Positions 1 through 64,000 of a stretch of DNA of 64,000 nucleotides are shown in pieces. Below the pieces are notes generated by a model. It saw only the letters and a program-made list of their open reading frames with translations. It was not told the origin of the DNA and did not search any database. The DNA lies in NCBI GenBank assembly GCA_025917655.1, contig CP084614.1, forward strand, positions 1,054,001 to 1,118,000, read 5' to 3'. Origin of the DNA: Chlorella sorokiniana (lineage: Eukaryota; Chlorophyta; Trebouxiophyceae; Chlorellales; Chlorellaceae). The translations under genes were made by a program, and so were the position numbers. Numbering within the stretch: position 1 is the first letter of the stretch; every line of letters begins with the position of its first letter.

Positions 1-510
1 AGTAAAGCCTCCAGCAGCCAGTCCTTCAATCGAGGGCGTGGCCGCAGACTGGTGGCTGGCTTGGGACCTGCGCTGACCCTCCCACCTCCCACACCCCAGC
101 ACAATTTTGCTGGCTCCCCATTCGGCTCGCCAGCCTCCTGACGCTCACCCTCGCTTTCAAAAAATCTTCCGTGCAACATCCTGGCACGGCGCCCAATTCA
201 AAGCTGCTCTATTGTACACGTCTTTTGCTGACGCAGCTGAATGCAGCTGCATGCACACCATATGTGCAAGAACGAAAGAAGTGGAAACAGGGTATCCGAG
301 AGTGGCAGCGGTGGCAGGCAGTACAAGAGCTGGTGGGCAGGTGCGCAGTCAGAAGGAAGCTGTAGGGTCAGGGGCGGAAACCCCGTGGTCATCAGTGCTG
401 GGCTCGTCACGTAGGGCTGCTGGCCTCAGCCAGCAGACTGGTTGCAGGGACCAATGCGATCTCCTGATGAAATACCAATGCGATCTCTGATGAAATGCGG
501 TCAAGTGTTG
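1..510. other. left-edge stretch, no supported gene
   Basis: A short open frame on the plus strand runs from base 1 to about 141 and ends in a stop. It could be the last exon of a gene lying to the left, but it has no recognisable motif. The rest is the 3' flank of the minus-strand transporter that ends at 511. I see no RNA gene or repeat here. Confidence 0.3.
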
Positions 511-3027
511 TCACACGCGCAGCTCGCTCCCGGGGTGGCTAGCATCCCGCCTCCCGCCGCAGCCCCCGTCGGCCGGAGGCACGGCCTGCGCGCCGCCCTC
601 CTCCTCGGCTGCAGCAGCAGCCTCGGCGGCCTTGTCCGCTGCTGCTCGCGCCACGGCCCTCTGGCTGTCTCGCCACTGGAAGGCCAGATAGATGGTGACG
701 GCCGCCACTGTGACGACGGCGCCCACAATCTGCAGGCGGCGGTGCAGGCGGCGCTCGGATGCATGCCGCAGGCCGCCCGCCACCCCACCGGAAGGGCACG
801 GGTTGGCCACCGCTCCCCAGCTTGCTCCCCAGCTTTGTTTTCTCACCTGCAGGGCATCGGTGATGAGGGTGGCCCCCAGCATGACCTTGGACAGCACGAT
901 GGAGCAGACGAGGCGCAGGCCGTAGAACATGCTGATGGTGGGGCGCCCAGCTGCCAGGTGGCGTGCTGCGCTCATGACGAGGGAAGGGGGAGGGGGAGGA
1001 AGGGCGCATTGGCCAGCGCCTCACCGGGCAGCAGGACACAGCACAGGCGGGGAGGGCCGGTTGGGGCTGCTTCCCTCCTGGGCAGCACCTGGGCATGCAC
1101 GTGCGATGCGCACTGCACTTCGGCGGAAGGAATCTACGCGTGCAATGCAATGCACCCCTCAACGCCCCTCCCCTGCCCCCGACCCGTCCTCCCCCCCCCC
1201 GCCCAGGCCTGGTGCCCCGCCCACCTGGATGCAGAAGTTCGCCCCTATGCATACAACCGAAGACACAAGCACCAGCACAGCCCAGCTGCCGGCGGACCAC
1301 CCTTCAAACTGGCCCCCCAGTCCGTTCCGTCGATGGGCAGGGTGAGGGGCAGCAGCAGCAGGACGCAGAACACCAGGTAGCAGTACTGCGGCGGGGGCAG
1401 GAGGAGGTGGCAGCAAGGGACGTGTTTGGAGGGTTGAAAGGGGTTGAGCCGCTGCTCCCTCCCCAGTCCCCACCACGCGCGCCCACTCGCCAGCATTCCA
1501 TGCCGCCATTCCGCTGAGAACTGCCCCACAACCGCTGCCCCCACCTGCAGCTGTGCGCTGGTGAAGCCCAGCCTGCGGAAGGCCTGCAGGCTGCAGAAGT
1601 AGAGGATGGTGCTGGCCATGGAGCAGAGGGAGAGGCCGAAGCCGAGCCAGCCGCGCCAGCCGTCCAGGCCGCCGCTGGAGGTCTGCAGGGGGGGGGTCAA
1701 ACCAGGGCGCGTCAGCGGCGCTGCACGCACTGCTGGCAGAGCATCTGCGGGGCGCCTGTGGGGGCGGTGGAGTGGGCGTCAGCCGCCCCCGGCTCACCCG
1801 GCCGATGCTGGGCACGATGACCATGGCGGCTCCGCCCAGCATGAGCAGGGAGGAGGGCCAGATGATCCAGGGCAGCTGGTAGCGCAGCAGCAGGCGCTGG
1901 AAGAGGGCCACGCCGATGACCACAAACATCTGCGCCAGCTGGACTGCAGGCAGGGGGTGGGGAGGGGCCAGGAGGGGAGCAGGGTGGCTTGGGTGGGCAG
2001 CAGGCACAGCGTTCAAGCCCCATGCATAGGAGGCAGGCAAGGTCCAAGTCCGGCCCCGGACGTGCGGCCCTGCACGGCGGCGACTTTACCGCATCTGAGC
2101 AGCGCCTCACCCAGGGCGGCGTCGACGAAGCCTGGGGCCACCACCTGGCACAAGAAGGCGACGGAGAAGGTGAGGGTGGTGGCGCTGAGGGCCGAGTAGT
2201 AGACGAGGCGGGGGCGGCTGCGCCCCGCCTCCCGCACACGCCGGGACAGCCCCGCGCAAGCGGCACCTCCGGCCGCAGTGGCATCGCCTCGCCCGGCCGC
2301 GGCTCCAGCGTGCTGTCGCTGGGCTGCAGGCAAGGGGGGTGCTGCTGCCGCGGAGAGCTGCTCGCCTCCCGGTCCCTGGCAGCTGCCGCTTCATCCCCGC
2401 TAACGGCCGGGGTCAGGCCGCAGCTGCTGCCCTCAGCCTCCCTGGGGACGGCGAGGCCGAAGGCGTGGCACACTCGCTCTTGGCAGCAGCTGCGCTGCGC
2501 CCGGGCTGCTGGGTTTGGGGCATGTGCTGCCGCTTGAGCTGCTGGGTCCGGTGCACCAGTTTGACGCATCGCAGGCTTGCATCCAGGAGCAGCATGCTCG
2601 CCAAGCCAAGCGAGGTGACGAGCAGCGCCAAGCGCAGGGCAGGTAGGGGCGGTGTGGGCTTGATCTGGGAGGGGATGGCAAGAAAATCAATTGCCCAACA
2701 GCATGCGACCGTCGGTCGGTCCTCGGCAGCCGCCGCTGCATTGTATCCCAGCGCATCTGGCATGCATGCGTCTAGGAGCATATGTTGCGCATTTAGAAGC
2801 CTCATCACATCGCAATAACACCCGCGCCGGTGCCCCGCACAAATCAACAAAAGTCCGAAAGAATTGCAACTCCACTAGGCCGGTTCCCCTGCAGCTCCCA
2901 CTAGACTCACTTGTAACCAGCGATTCATGACCCCGAAAAGAGCCACCAAAACGTGCGCTGCGATCGCAACGCCCACCCAAACCAGCAGGCGCCAGCCCGA
3001 GGGCCCGCTCCCAGGCCCTGGCGGCAT
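511..3027 (-). CDS. EamA/drug-metabolite-transporter-like membrane protein
   Basis: Multi-exon gene encoding a polytopic membrane protein of the drug/metabolite transporter (DMT, EamA-like) type. The order of hydrophobic segments supports this: an N-terminal helix near WVGVAIAAHVLVALFGV (about 2930-3000), helices near 2600 and 2170-2230, then MFVVIGVALFQRLLLR with PWIIWPSSLLMLGGAAMVI (about 1820-1930). Later segments lie at 1570-1670, 1330-1390 and 1230-1300, and the last pair at about 700-950. The final helix, QIVGAVVTVAAVTIYLAF, follows a GATLITDALQ-like stretch, the usual end of DMT proteins. Exon 1 ends at 2911 before a GTGAGT donor. The ATG at 3025-3027 is my choice because it directly precedes the first helix. 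A charged Ala/Glu-rich tail ends at the stop at 511. Substrate unknown; a nucleotide-sugar or metabolite carrier is possible. Confidence 0.7.
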
Positions 3028-3824
3028 CGCGAGCCCACAAGCACTGTTCTGGAAACGAATGCGCGTTGGGTGAGGTGGTAAACGCTCAGATGTCCCATCA
3101 GGCTTGCTGCCGCTGCATCTTCTGCCGTTTTCCATATGCCCGGACTTGATTATCAATCATGATGATCATCAGGCAAAGCCCACTAGATGGGGACCTTATA
3201 TCTTCTGGACGACAAACGGATCTGGGTGGAGATGGATGGAACCAACTATGGCAAAGTCACAAACCATCACCTTCTGGCGGATGCTCCAGTCCGCCAGCGC
3301 TTGCGACACGCATCTTCGCGCTGACGCTGGCAGCTTGTCCCACAGCTGATCTTCCTGCAAGATAGAAATGGCTACTATGCTGGAGTATAGGTGAGGTTCA
3401 CGCTAGTGCCCTCCCATCCCCGTCGTAAATGTCCCCTGCAGAGGCCCATGCCGTGCTCCCTGCCGTCACCGCCACCGCCACCTGGCCAGCATGGAAACCG
3501 CATGGCGACCCTCTGCACCAAATACAGGTAGTACCCTGTTCGCACACCAATTGACATCAAATTCGTCTCATACATTACTGGTGTGCGCTTCGCAAGCTTG
3601 CCCGGAAACCCTCGCGCAACCCAAGGTGAGTTCGGCCTCTTCGCCGCGCTTTCAGCCTCAGCAAGACACAGATCTCTACGATTGCGTAAGAAAGAGAGTT
3701 GAAAGGCTGTTCGCAGGCTTATTGCGGAGGGCCGCCCCGACTTGAGTCGGCGGGAGAGCCCGCTGCCGGCGCCGATTGCACTGACTTGCACATTCACTCC
3801 TGTGCTGTTGCAGGCCGGCAGATA
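3028..3824. other. divergent intergenic region
   Basis: About 800 bases between the start of the minus-strand transporter and the start of the small plus-strand gene. It should hold the 5' untranslated regions and promoters of both. I see no conserved coding segment. AT-richer patches occur around 3140-3250 and 3530-3560. Confidence 0.4.
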
Positions 3825-4433
3825 ATGGTCAAGGTGGGATACATATACTGGTAGTTGTTATGTGTTTCCTACGACTACGTAATACATCATCATGAGATAC
3901 CTGTTCCACGGTGCAGGCTGGCAAAGCGGCCACTGCAAGTGGCAGTGGCAGGGCCCCTGCTACGCCCAAGAAGAGCGGACCGAGAGTGGATGCAAAGAAA
4001 TTTTTGGCCTCAATACCTATTCGGAAGTCACTTCCAAAAGAGAGAGACGTGCGCATCAGCTTGCTTGCTGCAGAATTAGCTGGTGCACACGAGTGCACCT
4101 TCCAGGTTCTACCTCACTGACGCGCCCTCTGCTGCTGGTGTTGCAGAACTAAGGGAACATGATCGTGCGGAGTACAAGAAGGTGGAGAGGAAGGTGGAGC
4201 TGGTGAAGGACATGTGCACGAAGCTGGAGCAGGCTGGGCATCGCAACCTGGCCCGCACGCTGCTCCAGGCGCTGCGCGAGGAGCCCAACATCAGTAGGTG
4301 GCAGCTGCGCTCCACCAGGCAGTCAAAACCAGCCGCTGCTCACGTGGCCGTCAACCCCGTTCTCACCACTGCCTTGCCATCACTTGCAGAGGGCGCCATT
4401 TCTGAGATCATGGTGGAAGGGCTGGAAGACTAG
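3825..4433 (+). CDS. small charged helical protein, unrecognised
   Basis: A four-exon gene is supported by splice signals and phase: exons 3825-3833, 3917-4090 (approximate 3' end), 4147-4293 and 4390-4433. Joined, they encode about 121 residues. The first third is Lys/Ala/Gly/Pro-rich and disordered. It is followed by DAKKFLASIPIRKSLPKE and a long charged helix containing ELREHDRAEYKKVERKVEL, then a short acidic C-terminus ending GLED. The helix looks like a coiled-coil or protein-binding segment. There is no transmembrane segment or signal peptide. I do not recognise the family and assign no function. The very short first exon is plausible but is the weakest part of the model. It is transcribed away from the transporter to its left and towards the phosducin-like gene to its right. 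Confidence 0.5.
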
Positions 4434-4651
4434 GAGCCACCAAGCTTGAAGAGCTGATCATACAGGGCCCTCCCTGCTAGCACGACAAGGAACTTAGTGC
4501 TTGCCATCCCTGCGACGCACTAATTGGTATGTTCAGCAGTGTATTGAAGGCAACCAAAACAGAGCGGGAAGCAACGTCAGCATAAAAAAGGAGCACAGCA
4601 GGAGGGAGCCGCGGCACAAGGAGGGGTGCAGCGGAGCACGCTCCACACGCG

Positions 4652-6143
4652 TCAGTCAAAGTCCGAGTCCTCGTCCTGGCCCTGCTGCCGCTCGCCCTCC
4701 TGCCGCTGTATCAGCAGCCGGCTGACCAGGTCGCGCACTTGCTGCTCCTGGTGCTCGGCGTCGCCGCACACCTCTCCGTGCCGGTTCAGGCTGATGGCCA
4801 CCTGGCGGCAGGGTGGGGGTGGGGCCATGTCAGGCTGCTGCAGCCCTGAGCTCCTGGCTGCCTGGCATCCACGCCTGCAACCAAAGCCCGCGCTGGCAGC
4901 CCCTCCCCCTCTGCACCCAGCTGGGCCATCTGCAGGGCGCTCAGGGCAGGCGGGCGAGCGCCGCACAGTGCTGCCTCGCCTCCACCGCTCACCAGCTCGG
5001 GGCTGGTGCTGGCGCCGCCAAACTGGCGCAGCCCCACCAGCGTGTGCGCGCACTTGCCGTCGCGGTACAGCAGCACAGTGGGCAGGTTGTCGTCGGGGTA
5101 CCCAGGTATGCACTCTGCGGCGGCGGCGAAGGCAGTGGGTGAGGGTGAGCAGGCAGGTGGGGATGAGGACGGCATGGGGGCTTTCGCACTCCTGATTGTG
5201 TGTGTTTAAGGGGGCAGCGCTGCCCTGGCCCTTTGTGCGCGGTTCACGCCGGCAGCCTCGCCTCACCTGTGCTGACAATCTTGACAAACTTGGTGGCGGG
5301 GTACTCGCGGGCCACCTCCACCAGGCACTGGTTCAGGATGCAGCAGTCTTGCACGCTGCACGGGGGGCCGCCAAGGTTGCATGGGTGGGAGGTTCCAGCC
5401 TGGCCCACCCGCAGCTGCGCCCAGTGCCGGGCGGCTGGCAGGCAGCTCGCAGCAGCTGCACCAGGCGGTCGCGCAAGCCGGCCCGAGCGGCATGCAAGCG
5501 CGCCTGCGCCGCCCCCGCCCCCACCTGTCCTTGTAGAGGTGGCACACCACCCAGACCCCCGCCGGCGCCTGCGTCACCTGCGCCACCCAGTCGCTGCGCC
5601 GGATCTCCTCCAGCGCGCAAAGCGCGGCCGCTGCGGCCCCCTGCGCAGCTCCTCCAGCCGCTTGCGCCTGGGAGCGCGCGGTGGCAGGCACAGGGGGCAA
5701 AGGGTGGGAACACTGGGCGGTGCGCGGGGTGGAGACAGCATGCCAAGCGGCGCGTGTCTGGGGCGGCGTCGGCAGGCGGCGGCAGGGCCGCGAGGCAGCC
5801 AGGCCGGGGGACCCACCGGTATTCCGCCAGGAAGCGGTCGTCGCCCACCTCCTCCTCCAGCTCCTCCAGCTCCTCCGCACTCTTCTTGTCCAGCCAGGCA
5901 GCATCCCGCTGCTCCTCCTCCTCGGGGGCGTACGCCTCCGGCTTCCAACCGGGCTCCTGCGGTGAGCAGCACGACAGGGGAGGCGTCGGGAGCGAAGCGG
6001 GAGGGAGCGGGCCTGCCGTGCTGGCCGCCTGCCGGCCCGCGCAGGCCTACCTTGGTCGGCAGGTTGCCCAGTTTGCGTTGCACATCATCCCACTGCGTTG
6101 TATCCTCCTCGTTGCCCCTGTAGACAGTGTGATAGTCCGTCAT
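4652..6143 (-). CDS. phosducin-like protein (thioredoxin-fold chaperone cofactor)
   Basis: Six exons at about 6051-6143, 5817-5956, 5525-5667, 5267-5355, 4993-5114 and 4652-4801 give a protein of about 245 residues, the usual size for phosducin-like proteins 2/3. The N-terminus (MTDYHTVYRG, then TTQWDDVQRKLGNLP) matches the conserved WDDIxRKxGxLPP helix. A Glu-rich segment follows, with FLAEYRRKRLEELR. Then comes a thioredoxin-like fold: VWVVCHLYKD, CCILNQCLVEVAREYP, KFVKIVSTECIPGYPDDNLPT, VLLYRDGKCAHTLVG and GLRQFGG. The tail is acidic (DEDSDFD). In this family the protein works with the cytosolic chaperonin CCT to fold clients such as actin and tubulin. Exon phases join without frame breaks, so this is one of the cleaner models in the window. 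Confidence 0.88.
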
Positions 6144-6431
6144 AGCGATCTTTCGCTTTGAACAAGCTGCTCTGGTTGTCCAAGTATGCTTGAATCAATT
6201 GCGATCCCGATCAAGGGCAGGATGCCCTTCTTTGGGAAGTCCTCTTGAGTGCCTGCCAGCCTGGCTTCAATGCATCTTTGCTCAAGTCTGGACCCCTTTT
6301 CTGTGATCCTCGCTCCTGCATCTGTGTGTCGGCAGGCCATCCTCATCTTTAAGAAACTCAAACAGCCCTGGCACGGGCAATCCACCGATCCATGGTTTGA
6401 GTTGTGAGGGTTGCCAGCCTGCGACATTGCA

Positions 6432-9400
6432 ATGCCGGCAAAGAAAAAGACCGAGCCGGTGGTTGGCCAGCGATCCATATCGGCGTTCTTTTCGGCGAAG
6501 CCCAAGGCCGCCCAGGTGAAAGCCCCTGCTCTCCCTGGTAGCCTGCCCACCCGGCTCGATGTTGGTATTGAATGCGAAATCTCATCATGCACCCCCTCCA
6601 TCAGCTTGCCGTGCAGGCCGACTCCCCAGCCGCCGCGGCATCTCCCGCCAAGCTGCTCAAACCGGGTCCTGCTGCCGATGTGAGCAGCGCCAAGGCCGAC
6701 GCTGCAGATGGCACCACCGCGCAGTCGCCGCCTCGGCAGGTCGCCCCTCCTGCGGCATCGAAGCGCAAGGCGGCGCCGAAGAGCGTCGCCTCCGCCAAGG
6801 CGGCACCGAAGAGCGGTGCCCCCGCCAAGGCGCCTGGCGGCTGCGCTCTGGGCCCTGATGACGTGGGCAAGTCTGTGAGGGTTTACTGGCCAGACGACGA
6901 TGCCTGGTACCTTGGAGACATCAAAGGTGTGTGGGTGGGCGGGGGATCCACTGTTGTCGTTGACCTGCTCAGCGCAGGCTGACCCTGGGGGCATTCGCTG
7001 CGTTCAACGCTGGTGCTGAGCGCTGCTTTGCCCGCTGCCACCGCCCCCTGCAGAGCTCGCCCCCGCCAGCAGCAGGTGCCTCGTGCTGTATGACGACGGC
7101 GACGAGGAGTGGGTGGACTTGGGCCAGGAGAAGTGGGCCTGGGCGGACCGCACCGCCGACAAGCGCAAGCGCGCCAGGGCGGCAGGTGCGGGGCGGGTCG
7201 GCCGCGCCCGGTTGGGTGGGACGGGCCTATCCGCCTGCCGAGCCTCGCTGGCCACAGGCTGCGTGGCAGTATGTATTCATGCGCTGCGTGCCGGTGCGTC
7301 ATTGCCTCGGGCGCAGGGCGCAAGCGCAAGGCGGCGGTCGTCGAGAGCGACAGCGAGGGCGACGGCGCAGCCTCCGGCAGCGAGTACGCCGTCAGCGAGG
7401 AGGGGGGGCGAGCAGCGACGACGACGCGTCTCTGGCCAGCGAGAGGGGGAGGAGGAGGAGGAGGAGCTGTCTGCAAGCGACAGCAGCCCGCCGGTGAAGG
7501 GCAGGAAGCGCAGCGGCGGCAAGCCTGCCGCGCCCGCTGGCCGCGGCCGGGCAGCTGCCGCTCGCAGTGGCGGCGCCAAGGCGGCGGCAGCGGCGGCAGC
7601 GACGCCGGTGGCCGTGAACGGCAGCGTGGGCCTGACACCTGGCTCCAACGCCGCCAGCGGCCTGCCCACGGCGGCGAGGGCCAGCGGCGCCAGCACCGCG
7701 GCGCGGCCGCCCCGCCCTCGCTGCCCGCCAAGACGCCCGGCACGGGCGCCACCTCGGCCTCCCTGGCGCGCGTGCTGGATGGCAGCACGCCCATGACTGG
7801 CAGGACAGGTGGGTGCGCTCGGTGGGCGGCAGGGGCGCAGGCACTTCGAGCCACGGCAGCGCTCGCTGGGCCACTGGGGCAGCTGCGTGCCTGGCATGCG
7901 GCTCCGCATCACGCTTGGTTGCCAGCCGCGTGACACGGCTCCACGCCCCCTCCCCCGCTTCCCGCCAGGCGCCGGCGGCGACACCCCCGCCAGCGCTCTG
8001 CGCGAGGACGCGGCGCCGCGCTTCAGCGGCCGCGACCTCTCCGCCTTTGCCTTCCTCCACCCGGACAACATCCGCGACGCCCAACGCCGCCGCCCCGACC
8101 ACCCGAGTGAGCGGCGCTGCCCCGCGTGCGCCTGCGCTGCCGCGGACCGGCATCCATTTATCTGCTGCTTTCCCAAACAGAGCGTGGCGCTGCAGCCCTT
8201 CCACGCCATGCGCCGGCTGCCGCTGCCGCTGCCCATGCCCAGTCTGGGAGGCTCTGTGGGGCAAGGTGCATGTGGGCGCCGCTGCAAGCGGGGGCCCCTC
8301 GCCCTCTCCTCAACTGGCTGCTGGGCCACTGCTCTCCATCCCCCCTTGCCCCCATTGCAGCTACGACCCGCGCACGCTCTTCATCCCCCCAACTGGTTCA
8401 AGGAGGCCAAGGTGTCGCCGGGGCAGCAGCAGTGGTGGGAGTTCAAGGCGCGCCACTATGACGCCATCCTGCTCTTCAAGATGGGCAAGTTCTACGAGCT
8501 CTTTGAGATGGACGCGCACCTGGCGGTGGAGACCCTGGGCCTCTCGTACATGAAGGTGGGGAGGCGGCCTGTGGGTGGGTGGTTGGGTGCCCGGGGGCGG
8601 GGGGGCGCCAGGGGTGCCCAGGGGTTTAAGGGGTTTAAGGTGCAACGCTGCCCAGGCAACCACTTTCACCTGGGCAGGTGCTGGAACAGAGCGCACAGGC
8701 AGCGAGGGGCATGCAGAGGGAGCTGCCAGCCTCTGCCTGCGCAGCTCGCCGGCCTGCCCAGGCGCCTGCTGCACCCGCTCCCCCTCCCCCGAGCGCCTGC
8801 AGGAGAGAAGCCCCATGCCGGCTTCCCGAGGCTTCATACCACGAGATGGCGGAGAGGCTGGCCCGTGCCGGCCACAAGGTGCGCTTGCTTTGGGCCCGGG
8901 CGTGATGGTTGCTCGCATGCTCGCACGCTCACAGGCATGTGGGCTGCCCCGGCGGGGCGCGCGCGGGGTGTCGGACGCCTGTGCCCCTGCTGCCACTGCC
9001 GCCTTGTCGCTGCTGGGTGTGCCCACGGCCGCTGCGCTGCGCCGCTGGCCCCCACCCCCTGCAGGTGGTGGTTGTGGAGCAGACGGAGACACCTGACATG
9101 CTCAAGACGCGCAACGAGGAGCGCACGCGGCAAGGCCTGAAGAAGGTACGTACGCGTGTGTGGTGGTGGTGGTGGTGTGTGTGTGTGAAGGGGGGGCGGG
9201 GGCTGGTGAAGCCACTCCCTCCCTTTCTACATTTGCAACTCTGCCGGGAGACGGGACGAGCGGCAGCCGCCCCTGCAGTTGTGCCGCCATCAACCGTTGC
9301 CGCCCAAGGCCAGGGGCCGGGACGTCCCGCTGGCGACTGGGTGCCCACGTGCCTCCCGCTGCCCTCCCGGCCCGCCCGCCCCCTGCAGGAGACGGTGGTG

Positions 9401-10867
9401 CGGCGGGAGAGGGTGGCGGTGCTGACGCAGGGCACGCTGACGGATGCCGAGATGCTGGGGGGCAGCCGGAGGCTGCCTACCTCATGGCGCTGGCGGAGCT
9501 GGCGGTGCCGCGTGAGTGCGCCCTGGAGGGGGGTTCACAAGGGGGAAGGCTTGGCACATGCGGTCTATCGCACGCAAGGCTGCAAGCAGACCCCAGCCCG
9601 CTCCGCTGTGCTGCGCTGACCACATCACGATGCCCCTGCCACCCCCACCACGCCCCCACACGCACTTCACGCTCGTGCTCACGCCGCCGCCGCCGCCCCC
9701 GCCCCGCAGCCGAGCTGATGGCGGCGAGCGAGGCCAGCGGCGCGCCCCGCGGTGTGGGTGGGCGCCTGCGCCGTGGACGCCGCCACGGGCCAGGTGCTGC
9801 TGGGGCAGTGGCTGGACGACGAGCTGCGCTCGCAGGTGGGGGCGACTGTTGTGATGTTGGTTGCTTAACAGCGCAGGAGGGCACTCGTTGAAGCAGCCCA
9901 GTCTCTCATTATTTTTGGGCCGGGCAGCAGGGTGGACGCTGGCTGCACCGCTGCGTCCGCAGCCCTGGGCATGTGGCGCCATCCTCACCCCCGAGCAAGC
10001 GTGCGGAGTGACGGTCCCCCACGCCTGCCGCCCGCCCTGCACTTCAGCTGCGCGCCGTGCTGACGGCGGTGCAGCCTGTGGAGCTGGTGGTGGCGCGGGG
10101 GAGCTGTCGGCTGCGGCGCGCAAGGTGGCGCGCGGCATACTGCGCGCCCCGCGCTTCAACGAGCTGCCGCTGGGGACGGGGATGGGCAGGTGGGTGCTCA
10201 GGGGCAGATGGCGGGGAGGGGCAAGGTGGGCGTCTGGGCTGGCTGGGCACACAAGCTTTCTTGCGTTGCCGTCGTGCAGACGCGCCCCTGCATGCAGGAT
10301 TTAGATGCATCGCTCTGCGCCGTCTGGCTCATTTTCCTCTTCTTTCTTCTTTGTTTCTCCTGCCACAGTTCTGGGATGCCTACACCGTTTGGCATCGCCT
10401 GGACGAGGGGGTACTGGCCCGAGGGCGCGGAGCTGCCCCCGGCCCTAGCCGCGGTGCGGGCGGGCGCGCGCCGCGCAGGCGGCGGCGGCGCACGCGCTGG
10501 GCGGCTGCCTCAGCCACCTGCGGGACGTGCTGCTGGACAAGCAGGTGGGTGGCTGGCTGGCTGGACGGGAGAGGCTCGCGGGTGCAGCGGGAAACAGGGC
10601 AGGACTGCACCTCTGCAGCGTGCGCTATGCAAGGCCTGCCACATGCTCTCCTTCCTGCTTGTGAGCTCAGGCTGGGCCCAAGCACCCCTCACCCCCATGC
10701 ACCTGCCCCCTTTCTGTTCCCAGGTGCTGGCAGCGGGGCGCGTGGAGCAGCTGGGCGAGGTGTTTGGCATCGGCGCGGGGCTGGGCGGCAGCGGCGGCGG
10801 CGGGGACGCCGCAGCGGGCAGCCCGCAGTACATGGCCCTGGACGGCGCGGCCCTGGAGAACCTGGAG

Positions 10868-10898
<31 letters not shown>

Positions 10899-13800
10899 GG
10901 GGGGGGCAGCCGTCTATGTGTGCCTCCCCCTGCTCAGCCAGCGGCGTGTGGCGTGCGTGCTCCGTGAGCAGCGCTGCTGAGCCTGCTCAATGGTGTGATG
11001 GAGGGCCGCCATGCAGGCGTGCCCCTGTCGGTGTGAACAACGCTCCCACTCTCTCTACCAGTCACCACCCGCAATGCTTCCACCTCGTGTCCCCCCAGGT
11101 GCTGGAGAACTCGGAGGGCGGCACTGCCGGCACGCTTCTGGCAGCGGTGAACAACTGCGTGACGCCGGCGGGGCGGCGCCGCCTGCGCCAGTGGCTCTGC
11201 CGCCCGCTGGCCCGCATCGCCGACATCGAGGCGCGACAGGACGCGGTGGCGGCGCTGATGGGGCCCGCGGAGGAGGCCGCCGCCGCCGCACGCACGCTGT
11301 TCAAGGGTGGGCAGGTTACGGGGGAAGAGGGGCAGGCGCATGCAGCATCCAGCCCATGTCTCGTCTTGCTTTAGCCATGCATCTCTGCACACACGCTGCC
11401 CAGCCAAAAGCACCAGCTACAAACACAGGAATTGTCAGCCCCCTCCCGCCCCCACCCCCACCCCACCCCACCCACCCACCACCACCACCACATGCACATC
11501 CGCACCAATTACCACAATCTCTTCCCCATAACACCCACACCCACACCCCCGCCCACCCCACTCCCCGCCCGCTCCTGCAGGGGTGGCCGACCTGGAGCGG
11601 GACCTGGCGCGCATCACGGCGGCGGGGCAGGGGGCGGGGGCGGCGCGGACGCCCCCACGTCATCCTCTACGAGGACGTGGCGCGCAGGAGGGTCAAGGTG
11701 TGTGTGTGTGTGGGGTGGGGTGGGGGGGGGCGGCGTGCTGCGACGCCCTGCGCGTGCTGACGCGCGGTGGGCATCCGGCCGTGCCAGCAGGGGCAGGCTG
11801 GGGCGCGGGGCACGACAGCGCCCAGCCGTGAGGCGGCTGCCGGCAATACCAAGCCGCGACAACCCCTCCCCCTTCCTGCCCCCGCAGGCGTACGCCGCTG
11901 CCCTGCGCGGCCTGCAGCACATCCAGGATGCGGCGGCGGGCTTCCAGGGTGCGCCTCGCGCTGCTGCCTGGCATCCCAGCCATAAACACATCCTGCCCTG
12001 CAGTGCACCCTTGCTTGTGGGCCTGCACTTGAACCCCCCAACCGAACAAAATGCCGCAAACCAGCCCTTCCACCCCCATGCCCCGCCTGCAGCGCTGGGT
12101 GACGCAGTGGACAGCGCGCTGCTGCGGCGCCTGGTCACCCCGGGGGAGGTGAGGGGGCGCGCAACAACCGCCCCTGCGTCTCTCCCCTGCCGCGCCGCGT
12201 GCCACCTAGGCGCGCCTGCCGCTGTGTGCCGATCCCTGCATGTCTGGTTGTACGGGGAAGCGCCGGTGGAGCAGAGAGCATGCCACGCCGCAGCGTTGTG
12301 CATACATACGCATCCACACACACTCTGAACACTCTCGTGCCCCCCCACACACACACACACGCGCAGCTCTTTCCCGACATGGCGGCGGCCCTGGGCGAGA
12401 TGCAGGCGGCCACCGACTGGGCGGCGGCGGAGGCCAGCGGGCGGGTGGAGCCGGCGCGGGGGTGGACGAGGCCTATGACGCCGCCCTGGACGCGGAGGAG
12501 GCGGCGGAGGCGGCGCTGGGCGGATACCTGCAGGTGGGAGCTGCTGTGTGTATGTGGGCGGGCGTGGGAGGGGGAGGGGGGCGCGCCCTAACTTCAGTGG
12601 GGCAGCGCCTCGGAGAAAATGGAGCGATGCGGGCCGCATCCCGCGCGATGGTGGCGGCAGGAGGCTGGGCGCGCCGGCGTGCTTGTGCCGCCAGGCGGCC
12701 CGCTTGCCTCAGCAGGGAAACGGGGCAGCGGGGCAGCGCCTGCAGCTGGCGCGCTCCACCCGCAGCTCTGTCCACAGCGGCCCCCCGTCGCCTCACCCTT
12801 GTGCTCCCCTTGTGCAGGAGGCGCGACGTGCTGTGGGCGCCGGGGTGCGGGTGCAGTACGTGAGCGTGAACAAGGAGAGCCACGTGCTGGAGGTGCCCGA
12901 GGTGCGTGCTGCTGTGGGCGTGTGGGTGGGGTTTCTGTGAGTAGCGGGGAAGGGGGCGAGAGGAGGAGAGGGGGGTTGGGGGCGAAAGGGACGAAAGGCG
13001 TGGAAGGGGAGCCGTGCGCTTGTCACCCTGCTCGCTCGAAGGCAAGGCCGCGAATCGCGCAGGCCTTGGCAGTGGGGCGGGTTCACCGACCGGCACCTGC
13101 CTGCATGACCGCCACTGCAGGGCGCCCCGTGCCCGCCAGCTGGGAGCTGACCAGCCAGCGCAAGGGGGTGAAGCGGTACGTGACGGAGGAGCTGCGCGGG
13201 CTGGTGCGGGCGCGGGAGGCGGCGGCGGAGGCCAAGGAGCGGGCGCAGGGCGGCATCCTGCAGGGCATGATGCGCGGCTTTGCCGCCCGCAAGGCCCTGT
13301 GGGCCGCCGCCGTGGACTGCATGGCGCAGCTGGACGCGCTGATGAGCCTGGCGGTGGCGGCGGCCTGCGGCGCGGGCACCATGTGCCGCCCCGCCTCCTG
13401 CCCTGGTCCCCGGCGATGGCGGCGCGCCGCTGCTGCGCGCGCGGGCGCTGCGCCACCCTGCGGGCCTGTCGGGCGGGACGGCACCTTTGTGCCCAACGAT
13501 GTGGAGCTCGGGGGCCCGCACGCGCCGCCCTTCATAGTGCTGACGGGTGAACGGGCGTAGGGGGCGCATCGGGGCGCCCAGCACCGCAGCCGGCCCGTGG
13601 CGTGTGGGCCAAGGCTGGCTTCACCAGACGCTGCATCCGCGCGTCTGGTGCCGCCAGCAGTCCCGGCATGCAAAAGCCTGCGCAATCCCAGTCCCAGCCC
13701 CTGGCCCCAGCCCCTGGCCCGCCTGCCAGCCGGCTGCCCGCCGCCACCACTGCATTGTCGGCCCCAACCCACCCCCCCCACACCCACGCGCAGGCCCCAA

Positions 13801-14001
13801 CATGGGCGGCAAGTCCACGCTGATGCGGCAGGTGTGCCTGGCGGCGCTGCTGGCCCAGGTGGGGGCGTGGGTGCCGGCGGAGGGGCTGGAGCTGTGCCCC
13901 GCGGACGCGGTGTTTGTGCGGCAGGGCGCCCGCGACCGCATCCTGCTGGGCCAGTCCACCTTCCTGGTGGAGCTGTCGGAGAGACGCGCGCCGCGCTGCA
14001 C

Positions 14002-14041
<40 letters not shown>

Positions 14042-15083
14042 ACGGGTGGAGGGGTGGAGGCGGGTCGGGTAGAAGGGGAGGGCTGGCCCTCCCAGGGGGA
14101 GGCCGCGTGGTGTGGGGTTGCGGCCCTCTCCAGAACCAGGGACAAGCGGGTCTGCGGTGCCCTCCGCGGCAGCCTGGGCCCAGGCAAGGCAGCCCCCGTG
14201 TGCCGTGCCCCTCACGGCCGCTGCCGCCGTGCTCCCCAACTTCCGCGTCTCGCCGGCTGCAAACCACCTGCCCCGCCCCCGCCTTCCCCCCCCCCCCCGC
14301 ACACCGTCCAGGGCCACCCCCTCCTCCCTGGTCATCCTGGATGAGCTGGGGCGGGGCACCTCCACGGGGACGGCGCCGCCATCGCCGCCGCGGTGCTGGA
14401 CCACCTCACCGCCCGCGTGGGCTGCCGCGGCCTCTTTGCCACGCACTACCACCACATTGCGGGTGGGGGCGCTCCTTTTGGAGAGGGGGATGAGGGGCGT
14501 GTGCTTTCAGGCAGCCCGCCAGAGGATGCTGGGAAATTTGTGTCACAGATGGCGCCCGGCTCCTTGCCACACCTGCCTGCCTGCCCCCTGGCCTGCCCAA
14601 CACCCCCACAGCCGCTGACTCCACATTTGCGCGCCCCCACTCATTCTTGCCCCCTGCCGCCCCTTGCCCCCTGCCACCCAGACTCCCACGCGTGCGATCC
14701 CGCGTCGCCATCAAGCACATGGGCTGCGCGGTGGCGCCCCCGCCCAGCCCGGCGGCGTGGAGGAGGTCACCTTTCTGTACCGCCTCACCGACGGCGCCTG
14801 CCCCAAGTCGTACGGCGCAAACGTGGCGCGCCTGGCGGGGCTGCCCGACTCGGTGGTGGCCCGCGCCGCCGCCAAGGCCCACGAGAGCGAGGAGGCGCGG
14901 CACGCGGCCGCAACGGCTGGCGGTGATTGCGGCGACGGCACGGTCGGCGGCGCGGGCGGCGCGCGGCAGCTGCTGCAGCGCGCCGCGGCGGCGTGCAGGG
15001 CGGCGGTGGGCGGGGAGGAAGGGGCGGCGGCGGCGGTGCTGCGGCTGCAGGCAGAGGTGCGGCGCTTCCTGCGCCTGGACTAG
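6432..15083 (+). CDS. MSH6: MSH6 mismatch-repair ATPase
   Basis: A long gene with about 20 exons encoding the MutS homologue that pairs with MSH2 to recognise base mismatches and small loops. The N-terminus carries a PCNA-interacting box, QRSISAFF (about 6462-6485). A Tudor-like domain follows ([21 protein letters not shown], about 6860-6930, then [12 protein letters not shown], 7075-7115) and a basic disordered linker. The mismatch-binding MutS I domain includes [13 protein letters not shown] (8475-8515). The lever/clamp region includes [18 protein letters not shown] (about 11105-11160). The ATPase follows [10 protein letters not shown], a MSH6-type lead-in. It has Walker [10 protein letters not shown] (about 13796-13820), [11 protein letters not shown] and Walker [15 protein letters not shown] (about 14318-14365). 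The conserved frame breaks by one base at short G/C runs near 9745 and 14366, most likely sequencing error. An alternative in-frame ATG lies at 6411. Confidence 0.93.
6462..6485 (+). other. PCNA-interacting (PIP) box of MSH6
   Basis: The encoded QRSISAFF fits the PIP consensus Q-x-x-hydrophobic-x-x-aromatic-aromatic and lies about ten residues from the start. This is the normal position and role in MSH6 of yeast, animals and plants, where it links repair to the replication clamp. Confidence 0.85.
10869..10906 (+). repeat. (GT)n plus G-run microsatellite in MSH6 intron
   Basis: About 14 GT dinucleotides followed by nine Gs, starting right at the donor of the intron after the ALENLE exon. The same intron ends in a C-rich acceptor. 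Confidence 0.9.
14004..14038 (+). repeat. (GT)n microsatellite at an MSH6 intron donor
   Basis: About 17 GT dinucleotides start within the donor after the STFLVELSE exon. A C-run of about 14 lies near the matching acceptor (about 14286-14298). Confidence 0.9.
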
Positions 15084-15345
15084 GCGGGCAGAGCAGCACG
15101 AGATAGTTGCAGGACCGAGCTTGAGCAAGAATAAACTCATGGTTGCATTGCCGTCAGGTCAGGTAGTCACGCAGTGCGGCTGCTTGTGTCATCGCAGTAT
15201 CTAGCAATCATTGCAATGCAAGTAGTGGTGGCGCGTGCTACTCAGCGCGCTGGCCGAGAAGAAAATACTGATGCATGGGCTCGCTGATCGCACGCCGCTG
15301 GGTGCCGCGGCTGCTAGCCCCGTATCCCGCCGCCCCGCCGCGGCG

Positions 15346-17445
15346 TCACTCCCCGCCCACAAACCGCGCCTGCGGCAGCAGCTGGGCCAGCAGGGGCAGG
15401 GCGCGCAGGCGGGCGGCCTCGGCGGCCGGCAGGCAGAACTGGGCAAACAGGCCGTCGGGGGCGTGCGGGTGGCAGGCGGGGCGGATGACGGCCATGTCGC
15501 GGGCGCGGGGCATCGTCAGGCCCAGCTGGTAGGTGGGGGCCCAGGCCAAGGTCCAGCCCCTGCAATGAACAGAGGGGGCGGGGCGGGCTGGAGTTGGGGC
15601 AAGGGGGCTGGGGCTGGCAACGTGCCGCGGCCTCAGCAGCCCCAGCGCAGCCACAGCCGGCTGCATTGCCCAGGCGTGCTCCAAGCGGCGCCTGCAGCTC
15701 CAGCTCAGCCCCATCCCCAGCCCCCTCCCACCCACCTGCCCCGTGGGCACGTAGTTGGTGGTGCAGGTGAGGTAGGGCAGGCGGCGGCCGGCCAGGAAGG
15801 ACAGCATGCGCAGCGCGGGGCCGCCACCAGCGCCTCGGCGTCGGCCAGCTCGCGCACCGCGGCCTCGGGGCTGGCGCGGAAGGCCGCCGTGGCGGCGCGC
15901 AGCGCCCCGCCAGGGCCTGCAGCGCGCCGCGCCCGTCGCCCGCCGCGGGCTGCTCCGAGCCAGGCGGCAGGCCGACGCGCAGCATGTAGGCCGCGTTGCC
16001 CACGTAGCCCTCCGGGGTGGGCTGCTGCACCAGCGCCGCCATGCAGTGCGGCCTGACGGGCAGCAGCGGGCGCCCCTGCGCCGCGTGCAGCAGCAGCGCG
16101 CAGGCCGACTGCACCGCGTCGCCGGTCGTCACCCCGGGGATGGGGTTGCCGGCTGCAGGGGGGCAAGGGAGGCAAGAGGAGACAGTGCGGACTCAGCACA
16201 TCTACAGAGGGGATTGTTGTTTGACAACCTGCCGGTGTGCTGCTCTGAGCTGTTCCCCGGCCTGCCACTCCCCCCGCCGACCCGCCTCCCACCTGCAGCC
16301 AGCTGCTTCAGCGCCGCCACCTGGGCCCCCGGTATGTGCAGCAGCAGCAGCTCCATCTGCTGGCAAGCGTCCACCACCAGCAGCTTGGCCAGGCGCCAGT
16401 AGCCGCCCAGGGAGGCAGACACCTGCAGCGGCGCCGCCTCAGCGCTGCCACCGGCGTCGCCGCCGTCGGGGCCGTCGCCGTCGGGGTCGCCGGTGATGCC
16501 GCTGTGCTCGCCGCCAGGCCCACGCAGCCCCAGCTGCGCCGCCATGTGCTGCGAGGACATCAGGCGGCGGTCGCAGGGCTGCAGCAGCGCGGCGGCGTCC
16601 AGCGGCGAGCCGGGGCAGGCTGCCTGGCGGTAGCGTGCCGCCACGTGGGCGGCCAGGGCGGGCCAGCGCATGCCGTCGACCACCACGTGGCTCAGCGACA
16701 GGGCCAGGATGTCGCCGTCGGCAAGCCGCGTGAGCTGCACCCGCAACAAGGGGTCCTTGCCTGCCAGGATGCTGCGGGGCGGAAGGGGGAGGGCACAAAG
16801 CGTCGAGCCGGTCCTGCTGAATAAAACGCAACTCCTGGGGTGTCTGGACAGTCCCACCTTGAAACCGCATCCCCGTCTGCGCAAGCACCCCAGCCTCACC
16901 GCTGGCCGTTCATGGCGGGGATGTAGAAGGGGATGGCGGGGCTGGCGAGGGTGATGCCGGCCTTGGCCCAAGTGTCGGGCGCCATGGCCGCCACCCCGAC
17001 GTCCCGCCTCTCCTGCACGCTCAGCGCCGCGCCCTCCCCTGTGTGCTCGATGGCCAGGCTGCCAAGGGTGCCGCCCTCCATCTTGCTGATTCTGCACGGG
17101 GATGGAGCCCAGCGTCGAGGGCCGGCAATGCATCCAGCGTTCGGTTGGCCAGCGGTTGGACCTCTGCCCTTACAGCCAACTGCCAGCGCTCTGAGCGGGG
17201 CCTCACCTGCCCGCAAGGAACGGCAGGTCGTCGACGGTGGCCTGCAGGCCAGCCTCCAGCGCCGCAACATCCAGCCTGCCGCCCTGGAAGCCCCAGGCGC
17301 GCGCCGTCGCTGTGATCACGTTCACTTGGTCGAGGCAGCTCAACGCCGTCCTGCCCTGCCGACCCTGCGGCTGCGAGGGTTGTATGACCCTCTCCAACAC
17401 CGTTGTGGATATAACCGGCTTGGGGAGGAGCCTTGGGAGGCACAT
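15346..17445 (-). CDS. BAHD-like acyl-CoA acyltransferase
   Basis: Four or five exons on the minus strand. The product resembles plant BAHD acyltransferases, which move an acyl group from acyl-CoA to an alcohol or amine. The N-terminal segment (LSCLDQVNVITATARAWGF, near 17290-17345) matches the family's first strand region. The catalytic HxxxD box is clear as HVVVDGMRW (about 16660-16690), with His as general base. The second family motif, DFGWG, is not recognisable: the expected place reads LAWAPTYQLG (about 15520-15550). The C-terminal half includes LPYLTCTTNYVPTG and ends at the stop at 15346. Within the last large exon the frame slips by one base near 15905 and 15817, both short G/C runs, so the true protein is probably intact. 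Substrate not predictable. The start at 17445 is an ATG directly before the conserved N-terminus and is divergent from BTA1. Confidence 0.75.
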
Positions 17446-17941
17446 GTTGGGCAGGAAGGGGGCGCTGCCCTGCCAACAGCAGGCGCCGGCGCCTAGTGGG
17501 GTGGCGGGATATGATGGCTTAAGTCACCTGAAAAACAAGTGGAGATCGCAAACAAAGTTCGGGAGATGTATGAGTAACCCCGGTGTGATGGCCCGGAGCA
17601 TGACCCGAGGCAGAAACGGGACAGGCGTTGCAGGCCTTCCAGAGCCACCGTTATTTGCGGAAGGACGATCAACATCATAAGGAGGCTATCAGAGCCTCAA
17701 TTAAGCCCGGGCTCGCGCTCAGCACGCGCAGCATCAAACTGGTGCGAATGATACCAGCACCCCTGCCGCTTGAAATGTCGAGCAGCTCTCCTGCATCAGG
17801 TCTTGTCACGATCGGTCTCAACCGATTGCAACACAATCGGCGCCTTCACAGCGTGCCTGCTTGCCTGCCTGTGCACCAAGACTTGGCGGGAAGGCCCATC
17901 ACCCACACGCCCGCGCCAGGAATCACTGTGAGGTCGGCGTC
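17446..17941. other. divergent intergenic region, BAHD-like / BTA1
   Basis: About 500 bases between two genes transcribed away from each other. It presumably carries both promoters. I see no coding segment, and no repeat other than scattered short A-rich patches. Confidence 0.5.
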
Positions 17942-20900
17942 ATGGGTAAGGGCGGCGATGCAAGCGATGTGCGGCCCAGGAGCAGCGCAAAGGGGCTGCG
18001 GCGGTCGCCGTCGATGATGGAGCGCCTGGCGAGCCTGGAGGTCAAGCTGGAGGCGCGCCAGAAGCTGCAGGTAGGCGCTTACGCTGGTTGGGGCTGTGCG
18101 TCTGGGAAGATGCAGGCCAATCCAGCTGGATGGTGCGCCGCTGGCACATGATGTGCCTCCGCCAGGATGCGCTGGGGCGAGCCCCGCACTCCCCTCACAA
18201 CCCTGGCTGTGTCCGCCCTGGCAGAGCCTCAAGAACGACATTGTGGTGCTGAAGAATATCTGGTTCAAGAAGCTGCGGGACACAGACGACCACGCCGACA
18301 GGCTGGAGGGCTTCTACAAGGGCCAAGCGCACGCATGTGGGTGGCGGCAGCAGGCGCCGCCGCCGCCACCGGGAGGGCATGCTGGCTGGCAGGCTACGCT
18401 GCCCGCGCATGCAGACATGCATGCCACGCTGGCTGCCGCTCTGCCGCGCAACAAGCGGCTCACGGCGCTGTCAGCATGGGCGACTCAAGGCGTGCCTGCC
18501 ATGGGTACCTGTGGCCTGTGCCTCACGCTCATGCTGTCCTGGGTCGCGCCCCCCTTCCCGGCAGACGACTCCTTCCGCTCCAAGTTCCTGTGGGGCCGCC
18601 GCCCCATGCTGGCCGCCTGCGCCGCCCGCCTCCGCGACTTTGACAACATGGTGGGCGGCTGGATGGGAGCGGCAGCATAGCCAGCAGCATCCTCACCCGC
18701 CCGCCAGCCTCTCTCGCCAGGGCGCCTTGCAGGGCTTTGCCTGGTGGCATGACCCACAGGCCAGCGCACCTCACCACCCCCGCACTTGATCCTTGTCCCG
18801 TGGGCTTTGCCTTGCGCAGGTCTGGGTGGACCTGGGTGGCGGCACGGGCGAGAACGTGTCGCTGATGAGCTCGTACATCGACCTGTCCCGCTTCCGCCAC
18901 ATCTATATCGTCGACCTCTGCAAGTCGCTGTGCGAGCAGGTGGGGGCGGCGCAGCAAGGCACGGGTCCCGGGGATCCAGCGCTGCGCACGGCTGCCCCTC
19001 AACCCGCCCTGGCACCTCAGCGCTCTCCCGACCCGCTGCTTATCCCTCCCCCTCCCTTCCCCTCTCCTGCGCACCTCCCAACCCTCAGGCCCGCAAGAAG
19101 GTGGCGGAGCATGGCTGGACCAACGTGAGTGTGATTGAGGCGGACGCCTGCCAGTTTGCGCCCCCGGAGGGCGCCGCCACCCTCGTCACCTTCTCCTACT
19201 CGCTCTCCAGTGAGACCTTTGGGGGGGCTTCATCTGTTTGTGTTGGATTCGACGTCTCTGTATCGAGGGGGCCCTTGTGGGTCAGGGGTGGGAATGGTGG
19301 CAGCGGGGCGGCTAGCTCCATCACAGCGGTGGCGCCACCTCCAGCCGCCATCGCTCGCGGCACGAAAGCGCAGCGGGGCACACGCGCCGGCTGCGCCCTG
19401 ATCCGTGCCGCCGCTCGCCTCCCCCTCCCCCACTTGCGCCCCTTCCAGTGATCCCGCCCTTCCACGCCGCCGTGGACCGCGCCATCTCCTACCTGGACCG
19501 CGACCAGGGGCTGCTGGGGGTCTGCGACTTCTACACCTCTGCCAAGTGAGGGGGAATGGGGTGGGGGCCAGCAGAGCCTGCACAAGGACCCCGGGAAAGC
19601 CGCCGCCCTTGCGCCTCCCTCGCAACAGACGAGCAGCAGGCGCCGCCAGGCCCTGCGCGTTGCGGTTGACACAGCCTGCTTGCCTCCCGCCCAGGTACGA
19701 CCTGCCCATGCGGCAGCACACCTGGCCGCGACGCTTCTTCTGGCGCTGCGTGTTTGACAGCGACAACATCGACCTGGGGCCTGAGAGGCGCCAGTACCTG
19801 GACCACCAGCTCAGCCGAGTGTGGGAGTGAGTGGCGGCAAGTGGTGACAAGTGTCTTGGCACATGTGTGTGCAGCTGGTGTTGCACATGAGCTTGGAAGG
19901 CATGTGGCGATGAGCCGCCGCCTGGTTAGGCGGCGGCAAGCGCTGCTGCGCGGCTGCATCTCCGGCGCCGACCCCCTTCGTCCCCCTTGACGGTACGCAG
20001 GTACAACGACGAGGGCTCCATCCCCTACGTGCCCTTCCTGCGCGCGCCCTGGTACTGCTGGGTGGGGCGCATCCCGCGGCTGGAGAGCCTGCTGGTGGAG
20101 AACAAGGTGGAGGCGCCCGCCTTCTTCCCCCTCCTTCCTCTACACACAGTCCTGGGAGGACCCGCGTGCCGACGAGCCCCACCTGCAGGTGGGGGCTGAG
20201 TTGGGGGCGGGACGGGGCCTGACACAGGAGCCGACGCAGCATTGCAGCATGGGAGCACCGGGCGGTGTGCACATGGGAGCACCCGACGGGGGGCCGCCTG
20301 CAGCGGTGGCAGCCCAGCATCCAGGCCGCCCACGTGGCATGGACACCCCCACACGGGCCCGCTGGAAGTGGCTCACCTAGACATGCGCGCCCCTGCTGCA
20401 ACGCCCCGCAGATCAACGAGAACGACGTGTGCCTGACCCTGACCTCCGGCGGATGCAACTCCCTCCACCTCTGCATCAACGGCGCGCGCAAGGTGCCCCC
20501 ATCGTGTGCCGTGGCAGCGGCGTCGGCGGCCGGCTGTTCTTCCAGCAATGCAAGGGCTGCTGCATGGCTGGTCACCCATGGCAGGCCCTGGCCCCCACCA
20601 CCGTACCGCAGGTGTACAGCGTGGACTGCAACCCCGCCCAGAGCGCGCTGCTGGAGCTCAAGCAGGTGGCCATCCGCCAGCTGGCCTACGAAGACGTGTG
20701 GGCGCTGTTCGGGGAGGGAAAGGTGGGCGGCGGCGGGGGGCGGCTCTCACTTGTGGCGCGCTCTTCAGGAACCCCAGCGTGGCCAGCATGCTGCGCTCTG
20801 TCGCCACTCATCCCAGCTGACTCTGCGCCCGCATGCTGTCCTGTCCCCCGCCACTGCCACTGCCACCCACCACCCACCCACCCACCCACCCAACCCTGCA

Positions 20901-22736
20901 GCACCCTCGGGCCGCCGAGCTGTTCGAGCGCGACCTGGCCCCCTTCCTCAGCCAGTCGGCGCTGCGCTTCTGGCGCCCCCGCCTGCGCTACTTTGGGGAC
21001 GGCCTGTACTACCACGGCGGCATGGTGGGTGGGGGGTGGGTGGGCCGGCCTCCCTGCTGGCGTTGCAGGGCCGGGGTGGGGGGAGCAGCAGGTGCTGGAT
21101 GCGAGGGGGGCCTGCAAGCGGCCGACCTGCGCCTGGCTGGAGGCGCGACTGTCGAGGTGTGACTGCCAGCGTAGCGCCGTCGCACGGCGCTCGCCCGAAC
21201 CTGTCGCCCACAGCCCCCCGCCCTCGCCGCCGCATACTGCTCGCAGGGCAAGGTGGTGCGCACCGTGCAGCGCATGGCGGGCTGGTTGGGCATGGGGCGG
21301 GGTGGGCTGCTGTGGCGGAGGCCCCCACCCTGGAGGCGCAGCGTGCGGCCTGGGAGGCGCTGTGGGTAGTGCGCCTGCTGCGTGCGGTGCCCGCCTGGGC
21401 GCTTTCCATCATTGCCGACTTTGCGGCGCTGCTCTTCTTCAACCGCCTCACCCTTTGGTGGGTGGGCTGGAGGGGGACTGTGTGCATGTGTGTGTTTGTG
21501 GTGGGGTGGGGGATGGGCTTTCGGAGCGATTAGGACGCGCATCAAACATCAAAGTGCCAGCCATTGACTTCAATTTCTCAATCAAACAGATCCTGCGCCT
21601 GCCTCCTCAGGTTTGGCGGCGGCGTGCCGCTGAAGCAGTACCAGCTGATTGCGGCGGACGGCGTGCACATGAGCGCGTACGCGGCGCGCACCTTTGACGG
21701 CGTGGCGCAGAGCAGCCACCTGCGCAGCGACAACTACTTTTACTACAACTGCATCACCGGTGCGTGCGGTCGGAAGGGGAGGGGGAGAGGGGCTGCAGGT
21801 CGGAGCTGTCATTGTTCGACGGGTGATGACAAGTTTCTCTGTGCTTTGAACTGGAACGTCGTGCCCTGCCATTCATTCTGTATCTGTTGCAAGTTTTCAC
21901 TTCGGCTGCCAAGCCTGCCCAACCTAGCATCCCGCTTGCACCGCTTGCACCCGCAGGCCGCTTTGCGCGCGACAGCTGCCCCTCCTACCTGACCCCAGCC
22001 GGCTTCGCCACGCTCAAGGGCGGCGCCCTTGACGCCCTCACCATTGTCAACGGCTTCTTCCTGCCCACCCTGCGCGCACGCCAGTACACCAAGGTGAGGG
22101 GGAAACGTGAAGGGGCCATGGTGGGCTGCAAGGGCTGCTGAGCTTCTTGGTGTGACAGCTGGCAGGCAGGCAGACCAGGCGGCACCGCCCTTCAGGTTCA
22201 GAAGCGTGCCTGACCTGGGTGGCTGCCATCCGCAGGTCATCGTGATGGACAGCCTGGACTGGCAGGGCGACGCCGAGTGGCGGGAGATGGCGGCCACGCT
22301 GGCCAAGCAGGCAAGCTGGCATGCGGCAGGAGGCAGGCGCAGGCTCAGCTTGCGCCGTTGCGCTTAGGTTGGGCTGAAGGGGTGCTCGTGCCCTCGTCGC
22401 AACCCGCAACCCGGCCCCGCCGTCTGCAGGTGGCCCCCGGCGGCCGCGTCATCTGGCGCTCTGCAGCCTACGATCCCCCTATGCGCGCTACATCGCCCAG
22501 GCCGGCTTCGACGTGCGCTGCATCCAGCGGGCAGACCAGGGCTTCATGGACCGAGTCAACATGTGAGCAAGGGGGGCTGACTGTGATGTCTGTCTGTTGC
22601 CCCCAACATGGAGCACTGCGCTCTGCATGGGCAGCCGTGGCTTGCTGTGCTGGATCGGGGTGAAGGGTGTTGCTGCATGCTGCGTTGCAGGTATGCCTCC
22701 TTCTGGGTGGCAGTCAAGAAGGACAAGAAGCACTGA
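17942..22736 (+). CDS. BTA1: betaine lipid (DGTS) synthase, BtaB-BtaA fusion
   Basis: Multi-exon gene for the bifunctional enzyme that makes diacylglyceryl-N,N,N-trimethylhomoserine, a phosphorus-free membrane lipid. As in Chlamydomonas BTA1, the BtaB-like part comes first. It is a SAM methyltransferase with FLWGRRPML and the SAM loop VWVDLGGGTGENV (about 18817-18855), then SVIEADACQFAPPEG and LVTFSYSLS. The BtaA-like part follows: FLYTQSWEDPRADEPHLQ (about 20130-20185), INENDVCLTLTSGGCNSLHL, VYSVDCNPAQSALLELKQ and later SSHLRSDNYFYY. It ends VAVKKDKKH. BtaA transfers the aminocarboxypropyl group of SAM to diacylglycerol; BtaB then trimethylates it. The first exon is 17942-18070. A one-base slip sits at a C run near 20127. 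DGTS usually rises on phosphate starvation in this family, but no regulatory motif is visible. Confidence 0.92.
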
Positions 22737-23505
22737 TGCGCTTGGATTGCGGGCATGCCAGCGTGAGTGTTACGAGGGGGGCAACCCCTCCCCTTTTCGT
22801 TTCGTTTCGATAGGCCTGGCGCACACTCGCAACGCATGCAGCACGATGACAACGACTGTCCTTGCAGCGCCCTCTTCGTCCAGCATGTAGATCTTTTCCC
22901 GCTTTCCCCTGATAGTTATACCCTCCAGAATCGCTTTTCTGCTTGCCCGGTCTGCTGTGCCCCGTCACCCCGCATCTGTCGCGTCCTCTCATTCCTCCCG
23001 CTTGCAGCACTGACCTTGCGCCTGCTTGTTGCATGTCCTCCGCCTTTTGTACAAGCACCCGTACCTCCACAGCGATTCATCCCATTTTGTATTCCTCTGC
23101 GGCTCTGCTCCCACATCGCCTTTTGGTTGTCGTCAATACTCCCAATCCTCTTCAACCTTGTCCCATATGTTTTGGCGCCGTGGCGCTGCAGGTCTGACGT
23201 GAGCCATTCGAACGCCACCTCAACATTTTGCAACTACTTATATATCATTTCTTCCAAGAAATTCGGAACACAGCCCAAGGAGGCAGACCAGCAAGAGAAG
23301 CAGGGAGCTGCACGGCATAGCTGTGGCGCCGGCGCCGAAGCGCCACCGCCGCCGCAGCAGGCGCATCATGGGTGTCCTGGCGTCGTGTGAATTCAGTCGA
23401 AGCAAACACTAGATAAGGCAGTGAGCCATGGGGACATCGCAGCTAGAAGCGCCCACCTCTTGCCAATAGCCTCCACAGGTTCTCTTGAACCGTCAGCGGG
23501 CGCCG
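22737..23505. other. intergenic region, BTA1 / DRC11-like
   Basis: About 770 bases holding the 3' flank of BTA1 and the upstream region of the next gene. It is pyrimidine-rich around 22880-23180. I see nothing conserved in it. Confidence 0.4.
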
Positions 23506-26500
23506 ATGTCCAGCCGGTAAGCCATATATATCTTCTCTTCGAAAAGTGATCGTTGCCAAATGGACCTCTACGCGGAACACTTTGGCGCGCGCCGCTTCCT
23601 TGGACCAACCTCTCTCGTGTTCTCGCTGCCGCCTCATGCTCAGTCATTATGAGGACCTGTGGAGGGACGGGGTGACGGAGCTAGTTGCCCATCTTGACGC
23701 GGAGTTTCCCGAGGAGGGCGGGGCAGGTGAATCGCGTGTTGCGCCCCCAAAGGTGAGCGGCAGCGGCGGCGCCTCAGTCCTGCCTTGGTTCTCGCTGAGC
23801 GTTTGAACTGTTTGCCCTACAGAAACTAGAGGATTGGGCAGGTCTCTACATGGCCTACGTCCAAACCCTGCGCAAGCTGTGCACGGCACACGATGGTGTG
23901 GCGCACCCACAAAAGCGGCGCTGCCTGCGCGCCACCTTGGATGGTTGCCTGGGCCGTACGCTTGAGCTCCGCAGCTTCCTGGTGCACCTGAACCAGGGGT
24001 GGATGTGATCGACCTGGGGGAGCAGCTGGCGGCAGCGGGGCTCACCCCAGGCGCGCTGGAGCTGCCGGTGCCGGCGTACTTCCGGGAGGAGCGGGCTGCG
24101 CAGCTGGCAGCGCGCAGCAGGGCCCTGGCTGCGGCCCTGGGGGCAGAGCAAGGGCAGAGCGGGGGCGAAGCTGGCGTCGCGGATCAGCCTGAAGCAGAGG
24201 TGCCTCCAGCCGCTCAAGGTGATGTTGCAGTGGGGGCAGCTGGAGATGCAACCAGACAGCATGCAGTGCAGAGCCACAATCCTTTGCAGCAGCAACCAGC
24301 AGCAGACGAGGAGCTTGAGCCAGACCTGGGGGCTGTGAAGCCTGAGCAAGCAGCCGCGCAGGAAGCCGGCGGGGCGAGCGATGCAGAGCAGAGAGACGCC
24401 AAGGTGCAGGAACGGCGGTCGGCGGCAGCAGTTGCGGTGCAAGCATGCGTGCGAGGCTGGCTTGCGAGGCGCCTTGTTGAGCGCCAGCGCCGCCAGGAGA
24501 TGGAGTTCCTGGGCATGCTGCCACCGTCTGACCAAAGCCGCAGCCAGACGCTGCAGCAGCGTGCTGCTGCCATCCATGCACAGCGCAAGCAGCGGCAGGC
24601 GGCGCGGCAGCAGGAGCTGGAGTGTGCGATGGTTGCCATGAAAGCGTCGCTACGGCAGCAGGAGGGGATTGGGATGCGGGAGCAGATGAGGGACGAGGTG
24701 AGAGTAGGTTGGACTGCCTTTCACCTTGCCTTGCAGCAGGTTGCGGGGATGAGCGTGCAGCAGGCATGCGCGGCTGAGGTTTCTGACAACCAAGTTTCCC
24801 CAACCCTCCCGGCTCCAGCTGAACAGCTGGTTCCTGCGGAGCCGTGATCCCCAGAGCGGCGAGTATGCAGACCTGCCTGAGGCGGTGCAGGGGGCAGCCG
24901 CAGCATCCTGAAGCCGCTGCCGCCCGTGCCGACGCCCGAGGAGGTTTCAGCAGCGGCCAAGGCCAGCCGCACAGCGGTGACCGGCGGTGGCAGGCCCGCC
25001 AGGGGAGGCAGGGAGGCCGCTGCTGGTCCCACGGTCAGCAGGCGGTACCTGGCTGGGCTGCGCGAGGCGCTGCAGGATTACATGGACGTGTGGCATCAGC
25101 AGCAGCCGGTTGATCCCACCCTGGCCCTCTGTGAGACCACCACGCCTTGGCCCAGCCCAGCTGCAGTCACCGGCACTGCTGCTCGCTGCGATCCCTGTGC
25201 TGCATGCTGGTCCACCACTTGAAAACAGCCTGGCCTCCGAACCCTGTCGGCTAGCACTCCACCCCCTCCAACCTCACCGTCGTCTTCTGTGCTGCCTGCC
25301 TGTAGTGCCTCGCGAGCTGCAGGGCCTGCCGCCGCCGCGGGACGGCTCAGCCGCCGACAGCTATGACGCGGCCATGGTGGCGGCAGAGGTGCGGCCGGTG
25401 GTCTGGGAGGAGGTGCGGCTGGAGGCGGACGACGAAATGCGGTGCCTCATCCAGAGGATCAAGGTGGGCCAGGGAGGGCAGGAGACAGCTGTCACACTTG
25501 CTCATGCCATCCTCCAGTATGGACCGATTGAGAGGCCAGGGCGGAGAAGAGGCATGGTTTGCCGCCGGGACTGCAGGAAACGATCAAGGCTGGACGGGCA
25601 GAGCGCGCAAAGGAAGAAGGCGGCAAGGGGAAGAAGGGCAGCAAGGCGGCTGAGGCTGGCAAGAAGCCTGCCAGTGCTGCGCCTGGCAAGGGCAGCAAGA
25701 CCGCTGAGGCTGGCGGGCGGGACGCAGCCCAGGGGCAGCCGGTGCAGAAGAAGCGCAGGGACCCGACGGTAGGGGCGCCCCATACCAGCTGAGATGGATG
25801 GGTCGGCGCTGGCGTGCCAAGACATGCTCCCTATCCACCTTCCTTTCTGCAGGCGGGCGCAGCATCGAAGCCATGTACGCTGAGCTTGCGGCGGCAGGGC
25901 TGGTCCTTGAGCCGCGTCCAGCCACGGTGGCCGACTTTCTGGGCGACCAGGTCGGCGATCAGGCTGCCGCAGCAGCACCCCCGTGCGGGCCGCAGCCCGG
26001 CAAGCCAAGGACGGGGGGCAGGAAGGCGAACCTGGCGTCGCCGGCGAAACCGGCCGCCGGCGAGGACCGCCCGCCGTGCCCCGAGCCCTCGCTGGCGCAG
26101 GCGCGGCAGGCGGTTGTCGCTTCGTGCATCCTTCCGTTGGGAGCCCACCCAGCGCTGCGCATGTGAGGCCGCCGCCAGGTACCCTGCCACACGGGGAGGA
26201 CCTCTCCTGAAGGGAGGACGCCTCTTTGCTGGCTCCCATGCCGTGGTGTTGATGATTGCTGCCCGCCCCGTGCCAGGCTGGACGCGCCGCGCACCGTGCT
26301 GCTGTACGGGCCGCCGGGCAGCGGCAAGACGCTGCTGGCGCAGGCTGTGGCTCACCAGGCTGGCGCCGCCCTGCTGGACCTCAGCCCCGCTGCCACCGCC
26401 TGCAAGTACCCGGGCAGGGAGGCGGCGCTGATGGTGCACATGGTGAGCCGGGTGATGGGGCGGGGGTGCGACTGGTGTGTGTGTGTGGTTGAAGAAGGGG

Positions 26501-27739
26501 CGCCCGGCGCATAGGGGCGGCAGGCAGGCAGCCTCTGCTACATGCTGCTGCTTTCCTGCCCGGCGCCTCTTGTTTACTGCCATACGTAAGCCCTCTCGCC
26601 TGCCCTTGCTGCTCGACTGTGCAGGTGTTCAAGGTGGCAAGGGCGCTGGCCCCGCGGTGGTGCTAGTGGAGGGGGTGGAGCAGGTGTTTGTGTCGGACAA
26701 GGCACGCGCGGCGCTGGCCACGCCGCCGGGCGGAGCCGCCCAACCGCGTGCGCAAGGCGCTGCTGGCAGAGGTGAGTGGGTGTTTCTTGTTCTTGTGTGT
26801 AAGTAAGGGGGAAGGGGGGCTGCTTGGCTTAGTGGCCCTCCCTGCACAACCAAGGAAAGGTGGCAGGCTGTTGTGTCACGCAGCACAGCTCTTAACGGCC
26901 CCCACCGTGGCCGCACAGGTGGCGGAGCTGGGGCCAAGCGACGGAGTGCTGGTGCTGTGTACCAGCAGGGCGCCGCAGGTGCGTGTTTGCAGGATGTCGC
27001 CGGGCTGCATCCACACACAGCCGCGTGGCACATGCCAAGCCCACCTGCCGGCCTTCCACCCCAGAGTGCTGTGCCTCGTTTGCGCAGGCATGCGTGAGGC
27101 GAGACGAGCGGGCGCTGCGCACCTTCATCCAGCGGTACATCCAGCTGCCGCTGCCGCGCAGCGGCGACAGGCACTCCATGCTGCACGCGTTCGCGCAGGT
27201 GGGGCCCCGCTCTGCTGGGCTGCTGCTGGCGGCCCAGCTGCTTTGCATGCTGTGAACACAATTTGGAACTTTGTGTTCCCGACTGAATGAAACGCTTCCC
27301 TCTGCACCTTCCCCCTGCAGCAAGAGGGGCTGGTGCTGGGAGAGCGTGGAACTGTGCTGACCCAGCTCACCGAAGGGCTCAGCGCCGGACAGCTCTGGCA
27401 ATTTGTCAAAGAGCTGGCCGCGAGGCTGAGCCCTCCCGCCGCCGGTCGTGATGCAACAGGGGCAGGGGGGCTGGGGGGCAGGCCGCGCTGCAGAGCCTTC
27501 ATCTGCAGACATCAGCAGGAGCGCGCTGGAGCTGCTGCCCAGCTTTGTGCCGCTGAGCCAGGAGGCAGCGCAGGAGCTCAGGGAGTGGACGGCGCTGGTG
27601 TACCAGCCGCTGCCGCCCCAGGTGCGCCCACCACCATGGGCAGGGATCAGCGGCTGCGGTCAGCTTCTGCTTGCACAGCCTCCGCACTCACCTGCCTCTG
27701 TGTGCGCAGGAAGACGACGTGAAGAAGCAAAAGAAGTGA
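23506..27739 (+). CDS. IQ and AAA domain protein, DRC11/IQCA1-like
   Basis: About 15 exons. The domain order matches the dynein regulatory complex subunit DRC11 (IQCA1), part of the nexin link of motile cilia. The N-terminus HYEDLWRDGVTELV is followed by a helical region (YMAYVQTLRKLCTAHDGV, LEDWAGL). An IQ motif, VQACVRGWLARR (about 24435-24475), then long charged helices and a Lys-rich linker come next. The C-terminal AAA domain begins PRTVLLYGPPGSGKTLLAQA (Walker A, about 26290-26345). Walker B is degenerate: VVLVEGVEQVF has no acidic pair. The end is DDVKKQKK. I chose ATG 23506 because an exon of 11 bases followed by a GTAAGC donor splices in phase to HYEDLW; ATG 23636 is the alternative. 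A one-base slip at the G run near 24890 precedes SILKPLPPVPTPEE. Confidence 0.82.
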
Positions 27740-28368
27740 GGCGCGGGCTGGCGTCTCCGCTGCCCCCGCCTGCCCGGCTCTTGTCCGCGGTGCAGCTTCC
27801 TTGTTTCCTTTCCCGTTCCACTGCACTGCGCTGCGCATAACCTGAGTTACAAGCAGGCAATCATCCAAAGGAACAAACTGCCTAGTGAAGAGGCAAAGCC
27901 GCCCTTGGGCAGGCAATTGCAGAGCAAAAGGGGGACATGAAACATGTATGAATCTGAGGGCAGCTATCTATGGGTAGCACGCCGGCAATGAAAGGCAGCA
28001 AAACAAGGGGCGTGGGACGATGCGGCGCCTGTGCGGACGTGGCTAGCAAGCCCCCACCAACACAGCATCAACAGCTGAACCATTCATTCAACAGCGGCGG
28101 CCGGCCGGGGCGTGGAAATTTTGTGGCGTGCAGAGCAGCGCGGGTGCAGAGCCCGCAATGGGAGCAGACAAGTGCGGGGAGGGCAGACCGGGGGAGAGCG
28201 CGGGCTCAGGGGGCAGGCGCAGCAGCTGCGCTGGGCGCTCCAGCATGGCATGAAGCCGACATGGGGCCAACCAGAGGCACGGGAAGGGAACAGCAATACT
28301 GTGGAATTACACAGGGTAGGAGAGCGGTGTACGGAGCGGGCGGTGCTGAAGGAAAGAAGCAAGCGGCC
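27740..28368. other. convergent 3' intergenic region
   Basis: About 630 bases between two 3' ends (DRC11-like on plus, CBM20 repeat protein on minus). I see no coding motif or RNA gene. Confidence 0.45.
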
Positions 28369-29345
28369 TCACAGCTTGCCTGCACGCCTCAAGTACGCCA
28401 GCTGCTCGGGAGAGTAGCTGCGGGCGGGGGCTGGAGCAGGGCTGCGAGGGGAGCCGGGAGGCGCTTTGCTGCCGCTTGCGCTCCAGGAACGCAATCTGCT
28501 CGGGAGAGAAGTCACGGGATGCCGCAGGGGCACTGGAGCGAGCCGGCGCAGGGCTGCGGCCCCGGCCGGCGGCGGGGGCAGGCGAGGCGCTCTGCTGGCG
28601 CTTGCGCTCCAGGAACGCCTGCTGCTCGGGGACAGCCCTGCCGCTGCTGCGCTGCTGCTGCTTGCACGGGGGGCTCGGGAGACCGGCTGCCAGCGTGGGA
28701 GGGGGCGGGGGCCGGGAGGCGCTGTACTGCCGCTTGCGCTCCAAGAATGCAGCCTGCTCGGGGGAAAGGCCTGCAGCTGACGTGGCTGCGGGCGAGCTGC
28801 TGACGGGCGCGGGCGCCGGGAGGCGCTCTGCTGCCGCTTGCGCTCCAGGAATGCCCGCTGGTCAGGGGAGAAGGTGGCTGCCGCAGACGCGCCGTTCACC
28901 GGGGAGCGCACCGGGCTGCGGCCGCGGGCGGGTGCGGGGCGGGCGAGGCGCTCTGCTGGCGCTTGCGATCCAAGAACGCCTGCTGCTCAAGGGACAGGCC
29001 CCGGGCCGGGGGCGCTGCCGGCCGCGGGTGCGGCGGTGCGGCCACGGGCGGGGGCGGGTGAAGGGGAGCGGCTGGCCTCGCGCTGCTTGCGCTCCAAGAA
29101 AGCGCGCTGGTCCGGGAGAGGCCAGGGGAGGCGCTGCGGCCGCGCGGGGGCGACGGGCTGCGGCCACGGCTGGCGTGCGGCGCAGGGGACGTGCTGGCCT
29201 CCTGCCGCTTGCGCTCCAGGAACGCCTGCTGCTCGGGGGACAGGCCCGGGGGCGGGGAGCCGCTGCTGCGGCGGACGGGGTGGCCGAGGCGCTGCGCGCC
29301 TCCGCAGCCTTGCGCTCCAGGAACGCACGCTGCTCCGGGGACAGG
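28369..29345 (-). repeat. nine-copy coding repeat, SPEQxAFLERKRQ
   Basis: Cores lie near 29310-29342, 29205-29242, 29080-29117, 28957-28995, 28833-28868, 28730-28765, 28598-28632, 28466-28505 and 28372-28412. Seven of nine keep AFLERK exactly. One has AFLDRK and the last has AYLRRA. Residues between cores vary freely but stay Ser, Pro, Ala and Arg-rich. Selection on the core therefore looks stronger than on the spacers, as expected of a repeated binding motif. Confidence 0.9.
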
Positions 29346-30758
29346 CCGGCACCGTTGAGGCGGGTGGGGAGGCGCTGCGGCGGTCCCAGCCGTTGACCTG
29401 TGAGGGGGTGAGGGGCAGGGGAGTGCGGGGTGTGGGCGAAGAAGCTCCTGGGTGCTGCTCGTGAGGCTGGGGCCCCACAGCAGGGAGCACCTCAGAGGGT
29501 GTCTCTCTGCGGCTGCCCTCACCTCGCGCGGGCTGCCACCGTGTGCCGCTGCCAGCCGGGCCGGGGCGGGCGCCGCAACGGCGCTCGCCTCAGCCTGCGC
29601 AATGAAGCTGCCGACTGCTGCCGCTGCGGCAGCGGGGAGAGTCACCTTGCCATTGCTGTGAGCGGTGCCGTTGACGGCGGCGCTGGCTGAGTAGGAGGTG
29701 CTGCAGGTGGGGTGGCGGGTGGCGACGAGCACAGTCAGTGCAGGCAAATTGCAACTTTAGTAGTAGAGTAAAGGGGCATGCCGGCAAGGTAAGGCTGCAA
29801 CGCCCTTCAAGCACCTCCCTGCCGCCGCGCAGGCACCTGTGGCTGACGGCCGCCGCCGTCTGCTGCGCCTGCTGCTCCGCCTCCTCCTCAATTGGCTGGT
29901 TCCAGTATCCGTAGAGCTCAGTTGTGGAGTGGCTGACAGTCAGCTTGCGGTTCCAGCATGACTCCCACATGGGCGTGCTGCAGGCGGGAGGGGGGGGGTA
30001 TGCTAGGCATAGGCACACGCCCCCGTCCGCCCCGACGCAGCACATGGCTCCGCTGCCAATGCTTCTCTGCAATCCCTACCGCAAACAGCAGCCCAACATG
30101 GGCATAACGCAGGGTGGCAAGCTCTCTTTGTTGCCGCAGGCGGCGGCGGCTCACTGTTTGGGGTCGTCAATCACAAACTTGTACTCGACGTCGGCGCCGG
30201 CGGGCAGCTCCACGCTGGCGCTCCAATGGTGCTCCCCGTTGCGCCCCTCGCTCCACTCCATGCGCGCCGCGCGGCTCAAGTCCCACTCACCCAGCTCCGG
30301 AGAGCTGCCCGTCAGCAGCACGTTCTGTCCGAAGCACACCTGCGGGCAGGAGGCGGCGGTGAGCGTGAGAGACGAGGCGGCGGGGCAAAGCCAGCGACGG
30401 TCAGATGAGCGCTAGCGCAGGAAATCAGCGACGCTCAGTTCACAGCAAGGCGTCATGGTCATTTGCATACGCCATGAGCTGGCCACTGCCGTGGCGCTGC
30501 GCGACCGCCGCCAACACTACCACAGACTACCACAAGGCCGCCGCGCCAAGTTTGAATAACTCGCCTGGCGCTGCAGGGTGAAGGTGATTTCCACCTTATC
30601 GTCACCATGGTAGGCCTGGGTGACGATGCGGCGCTGCAATGCGCGCTGCACGCGAGTCTTCCCTGGATGGCGGAAGGGATAACTGCAGCCGTGCTCCTCC
30701 TGTGCAGCCGCGCTTTGGCGGCGGTGCCAGCCGCATTGAAGACCATCACAGTCCTCAT
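28369..30758 (-). CDS. plastid CBM20 starch-binding protein with nine SPEQ-type repeats
   Basis: Five exons at about 30565-30758, 30155-30339, 29837-29977, 29523-29700 and 28369-29397. An Arg/Ala/Ser-rich start looks like a chloroplast transit peptide. A complete CBM20 starch-binding domain follows: DDKVEITFTLQRQ, CFGQNVLLTGSSPELGEWDL, HHWSASVELPAGADVEYKFV, WESCWNRKLTV. These include the conserved carbohydrate-binding Trp residues. After an Ala-rich helix (GSFIAQAEASAVAA), the last exon encodes a Ser/Pro/Arg-rich disordered tail. It holds nine copies of a core close to SPEQQAFLERKRQQSAS, about 30-45 residues apart; the last, SPEQLAYLRRAGKL, is the C-terminus. Intron 1 appears to use a GC donor at 30564. 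The frame slips several times at short C/G runs in the repeats, most likely assembly error. Likely plastid starch associated. A pyrenoid scaffold or starch tether is inferred from design, not shown. Its neighbour at 31.4-32.7 kb is a paralogue. Confidence 0.85.
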
Positions 30759-31422
30759 GCCTGAAGCTGAGGGCCCGCGGACTGCGGCGGGCTGTGCGAG
30801 CAGGGGGAAGACGAGTTGGGCCTGCAAGGGCTTCCTTCAAGCTCTGGGCGATTACAAACACAGCGATGGGCGCAGTGTACTGGATTGTGGGCCTGAAACA
30901 GGAAATGCATTATTCTGCCCGGCTTTCTGGCGTGCTGCCAGGGTGGAATGAGGCTGAGCCCAATGAGCGCATATTGGGCATTTCTCAGCGAAAACAAGAC
31001 CTCCAGTATATCGCATATCGATTGAAGCAACGGAGTGTAGAAACCGTCGCACTGAAAACATTGCACTCGGCACACACCCCCAACCAGGGTTGGCGTGCTT
31101 CCATTGTATCTGTATCTTGAGCTCAACAGCGTTGCCACTTTCACGACAGGTGGTCTCACTAACATGTGCCTAGTTTCAAACACTGGACAGGGATTAGCAG
31201 CCCAGGGGGCTGGCCAGAGACAACTACATGCAGATTCAGGAGAGTGCGAGCGCGATCGAAGAACAGGGAACAGTGTGGGTTCATTTTTGGCCGGTTGTCA
31301 CCTTTATGGCAGCCTCAGAGAGCCAGTGCAGTTTGATGTGGTGCAACAAATGACATGTACATGTACACAGGATGACCTACTTGATCCAGCAGACTTCTGA
31401 CATGTGGCAAGGCGAGCGGGCC
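30759..31422. other. intergenic region between the CBM20 genes
   Basis: About 660 bases with noticeably lower GC than its flanks. It should hold the promoter of the repeat-bearing CBM20 gene and the 3' flank of its neighbour. No coding motif seen. Confidence 0.45.
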
Positions 31423-32731
31423 TCACTGCTTCTTGCCAGTGTTCTTCTTCTGCTGCCGACGGGTGCCCTTGCCCTGGGCTGCCTTGCCCTGAATTGAGAG
31501 ACGGGGAGCAGCGCCTGGTTTGGCGCCAAGGGTGCAGGAGGGGCTTCTGTAAGCGTGGCACGGTGTCTGTGCATAGTGCAGGCCAGGGTCCTTGCTCTCA
31601 CCTTGACAGCAGCCCCGCTGGCCGCGCCCACGGCGTCGGGAGCCGAGAGCTCCGCCACCGCGCCGGCCACCTTGGCTGCAGCCGCCTCTGCCCTGGCAAT
31701 GATGCCGTTGACGGCTGCCTCAGCCTCGGCTGACATCTTGATCTTCCTGGTCACTGCCTGCTGCTTCTGCTCAGGCTCGGGAGCCTCGGCGGAGGAGATG
31801 GGCACGACCGCCTCGTCGGCGGGCTCCTCCTCGGCGACGGGCGCCTTGACAGCCGATGAGCTGGCCTCATCCTTGGTCACGGGCGCCGCGGTGGCCTCCA
31901 GGGCCGCGGCGACTGGGGCGGCCTGGGCCTTGAGCGGCTGCTCCCAGGAGGCAGTGAGCAGAGGGGTCGCAGCATCCACCACCAGGGTCCGGTTGGCGCC
32001 AGATTCCCACACGGCCTGGCTGCTGCACGGGTTGGCAGGTCGTGGTGGCCCGGGTGAGGCATGTTCAAGCAATGCACATGTTGTGTGCCTGAACAGCGGC
32101 GCCACAGCACGCGCACGCAGAGCTTGCTGAGGCTCACAGGTTGGGGTCGGCGACGACAAACTTGAACTGAACCTCCTCCCCGGCGGGCATCGCCACGCTG
32201 GCGGTCCAGCAGTGGCCCTCTGCCCAGCTCAGGGGCGCCGCGGTGGCCAGGTCCCAGCCGCCAAGCTCCTTGACGCTGCCCACAAGCAGCACCTGCTGCC
32301 CAAAGTGGACCTGCAGCGGAAAGGAAGGCGTCAGATTCCCCAGGCAGGGCTGGCTCAGCCAGGTGAGTATTGGCTTGGACCTTGAATGCAGAGTACATTT
32401 CACGGATTTGCAACATGTAGAGGATGCATGCTAGGAAAGAGAACTATATATATGCTGCTCAATGGAGCAGGCACAAGCGCTAACCCTGCGCCGCCCGAAT
32501 TCAAACGGCAGCAGCGGCAGGCCACACCTGCTTGTTCAAAGCAAAGCTGAGCGTGACGGTTGCATCCGCTGATTTCTCTCCGGCGTATGCCCGCACGATA
32601 GGCGCGAAGCGAGCACCACGAGAGCCTCGGTCCTGAGGAGGAGCCGCCAGGTGGGCGGGGCGCTGCACAGGCCGGCGCGCAGCCCTGACAGACCCAACAG
32701 AAGCTGTACGGATTGCCATGGAACGCATCAT
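31423..32731 (-). CDS. plastid CBM20 starch-binding protein, Ala-rich tail
   Basis: Four exons at about 32528-32731, 32138-32310, 31602-32022 and 31423-31488, with clean phases. The N-terminus (MRSMAIRTASVGSVRAARRP) is a good chloroplast transit peptide. It leads into one CBM20 domain: ATVTLSFALNKQVHFGQQVL, ELGGWDLATAAPLSW, HCWTASVAMPAGEEVQFKFV, VWESGANRTLVV. The rest is an Ala/Glu-rich low-complexity tail with a helical stretch, GIIARAEAAAAKVAGAVAEL. It ends in a basic segment rich in Lys, Arg and Gln. The Ala-rich helix resembles GSFIAQAEASAVAA in the gene to its left, and both introns flanking the CBM20 core occupy the same protein positions. So the two are tandem duplicates. This copy lacks the SPEQ repeats. 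Its role is probably starch binding in the plastid; no catalytic domain is present. Confidence 0.88.
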
Positions 32732-33480
32732 GCCGGGGTTGAAAGCGTAGTGCGGGCTAGGCAAGGCCAAGGCAGAGGTTTGGAGTAGATCAAATGTCCT
32801 TGTCCGACTTAAATCAATCCTGATCGACTTGTCAACTTGGGCCGAGCAGCCCAGCCGGATTTCAGCACTTTTCTTTTGACTGGCGCCAGGCTGGCACACT
32901 TTGCACAACCAGGCGGCAGAATCAGGCGGCAAGCAACCTCAAGCAGCTACTGACGTCTCTGGTATCCTGACATAAAATTTCCTCTGTGCCAATGTCAATT
33001 ACATGGATCAGTTTGTTTCAGACATCTTTCACTTGACAAACTGTTCCCGACGTGGACAGAGGCTGCCGAGGGCTTCATCGGGAGATAGGCTGCCCCCAAG
33101 GCGATCGGGAGACGGGCTGCATTGTGCCGCTTTCCTTCAGGTTTTATGGTATCACTGTCTGCTGCAGCCTCAAAGGCACACTTCTTAACATTGTAATAAC
33201 TCTGGGCTGCAGGGGCCACCCGCACCGCAACTGGATGCCAAGGTGGGGAAGGAGTCACCCAAGGATCTGATCGTGCCTCACTTTCCCACAAATGCCTAGT
33301 GTGAACGTTTCAACAGCGGCCTTGGGATGAATGAAGCACGGATGAGGGGACGGAAACCTGTTGATGACGGGGCGTGTTGGAGTTGGCGATAAGGCGGCAG
33401 AGTTGTAAATCTCAACAAAAACGTAAACCTCAGAGAAAAGTGGCAGGACTGGCACCTTGCGGCCCGCCCTCCGACGCCCC
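32732..33480. other. divergent intergenic region, CBM20 / DUF1997
   Basis: About 750 bases between the starts of two genes for plastid-type proteins transcribed in opposite directions. A shared promoter region is possible. No conserved element is recognised. Confidence 0.5.
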
Positions 33481-35075
33481 ATGGCTCTCGGTGAGTGCGG
33501 GGTTGGTGGCGAGCCCGCCCCGCTCGTGCCAGGCATCTTCAGAATGTCTGTTACGAGAGCTAAACCTCCGCGCATCCACTGTGCAGGGTTCTGCCAGCCT
33601 GCGCAGTGCCGTGCTCCTGCCGCCGCCGCGGGTCACTGGTGCACCCGGGCCCGTCGCTGCTCGCCGCCAACAACCCTGCAGCATGCAAGCCGCCCATTTC
33701 AATCAGCCAACAGGCAGCTAGTCAAACTAGTACCCGCCGCTGTTGCGGCCGGCCAGACTCAGACGCGCACACAAGCGCAGCCGCCGCCGCACCAGCAGCC
33801 CAAGCAGCACTTTCGCGGGCGGCGCGCGGCGCTGCAGGACCCCGCCAAGCTGGCCGGATCGCTCAACGGCTCCGTGGAGGTGCCGGTGAGGCTGCGCTGG
33901 TGGCTGGAACAGCAGGCTGCTGCCGCTGCCCGCCCCATCCCTGGTTGGCTGGCTGCTTGTCGCGTCGCCAGCTTTGCGCTCGCGCGCCCATGTGCGAGGG
34001 TGGACTGCCCTGCCAGATTTGTTGTGCCTAGATCCGCCTGCACAACTGACACGTCAGCGTTCCATGCAGGACCGCGGCGGCGCGATGTCCCTGGACGCGT
34101 ACATGCGCCTGCCCCCGAGCAGTACAACGAGCTCGACCCCGCCCTCATCACCGCCCTGGGCGGCTCCACCTTCCTGCTCACCGTGCCGCGCGTCTGTCGG
34201 TGAGACACGGGCAGCGGGCGCCAGCCTGCCGCCACCCTGCGTCTGCAGGTGCAGGCGTTGGATCCATCCCTGGTCGCTGTGAACGTGCGGATTGTCCCCG
34301 CTGACTTGGTAGCCCTCCCCCGCCTCGAGTGCCCCCCCCTCCCCCAAACTCTGCAGCTGTTTGGGGTGTGGGTGGAGCCCCAGGTGACGGTGTCGGTGCG
34401 GCTGGCAGACGGAGGCCCCGGGGGCGTGGTGTTTGAGTCGGGCGAGTGCCGCCTGCGCGGCTCCGACCTGCTCACCCAGCTGGGCCTGGACCGCCGCTTC
34501 GTCCTCTACTTCCACACCCTGCTGACCTGGCAGTCTGGGCCGCCAGCTGCGCCCGCGACGGCGGCGGCAGCAGCGGCCCCGACAGCCCAGCCCAGCGGCA
34601 GCGGCAGCGGCATCGACGTCAGCGGCAGCGACGTCAGCGGCAGCAGCGGCGCCATCAAGGCTCAAGTGGATGTTCAGGTGTGGACGGAGGTGGTGGGCCC
34701 CTTCCGGGCCATCCCGCGCGGCGTGCTGCAGGTGAGGCGCCTCTGCCGCCGCTGCCCCCGACGCTTCACGGCAGCTGTGCTCTTGCTGGTGCCAGGTGCA
34801 CGCAGCGTGCCTGCATCACCTCCCATGTGATTGATGGGTGTCCAAGGGCCCTACGTCACCTCCCACACCTCCGCCCCTGACCGCCGCCGCCCTCCCGCCC
34901 CCGGCAGGCCACTGGCAACGCCGTGATGGGCGCCCTCATGCAGGCCCTGCTGCCCCTCTTCCTGCAAAAGCTGGCAGACGACTACCACCGCTGGTCCACC
35001 GACCCGGCATACAGGGCGCGCAGGGCGGCCGCGGCCAGCCAGCCCCCGCCACCCCAGCAGCTTCAGCCGCAGTAG
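33481..35075 (+). CDS. DUF1997 plastid protein
   Basis: About five exons. The product matches the DUF1997 family of cyanobacteria and plastids, whose biochemical role is not settled to my knowledge. An Arg/Ser/Pro-rich leader (about 33570-33890) fits a transit peptide. The conserved core follows: MSLDAYMRLPPEQYNELDP, GGSTFLLTVPR, LFGVWVEPQVTVSVRL, ECRLRGSDLLTQLGLDRRF and FHTLLTWQ. After a Gly/Ser linker comes AQVDVQVWTEVVGPFRAIPR, then ATGNAVMGALMQALLPLF and LADDYHRWSTDPAYR. This core is full length for the family. The ATG at 33481 sits four codons before a GTGAGT donor; the exact reading frame of the leader is uncertain. It is head-to-head with the starch-binding gene. Confidence 0.83.
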
Positions 35076-35553
35076 CGCAGAGGCGCTAGCCTAGGCAGCC
35101 ACCCTGCCTGCTGTTTACACATGCCTGCCTGGCATTTTTACAATTTACAGTGTATCACGCCTTGCGCAGCCTCAGCACCGTCTAGCAATCGCAATTTTAG
35201 GCTTTTCCGTCTCTAGCGCACACCGCCACCACCGGTCTCCTCACCCTGTGTATCTGCTCATGCCTTTCAATCCTCCTCTTTTTCCTCGAATGCATTTCCA
35301 GCTGCCTATGGCGAACTCTTCACAGCACTAAGTTAGCTCACCGCACTGAGGCAGATCATTGCAATCATGTCACATAAACATTAAATTCAGGCGGTGTGCT
35401 GCCGACCGTGCGAGGGCAGGGCACAGGTGAGGGGCTGCGAAAGCACACCGAGCAAAGGATGAAGCAAAAACTGTGGAGCGCAAGCAAGCAAGCAAGCACC
35501 GCGGGCTGTAGAGCAGCCAAGACGGCAAGGGCAGCCGCTGCGACACGGCGGGC
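35076..35553. other. convergent 3' intergenic region
   Basis: About 480 bases between the 3' ends of the DUF1997 and TIM23 genes. It is AT-richer, as expected of untranslated sequence. A short CAAG tandem repeat lies at about 35480-35498. Nothing else is seen. Confidence 0.5.
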
Positions 35554-36852
35554 TCACAGCCCCGGGTTGATGAGCTTGCGGGCCGCCAGCAGCGCGGCGC
35601 CGCCCGCGGCGCCCACCACCGCCGCCGCCGCCGCCTGCCGCGGGCCGCGCACCGAGCGGTAGAGCGCGCCCGTGGCCGCCCCCGCCGCCAGGGTGTTGGC
35701 CTCGTCTGGGAGCTGGCCGTTGGACAGGTAGCCCGCAAAGCTCTCAAAGGAGGCGAACAGCAGGCCCAGCACGCCCAGCGCGTTGCCTGCAGGGCAGGGC
35801 CAAGAGCGGGGGCAGGGTGAGCGCTGCGGCTGCTGCCAGTGCGCCCAGCGGCCGACCAGGGCATGGCGGGACTCGGTGGCGCGTTGCCTGGCCTGCCCCG
35901 CAGGTGCGGCCCACCTGCGCTGCGCCCCATCTTGCCGCTGCTGTTGAGCAGCTGGTTCAGGCGTAGCCGCTGGGTGGCCTCGACGCCCGCCAGCGCAACC
36001 GGCGCCGACAGCGCCTGCGCCGCTCCCCTGCCGCCGCCCAGCAGCGCCCCTGCAAGCGAGAGGGGCAACGTCAGGACTTGCCAGCGACTGTTGCAGCAGG
36101 GGAAGCCCAGGCACGCATCCCATCGACGCGGCAGCCGGCGGCTGGCGCAAGCTGATGCCCACGCCGGGATGCCGCGCAGGACGCGCTGCGTGCTTGCCAT
36201 GCCAATCCTAGCAAGCCTTCCTCCTTCATGCTTGCCAAGGAGAGCGGACTCATATCGCTCCCCAAAGCTGTCCCTATACATATGAACCTCACCCGACAGG
36301 TAGCCCAGGCCTGTGTAGTACGTCAGGTTCTCGCTCCAGCTGCGGCGGTGCACCAGCGCCTCCTCGCTGAACAGAAACTCGGGCTGCTTGGAGATGCGGA
36401 AGGCGCCGCGCGCATCCCTCCGGTCCAGCGCTGCGCCCAGACCTGCAACGTAGGTGGGCGAGTGGGTGGGGTGGGGGCAAAACTGTCTCGCAAGCAGGCG
36501 ACATGTCGTCAGGTGCCAAGAGCGGCGGCGACGACGGTGGCAGCGTGGGCACGCCCCTGCCGATGTGTTTCCGCCGCACCAAGGGCATGTATCGCAACCG
36601 ACGTAGGGTTTTGTTATAAGCCATTGCAACAGCGCCGGCATTTGCCTTCGCACCTTCGTAAGGGTTGTAGAGCTGCTCTGCGGGTGCTCCAAACGTCTTC
36701 TCGAATTCCTTTTGCCGCGAGGAAGGGCCCAAAGTGGGCGTGGGCGCCTCTGTCAGGTCTAGGGAGGGGCTGACAGCGGCGGCCGCTTCTGCAGACGACA
36801 TGTCCGCTGCTGCATCTTCTCTCTTGCCGCGAAGCCTGTCAAAAATCCCCAT
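35554..36852 (-). CDS. TIM23: TIM23 mitochondrial inner-membrane import channel
   Basis: Four exons encode a protein of the TIM17/22/23 family that matches TIM23, the channel of the presequence translocase in the inner mitochondrial membrane. The hydrophilic N-terminus ([13 protein letters not shown]) contains [18 protein letters not shown] long-loop segment, [20 protein letters not shown], leads to the first membrane helix, [38 protein letters not shown] and [19 protein letters not shown] follow, matching the family's signature with Gly-rich helices. The last helices are [14 protein letters not shown] and [20 protein letters not shown]. The start is the ATG at 36850-36852. Length near 200 residues is normal. 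No frame problem is evident. Confidence 0.9.
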
Positions 36853-37205
36853 GGTCGGTGTTGAGGTCTCTGACACGGGGAATGTGAGAAGCGCTGGGTG
36901 TCTCTTGTAGCTAAGGTCGAAGGAGTCAAGTTAAAAGATGCACACGACCAGCGGATTGCGTAGAGGTCAACAGCAGAGGTTTTGGGCCGACACGGCGCCT
37001 GCCTTTCCACCCAGCCGCCGCGGCTCGCCGTCTCCGTCCTCTGTCGCTTGAGCAGACAATTACTTCACGCAATGTCAGCAAGTGAGAAAGTGCAGAAAAA
37101 AAAAAGGAAAGGGCAAAAAAATGAATCAATTACGACGAATCGAGGGATACCTGCACAGCTGCCATCTCGGCTTGCGGGGTTGCCACCAGTCGGGACCCCG
37201 CACCT
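36853..37205. other. intergenic region, TIM23 / PC-esterase-like
   Basis: About 350 bases holding the promoter side of TIM23 and the 3' flank of the minus-strand esterase-like gene. It contains an A-rich run near 37095-37125. Nothing else is seen. Confidence 0.4.
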
Positions 37206-38859
37206 TCAGCAGATCATGTTGAGCAGGAAGTGGTTCAGTTCTTCGTAAGGGTAGCCCACAAAGTGGAGGTCATCGTAGTAAGGAGGAGGCTGAAGCTGCA
37301 ACGCTGGCCGCGTGAGGGCCCACGCATCCATGACGCGCCAGCCGTGCCGCGCCGCGTGCGCCACCGCGCGGTTGTCCCAGCCGCGTGGGATGCGCTGGTC
37401 CCGGGCAAAGGTGGTGGTCTTCCAGATGCATGTGCCGCCCTGGGAAGCCACCGCCTCGCGCGCCGCCGCCATGATGACGTCGTACACGCGCGGCGGCCAG
37501 GGTTCGTCGCCAGGCGTGCGCCACAGACCCGAGTTGAGCACAACTGTGGCTGGCCGCAGCTTGGACATGACCTGCCCGGGAGGCAGGGAAGGAGTCTTTG
37601 TTGTGGGGGAAGGCATGGCTGCTCACAGCGTCATGGAGCACTTGCTGGCGACCAGCCGGGTGGAGCGGGGCAGGAATCGCTGCAGCCACAAGCAGCCGCA
37701 CGAGCACACCCAGCTTGCCCTCGCTGCCCACGGGGCCCCACCTGCCGCAGCGCATCCTCCAGCGGCATCGACCAGTCGGGCTCCCCGCCGCACTCCCCTG
37801 GCGCGCAGGCCGAGGCGTTGCTGAAGGGCGGGAAGCCCCAGCGCCCGATCACCGGCTTCAGCGGGTAGCCCATCCACATCCAAAAGGCGGCGGTCACACG
37901 GCTGGCGCCTGGCAGGGAGTAGAAGCGATCCTCCCGGATGTCCCAGCCCTGGCAGTGCAGGAGAGCACAACACGGCACGCAGCAGCAGTCAGCATTCCTT
38001 CAGGGGAGCACCCGCCCTGCCTGTCAGCTGCAACGATCAGCGGCCAGCCGCCTCACCTCCCGAAAGCAGTGGCACTGTTGGCGGCCATCAAACGGGAGTG
38101 TGGTGCCTGCAGGGCGGCTAGCATTGAAACTGAACCATGGGGAGACCAACGGGGTGATCGGGAATGTCTCCTCACGCTTCCCCCACCAAGCGCCGAGGAG
38201 ACGTAGGCTGCACGCGTCCATCCCCCACCCCCCACCCCCTTCCCCTGCGTACCTTTGAAGAAGTCAGGCCAGCCGTGAGTCCACTCGCTTTCAATCACGG
38301 GGCTGGGGTGGTCGGGGGTGCCGTGCTCTGGCGGCGGCCAGCGGCCGCTGTCGAGCCATGTGATGAGGCTGAGGAACTGGTAGCGCGTCACCGAGTCCCC
38401 AATCATAATCAGCGGCTTAGCGGCGAGGCAGCGGCGAGCTTCAGGGGCTGTGAAGCGTCGCAGGGAGCAGCGGTCCAGGTAAAGCTGGGGATGCGTGGAG
38501 GGGAGAGCTGGGGCCCTCCACAGCCCAGCCAGGCGTCGCGGCGGAGGCGGCGAGCGCCAGTGGACACTGCCATTGGCCAGGAGGCCTTGAAGGTCATCGG
38601 GCGTGCAGTATGGCAGATCCTGGCTTTCTTGCTTTCCTTGAAAGGAGGTGCATGCCAGGAGCGTCCCCAGGACGGCGATGGATAGCAGGATCACGGGAAA
38701 GAGGGCCCGCCCCCACCCTCGCCCATTCAAATTGTGCGAGGTTGTGTCATTGTCTTGGCCAGAAATTGGTTGCCTGGTACCCACCGAGGGGCAGAGAAGT
38801 TTTGCCTGCGGGATTGGCCTCCAGTCCCCAGCCTTATCGTGCTCTTCTCGGAAAAACAT
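37206..38859 (-). CDS. PC-esterase/TBL-like membrane-anchored protein
   Basis: Four exons at about 38253-38859, 38058-38106, 37741-37950 and 37206-37571. A cytosolic N-terminus of about 50 residues precedes a single membrane anchor, ALFPVILLSIAVLGTLLA, so this is a type II Golgi-like topology. The luminal part carries the GDS box IMIGDSVTRYQFLS (about 38390-38430) and, near the end, YDDLHFVGYPYEELNHFL, which supplies the D-x-x-H motif. Together these define the PC-esterase fold of TRICHOME BIREFRINGENCE-LIKE and CAS1-type proteins, which in plants O-acetylate cell-wall polysaccharides. A Cys-containing segment with QQCHCFRE lies between them. The substrate here is unknown, but modification of wall or secreted glycans is the natural guess. 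The start is an ATG at 38857-38859, about 60 residues before the anchor. Confidence 0.75.
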
Positions 38860-39699
38860 TTGAAGGCAGGAAAATCAACATTATGCGGGCGAGAAGTGCG
38901 AAACTTTAGGGGGAACAGGCTTGCGTTGCCGCGTGAGGTGGAAGTATGACGCGAAAGGGGGTCGCCCGAAAGAGGAAGCTAGTGCGAGGGGTTCGACCTT
39001 TGTTTCGAATGCGATTCTTGTTGATTCTGTGATAAACGGGGTCTTGCTGGAAACGGTGTGCCGGCGCTTCAGCTGCGGGGGGCGGTGGGAGGGGCCGCCA
39101 GCCAGCGGCGCTGAACGTTCTGCTGGTGTTACATTACACTCAAAACTGGAGGGCCTTGGCCGGCCTAAAACAAATGCAGTGTGATAGACAATGACAAGGG
39201 ATGTTGGGAAGGCGCTAAGGGCTGTCCATGTAGGCAAGGTTCAAGGGGGTTGCCCCCAAGGTTTTCTGCTGGCACGCGTGCGGGTTAGTGGGCGTGCAAA
39301 CTGGGCAGTGCACATCATCGATTGGCATCGGCCGTATCGAACAAACGGACGCACGAAATAACACACAAGTGGCAGTCAGCACTCGAAACGAACTGTCATA
39401 GATGGTGTATGGTCAGCCAGGCGCAGTCTGACCAGGTCATGAGCATCAGGGCGAGGGGCGCCCACAAGCACACAATTGCGCGCAGGAGGGCACGCAGGGA
39501 AACTGTAACCTTGCTTTTGGTGGCTCGGGAGGAAAGGCTATGCGAACTGGCGAGCGGCGGGATGCCAGGGAGGTGAACAGCAGCGCGGCAGAGCTGCCAG
39601 CCTGCACGCGGCCCTCAAGCCCTGCCTAGTGCGCATGCAGAGGCTGCCGCATGGGCAGCACCCTCGGGCAGTGGCTGGTGCACCAGGCGCCGCCCCACG
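38860..39699. other. gene-free stretch
   Basis: About 840 bases upstream of the esterase-like gene and downstream of the chlorophyllide a oxygenase gene. It is lower in GC than the genes. Small open frames occur but none has a recognisable motif or codon pattern. No RNA gene is seen. Confidence 0.45.
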
Positions 39700-42600
39700 T
39701 CACGCACTGGCGCTCTCGCTCTCCACATCCACAAACACGTGATCGTCCTCCTCCAGAGCAAACACCTCCCCAGACCGCATGGTGATGGGCTGGGCGGCGG
39801 CGGCGGCGGGCCTGCTGCCCTTCCCATCACCCCGCGGGTCGCCGTGCAGCCTGCATCGCCGAGGGCGAGGAGGGTGAGCAAGAGCTCGGTTGCAGTGGTC
39901 CGCAGGAAGCGGGCCAGAAGGAGGGTGCAGCGCACAGGCTAGTCAGGAGGCGCACAGGCAACCGCCGGAGCGCGGCGGCGGCAGAGTGGCCAGCAGCGCG
40001 GGGCGGGGCTCACGCGAGGGAGTTGCGCCAGCGGCGGTAGCGCACGGCCAGCTTGTCGTAGGAGACGGGGTGTCGCCACGTGTCGCCGCCCCGCATCAGC
40101 CGGTCCTGCTGGCCCCGCACCAGCACCAGGTCCTCGCCCAGCACCTGTACCGCACGGTATGGGAGGAAAGCAAGGGGGAAGGTGCCAGGGTGTGCCTCAG
40201 ACCCTTGCTTTCAAGCAGGGTTGATGCAACTGGGACAGAGGCTCGCCGGAACAGCAGCAGCGTGCGCTGTGCAGGGAGCCTGTGTGGAAGGCAGGCTGCG
40301 AGCGTGGCGTGCACACGCCCCGCCAGGCACCCGCAGCGGGGCCTCGCTGCCAGGCACCCCCGCTCCCGCTCCCACCTGCGCCGCCATGTACCGCCAGAAG
40401 CGCTGCGTGCCGGGCACCCACTCGGTCCACCACAGGAAGTCGGTGGCCATGCGGTAGAGCAGGCGGGTGTGGCCGGGCGCGCGGGCAGGCAGACGTGCAG
40501 CTGGTGCAGGTGGTTGGAGCAGTCGGCGGGGTGGCGCCCTGCGTAGGGGCGCGCAAGGGGCGGGCGCAGGTGTGGTCAGGGCCTGGCAGGGCCTGGCAGG
40601 TGTGGTCATCCAGCCTGGCAGCCCGACCAGCCCATGTGGCAGCCCGGCAGCCCCTGCCGTCAGGTGCAGCAGCCGCCCCGGGGCTCACCGCGCCAGCCTT
40701 GCCGGGCGGGCCAGGCCGATGTGGCTGAGGGTCATGCAGGGCGGGTTGAAGGACATCTCAATGGGGTAGGGGTCCCAGTTGCCGCCCAGCAAGCGCGATG
40801 CGTGGAACTTGACGGCGTCAGGAACCTGAGGGGTGTGTGTGTTGGGGGGGGCCTGCTCGTTTGGCGGTGCGCTCAAGTGTGCAATGATCCTGGTTGTTTT
40901 GTTGGGGGGGAGCAATCCGCATGCATGCAAGCAGCGGGGCAGCCCCCAGCCGCTGCCGCACCGGCCAGCCGCGCGCAAAGGTGGAGGTGTGGGTGAAGGG
41001 TGCGTGGGCCAGGTCCAGAAGGTTCTCCACCAGCAGGCCGTGCTCCACCGGCACCTCCACCTCAATCTCTGCGCGGGGAGCGGCGGGGCGGGCGGGTGGG
41101 GGAGCCAGGACGCGGGCGCCCGCGGCAGGGGCCAGGAGGCAGCCAGTGGAGGGAGGGGCACACGAAGTGACCCGCAGGCGCGGCACCAGGGAACAGCAGG
41201 GAGGGGCAGGGGTTAATAGGAGGCGGGGCCCGCCGCTCACCCGCGTGGATGCGGTAGCCCGGCGGCGGCTGTGTGCAGGAGGGCAGCGGCAGCGTCGCCT
41301 CCTCCCACCCCGGCCACACCCACACAAAGCCGTCGTGCTCGGCGCACGGCAGCGTGGACACTGCGATTCAGCCGGGGGCGTGGATTGGCGCGTGAGGCAG
41401 GCAGGCAGGCAGGGCAGCGCAGCGCAAGGAGCCAGCAGCCGGGCGTGGAATCCTCGACCGATCGATGCGCGCTTTGGAGAGAATATTGGTCAGGGTTGCG
41501 CCTCACCCCCACGCCGCGGCACAGGTTGGTGGACGGCATCTTCACGCACTCCCCCGCCGTTGAAGCGCCAGCACCAGGGGGGGGGGAAGGGGCGCAGGCC
41601 ACGCATCAGCTGCCCGCCCAGGGATGTGCATGCCTCACAACATACACACATCCGTGCAGCAGCAGCGGCATGAGGGTTTGCGCTGCACACTCCGCCTCAG
41701 GCACACCCCCCCAAAACACAAAAACAAGGAACAAAAACTCATCATGGTATGGGCACTCCAGGCAGCCGTCGACGACGCGTCCGAGGGAGAGGGGGCAGGC
41801 GCGGTGTGCGCACTCGTCCAGCACGCAGGCGGGCGCCCGCGGCGTCGCGGAACAGCACCCACGCCTGGCCAAACAGCTCAAAGGGCACCTTGTCCTCCTG
41901 CAAGTGCAGGGGCGGCGGCGGCGCGCACACGCGGTGTGAGGGGCGGGCTGGACCACGCATGCAGCGCTGGGAGTGGAGAGCTGCGGGAGGCTCGGGGGCC
42001 TGGGGCGGCGCTCCACTCTCGCCCCTGCCGCGGCTCACCGCGCCCAGCTTGGAGGCAAATGCGACGGCAAACCAGTGGTTCTTCAGCTCCTCCTCAGCAT
42101 CCAGCCCGCTGTGCAGCCCCCGCCGCCGCTGCGCAGCAGACCGGCGGGGTGCCGCCGCCGCGTGGCCCGGCGCCCGCGCCCGCGCTTCGCTGGCCGCGGC
42201 CGCAGCGCCGCGGGCGCGGGCGGCGCCTCCTGGCGAGTCGGCGCCGCGCGGGCGCCGCGCCGCCGCGGCGGCGGCGGCGGCTGCGGCGGCGCGCCCCGCT
42301 TCGCTCGCTGCGGCGGGGTCTGCCGCCACGTCGCCCAGCCGCGCCGCCTCGTCCTTCAGCTCCGAGATGCGTCGCAGGTTCTGCTCCACCCGGGCCTGTG
42401 TGAGGTGCAGGCGGGCGTGGGCCTCCGCCACCTCCGCCTGCAGCCCCACCAGCTGGCGCTTGAGGGCCGACACCGAGAGGCGCTCGCGCGACGCCTCGGA
42501 CAGCGCGGCCTCCACGCGGGCGGCAGCCTCCTCGATGGCCGCCAGCGTGCACAGCGCGTCGGCCCGCGTCACGTGCTGGTACACCAGCTCCCAGCTGCGC

Positions 42601-43163
42601 CGCCGCCGCTTGAGGTACTCGAGGCGCTTGCGCACCTGCGCCGCCTCCCGCGGGTCCTTGCCCGCCAGCCGCTCGTTCAGCACTGCCAGGTCGGCCAGCT
42701 GGTCGCGCGCGGTCGGCAGACGTGCGCACCCGCACCCGCGGCGCGCTCTCGATCACGCCCGCAGGAAGTAGCTCTTGCCAAAGTGCTCGCCATACCTGCG
42801 GAAAGGCGGGGGAGGGGAGGGCCCCAGGGAAGCAAGTGAGCACGGGGATGGGAAGTCCGCAGCATGCGGCGCGCTGCAAGCCCGGGCAGCGCTGCAAGTA
42901 GACGGCGCGCATGCACCGCCCACAGAAGCGCGGCGCCACTCACTGGCGGAACTTGGCCTCGGGGTCACTGGCCAGGTCCTTGGGGGCGGCTCGTGACCGC
43001 CCCACGCTGTGCAGGGCACGACGCCTCGCTGCTGCCGCTGCCGCCGCAGGGCTGGCGCCAGGCGCTGAACCCGCGGCTGCAGGGCCCAGCTGCCCCCTGC
43101 ACCTCCGTTTCGACCAGTTGAGACGCTGCTTGGGGCCGGGGCACTGCCCAGGCGCCCCGCCAT
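39700..43163 (-). CDS. CAO: chlorophyllide a oxygenase (chlorophyll b synthesis)
   Basis: About ten exons. This Rieske mono-oxygenase of the plastid turns chlorophyllide a into chlorophyllide b. The N-terminal A-domain-like region includes [14 protein letters not shown], then a long coiled linker. The Rieske cluster ligands are visible as C-x-H and C-x-x-H in [13 protein letters not shown] and GCLECPYH (about 41745-41820). The mononuclear iron domain has [20 protein letters not shown] (about 40980-41040), then [17 protein letters not shown] and [20 protein letters not shown]. The C-terminus is acidic ([16 protein letters not shown]). The exon joining CPYH to FNGGGE lacks a normal GT donor and AG acceptor, and one G appears lost from the run at 41551. 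The start at 43163 opens a transit-peptide-like leader but its frame is uncertain. CAO is normally regulated by chlorophyll b through its N-terminal domain. Confidence 0.88.
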
Positions 43164-43589
43164 GGGTGCTGCACCTTGAGCAGGCAGGGAGTGGGGTGTT
43201 GCGAGCGAATAACACGATAGAGATGTGGCAATCAAGACGCTTAGTCGCTCAAAATAACGATGCTTGCACCAGGGCGCGGACAGAGCTCGCACAACATCAG
43301 ATTTCCTGTGCCACCCGCAAGGCACGCAGCTCATCGAGACTCATGGTACATGCCGTACGCCGCTCGTGTTGCCCCTTTGTGCGCTTGCCCATCGATCAAA
43401 GACCATTGCAAGCAGTCGCATGCCCTGGACAGCCCACCTGCCACCCCCTCTTGCTGCCAAGGTTGCCACGGCGCTTGCTACAGGGCTGAACGAATGCATT
43501 GATGTACTTGTGATAGTGGTCGATCACTCATGATATAGCGGCGGGACTCCAGCAGGCAGGAATCGCCATTCACAGCCCACGCGCTCAAA
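43164..43589. other. divergent intergenic region, CAO / sugar porter
   Basis: About 425 bases between two starts pointing apart. No conserved element is recognised. Confidence 0.45.
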
Positions 43590-46500
43590 ATGCTCGCTTT
43601 GGTGGCATCATTTGCTTCCATTTGCGGTTTTCTCTTTGGTACGATGTCAGCGCGCAGCATCCCTGCCAGTGTGCAGTGTGCTTTCGCCGCCGCCGCCGGT
43701 GCCGCCGCCGACCAGGCACGTTGCTCCGCGTCCGTCTCACTCTCCTGCCTCTCTGCGTCATCGCTTGCCCTCACCAGGCTATGATCTTGGCTTGATTGGC
43801 GGCGCGCTGCTCAACATCCGTGACGCCTTTGGCATCGGCGACTTTGCGTCTGAGGCGATTGTGGGTGCCGCCAAGTTTGGCGCCTTTTTCGGCACGTTCC
43901 TGGGCGGCGCGGCCATGCTCAAGTATGGCCGGCGCCGGGCCATCGCGCTGGACAGCCTCTTCTTCATCGTGGGGCCGTTGGTGATGGCGGCATCCGCGGG
44001 CGTGGCGTGAGCCTGGCTGCGCGCCGCCCTGCTGCGCATGCCTGCTCCGCACGCTGCCGCGCCCTGCTTGCATGTGGCGACCCCTTGTGGCATCGCGGTT
44101 GAGCCCCGCATTGAGTGCCCCTCGGCATGCAGGGGCCTGGTGGTGGGCCGCGTCATTGTGGGGCTGGGCATCGGCATCTCCGCCGTGGTGGTGCCCTCCT
44201 ACCTGGGGGAGGTGGCCCCCGCCAAGGGTGCGCCCGCAGGGTTCAGGGGCAGCGCTTTTGCTTGCATGCTGCTGCCTCGCCTTTGACACGCGCTCGCTTC
44301 CCCTCTGCTGCATGCTGTGCGGCTATGGCGGGGCTGCTGACTCCCTACGTGTTCTTCATCCCTCGCCTGCAACCCTGCCCGCCCGCCCGCACACGCACAC
44401 CTGCCTCCCCCTCCCCTTTCGGCGCGCAGTGCGGGGCCGCGTGGTGGAGACGCACGAGCTGCTGCTGTGCGCCGGCATGGTGGCCGCGCTGCTCGGCGAC
44501 GCCGCCTTCCAGGGCCTGCCCGGCAACTGGCGCTGGATGGTGGGCGCGCCCGTGGCACCCGCCCTCCTGCTCTCACGTGAGGCGCCCGCAGCGCTCCGCA
44601 CCGGCCTGCCTCCCGTGCTCAGCTGCCCAGGCACAGCGCGCCCTGTCATGCGGTCGGTGCTGCCCTGCTGGCAAGCGCCGGCACCACCCCGCTGCCCTTC
44701 CCCCTGAACATACAACCAACGGATTCTTGCCCCTCCTGCATCCCCCCCCAGTGTCGCTGTGCCTGCTGCCGGAGAGCCCTCGCTGGCTGGTCATCCGGGG
44801 CCAGCTGGACGAGGCGCTGGCCGTCATCCACCGCGTCTACACCTCCCGCCACCTCCCCGCCGGCATGCAGCACTCCACGGCCGAGGTGGAGGAGGAGCTG
44901 CTGCAGCTGTGGAGCTCCGTGGAGAAGGACAGGGCGGCGGCGGCGGCCCGACTGGCGGCGCACGCGGAGCGAATGCGGCGGCGCGCCGAGCAGCGCGCGA
45001 CCAAGGTGGCGCCGCTCGGCAGCAGCAGCGGGGCGGCGGGGGCAGCCCGCAGCACGGCGGGGGCTGGCAGCGGCTGCAGGCAGCAGAGGGGGAGGAGGAG
45101 GGCGAGGCGGCGGCGGCGGCGGCGGCGGCGGCCGGCAGCCAGGCGGCGGCGGTGGAGGCGGGGGCTGCGGGGGTGCAGCAGCGCATGCAGGCCGCTGTGC
45201 AGGCTCAGGGCGGCGGGGAGGCGGAGGGGCTGGAGCAGGCGGCCCTGCTTGCCGGGAGCGGCCCGCAACGGCGGCGCCAGCGAGGACGAGGGCGGGGCGG
45301 GGGTGCATGCGCGGGGCAGCAGCCCGCTGCGCGTGCCGCGGCACCTGCCCCGCATCCGCACCGCCACCTCGGAGCTTCAGGAAGTCGGGAGCAGGCGGAG
45401 GCCGGTCCGGACAGCTCCCGGCGGCGCCAGCAGCGCCAGCAGCGGCCCCGTGGGCGGCGGCACCGCACTGCGCCTCGACGAGTGGGGCGGCGGCCCCGCC
45501 TCGACCCAGCGGCAGCGCGCTCGCCGGACGCGGTGCGGTCTGCGGCGGCGATGCAGGGGCGGGGCGGCGAGGCGGGCTTCTGGGCCACGCTGGGCGCCAT
45601 GCTGCGCGACATACACATCGTGGCCTGCGGCCCCGAGCGCCAGGCGCTGCAGGTGCGGCGGGGCCCAGCCAACAACCCCCTCCTACCCCCTGCTTACTGC
45701 CGCAGCCTGGGGCTGCCTTGCCTGCTTGGGGGCCCAACCACCTACCCCACGCCCTCTGCCTAGCTGATCTGCCGTTGTCGTGGACACACACCCACCCACC
45801 TACCCACCCACACACCCACACAGATGTCCCTCTGGCTGGCCTTCTTCAACCAGGCCTTCGCGTCTACCTCCATCATCAACTACGCACCCCAGGTGAGTTG
45901 CACTCAATGCAAGCACCGCCTGCAGCGCACACACAGCTCCCTGGGCCCCCTGCTGCCCCCGCTGCGTGCGCGATTCACATGCACCCACCTGGTGGCAGGG
46001 CGCTTTCCCCGTTCCCCCTGCACCCCACCCACCCACCCACCCACACCACATGTCTGCAGGTGCTGGAGCGCGCGGGGTGGAAAGCCACAGCGCCGCCATG
46101 CTCATGTCTTCGTCGGTGGGGGCACCAAGGTGGGGCTGCGTGCACCAGTTGCCTGACGCGCTGCTGCCCAGCATCTCCGCCGCGGCGGCTGCGCCCTCAC
46201 CCCTTCAGCACTTCGTGTGCCCCCCCCCCGCGTGCAGCTGGCCGGCGTGCTGCTGTCGCTGCTGCTGGTGGACAGCCTGGGCCGCCGCCCGCTGCTGCTG
46301 TGGGGCAGCCTGGGCTGCGCCGCCTCGCTGGCCGCGCTGGCGGTGGCAGACTGGCTGGCGCTCAAGGCCTTCCTGGTGGCCTGCATGTGCCTCTTCATCT
46401 TCGCCTTCAGGTGGCCTTGGCGTGCGGTTGGGTCGGGGTGGGGGTAGGGGGTGCAAGGGCGGTTGTGCAGCTTGCATCAGGGCACGAAGGTGTGCAGCAG

Positions 46501-47212
46501 GAGGGGGCTGCATCCTGGCTCACATGCTTTTCGGCCGCCCCCACGTTCGCGCCCGCAGCGTGTCATGGGCCGGCGTGTTCTGGGTGCTGCTGTCGGAGCT
46601 GTTCAGCATGAGCGCCAAGTCGCCCGCCGCCTCCGCCGCCACCGCCACGCTCTTCCTGACTGGTGCGCCCCCTGGGGGCAGCTGTGAGGAGCACTTGGAA
46701 CTTGGCCATGTGTACTCCAAGCCGCACTGGCAGCCTGTGCAGATTGAGCATCCTTTTCAGCTGGGACTGGCATCGCATTGAAAAACACATTCGACCCGCC
46801 CTCCACGCTCTGGTGGTGCCCCTGCCCCCCTCCCCTCCCCCACTTTCAAAATCGAACAAATCGCAAACCCCGTCCCCCCCCTTCCACAGGCGCCGTGGCC
46901 GACACAGTGTTCCTGACCCTGCACGACTGGCTGGGGCCCGCGGTTTTCCTCATTTACGCGGCGCTGGCGGCGGCGGCGGGGCTGTACGTGGCGGCGGTGG
47001 TGCCCGAGACCAAGGGGCGCAGCCTTCAGGAGGTGCAGGCCCTGCTGGCCCTGCGCTGCGCGCCCGGCAGCCGGCGGCGGGGCTGGTGGCGGCTGAGGCG
47101 CCGCGGCCGCGGCGAGCAGCAGGCGGGGCTGCTGCCCGTTGGCGAGATGCGGAGCGATGCGGCAGGCCTCAGCAGTGAGGGCAGCCGGGTGGAGCTCTCT
47201 CAGAACCCTTGA
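43590..47212 (+). CDS. MFS sugar porter with long central loop
   Basis: Nine or so exons encoding a 12-helix major facilitator of the sugar-porter family, likely a proton-coupled sugar or polyol carrier. Exon 1 (MLALVASFASICGFLFG) splices into YDLGLIGGALLNIRDAFGI, the family's GYD(L)G start. KYGRRRAIALD is the loop 2-3 GRR motif. GLGIGISAVVVPSYLGEVAP and GNWRWMVG follow, then CLLPESPRWLVIRGQLDEAL, the PESPR motif after helix 6. The second half has NQAFASTSIINYAPQVLERA, DSLGRRPLLLWGS and WAGVFWVLLSELFSMSAKS. It ends with VVPETKGRSLQEV, the PETKG motif after helix 12. The loop between helices 6 and 7 (about 44820-45640) is far longer than usual, around 250 residues, and is Ala/Arg/Glu-rich; its frame is uncertain in places. 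Confidence 0.85.
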
Positions 47213-48243
47213 GGCGCGCATGTGCCGCTCGCTGCACGCCTTTCTTGTCATCGACGGGAGGTGCCCAGCCCCGCCTGTATGCTTCTCTGTTCCAGCTCGC
47301 CATGGCATGGATGCGGTTCCTGCTGGGAGTTCCTCGGGCGCCAGTCCTTGCGCATGGTGGTATATGTCAGATGGGCCAGCTCAAAGGATCCAGCTTGCCA
47401 CTGTCGCCTGCCTCCAGCAGCAGCCAGCGGGGTTTGTTGCCGAGCCGCTGGAGCTTGCTGTGAGCTGCGGCCTTAGCACCCAGCGCACCGCGACCACCCG
47501 CAGGGCATCAGAACCTTGACGCACATCGATGCTGTGCGTGGGATCCGTGAGGCTGATTGGCAGAAATGCGTGCTTGATCACTCATGCGCCCTGAGGCTTA
47601 ATCAATGGCCCTGGTCGTCAGCTGTCAAGCGTGCCAGGCGGTTCCTTGCTGAGCAGGAGCTGGCGCCCGGCGGCAGGGAGTCGCCCGCTCTACGGGGCTC
47701 TCCCTGTGTTGACCTTGTAAAGGCTGCCTCTATCAAAATTGGAGTGTTACATTCTAACGTGGCCTCAATAGGCTCTAAGACACGCGAAGAGGCCCAAGCG
47801 CCGGAGGGCGTCGCTGCTGCGCCTCCCACCCTAGCATCCTTTACTCTTCTCCCATTTGTAACAAGCAGTGCGCAGTTTGCCCGGGATCAGGAGAGCGGGA
47901 CAGGTGGTACAAGGAAATCCATCCATGGGTGTCGTTCCACTTCGTAAAGGTGCTAAAATTGGCAGGTGCAGCTCAGTTATCACCCCGTTTCCACAGTATT
48001 CATTGAATAAAATCGTTATCATTAAACCCCAGCCTTCCGCGGGTTCTTGCAAGACGTCCTTACAAGTATTTCGCAGGCCTTGGCTTAGCAAATCCTCTGC
48101 AATTCCAGTGATAGCAAAGGGAGATCGATTCAACAGCAAAGCAGAATAGCAGCCAGAAGTGAAACCAGCTGCAAGACACTGGGCTGCGAACGCTGAACGT
48201 CGCATTCCCGGACTGCCGGCAGCAGCTTGTGCCCGAGTGTGCA
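47213..48243. other. gene-free stretch
   Basis: About 1 kb with lower GC. It is the 3' flank of the sugar porter and the upstream region of the GT64 gene. I find no open frame with family features and no repeats or RNA genes. Confidence 0.4.
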
Positions 48244-51200
48244 ATGGGGGCAGGGATGCACGGCAAGGCACCAACTGGGCGGGCGCAACTTGACTTTGCC
48301 CCGGGCAGCGCTGCAGGCGCAACCGCCGGTGCCACCTGCGCAACTGGCTGTGTGCCACGCGCTGTGACTGCGGCCATCATCTGTCTGCTCTGCTACACCG
48401 TGATGGAGGTCAGCCTTGAGTGTGGTGGATGCTGCCGCTGGGCTCCGTGGCGCCCTGCCAGAAGGACAACGAGGTGCGGCGGTAGCACCTTGCTGGTGCT
48501 GGAACGCAGCTTCATGCGCGGCAGGACAATCCGCTGCTGCGTCGCTGTTGCTCCATTCGCAAGCCAGCATCTGGATGGCATCCCCGCTGCCGCAGGGCTC
48601 CTGGAGTATCGGCATCTTCAAGGGCCCCTCGCCGCTGCAGCTGGAGCCACTGGAGTGGTACGAGCCGCGCCAAGACACGGCGGTTGCCTGGCCCGCGGCC
48701 AACCCGGTGCTCACCTGCGCCTCTGTGGGCAACTCGCCCAGCAACTTCGGTGCGCAACAGCCGCAGGCACAGCCAGGCAGCGTGGTTGCCATGACAGGGG
48801 GAAGGCATGACACGATGCAGGCACCTGCGCAGCCGCTGCTAGTGTGTGGTTTGAGGCATGCTGTCAGGCCCCCATCAGCCCCTGCGCTGGCCCTGCCCCT
48901 CGCAGTGGCGGACCCCTTTCTGCTGCAGCGCGACGGCCAGCTGTACATGTTTTACGAGACCAAGTCCAAGGAGCGGCGGAAGGGTCAAATCGGGGTGGCG
49001 GTGTCGTCCGACGTCGGCCGCAGCGTCCGGCACCTTGCGGTGGTGCTGGACAAGCCCTGGCACCTGTCCTACCCGCACGTCTTTGAGCACGGCGGCCGCG
49101 TGTACATGCTGCCGGAGGCGAGCCAGTCGGGCGCCTCACGCTGTACCGCGCCGCCGACTTCCCGCTGGTCTGGGAGGAGGAGCGCGTGCTGGTGCCGCGC
49201 CCCATCGACTCCAGCCTGGTGGCCTGGCAAGGGCGCTGGTACCTGCTGGGAAGCGACCACAGCAGGCGGGGCGCGGTCAAGAACGGCAAGTGGCGCTCAG
49301 GGGCCAGCAATGCTGCCTGCGTGAGCTGTCCCTGCCGCTGCTGCGGGGCGCGGGCTCCCGGTAGTGGGCGGCACACATGGTGGTGGGCAAGGTGCCTGCT
49401 CGTCTTCTGCCTCACCCACACTCATCGACCCGTCCATCCGCAGGGCACCTGGAAGTGTGGCACGCCGCCTCCCCGCTGGGGCCCTGGCAGCCGCATCCCT
49501 CCAACCCCGTGGGCAATGGCCACCGCGGGCTGGGCTTCCGCATGGGTGGACGCATTGTGCAGCACGGCGGCCGCCTCTACCGCTTTGGCCAGGACTGCGG
49601 CGACACATACGGCCGCAGCCTGGTGGCGTTTGAGATCAAGCGGCTCAGCCCCACCGAGTTTGAGCAGGTGCCTGTTGCGCACAACATCAGCGGGCTGGGC
49701 GGCCACCGCAAGCCCTCCTGGAACAGGTGCGGCCTGCCCGCCGCGCCCTCTGCAGCCCTCTGCTAGTGTTGGCTGGAGCACGGCCGATGACCCAGGCATG
49801 AGTGGGTTGGCAGCAGCAGCGCGCAACGCGCTGTCGTCCTCAGCTGTGTGACCCTCCTTTGTGTGTTGCTCGTGGCAGTGCGCGGCACCATCACATCGAC
49901 GCGCAGCAGCTGCCCAGCGGGGAGTGGTTTGCCGCGATCGACGGCGACAGTGTACCGTCAGGTGGGCAAGCGGTGGTGCATGCGTGTGGCTGCCCTTTTG
50001 CCGTGCTCTGCGCAGGCAACACCAGAAGGTGTTGGCCCCTGCATGGCCTTACCAGGCAACCGCTGGGCTGCAGGCCAGGTTTCCCGTCGCGTGCTCCGTG
50101 CGGTGGCGAGAGTGGCGGCGTGCTGGGCGATGGTGGCAGCCCTGCGGCTGTGTGCAAGTGTGGGCATGGCCCGCAGCCCTGCCTTCCGCCGGTGGGCTCT
50201 CAGCAGCGGCCTCATGGGCAGCCCCAGAGGAGGCGCCTGCAAGCCGTGCGGTGCTGGCCTGCCCAGCAGCCTGCTGCTGCACGGGCCGATTGTGCAGCGC
50301 ATGCGGCTGGGCCAGCTGAGCACGAAGAAGGTAAGTTCGCTGGTTGAGCTGGAGCGCCAGGCCTCCACGCACTTGGCTCGGCAGCTGGGCCCCGCCGCTG
50401 TCGCCGACGCCACGGCGACGGTGAGCATACTGCCCGCCGAGGGCCTGCAGCATGGCGCTGACTATAAACAGCGTCCGCAGCAGCAGCCAGGCATGCTTTC
50501 GCCCACCAACAGCAATGCCTTGAAGCTGAGCGCGGTGCTGGCAGCAGCAGCAGAGGAGGGCACGCCGGCCAAGGCAGCGGGGCTCAAGTCGCCGCGGGGC
50601 AGCTTGTTGCAGTGCCGCCTGCCGCACGTGCCGTCTGGCCGCGAAGGCGCCACCTCGCCGCCGCCCCTCCCGGGGCTGATGGGGCGCCCTACGAGCGCAT
50701 CGCGGGCAGGAGGGCGCGCTGCTGCACGCCGCATCCGCAGCCCTCTCCTCCGGCTGGCCCCTGGGCCTGTGGTGCTGGCTCACATGGCGGTGGCAGCGCT
50801 GCTGGGCTGCGGCCTGCTGTGCGCCTACGTGTCGCCCTTCTTGCGGGCTGCCAGGCCCCTCGCCGTGGATGGTCAGCACAGCCAGGTAGGCCGATCGAGC
50901 GGAGGGATGGGGAGACGGGGCCGCTGACTGTGGCCACTCAAAGCCCCTGCCTGCGCCACTCGGCAATCATGCAACACAAAGACTGCTAAGCCCATCCACT
51001 CCAGGTTGCCTCAACACGTGCCCCCCCCCCCCCCACACACACCCACACAAACACCAGTTCACGCTTCTGTGTATGAGCTACAAGGCCCGCATGTCCACGC
51101 TGCGCCACTTTGTGCGCCACTACTCGCGCTGCCCCTCTGTGTCTGACATCGTGCTGGTGTGGAACGACGGTGGGTGCCGCGGCGGCCTGGCTGGGGCGCA

Positions 51201-53009
51201 GCGGGGGGCCTGAGGCCCCTCGGCAGTCATCCCCATCGCAGGTTCTGGCAGCCCCGCCCGGTGGAGCCCTTTGTACTTCCGGCCCCCACACCCCCACCAA
51301 ACCCCTGCATCAGGCTCACCACCAGTGCCCGAGCGCGACTTTGACAGCGCCGTGCCGGTCCGCTTGCGGGTGGAGGCCCTCAACTCCCTCAACAACCGCT
51401 TCCGCACCGACCCTCTCATACGCAACAGGCGCGTGCCAGGGTGCAGCGCCGCGCTCAGCCTGCTGGGCAGGCCCGCCCCCAGCCTGGAGGACGTGGTGCA
51501 GCCGAGAGGGGCGCCCTCGGTTGCTTCCTCTGCCTGCTTTCACTCCTGCGACAAGCTACAGGCTCACCGCATCCACACAGTACTCCACCACCACCACACA
51601 CACAAGCAATGGTCAATGAATCAATGATCAATCAGCCCCCCCCCACACACACACACACACACCCGCAGGGCGGTGCTGTCCCTGGACGACGACATCATAA
51701 TGCCCTGCTCTGACCTGGAGCGCGGCTTCGCCGCCTGGCGCACGCAGCCCCGCCGCCTGGTGGGCTTCTTCCAGCGCCTCATCGAGGGCACGCCCCTGGT
51801 GTTCAGGGGGAGAGGTGCGGCTGCAGCCCGCGCCTCGACAGCCTCGCCGCCTGCCTGGCATGGCCGGGGCCAGCGCCACAGCCGTGCCGAGTGGCCCGAG
51901 TCCTGCAGCCGTTGCTGGTTGCCTGTCGTCCAGAAGCCTGCGCACACACTGTGGATGCTGCACCGCACCCCAAACCCCCAACCCCTGCCCCCGTGCCACC
52001 CACCCACACCACCACCCACCCACCCACACCCCCTCACCACCGCCACAACCCCACGCACCCGCTCCTCCCGGGCTCAGGCATTCCATCGAGCGCGGCCTGT
52101 ACAACAGCGTGCTGACGGGCGCCGCCTTCATGGACACAGAGACCGCCTTCCCCGCCTACTGGGCGCCGGCGGTGGGCCCCGCGAGAGACACGGGTGGGTG
52201 TGCCTGCAGAGACGCGCAGCGCTGGTAGTGCCCTGCTGCCTGCTGGCAGGGAGGTCCCTGGCCAGGCATCATGCTGGGCTGCCATGCTGTCCCATCCTCA
52301 GGCAGCCAGAAATGCCCGCATCAGCCCTCAACCCCTGCCGGCCTCGTCGTTGCTCCCAACTCCCCCTCCACGCCCCACCATTTAACCCCAACTCATCCTC
52401 CCCCCCACACACACACTCGAGCAGTGGACCGGGTGTTCAACGGCGAGGACCTGCTGATGAATTTTGTGCTGGCCAACGCGTCGCAGGGGGCGGAGTGGGA
52501 TGCCGTGGAGTTCGTGCGCCCCACGGTGAGCACGCAGCGCCTCCCTGCCGCTTTTCTGTGCTGTGCTGCTGCGGCAGGTCGCGGCACCGTCGGTTGCAAT
52601 TGGGTCGCCACCCACGCCATTGGGGCCCCATGTGCTGCTCGTGCAGCGCCGCTTGGACATCAGCAAGCTGAGCGGGGTGGGCATCTCCCACAACTGGAAT
52701 GGCTTCAAGGTGGCAGCGCAGGTGGGTGGCCCGAGGTGCCAGCCGGTGCAGATGCTGCAGCCAGTCTGCCATCCCGTGCAGCTGCGCCTGGCCTGGGAGC
52801 GCAGGGCTTGCATGGGCGGCAAATTGATGTCATGCTGGCGTTTGATACCCCCACTACCTTCCCCGCCGTCCCCCTTGCAGGACTACCTGGCCAGCTTCAC
52901 CTCCACCTTTGGTGGGGTGCCGCTGCAGCCCCACAGCTTCAACTGGCTCCGCAGGTGGGGCGGGGGAACCTTGAACCAGCTCATGAATGTGTGGCTGAGC
53001 GGGAGGTAG
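48244..53009 (+). CDS. GINT1-like glycosyltransferase (GT64 with N-terminal propeller-like domain)
   Basis: About 15 exons. The architecture matches plant glucosamine inositolphosphorylceramide transferase 1, a Golgi enzyme that decorates sphingolipids. A signal anchor (AVTAAIICLLCYTVMEV) is followed by CQKDNE spliced to GSWSIGIFKGPSPLQL. The N-terminal domain continues with NPVLTCASV, VADPFLLQRDGQLYMFYETK, SYPHVFEHGGRVYMLPEAS and YRFGQDCGDTYGRSLVAFEI. After a linker of about 270 residues and a second hydrophobic helix (VLAHMAVAALLGCGLLCAYV, about 50765-50830) comes the GT64 domain: FTLLCMSYKARMSTL, IVLVWNDG and LNSLNNRF. The nucleotide-sugar metal motif is VLSLDDDIIM (about 51675-51705), and GEDLLMNFVLAN lies near 52445-52480. 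Two adjacent genes (propeller domain, then anchored GT64) remain possible. The frame is unclear near 48420 and 49125. Substrate by homology only. Confidence 0.8.
51021..51050 (+). repeat. C-run plus CA-rich tract at an intron acceptor
   Basis: Fourteen Cs followed by CA repeats just before the CAG that opens the FTLLCMSYKARM exon. A similar tract of nine Cs and nine CA units lies at 51636-51662, before the exon with the DDD motif. Confidence 0.9.
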
Positions 53010-53607
53010 TTCCGGCTGGGCAGCAAGGTTAGTCAATTGGCAGCCTTTGAGCAGCACCCCCCTCCCTGGCACCTGCAGCCCCCATTCTGCGCCATACGCT
53101 GGCTGGGCTGTGTCTACCTCTGAAGAACTGCACAGGCCTTTGTTTGGCCGATGTGCCGACTGTGCATAGGCCAGACACACACTCCCGGCGGGCTCTCCAA
53201 GCCCTCCCAGCCTGCAACCCTGGATCCTGCTTTTCGAATTGCATACACCAGCCTTATGATCCGTCACCACTTGCCATTAGTCCTGCGCCACTGTTCTGGC
53301 CAGTTTTTTGGTGGACAACGCCCCCTGTTTTGTTACCTGTTTGCACTTGCACCAAGCAACTACCTGTCGGCACCAACCTGCTGCTCTTGATGACATATGT
53401 AAGCTCTGTGAGCTTACTGAAACCAAACGCATGAAATCAAACATGAATTCCATCAAAGCATTACGACGCGAGCATGATATGCAGCTTGAGCTGAACGGAT
53501 CATAGACGAACAGCAGTGCGGGTGGAAAGCAAACAGGCCTGCGCACATGCTGGCATGAAAGCAGGAAAACTGAAAAATCACGTTGAGTTTCGGTTTGCGG
53601 TCCCACT
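53010..53607. other. convergent 3' intergenic region
   Basis: About 600 bases between the 3' ends of the GT64 and DUF3431 genes. AT content is raised near 53380-53500. Nothing else is seen. Confidence 0.45.
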
Positions 53608-54939
53608 CTAAGCCTCATTGGATCCAGTGCAGCCCGTGGCCTCTGGCATGAAGAACAGGCTGGCCCAGGAGCGCTCCAAAAAGTGGCCCGCCTCCAGGTT
53701 GGGACCCGCCGACATCTGCAGGAGGGAGCCCCCTTCTCAGCTGGCACTGCGGATGTGACACGAGCCCCGGGCCCGTGCTTGCGCCCTGCAGCACACCGCA
53801 CCGCACCAGCCCCAAGCAGCCACATTACCTGGGCCAGCAGCGTCTTGTAGAATGACCGCGGGCGGTGCCGCACGCGGCTGCGGTGCACCGCCATCATCGC
53901 AGCGGGGCACCAGGCCCGCGGCAGCTCGCCGCCAACGAACTCGGCAAACCAGCGGCCGAACGGGCGGGGGCTGGCAGGCTTCAGCCTGGCCCCGGAGCCG
54001 ACCTCGGTGGTGCCCGCCCACCTGCGTAGCGCCGCACACGGGGAGGGGCGCAGGGTGCAGGCTCGACGGCGCTCCAGGCAACGAGCGGCGGGTGCAGCAT
54101 GCCTCGTGCTCACCAGCGCTGGGTGTAGCCAGGTTTTGGCGCGGCAAAGTCAAGGCCGGCGCAGAAGAAACCAAACTGCTGCGCCTGCTGCCAGTGCCGC
54201 CGCAATTCTGCAAGCTTCTCAGCCTTGTCCCTGCGGGTGAGTGCATGCGTGGGCGCCTCGTGGCATGAGCGGAGCCATGTGGCGCGGAGGGTCTGGGGAG
54301 AGGGCAGCAGGCCCCACCCAGCCCCAGTCCTTGCAGCAACCACCCATTCCTTGCAGTGGCCAGCCGCGCGAGCTCACTCGCTGTACCCTGCCGACCCCAT
54401 GAGGAAGAGGGTGACGCGTGCCAGCGAGTCGTAGCGGGAGTGCAGGTGGTGCAGGTACGTGTGCCCCTCCCGGCCCACGTTTGGCAGCTGGATGGAACCT
54501 GCAAGCCAAGGTGTAAAAACCATAACCGGCTTGCGCAGTTCCAAGGACTTGAGGGTGACCGAGTGTGCGCAGATGCATGCGGCAGAGTTGGCGGCAGCGT
54601 TGCGCGCGTGCAAGGGCGGCGGGCCACCACACCTGGAGGCGGGTCGGTCCCTTTGCCTTTGGAGTAGACGGTCAGCGCGGCGTGGCCGCCAAGCTCATCC
54701 ACGAGCGGCTGCAACCAGGTCACGTTCTCGTTGAAGTGCGCCAGCACCACTTCAACGTCCGGCGCGTCCTGGCCCATCCAGCCGCGGAGCGTGGGGCAGC
54801 ACGGCGGCGCGGGGCCAGAATGGCGGAAGTGCAGGGCTGCCAGGCTTGCCAGCAATGCCCATGTGAGCAACGCAGCTGTGCACGCCCTGTGTGGAACGGC
54901 CCGTGGCAGCGAGGCAACGTCTGCCTTGCGACAGAGCAT
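53608..54939 (-). CDS. DUF3431 type II membrane protein
   Basis: About five exons. A short cytosolic N-terminus and one membrane anchor (LTWALLASLAALHF) precede a luminal domain that matches DUF3431. The motifs appear in order: VEVVLAHFNENVTWLQPLVD, VYSKGKGTDPP, IQLPNVGREGHTYLHHL, SRYDSLARVTLFLMGSAG, SFYKTLLAQ and GHFLERSWASLFF near the C-terminus. The family is scattered in fungi, algae and protists. The alternation of conserved Asn, Arg, Tyr and acidic residues suggests a glycosyltransferase-like fold, but its activity is not established to my knowledge. The ATG at 54937-54939 directly precedes the anchor. It is divergent from the chorismate mutase gene. Confidence 0.78.
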
Positions 54940-55398
54940 CGTGGCTCCGCCAGCTGCCCCTCCCGCCAGACGCCAGCCAGGCCCGACAGACCAGGTGCTG
55001 TTGCTTCCGCGGCGCTTTCAGACGGGTTTGCTGACAAGTTTTGGGAACCTAACGTTTGTGTCAAGGTCGGAGTATAACAGAATGCGAAGGGGGCGCGAGC
55101 CCGAAAGTCGGAACTGCAGGCCGTTCACCGCGTGAAGCCGGAGAACAGCGCAGCTGGAATGTAAATGGCCTCTGCGACTTTGGTTACAAGCCTGGCAATG
55201 TCGGGGGCTGGGATTCGCTGCATGTTGTGCACTGTCAACCGGCAGTACGTCTGTAGTGCTGTGCCACCAGTGCCCACATTTCCGTCCGATCCTTGTACGG
55301 ATGACCACCAGGCTGCATACACCACCGTTGTTTGTCGATACCTGGGCGTGCAGAACTCTTCGCTCTCCTCTCGCCTTTGGTCCTTCTTTAGTTGCAGG
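54940..55398. other. divergent intergenic region, DUF3431 / chorismate mutase
   Basis: About 460 bases between two gene starts. A plus-strand open frame continues upstream of the chosen ATG at 55399 to about 55165, so a longer leader on chorismate mutase is possible. No other signal seen. Confidence 0.4.
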
Positions 55399-56945
55399 AT
55401 GGCCAGGGCGGCCATCAATTGGCCGACCAAACACTGCAGTCTGGCCAGGCAGCAAAAGCAGGCAGTCGCTTCAGTCCGGCCCAACCTAGCGGCCGCGGCT
55501 CGGCGGCGGGGCCCCAGACAGTGGCAGCATCGTGCAGCGTACATGAAGATTGTGGGCAGCCCAGCACCCGCGCACAGCGCCAGCAGCCCTCAGCCAGCGG
55601 CGGCGGCACCGCCTGCGGCGGCGCAGCCCGACCTCGCCGCCGACCCCTCGCTTGACCTCAGCTCGGCCCTCTCCCTGGACAACATCCGTCAGACGCTGAT
55701 CCGGCTGGAGGACACCATCATCTTCAGCCTGATCGAGCGGGCCCAGTTTGCGCGCAACGAGGCGGTGTACGAGGCGGGGGCCATCCCGGTGCCGGGCTTC
55801 ACCGCAGACGGCCGCCGGTACTCGCTGCTGGAGTACCTGCTGCGCGAAATCGAGCAGGTGGGGGCTCAGGGCGCACATGCAGCAGTGGGGCTGCAGGGGC
55901 TGGGCTGCAGGGGGCTGCTAGACGGCCGAGCAGGCCAGAACGGCGGCGCTGGGCGGATGTTGCATTCCCCCCCCCCCGCTCCCACCTGCACCCGCGCCTC
56001 GCAGGTGCACGGGCGCATCCGGCGCTACACCTCCCCCGACGAGTACGCCTTCTTCCCGAGGACCTGCCGCCGCTGGTGCTCCCCCATCGCGTACGTCCCC
56101 GTGCTGGCGCCCTGCTCCACGGGCGTCAACATCAACGCCGCCATCCTGGACATGTACCTGGCCCACCTGCTGCCCGAGATCGCCGCCGCGGGGCGACGAC
56201 CACAACTACGGCTCCACAGCAATGAACGACGTCACCGCGCTGCAGGTGGGGGCCAGGGGGTGGGCAGGGCGGGGCGGGGACCGCGTGCCTGGGTGGCACT
56301 CGCCTGCCACGTCAGCCTTTCGGCTGTGGCCGCTGCATGGGGCGGTATGAGAGGTGCATGCAATGACGGGGCCTCCATGCCCCTCAACCGTGCCTGCATG
56401 CCGCACCCTTCCCCCTTCCGCTCCGTTGCGCAGGCCCTGTCCAAGCGCATCCACTACGGCATGTTTGTGGCGGAGGCCAAGTTCCGCAAGCAGACTGAGC
56501 AGTACAGCGAGCTGATCGCGCGGCAGGACAGCGCCGCCATACTGGACCTGCTCACGGACCGGGCTGTGGAGCTGCGGGTGGGGCCCGCGGCAGGCTGAAG
56601 CGCCGGGGTTGGGCACGAGCTCGAGCAGGGCTGGCCAGGGGCAGCCGGGCATGCGGCGCCACCGCGGGAGCCTGCTGCCCTGCCGACGCATCGCACGCGT
56701 GCGCCGCTCCGCCCTGCAGGTGCTGGAGCGCGTGCAGCTCAAGGCGGCCACCTTTGGGCAGGACCTGAGCAGCGGCGGCGGCGGCGGCACCTACAAGGTG
56801 CGCCCGAGGTGGTGGCCCAGCTGTACGAGCAGTGGATCATGCCCCTCACCAAGGAGGTGGAGGTGCAGTACCTGCTGCGCCGCCTGGACGGCGCCCACGG
56901 CGACGGCAGCGCCGCCGACGCGCAGCGGCATGCAGCGGCGCCGTG
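55399..56945 (+). CDS. chorismate mutase, plant/fungal AroQ type
   Basis: Four exons: 55399-55857, 56005-56245, 56434-56577 and 56720-56945. The enzyme converts chorismate to prephenate, the branch point to Phe and Tyr. The first 50 residues (MARAAINWPTKHCSLARQQK and on) are Arg/Ala/Ser-rich and fit a chloroplast transit peptide. The helical catalytic fold follows: LDNIRQTLIRLEDTIIFSLI, ERAQFARNEAVYE, YSLLEYLLREIEQVHGRIRR and YTSPDEYAFFP. Later come GVNINAAILDMYLAHLLPEI, TALQALSKRIHYGMFVAEAK, FRKQTEQYSELIARQD and EVEVQYLLRRLDG. Active-site Arg and Lys of the AroQ family are therefore present. In plants and yeast this fold is inhibited by Tyr/Phe and activated by Trp. One-base slips appear near 56056, 56193 and 56806, all beside short C or G runs. 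Confidence 0.9.
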
Positions 56946-57563
56946 AGGCGGGCGGGGAACCGCGGTGGACCTTGCACTTTTTGTTTGATTGAGCACTGAA
57001 CAACGCAACCCTCACAGCGCACTGAGGCTTGTGAAACTGTAGACTTGTGCACTTGTGTTTAATACTGACATGCAAGCTGACAACTGACGGCAGAAAAAGG
57101 CGTTTGGTGGCGGTGACCGTCTGCCAGCCTGGCCTGCCATGGCAGTGAGGGTGCCCGTCAAGAATTGCCAATGTTGCGTGTAGTATACCTGTACAGCTTC
57201 TCAACATATGCCAGCCCCTGCAGCCGCGCCGGGCCGCATGCAGTGCTAATTCTCAGAGGTGAGGCGGCCCGCATCACGTTTCGCATGACTGAGTGCATCA
57301 TTTTTGTGTGAGATGTATGATGAATGCAAACACGCGGCGCGGTGCCCTGCATGTCGCCTTGACACTCCCTCTTGCTGTGGGCGCGTGGCTACTGCATAGT
57401 GACGTGCTGTGCTGAATTTTTCGGCCAGAGACCACGCATCGCCGCCGCCCTGCTATCCCACTCACGGCGTCGCCGTTGCCGAACCTCTGCCGCCTGTGTG
57501 TGCAGGCCGTGCCAGCGGTTTGTATTCTCACAGCACAGATAAGCCCGAGGGCTGTCTGGAGCC
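56946..57563. other. gene-free stretch
   Basis: About 620 bases between chorismate mutase and IMP3, both on the plus strand. It holds the 3' flank of one and the promoter of the other. GC is lower here. Nothing else is seen. Confidence 0.45.
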
Positions 57564-58600
57564 ATGCGGCAGCTGCGACACCACGAGCAGCGCCTGCTGA
57601 AAAAGGTGGACTTCCTCCAATGGAAGAACGAGCACAACCTGCGGGAGCTGCAGGTGGGCCTCGTTGGCGGCGCACCCTGCACCCCCTCCAGCAGCGTCTT
57701 TGCCTGCCCCCTGAGGCTGGGCAGCGCCGCCCACCGCCGCGCTGGACGCCTGCCTGCCGCGCAGGTAATGCGGCGGTACCACATCCAGGACCGTGACGAC
57801 TACACCAAGTACAACAAGCTGTGCGGCATGGTCACGCGCCTGGTGGCCACCCTCAAGAAGCTGGACCCCGCGACTCCGCCCGCATCGAGCTCACCGACCA
57901 GCTGCTGAACAAGTGAGCGGGTGGGGCGGGGACGCAGCTGGTGGCGGCACGTGAGGGCGGCATGCCCGCCGCCCTGCCTGCTGCGGGTCCGGAAGGCGCC
58001 CTGCTCCGGCTGGCCCCACGCGTGCATCTCTCGGCGGCGCTGCCCCCACCGCTGCTGCCTCCCCCATTTCCAACCCCCAGGCTGTACGACATGGGCGTGA
58101 TTACCACCAAGAAGAGCCTGGCGCAGCTGGAGAAGCTGTCCACCGCATCCTTCTGCCGCCGCCGCCTGGCCGTGGTCATGGTGCGGCTCAAGATGAGCGA
58201 GACGCTGCGCGAGGCGGCCACCTTCATCGAGCAGGGCCACGTGCGCGTGGGGCCCGACACGGGTGAGCCCACAGCAGCCGCGGGGGCAGTCGGGCAGTCG
58301 GGCGGCTGCGGGCAGTGGCCCTTGCTGTGCGCGCGTGTGTGTGTGGGGGGGGGGTGGGGGGGATGCGAATGGGGCAAGCAGCTCCGCGCCCTGGCCTGGG
58401 GTTGGCCCTCCACACGCGTTTGCTGCCGCCCCCACCCCGAGCCCCCACCCTGCCTGCCCCCTGGCCCAGTGACCGACCCCGCCTTCCTGGTGACGCGCGC
58501 CATGGAGGATTGGGTGACCTGGGTGGACACATCCAAGATCCGGCGCAAGGTGCTGCGCTACAACGACCGCCTCGACGACTACGACATGCTGGCGGGGTAG
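57564..58600 (+). CDS. IMP3: IMP3, U3 small nucleolar RNP protein
   Basis: Four exons: 57564-57653, 57765-57912, 58081-58262 and 58470-58600, joined in phase. The product is about 183 residues, the normal size of IMP3, which helps pair U3 snoRNA with pre-rRNA in the small-subunit processome of the nucleolus. Recognisable blocks are MRQLRHHEQRLLKKVDFLQW, VMRRYHIQDRDDYTKYNKLC and LYDMGVITTKKSLAQLEKLS. The S4 RNA-binding domain reads ASFCRRRLAVVMVRLKMSET and AATFIEQGHVRVGPDTVTDP. It ends WVDTSKIRRKVLRYNDRLDD. One base appears missing from the C run at 57866-57869; restoring it gives DSARIELTDQLLNK. IMP3 is essential in yeast, so a true frameshift is unlikely. Confidence 0.93.
58331..58362 (+). 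repeat. GT/G-rich tract in IMP3 intron 3
   Basis: A run of GT units followed by about 16 Gs with one T. The same intron ends in a long C-rich stretch before its CAG acceptor at 58469. Confidence 0.85.
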
Positions 58601-58938
58601 AGGCGGCGCACACCCCTGCCTGCTGCCGCCCATCTGCTTGGCCGCCTCGGCATGGGCGCAGCGGTGTGCCTCGCTTCCGGCCATCGCCGCTCAGCATCCC
58701 TTGGTTGCGCATGCCTGCTGCTGCTTGCTCTTCACACTCCTCTCCTGCGCTCGCCCCCGCGCTCAGCTCCTCCACCCTGCCTGCTCCTCCTTGTGCTGCC
58801 TCTCTCTTGTTACTGACACCCGACGGACACGCATGCTCTCTGACCCTGAACCTGATACCGGCGCCCCTCGCAACTCCTCTGTAAGCCTTGCCAGCCGTTC
58901 GGTTACAGCAAGCCAAGCAGCTGGGATGAGGTCATCAT
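58601..58938. other. convergent 3' intergenic region
   Basis: About 340 pyrimidine-rich bases between the ends of IMP3 and the ApaG-domain gene. A TGTAA, the usual green-algal polyadenylation signal, occurs near 58879. Nothing else is seen. Confidence 0.45.
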
Positions 58939-60417
58939 CTAGTCCGCGCCTGGGCGTTTGAACTGAAAGGGGGCGACCAGCGCGTCAAAGGTGCGCAGGT
59001 GCTGGGTGGGCCTGTCAGGGTCCACCGCCGCCATCTGGAAGCTGCCGTGCATGCTGCCCGAGCCGCCCTCCAGGTCGGCGCCGCTGTAGTACTCGAAGCA
59101 GGCGCCCGGCTCCAGCAGCGGCGTGCAGCCCACCACGCCGCGCGAGCCCTTGGGCACCTCCGTCAACACCTCGCCCCCGGCCCCTGGATGACCCAGTGCC
59201 GCCCCCAGCTGCACGGTGTCGGAGCTGCGGGGAGAGAAAAGGGGGGGGACCGCACAGGCCCGGCAGCGGTTAGCCAGGCAGCTGCTCAGCCAGGCAGCCA
59301 GGCAGCGGGGCTTGGCATGTGCCTTGTTTGGACGTGCAAAGCTGCATAGGCAGCCCCCGCCAGCCGCCCTCAGCACTGCACAGTCTCCAGTCTGGGGCCG
59401 CCAGGCATCCGGGCTCAAGGCGCGGGTGCGCCGGCCCGGGGCAACCCGGTCAGCAGTACCTGTTTGCTTATGCTGTCATCACGGGGCGGGCTGGGCGGGG
59501 GCTGCCAGGCTATGATGCAGGGAGGGTGCACACCCACAGCAGGGCAGCCATGCGGTGCGCAGCAGCAGCAGGACCGGGAAGCGACTCAGCCGCGCGCTCT
59601 GCACTGCACCCACAATGCAGGGTCGCTTTGGCCTGCCGGCGGCCAACCCCACCCCCACTACCCGTACCTGCAGTTGGACACGCGTATGCGGTACGTGAAG
59701 TACTGTTTCTGCGGTACGCCTTCCTCCGCCTCGTACGTGGGGTCCAGCTGCGCCTGCGCCCCCACGTACGCTGTGGTCACCTCGACGTGCACCCCTTCCG
59801 TCGCACACGAGCTGCTGCACTCCTGCAGACGGGCGCACAGAAGCAGGGAGGCAGGAAGGCAGCAAGGCTGAACCGTCACGCAACCAGGGACGCATGCTGC
59901 CAGGAGGGGGAGGGGCAGCCAAGCTGGCAGCACAGCAGGCGGTGCGCGGCCGCCAGGCACCCACATGCATGTGTATCTGGGCGACCAGGTGTCTGAGCGA
60001 TTGGAACGCCCGATCCAGCTGCTCCCCGCGGCTGCTGCCCTCGGGCGGGTGGCGGAAGGCATGCCGCACCAGCTGCCGCAGGTCCGCGGGGAGAGGCTGC
60101 CGCTGCTGGCGCCCTCAGCCGCCCACGGGACGAGCGCCTTGAGGGCGGCGAGGTGGAATTCGCCGCGCGGGGCGCCCACCCGTGGCTGCCTCCTTGGAAC
60201 ATCCACGCCTCTGCAGGGCGGCACCAGGCTGCTGACACACACTAACAGCCAGCAGGTGCCTTTGCGTGGCACAAAGCACAGACCGCCAGCCCCGACACCG
60301 TGTCCACCTTTGTTGACCGGCGTGCGGATGTCCAGCACCTCCACCCCCTGCCGCTCCAGCCCCTGGATAGTCCTCCAAAAGCTGCGGTACAGGGCCCGCA
60401 CCGCCTTGCTCGACATG
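58939..60417 (-). CDS. ApaG-domain protein with LYR-like N-terminus
   Basis: About five exons. The C-terminal domain matches ApaG/DUF525: VHVEVTTAYVGAQ, QYFTYRIRVSNC, SDTVQLGAALG, GVVGCTPLLEPGACFEYYSG, GSMHGSFQMAAVD and a final FDALVAPFQFKRP. This fibronectin-like fold is found in bacterial ApaG (CorD) and in eukaryotic proteins such as SKIP16 and PDIP38. The N-terminus, SKAVRALYRSFWRTIQGLER, looks like an LYR-type helix of the Complex1_LYR family. It is followed by REFHLAAL-like and LRQLVRHAFRHPP helices. That pairing is known to me only loosely from algal proteins. The precise role is unknown. The start is the ATG at 60415-60417. Confidence 0.72.
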
Positions 60418-60914
60418 CCAGCTGTTGCCTGGTGACAAGGGCTGCTGAATGGGTTGTCAAGCAACACGCAAGCAAAAATCCTGCAACAGGTAAACAGGGT
60501 AAAAAACCATCGCATCATCTGCATCTATCATCAAACATGCTATACACACGCTACCAATTCTGCAGAGCCTGGAAAAACGGCGGCCAGCGGGCGGCGGTGG
60601 TGGCGGGCTGCTGGTTCGGAGAGTCGAACCGAAGATCCTTGAGTGTGCCACCCGCACCGTAAAGTGATTGCAATGGCTTCAAAGCCCCGTCTCAGCCTGT
60701 TGGTGCGGGACAAGCAAACACTTGGAGAATGCGACAAGACGCCCAAACGAGCCTGCTAATCTTTTTCACGAACGGTGCGGATCCAATTGCATTCAAAAGG
60801 CTATTCACAGCCACGACCTGACTGCAGCAGTATTGCTCAGGGCGAGGTACGCCCTTCCAAGGAGGGACTAAGCAAAGGATGGCCTCCGCCTGGTAGTGAT
60901 GATATCAATCAAGC
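60418..60914. other. divergent intergenic region, ApaG / DPH2
   Basis: About 500 bases between two starts pointing apart. A short inverted repeat lies at about 60610-60633 (GGTTCGG facing CCGAACC-like bases) and resembles a T-arm, but no complete tRNA can be folded around it. No other feature. Confidence 0.4.
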
Positions 60915-63196
60915 ATGAATGACGATCAGTGGCGAATTGAAGACACTGCAGACTACATTTGCAGTCGGAACTTCCTAATTGTCACACTACAGTTCCCGGA
61001 TGAATACTTGGAAAATGCAGCAGAAGTGTGCAGGGCGTTGCAAGCCGCTTGCCAGGCCAAAGGTCACGCCGTACAGGTGACCAATATGCACAGAGCCCCG
61101 GCACCCATCTGAGCGCTGTTTCCGACTTGCCGGGCGGGAAACCATGTCACCAAGAAGCACTTCATGATGCATGCAGGCCTACATCCTCGCCGACACGACG
61201 TACAACAGCTTGAGCGTCGACGAGGTGGCGGCGGCCCACGTCAACGCGCAGTGCGTGGTGCGTGAGCAGCCCACCATCGAGTGTCAGTCGCATCGAGTTC
61301 ATGGAGAACTTCTTGCTCTGCATGCTCTGCATGCAGCGCACGTTGCTCGCTGACGCTGCCCGCGCTCTTCGCCGCCCCCTCAGATCCACTATGGGCGCGC
61401 CTCGCTGACCAAGCTCTCCCGCCTGCCAGCCTTCTTCGTGTTCCCCCAGCAGCACTTGAATGCGCACGCGGCTGCAAAGTGCCTGGCAGGCAGCTCCCTT
61501 TTCAGCGGCACCAGCACCGCCCCCGTGCTCGTCTTCCTGGACCAGACGCTGCTGCAGCAGCTGCCGCAGTTTTGCGCCGCGCTGGCGCAGCAGGTGGAGC
61601 AGCAGCACGGCCCTGCAGCTGCACAGCGGCTGGTGTTCCCCACCGTGCCGCAGCAGCATATGGAGCCCGAGCGAGGGGCGGCGCCGCCACCGCTCCACTC
61701 GGGCTGCTGTGGCGGGTCTGCATGCGGCAGCCAGGCCGGCCCGCCAGCGCCCGCAGATGCGCCAGCATCATGCTGCCGTACCGCCCTTGCTTGTGAACAC
61801 GCTGGCGGCGATCAGCAGAGTGCAGCTACATCAGCAGCACCGGCAGCAGCAGCAGCAGCCGACGCTTCCGCTGGCGCGGGGACCGCTGGCAGCGGCAGCG
61901 GCGGCGCCGACGGCGGCACCGTGCAGCACACGCTGGCTGGCTACCAGTGGCGGCTGCCCCTCGGGGTGCAGCCCCAGGACTGCGGGCTGGCCTGGGTGGG
62001 CGCCCCAGACGCGCCCGCGCTGCTGCAGCTGCAGCTCACCCACAGCACCAGCCCCTGGGCCGTGCTGGACCCCGCCCTGCTGCCGCCCCCCACCAGGCAG
62101 GCAGCGACGGCAGCGCCAGCATGGCAGCAGCCCTGCGCGAGGGCCTGCCGCCGGAGGTCAGCCGCGCGCTGCGCCGCCGCTACTACCTGGTGCAGCGGGC
62201 GCGGGAGGCGCGGGTGGTGGGCATCCTGGTGGGCACGCTGGGCGCGGCGGGGTACGGCGACGCGGTGGCCGCGCGCTGCGCGCGCGGCGGCGGCGGCGGG
62301 CAAGAAGACCTACACGCTGCTCATGGGCAAGCCCAGCCCGGCCAAGCTGGCCAATTTTCCGGAGATCGAGGTGAGCCTGGGGCCGTGGCGCTGTGTGTTG
62401 CTGGGCAGGCAGAAGAAGGGGCAGCGTGCGGGCTGGCCGCCGTTTCTGCCCCGGCCAGCTGTCCTCTCCTGCTGTTTGCGCGGGCCTGAGGCAGCCGCCG
62501 CCGCCTCGTGCCGCCGCCCCACGCAGGTGTTTGTGCTGGTGGCGGATCCGCAGGGCCAGATCCTGGACAGCAAGGAGTACCTGGCCCCCATCATCACGCC
62601 GCACGAGGCCGCCCTGGCCTTTGCGCCGGGCGGCGGCGAGGGCCAGTGGGACGAACGCGCCTACCGCCTCGACTTTGATGGGGTGGTGCGGCAGGCGGCG
62701 GGCAGCGCGGCGGCAGGCGGGCCCAGCAGCCAACGTGGGCAGCCGCGCTTTTCGCTGGTCGCAGGGGGCCGCTACACCGGCGACGGCGGCGGCGGCAGCA
62801 GCGGCAGCGATGACGACGAGGGCGGACTGGGGGGGGGCTGCCGCCGCCGACCCCGGCGCCGCGCTGGCGTTGCGCGCGCAGCAGGCGCTGCAGGTCAGCG
62901 CGGCACCTGCAGGGCGCTCCGACCTGGTGGAGCACCGCTCGGCGGCAGACTACCTGCTGCACAAGCGGAGCTGGACGGGCGTGGAGGCGCCGCTGGTGGG
63001 CGCGCCGCACAAGGCTGCCGAGCTGGCGGCTGAGGGCGCAGCGGCAGGGCGGCGGGGTATGCCGATGAGCCGGGCCGCCCCACGCCAGAACAGCAGCAGG
63101 GGCTGGTGGGGGAAGGAGGAGCAGCAGCACCCAGGCAAGGCAGCTAGCTGTTGCTGCCCATCAATCTTCTGCGACAGAAGCCTACCCTTGCTGTAA
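60915..63196 (+). CDS. DPH2: DPH2, diphthamide biosynthesis subunit
   Basis: About four exons. DPH2 partners DPH1 in the radical-SAM-like enzyme that starts diphthamide formation on elongation factor 2. Family blocks are NFLIVTLQFPDEYLENAAEV, YILADTTYNSLSVDEVAAAH, IHYGRASLTKLSRLPAFFVF, YYLVQRAREARVVGILVGTL and KKTYTLLMGKPSPAKLANFP. These are followed by EVFVLVADPQGQILDSKEYL and APIITPHEAALAF. The cysteines found after the DTTYGSC-like motif in many relatives are Leu and Ser here (DTTYNSLSVDE), so this half may bind no metal there. The middle (about 61690-61940) is a long Ala/Gln-rich insertion. The frame slips by one base near 62270-62310 in a GC-only stretch. The ATG at 60915 is followed at once by the family's first helix; the stop is TAA at 63194. 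Confidence 0.88.
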
Positions 63197-63321
63197 AATC
63201 GCAGTGCTACACTCGTTTCACCTTGAGCACTAATCAAGGGCAAGCGCAGGCATGGACAGCAGCATTTGTGGGTAGTGACCGCTTCGTGTGTCCAGCCAGT
63301 GGCACTCTGGCGCGCGTGTGT

Positions 63322-64000
63322 TCAGCTGCATTGGCACTTCCGCTCGGAGCTGGAGCCTGGGGCGTTGCTGCCCGGCCTGCTCCTGGGCCAGCGCGCGACG
63401 CCCAACGTGCGGCACAGCCGGCGGAAGCTTGTGGTGGAGCACCCCAGTGCGGCTGCGGCCTGTGATGCTGACAGGTGCATCAGGCCCTGCACCTGGCGCA
63501 GCAAGGCGCCCTGCCGAACCGCCTGCTCCAGCTGGCTGGCCTGGGCGTGCCTTTTGCGAGCGCTGCTGGCAGGTGCGGGTGCGCGGATGAAGGGCGGTAT
63601 GCTTCCCTCGCCCTTGCCCTCTCCCTTGTTCGTTCCCCTGCGGTCAGCGGCGCTGTCGGTGCAGCGCCAGCTGCTCAGTGTGAACGTTCCATCTGCAGCA
63701 TTGTTGGTTGGCCTGGCCCATGGACCCCCCCCCCCCTCCCCCTTCTCAGCCACTGCTTACCTGCCATGCACGTCCGCCTTAGCCTCCTCATCAGTGCTCC
63801 AATAAAAGTCCTGCGACTGCACGCGCTGCCGCCGCGCCCGCTGAAAGCGCTCACGAGGCTCAGAGCCTTGGTGTTCTGGGTAGCTCACTCCCACTGGCTG
63901 TTGGGCTGGCGCCACAGTGGGCCACACAGCCACCGCACCCTGCTCAGAGAGTGGCAGGAACACTGTGTTGTCGGTTGCGGCCTTAGGGCGGTGGCTGGCA
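63322..64000 (-). CDS. RWP-RK domain transcription factor, partial at window edge
   Basis: At least two exons at the right edge, with the gene's 5' part outside the window. The 3' exon encodes LMHLSASQAAAALGCSTTSF, then RRLCRTLGVARWP (about 63360-63450). This matches the RWP-RK helix-turn-helix: a L-x-x-AA-LG helix, T-x-L/F-K/R-x-x-CR, then the RWP core. The usual RK pair after RWP is replaced by RSR. Upstream lies a basic/Gln helix (QASQLEQAVRQGALLRQVQG). A second exon at about 63757-63961 opens after a CAG acceptor. It encodes a Gln/Arg-rich stretch with SQDFYWSTDEEAKADV. In green algae and plants RWP-RK proteins control nitrogen response and sexual differentiation; which subtype this is cannot be told. 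The stop at 63322 may be the true end. Confidence 0.7.

Follow-up and report, generated by a model that had tools for sequence, protein, structure and literature searches.

A CBM20 gene with CsLinker-type repeats in Chlorella sorokiniana as a candidate starch-to-Rubisco tether of the pyrenoid

The Rubisco-binding motif of Chlamydomonas reinhardtii has the form W[RK]..[ILVA] and binds the small subunit of the enzyme. EPYC1 of this alga is a disordered protein with repeated Rubisco-binding helices and is not known to have a CBM20 domain. SAGA1 and SAGA2 combine CBM20 with copies of the Rubisco-binding motif used by Chlamydomonas; their CBM20 domains, of which SAGA2 has two, bind starch and maltoheptaose, and both proteins have been shown to place starch at the Chlamydomonas pyrenoid (PMC13167743). 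SAGA1 is also found at the pyrenoid periphery of a Chlamydomonas mutant without starch, so the positioning of such a protein need not depend on its CBM20 domain. The SAGA proteins and the Chlamydomonas motif are reported to be kept among Volvocales and were not found by those authors in other algae; the way in which starch comes to the pyrenoid is established for Chlamydomonas, and little is known for other algae (PMC13167743). The same paper (PNAS, May 2026) speculates that other algae use functional homologues in which a carbohydrate-binding domain is combined with their own Rubisco motif (PMC13167743).

The pyrenoid linker of Chlorella sorokiniana, CsLinker, is described as a transit peptide followed by six repeats (PMC11570498; PDB ID: 8Q05). 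It was found by searches for repeats spaced by 20-120 residues, and shares 25% identity with EPYC1, with independent origins reported for the two (PMC11570498). In contrast to a small-subunit motif, its helix binds Chlorella Rubisco at the large subunit (RbcL), in the N-terminal region of that chain; the cryo-EM contacts comprise Arg176-Glu51, Lys177-Asp86, Phe173 in the Ile87/Tyr97 pocket, and Leu174, and the extended-data legends add a potential hydrogen-bond network for Gln170 (PMC11570498). The site on RbcL has been described as highly conserved across the green lineage. The KD for Rubisco is about 103 micromolar for one CsLinker repeat and about 1.2 micromolar for two (PMC11570498).

We analyzed a stretch of 64,000 nucleotides from C. 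sorokiniana (hereafter, the window; GC content, 67%), in which a search for tRNAs found none. A gene on the minus strand (gene A), with its ATG at 30758 and the end of its stop codon at 28369, was resolved into five exons with splice sites picked by eye. Exon 1 (30565-30758) contained the ATG, an N-terminus that by eye looked like a transit peptide, and the first CBM20 strand (DDKVEITFTLQRQ), with one frame break within the exon. Intron 1 (30340-30564) was of the GC-AG type (GCGAGT...GCAG), and the other three introns were of the GT-AG type. Exon 2 (30155-30339) encoded the CBM20 core, exon 3 (29837-29977) the end of the domain (MWES...NRKLTV) and the start of a linker, and exon 4 (29523-29700) an Ala-rich linker in frame with exons 2 and 3 and with the start of exon 5. 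Exons 2-4 together were open over 504 nt and entered exon 5 in frame. Exon 5 (28369-29397) encoded nine CSLinker motifs, the last of them degenerate, and the stop codon, and was interrupted by seven frame breaks.

The identification of a CBM20 domain, which a preceding reading of the sequence alone (the sequence-only reading) had proposed, was confirmed by profile searches. The open reading frame holding exon 2 matched Pfam CBM_20 (PF00686) with E=1.7e-16, and the spliced N-terminal part with E=1.5e-24 and 86.0 bits over profile positions 1-92 of 97, above the gathering score of 23.3 bits. Residues 4-91 of a 103-residue query aligned with the starch-binding domain of glucoamylase, and much the same stretch aligned with that of CGTase. 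The Trp of GEWD, the Lys of EYKF, and the Trp of MWES were kept as in both enzymes, and we take this aligned Trp-Lys-Trp set to be the known sugar-binding site 1. The same reading had placed the domain behind a transit-peptide-like start; this stands as far as appearance by eye is concerned. Within exon 1, the ATG is in one frame and the CBM20 segment in another.

Directly upstream of gene A on the same strand lay a second CBM20 gene (gene B, 31423-32731), with an intact coding sequence of 287 amino acids in four exons (32528-32731, 32138-32310, 31602-32022, and 31423-31488). Gene B matched CBM_20 with E=4.9e-20 and gave no match to the CSLinker motif family (PF24429) up to E=0.1. In a two-sequence comparison, the CBM20 domains of the two genes were 49% identical over 93 aligned columns (E=1e-27), and introns 1 and 2 occupied matching places. 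Gene B differed from gene A in having one intron fewer and a short Lys/Arg-rich last exon in place of the repeat exon. Its N-terminus also resembled a transit peptide by eye, and its C-terminus was basic and rich in Lys and Arg. Where intron 1 of gene A is GC-AG, the corresponding gene B intron is GT-AG.

The sequence-only reading had counted nine repeats in the tail. A regular-expression search of all six frames of the window located nine minus-strand copies of the motif between 28381 and 29335, and no tenth; a core of SPEQxAFLERK or a near variant was present in eight of them. Scored singly against PF24429, for which the curated cut-off is 27 bits, copy 1 (29309-29335, EQRAFLERK) reached 39.2 bits, copy 2 (29208-29234, EQQAFLERK) 56.9 bits, copy 3 (29086-29112, DQRAFLERK) 50.0 bits, copy 4 (28962-28988, EQQAFLDRK) 42.4 bits, copy 6 (28733-28759, EQAAFLERK) 40.0 bits, and copy 7 (28601-28627, EQQAFLERK) 46.6 bits. 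Copies 5 (28837-28863, DQRAFLERK; 26.4 bits), 8 (28475-28501, EQIAFLERK; 21.2 bits), and 9 (28381-28407, EQLAYLRRA; 12.7 bits, E=0.096) remained under the cut-off. The strict form [ED]Q.AFL[ED]RK occurred 8 times in the window and 0 times in 60 dinucleotide shuffles of it. Weight-matrix scores were 31.7-46.0 for the eight full copies and 16.5 for the best place elsewhere. Copy 9 scored 10.6, below the background matches of 16.5, 13.9, and 11.3; it keeps the Gln, Leu, and Arg, with Tyr for Phe and Ala for Lys. These data showed that eight of the nine claimed copies are secure and that the ninth is weak. The last copy does lie at the C-terminus, as had been claimed, in the degenerate form AYLRRAGKL-stop. 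A chance origin of the repeat was ruled out by the shuffles and the weight-matrix scan, together with a scan of prokaryote genomes described below.

For every one of the nine copies, Pfam listed a single family, PF24429, named "CSLinker motif," and a three-copy stretch matched it with 76.6 bits (E=1e-21). As a control, the two CsLinker repeats of PDB 8Q05 scored 67.8 and 65.5 bits on the same profile. Aligned with the CsLinker helix alpha3, each of the eight full copies had 15-22 identical positions, copy 2 the most (22 of 34 aligned columns), and the score of each was reached in 0 of 1000 shuffles; copy 9, for which 158 of 1000 shuffles reached the score, was not above shuffles. A direct PDB search with the three-copy stretch found the CsLinker chain at E=0.0038 only; a value of E=2.4e-8, obtained with a typed chimeric query, was not relied on, and there were six weak matches besides (E 1.3-4.2). 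The comparison of the repeat core with CsLinker, which the earlier reading had left as a check, accordingly identified the same unit on the basis of the PF24429 match and of the alpha3 alignments against shuffles, and the alternative of a new motif was rejected by the PF24429 match. The Chlamydomonas form W[RK]..[ILVA] was absent from every minus-strand frame of the gene A exons, searched exon by exon; a tail built from the Chlamydomonas motif, and with it membership of gene A in the SAGA family, was rejected on this ground. The gene A motif is likewise unrelated to that of EPYC1.

Next, we compared the copies with the residues through which CsLinker contacts Rubisco. The positions matching Gln170, Phe173, Leu174, Arg176, and Lys177 were invariant in all eight full copies, the position of Glu169 was occupied by Glu or Asp, and the position after the Gln was free (Arg, Gln, Ala, or Ile). 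One more core position was invariant, an Ala where CsLinker has Glu172. Since the contact positions were invariant and the position after the Gln was free, conservation followed the contact surface. Short motifs can be re-used, and a CsLinker-like motif might in principle bind a partner other than Rubisco, such as another plastid protein or the enzymes of starch metabolism; we regard this as very improbable, since the CsLinker residues that touch RbcL are among those invariant in gene A, and since the site that they would meet on RbcL has the green-lineage conservation noted above.

The tail shares with CsLinker a helix of the form E/D-Q-x-A/E-F-L/M-x-R-K, a basic Ser/Pro/Arg spacer, disorder, and multivalency. 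The stretch with copies 6-8 was basic (19 Lys and Arg against 8 Asp and Glu in 138 residues), and AlphaFold2 run on this single sequence predicted helices at residues 34-49, 78-91, and 120-134, on copies 6, 7, and 8, respectively. The pLDDT was 84-94 in the central ten-residue blocks, 67-77 at the helix edges, and 50-60 in most of the remainder, with an overall pTM of 0.21. With core-to-core distances of 31-44 codons in exon 5, the tail appeared to combine the features by which FLIPPer seeks linkers, i.e., repeated helices in disorder at a spacing of 20-120 residues, as judged from this spacing and from the helices modelled for copies 6-8.

These features also bear on the main rival to a tether, a condensing linker with a starch anchor, in which gene A would be the main or a second Rubisco linker whose chief job is to cross-link Rubisco in the matrix, with CBM20 as a secondary anchor. 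The eight full motifs exceed the six of CsLinker and could equally condense Rubisco, the disordered tail with its helical stickers and spacing has the character of a linker, and in some copies (best in 2, 3, and 7) the likeness to CsLinker extends beyond the helix into the SPAP...RGRS spacer. However, the main text of PMC11570498 uses neither "CBM20" nor "carbohydrate" for CsLinker, and in that protein 66 residues separate alpha3 from alpha4 (Leu174 to Met240; PMC11570498), against 31-44 from core to core in gene A. A folded starch-binding head would, moreover, suit an interface better than the core of the matrix, and we consider the linker role unlikely on balance. Identity or orthology of gene A with CsLinker itself was ruled out by the CBM20 domain preceding the repeats and by the presence of eight to nine copies rather than six; the motif also differed in detail, being mostly SPEQxAF in gene A and SAEQREF in CsLinker alpha3.

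A complication lay in the reading frame. The nine copies were spread over three minus-strand frames, with frame changes in six of the eight spacers and a further one ahead of copy 1, which makes seven in exon 5. Read literally, the CBM20 frame reaches copy 3 only and ends at a stop at 28987-28989, so that, in the sequence as assembled, the nine copies that the sequence-only reading had placed behind CBM20 do not share one reading frame, a point which that reading had missed. A single motif in frame with CBM20, and an ATG out of the CBM20 frame, speak against the tether, and the tail can be a single protein only if the breaks are sequence errors. Alternatively, the breaks may be genuine marks of a tail in decay, and the gene would then yield a CBM20 domain with one motif, or nothing useful. 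The distribution of the breaks, seven in exon 5 and one in exon 1 and none in gene B (864 nt) or in exons 2-4 of gene A, agrees with such decay, and it would require any sequencing errors to be concentrated in the repeat exon.

The codons of the repeat, however, argued against decay. For the nine-codon cores of copies 1-8, pN/pS was 0.36 in the peptide frame against 1.26 and 1.19 in the other two, i.e., the same core peptide is kept across all three frames; with copy 9 included, the values were 0.42 against 1.14 and 1.07, and without the free position, copies 1-8 gave 0.15 in the peptide frame. These ratios indicate that the repeat codons are under purifying selection, and no stop codon occurred within any of the eight full cores. 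Conserved genes of the window were broken as well. The plus-strand gene for the U3 snoRNP protein IMP3 had a frame shift inside an exon beside a four-C run at 57866-57869, and its pieces joined with one X matched IMP3 of PDB 7suk with E=4.6e-48; a break beside a C run in such a gene is a sign of homopolymer errors in the assembly. Likewise, an exon of an AAA ATPase gene at about 26.6-26.8 kb required two breaks to match residues 571-688 of PDB 8glv_Ea. C/G runs of three or more were found in each of the seven broken stretches of exon 5, which is weak evidence because the two unbroken spacers also contain such runs. Given the core pN/pS in the three frames and the broken IMP3 and AAA genes, sequencing error was the better reading and the likelier cause of the breaks in gene A, and we judge a decaying tail to be improbable.

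On these data, the product of gene A is probably a plastid protein that tethers starch to Rubisco at the pyrenoid, similar in kind to SAGA1 and SAGA2 but directed to the large subunit by a motif unrelated to theirs. The estimate applies to this reading as a whole, including import of the protein into the plastid, and amounts to a protein that works like SAGA with the grip of CsLinker. The CBM20 domain would hold starch or starch precursors, and the disordered, basic tail rich in Ser, Pro, Arg, and Ala would present eight full helices and one degenerate helix of the CsLinker type. Each helix would dock weakly on the N-terminal region of RbcL, and together they would hold the Rubisco matrix by avidity; judging from the KD values of the single and double CsLinker repeats, eight repeats in one chain should give a firm hold on the matrix. 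Starch would thereby be brought to the matrix surface and kept there. We infer RbcL binding, starch binding, the location in the cell, and the union of all copies in one protein of the living alga from sequence. The sequence-only reading had suggested that the repeat could link plastid starch to Rubisco through multivalent binding; the motif has now been identified as that of CsLinker (PF24429), and binding and localization keep the inferred standing that they had. Of the two roles that it had offered, scaffold and tether, a tether of the SAGA kind is the better fit.

In its domain composition, gene A fits the predicted functional homologue with a carbohydrate-binding domain and a local Rubisco motif. 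Except for the single CBM20 domain, where SAGA2 has two, its design of CBM20 plus copies of the lineage's own motif parallels that of the SAGA proteins. A CBM20 protein with CsLinker motifs appeared in no title or abstract opening that we found, the scope of this search lying outside bioRxiv, most subscription journals, and supplements; InterPro may already list the combined CBM20 and CSLinker architecture without comment. The idea can be tested at once, because the Rubisco contact of the CsLinker motif is already solved, and gene A is offered as a candidate for a part of the starch sheath.

The arrangement of the two CBM20 genes suggested how the architecture may have arisen. The simplest history would be a tandem duplication, after which one copy gained a repeat exon of the CsLinker type. 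Extending this, we lean toward the view that a starch-sheath tether of Trebouxiophytes arose independently of that of Chlamydomonas: a CBM20 gene would have been duplicated in tandem, one copy would have received the lineage's own RbcL-binding linker repeat, and the other would remain as a sister without repeats. On this view, the joining of a starch-binding domain to whichever Rubisco motif a lineage uses would be a rule of pyrenoid construction reached by convergence, and a tether that, like this one, targets the large subunit might work with unmodified crop Rubisco. Relatives of gene A were sought in viruses and prokaryotes. None was confirmed among 459 pattern matches in viral contigs or among 33 in a second viral scan, the strict motif occurred at 61 places in prokaryote genomes with none confirmed as a relative, and phages yielded none, which is the outcome to be expected of a gene from an alga. 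Searches against NCBIfam and PHROGs were negative.

Several other genes of the window, all on the plus strand, were recorded in passing. A DUF1997 protein gene (34204-34827; E=1e-7) adjoins the CBM20 pair. The AAA ATPase gene (about 26167-27739) had its best PDB match in 8glv_Ea (E=1.1e-25 with two X at the breaks), which we take to be a chain of a Chlamydomonas axonemal complex; a match of the axonemal type is odd in a Chlorella-type alga if it is without flagella. Within 6408-9137, a 447-amino-acid open reading frame (7797-9137) contained MutS domain I, and an upstream open reading frame (6408-6680) carried QRSISAFF, presumably a PIP box of the MSH6 type. An open reading frame at 18790-19125 had the sequence GGGTGEN and no Pfam match at E=0.01, and a DUF3419 match at 21534-21989 (E=4e-9) belongs to a gene that we assume may encode a betaine-lipid synthase. 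Pieces of a sugar transporter (PF00083) were found in two open reading frames at 46157-47209, and a GINT1 N-terminal domain at 48404-49321 (E=4.3e-44) marked a gene resembling glucosamine inositolphosphorylceramide transferases.
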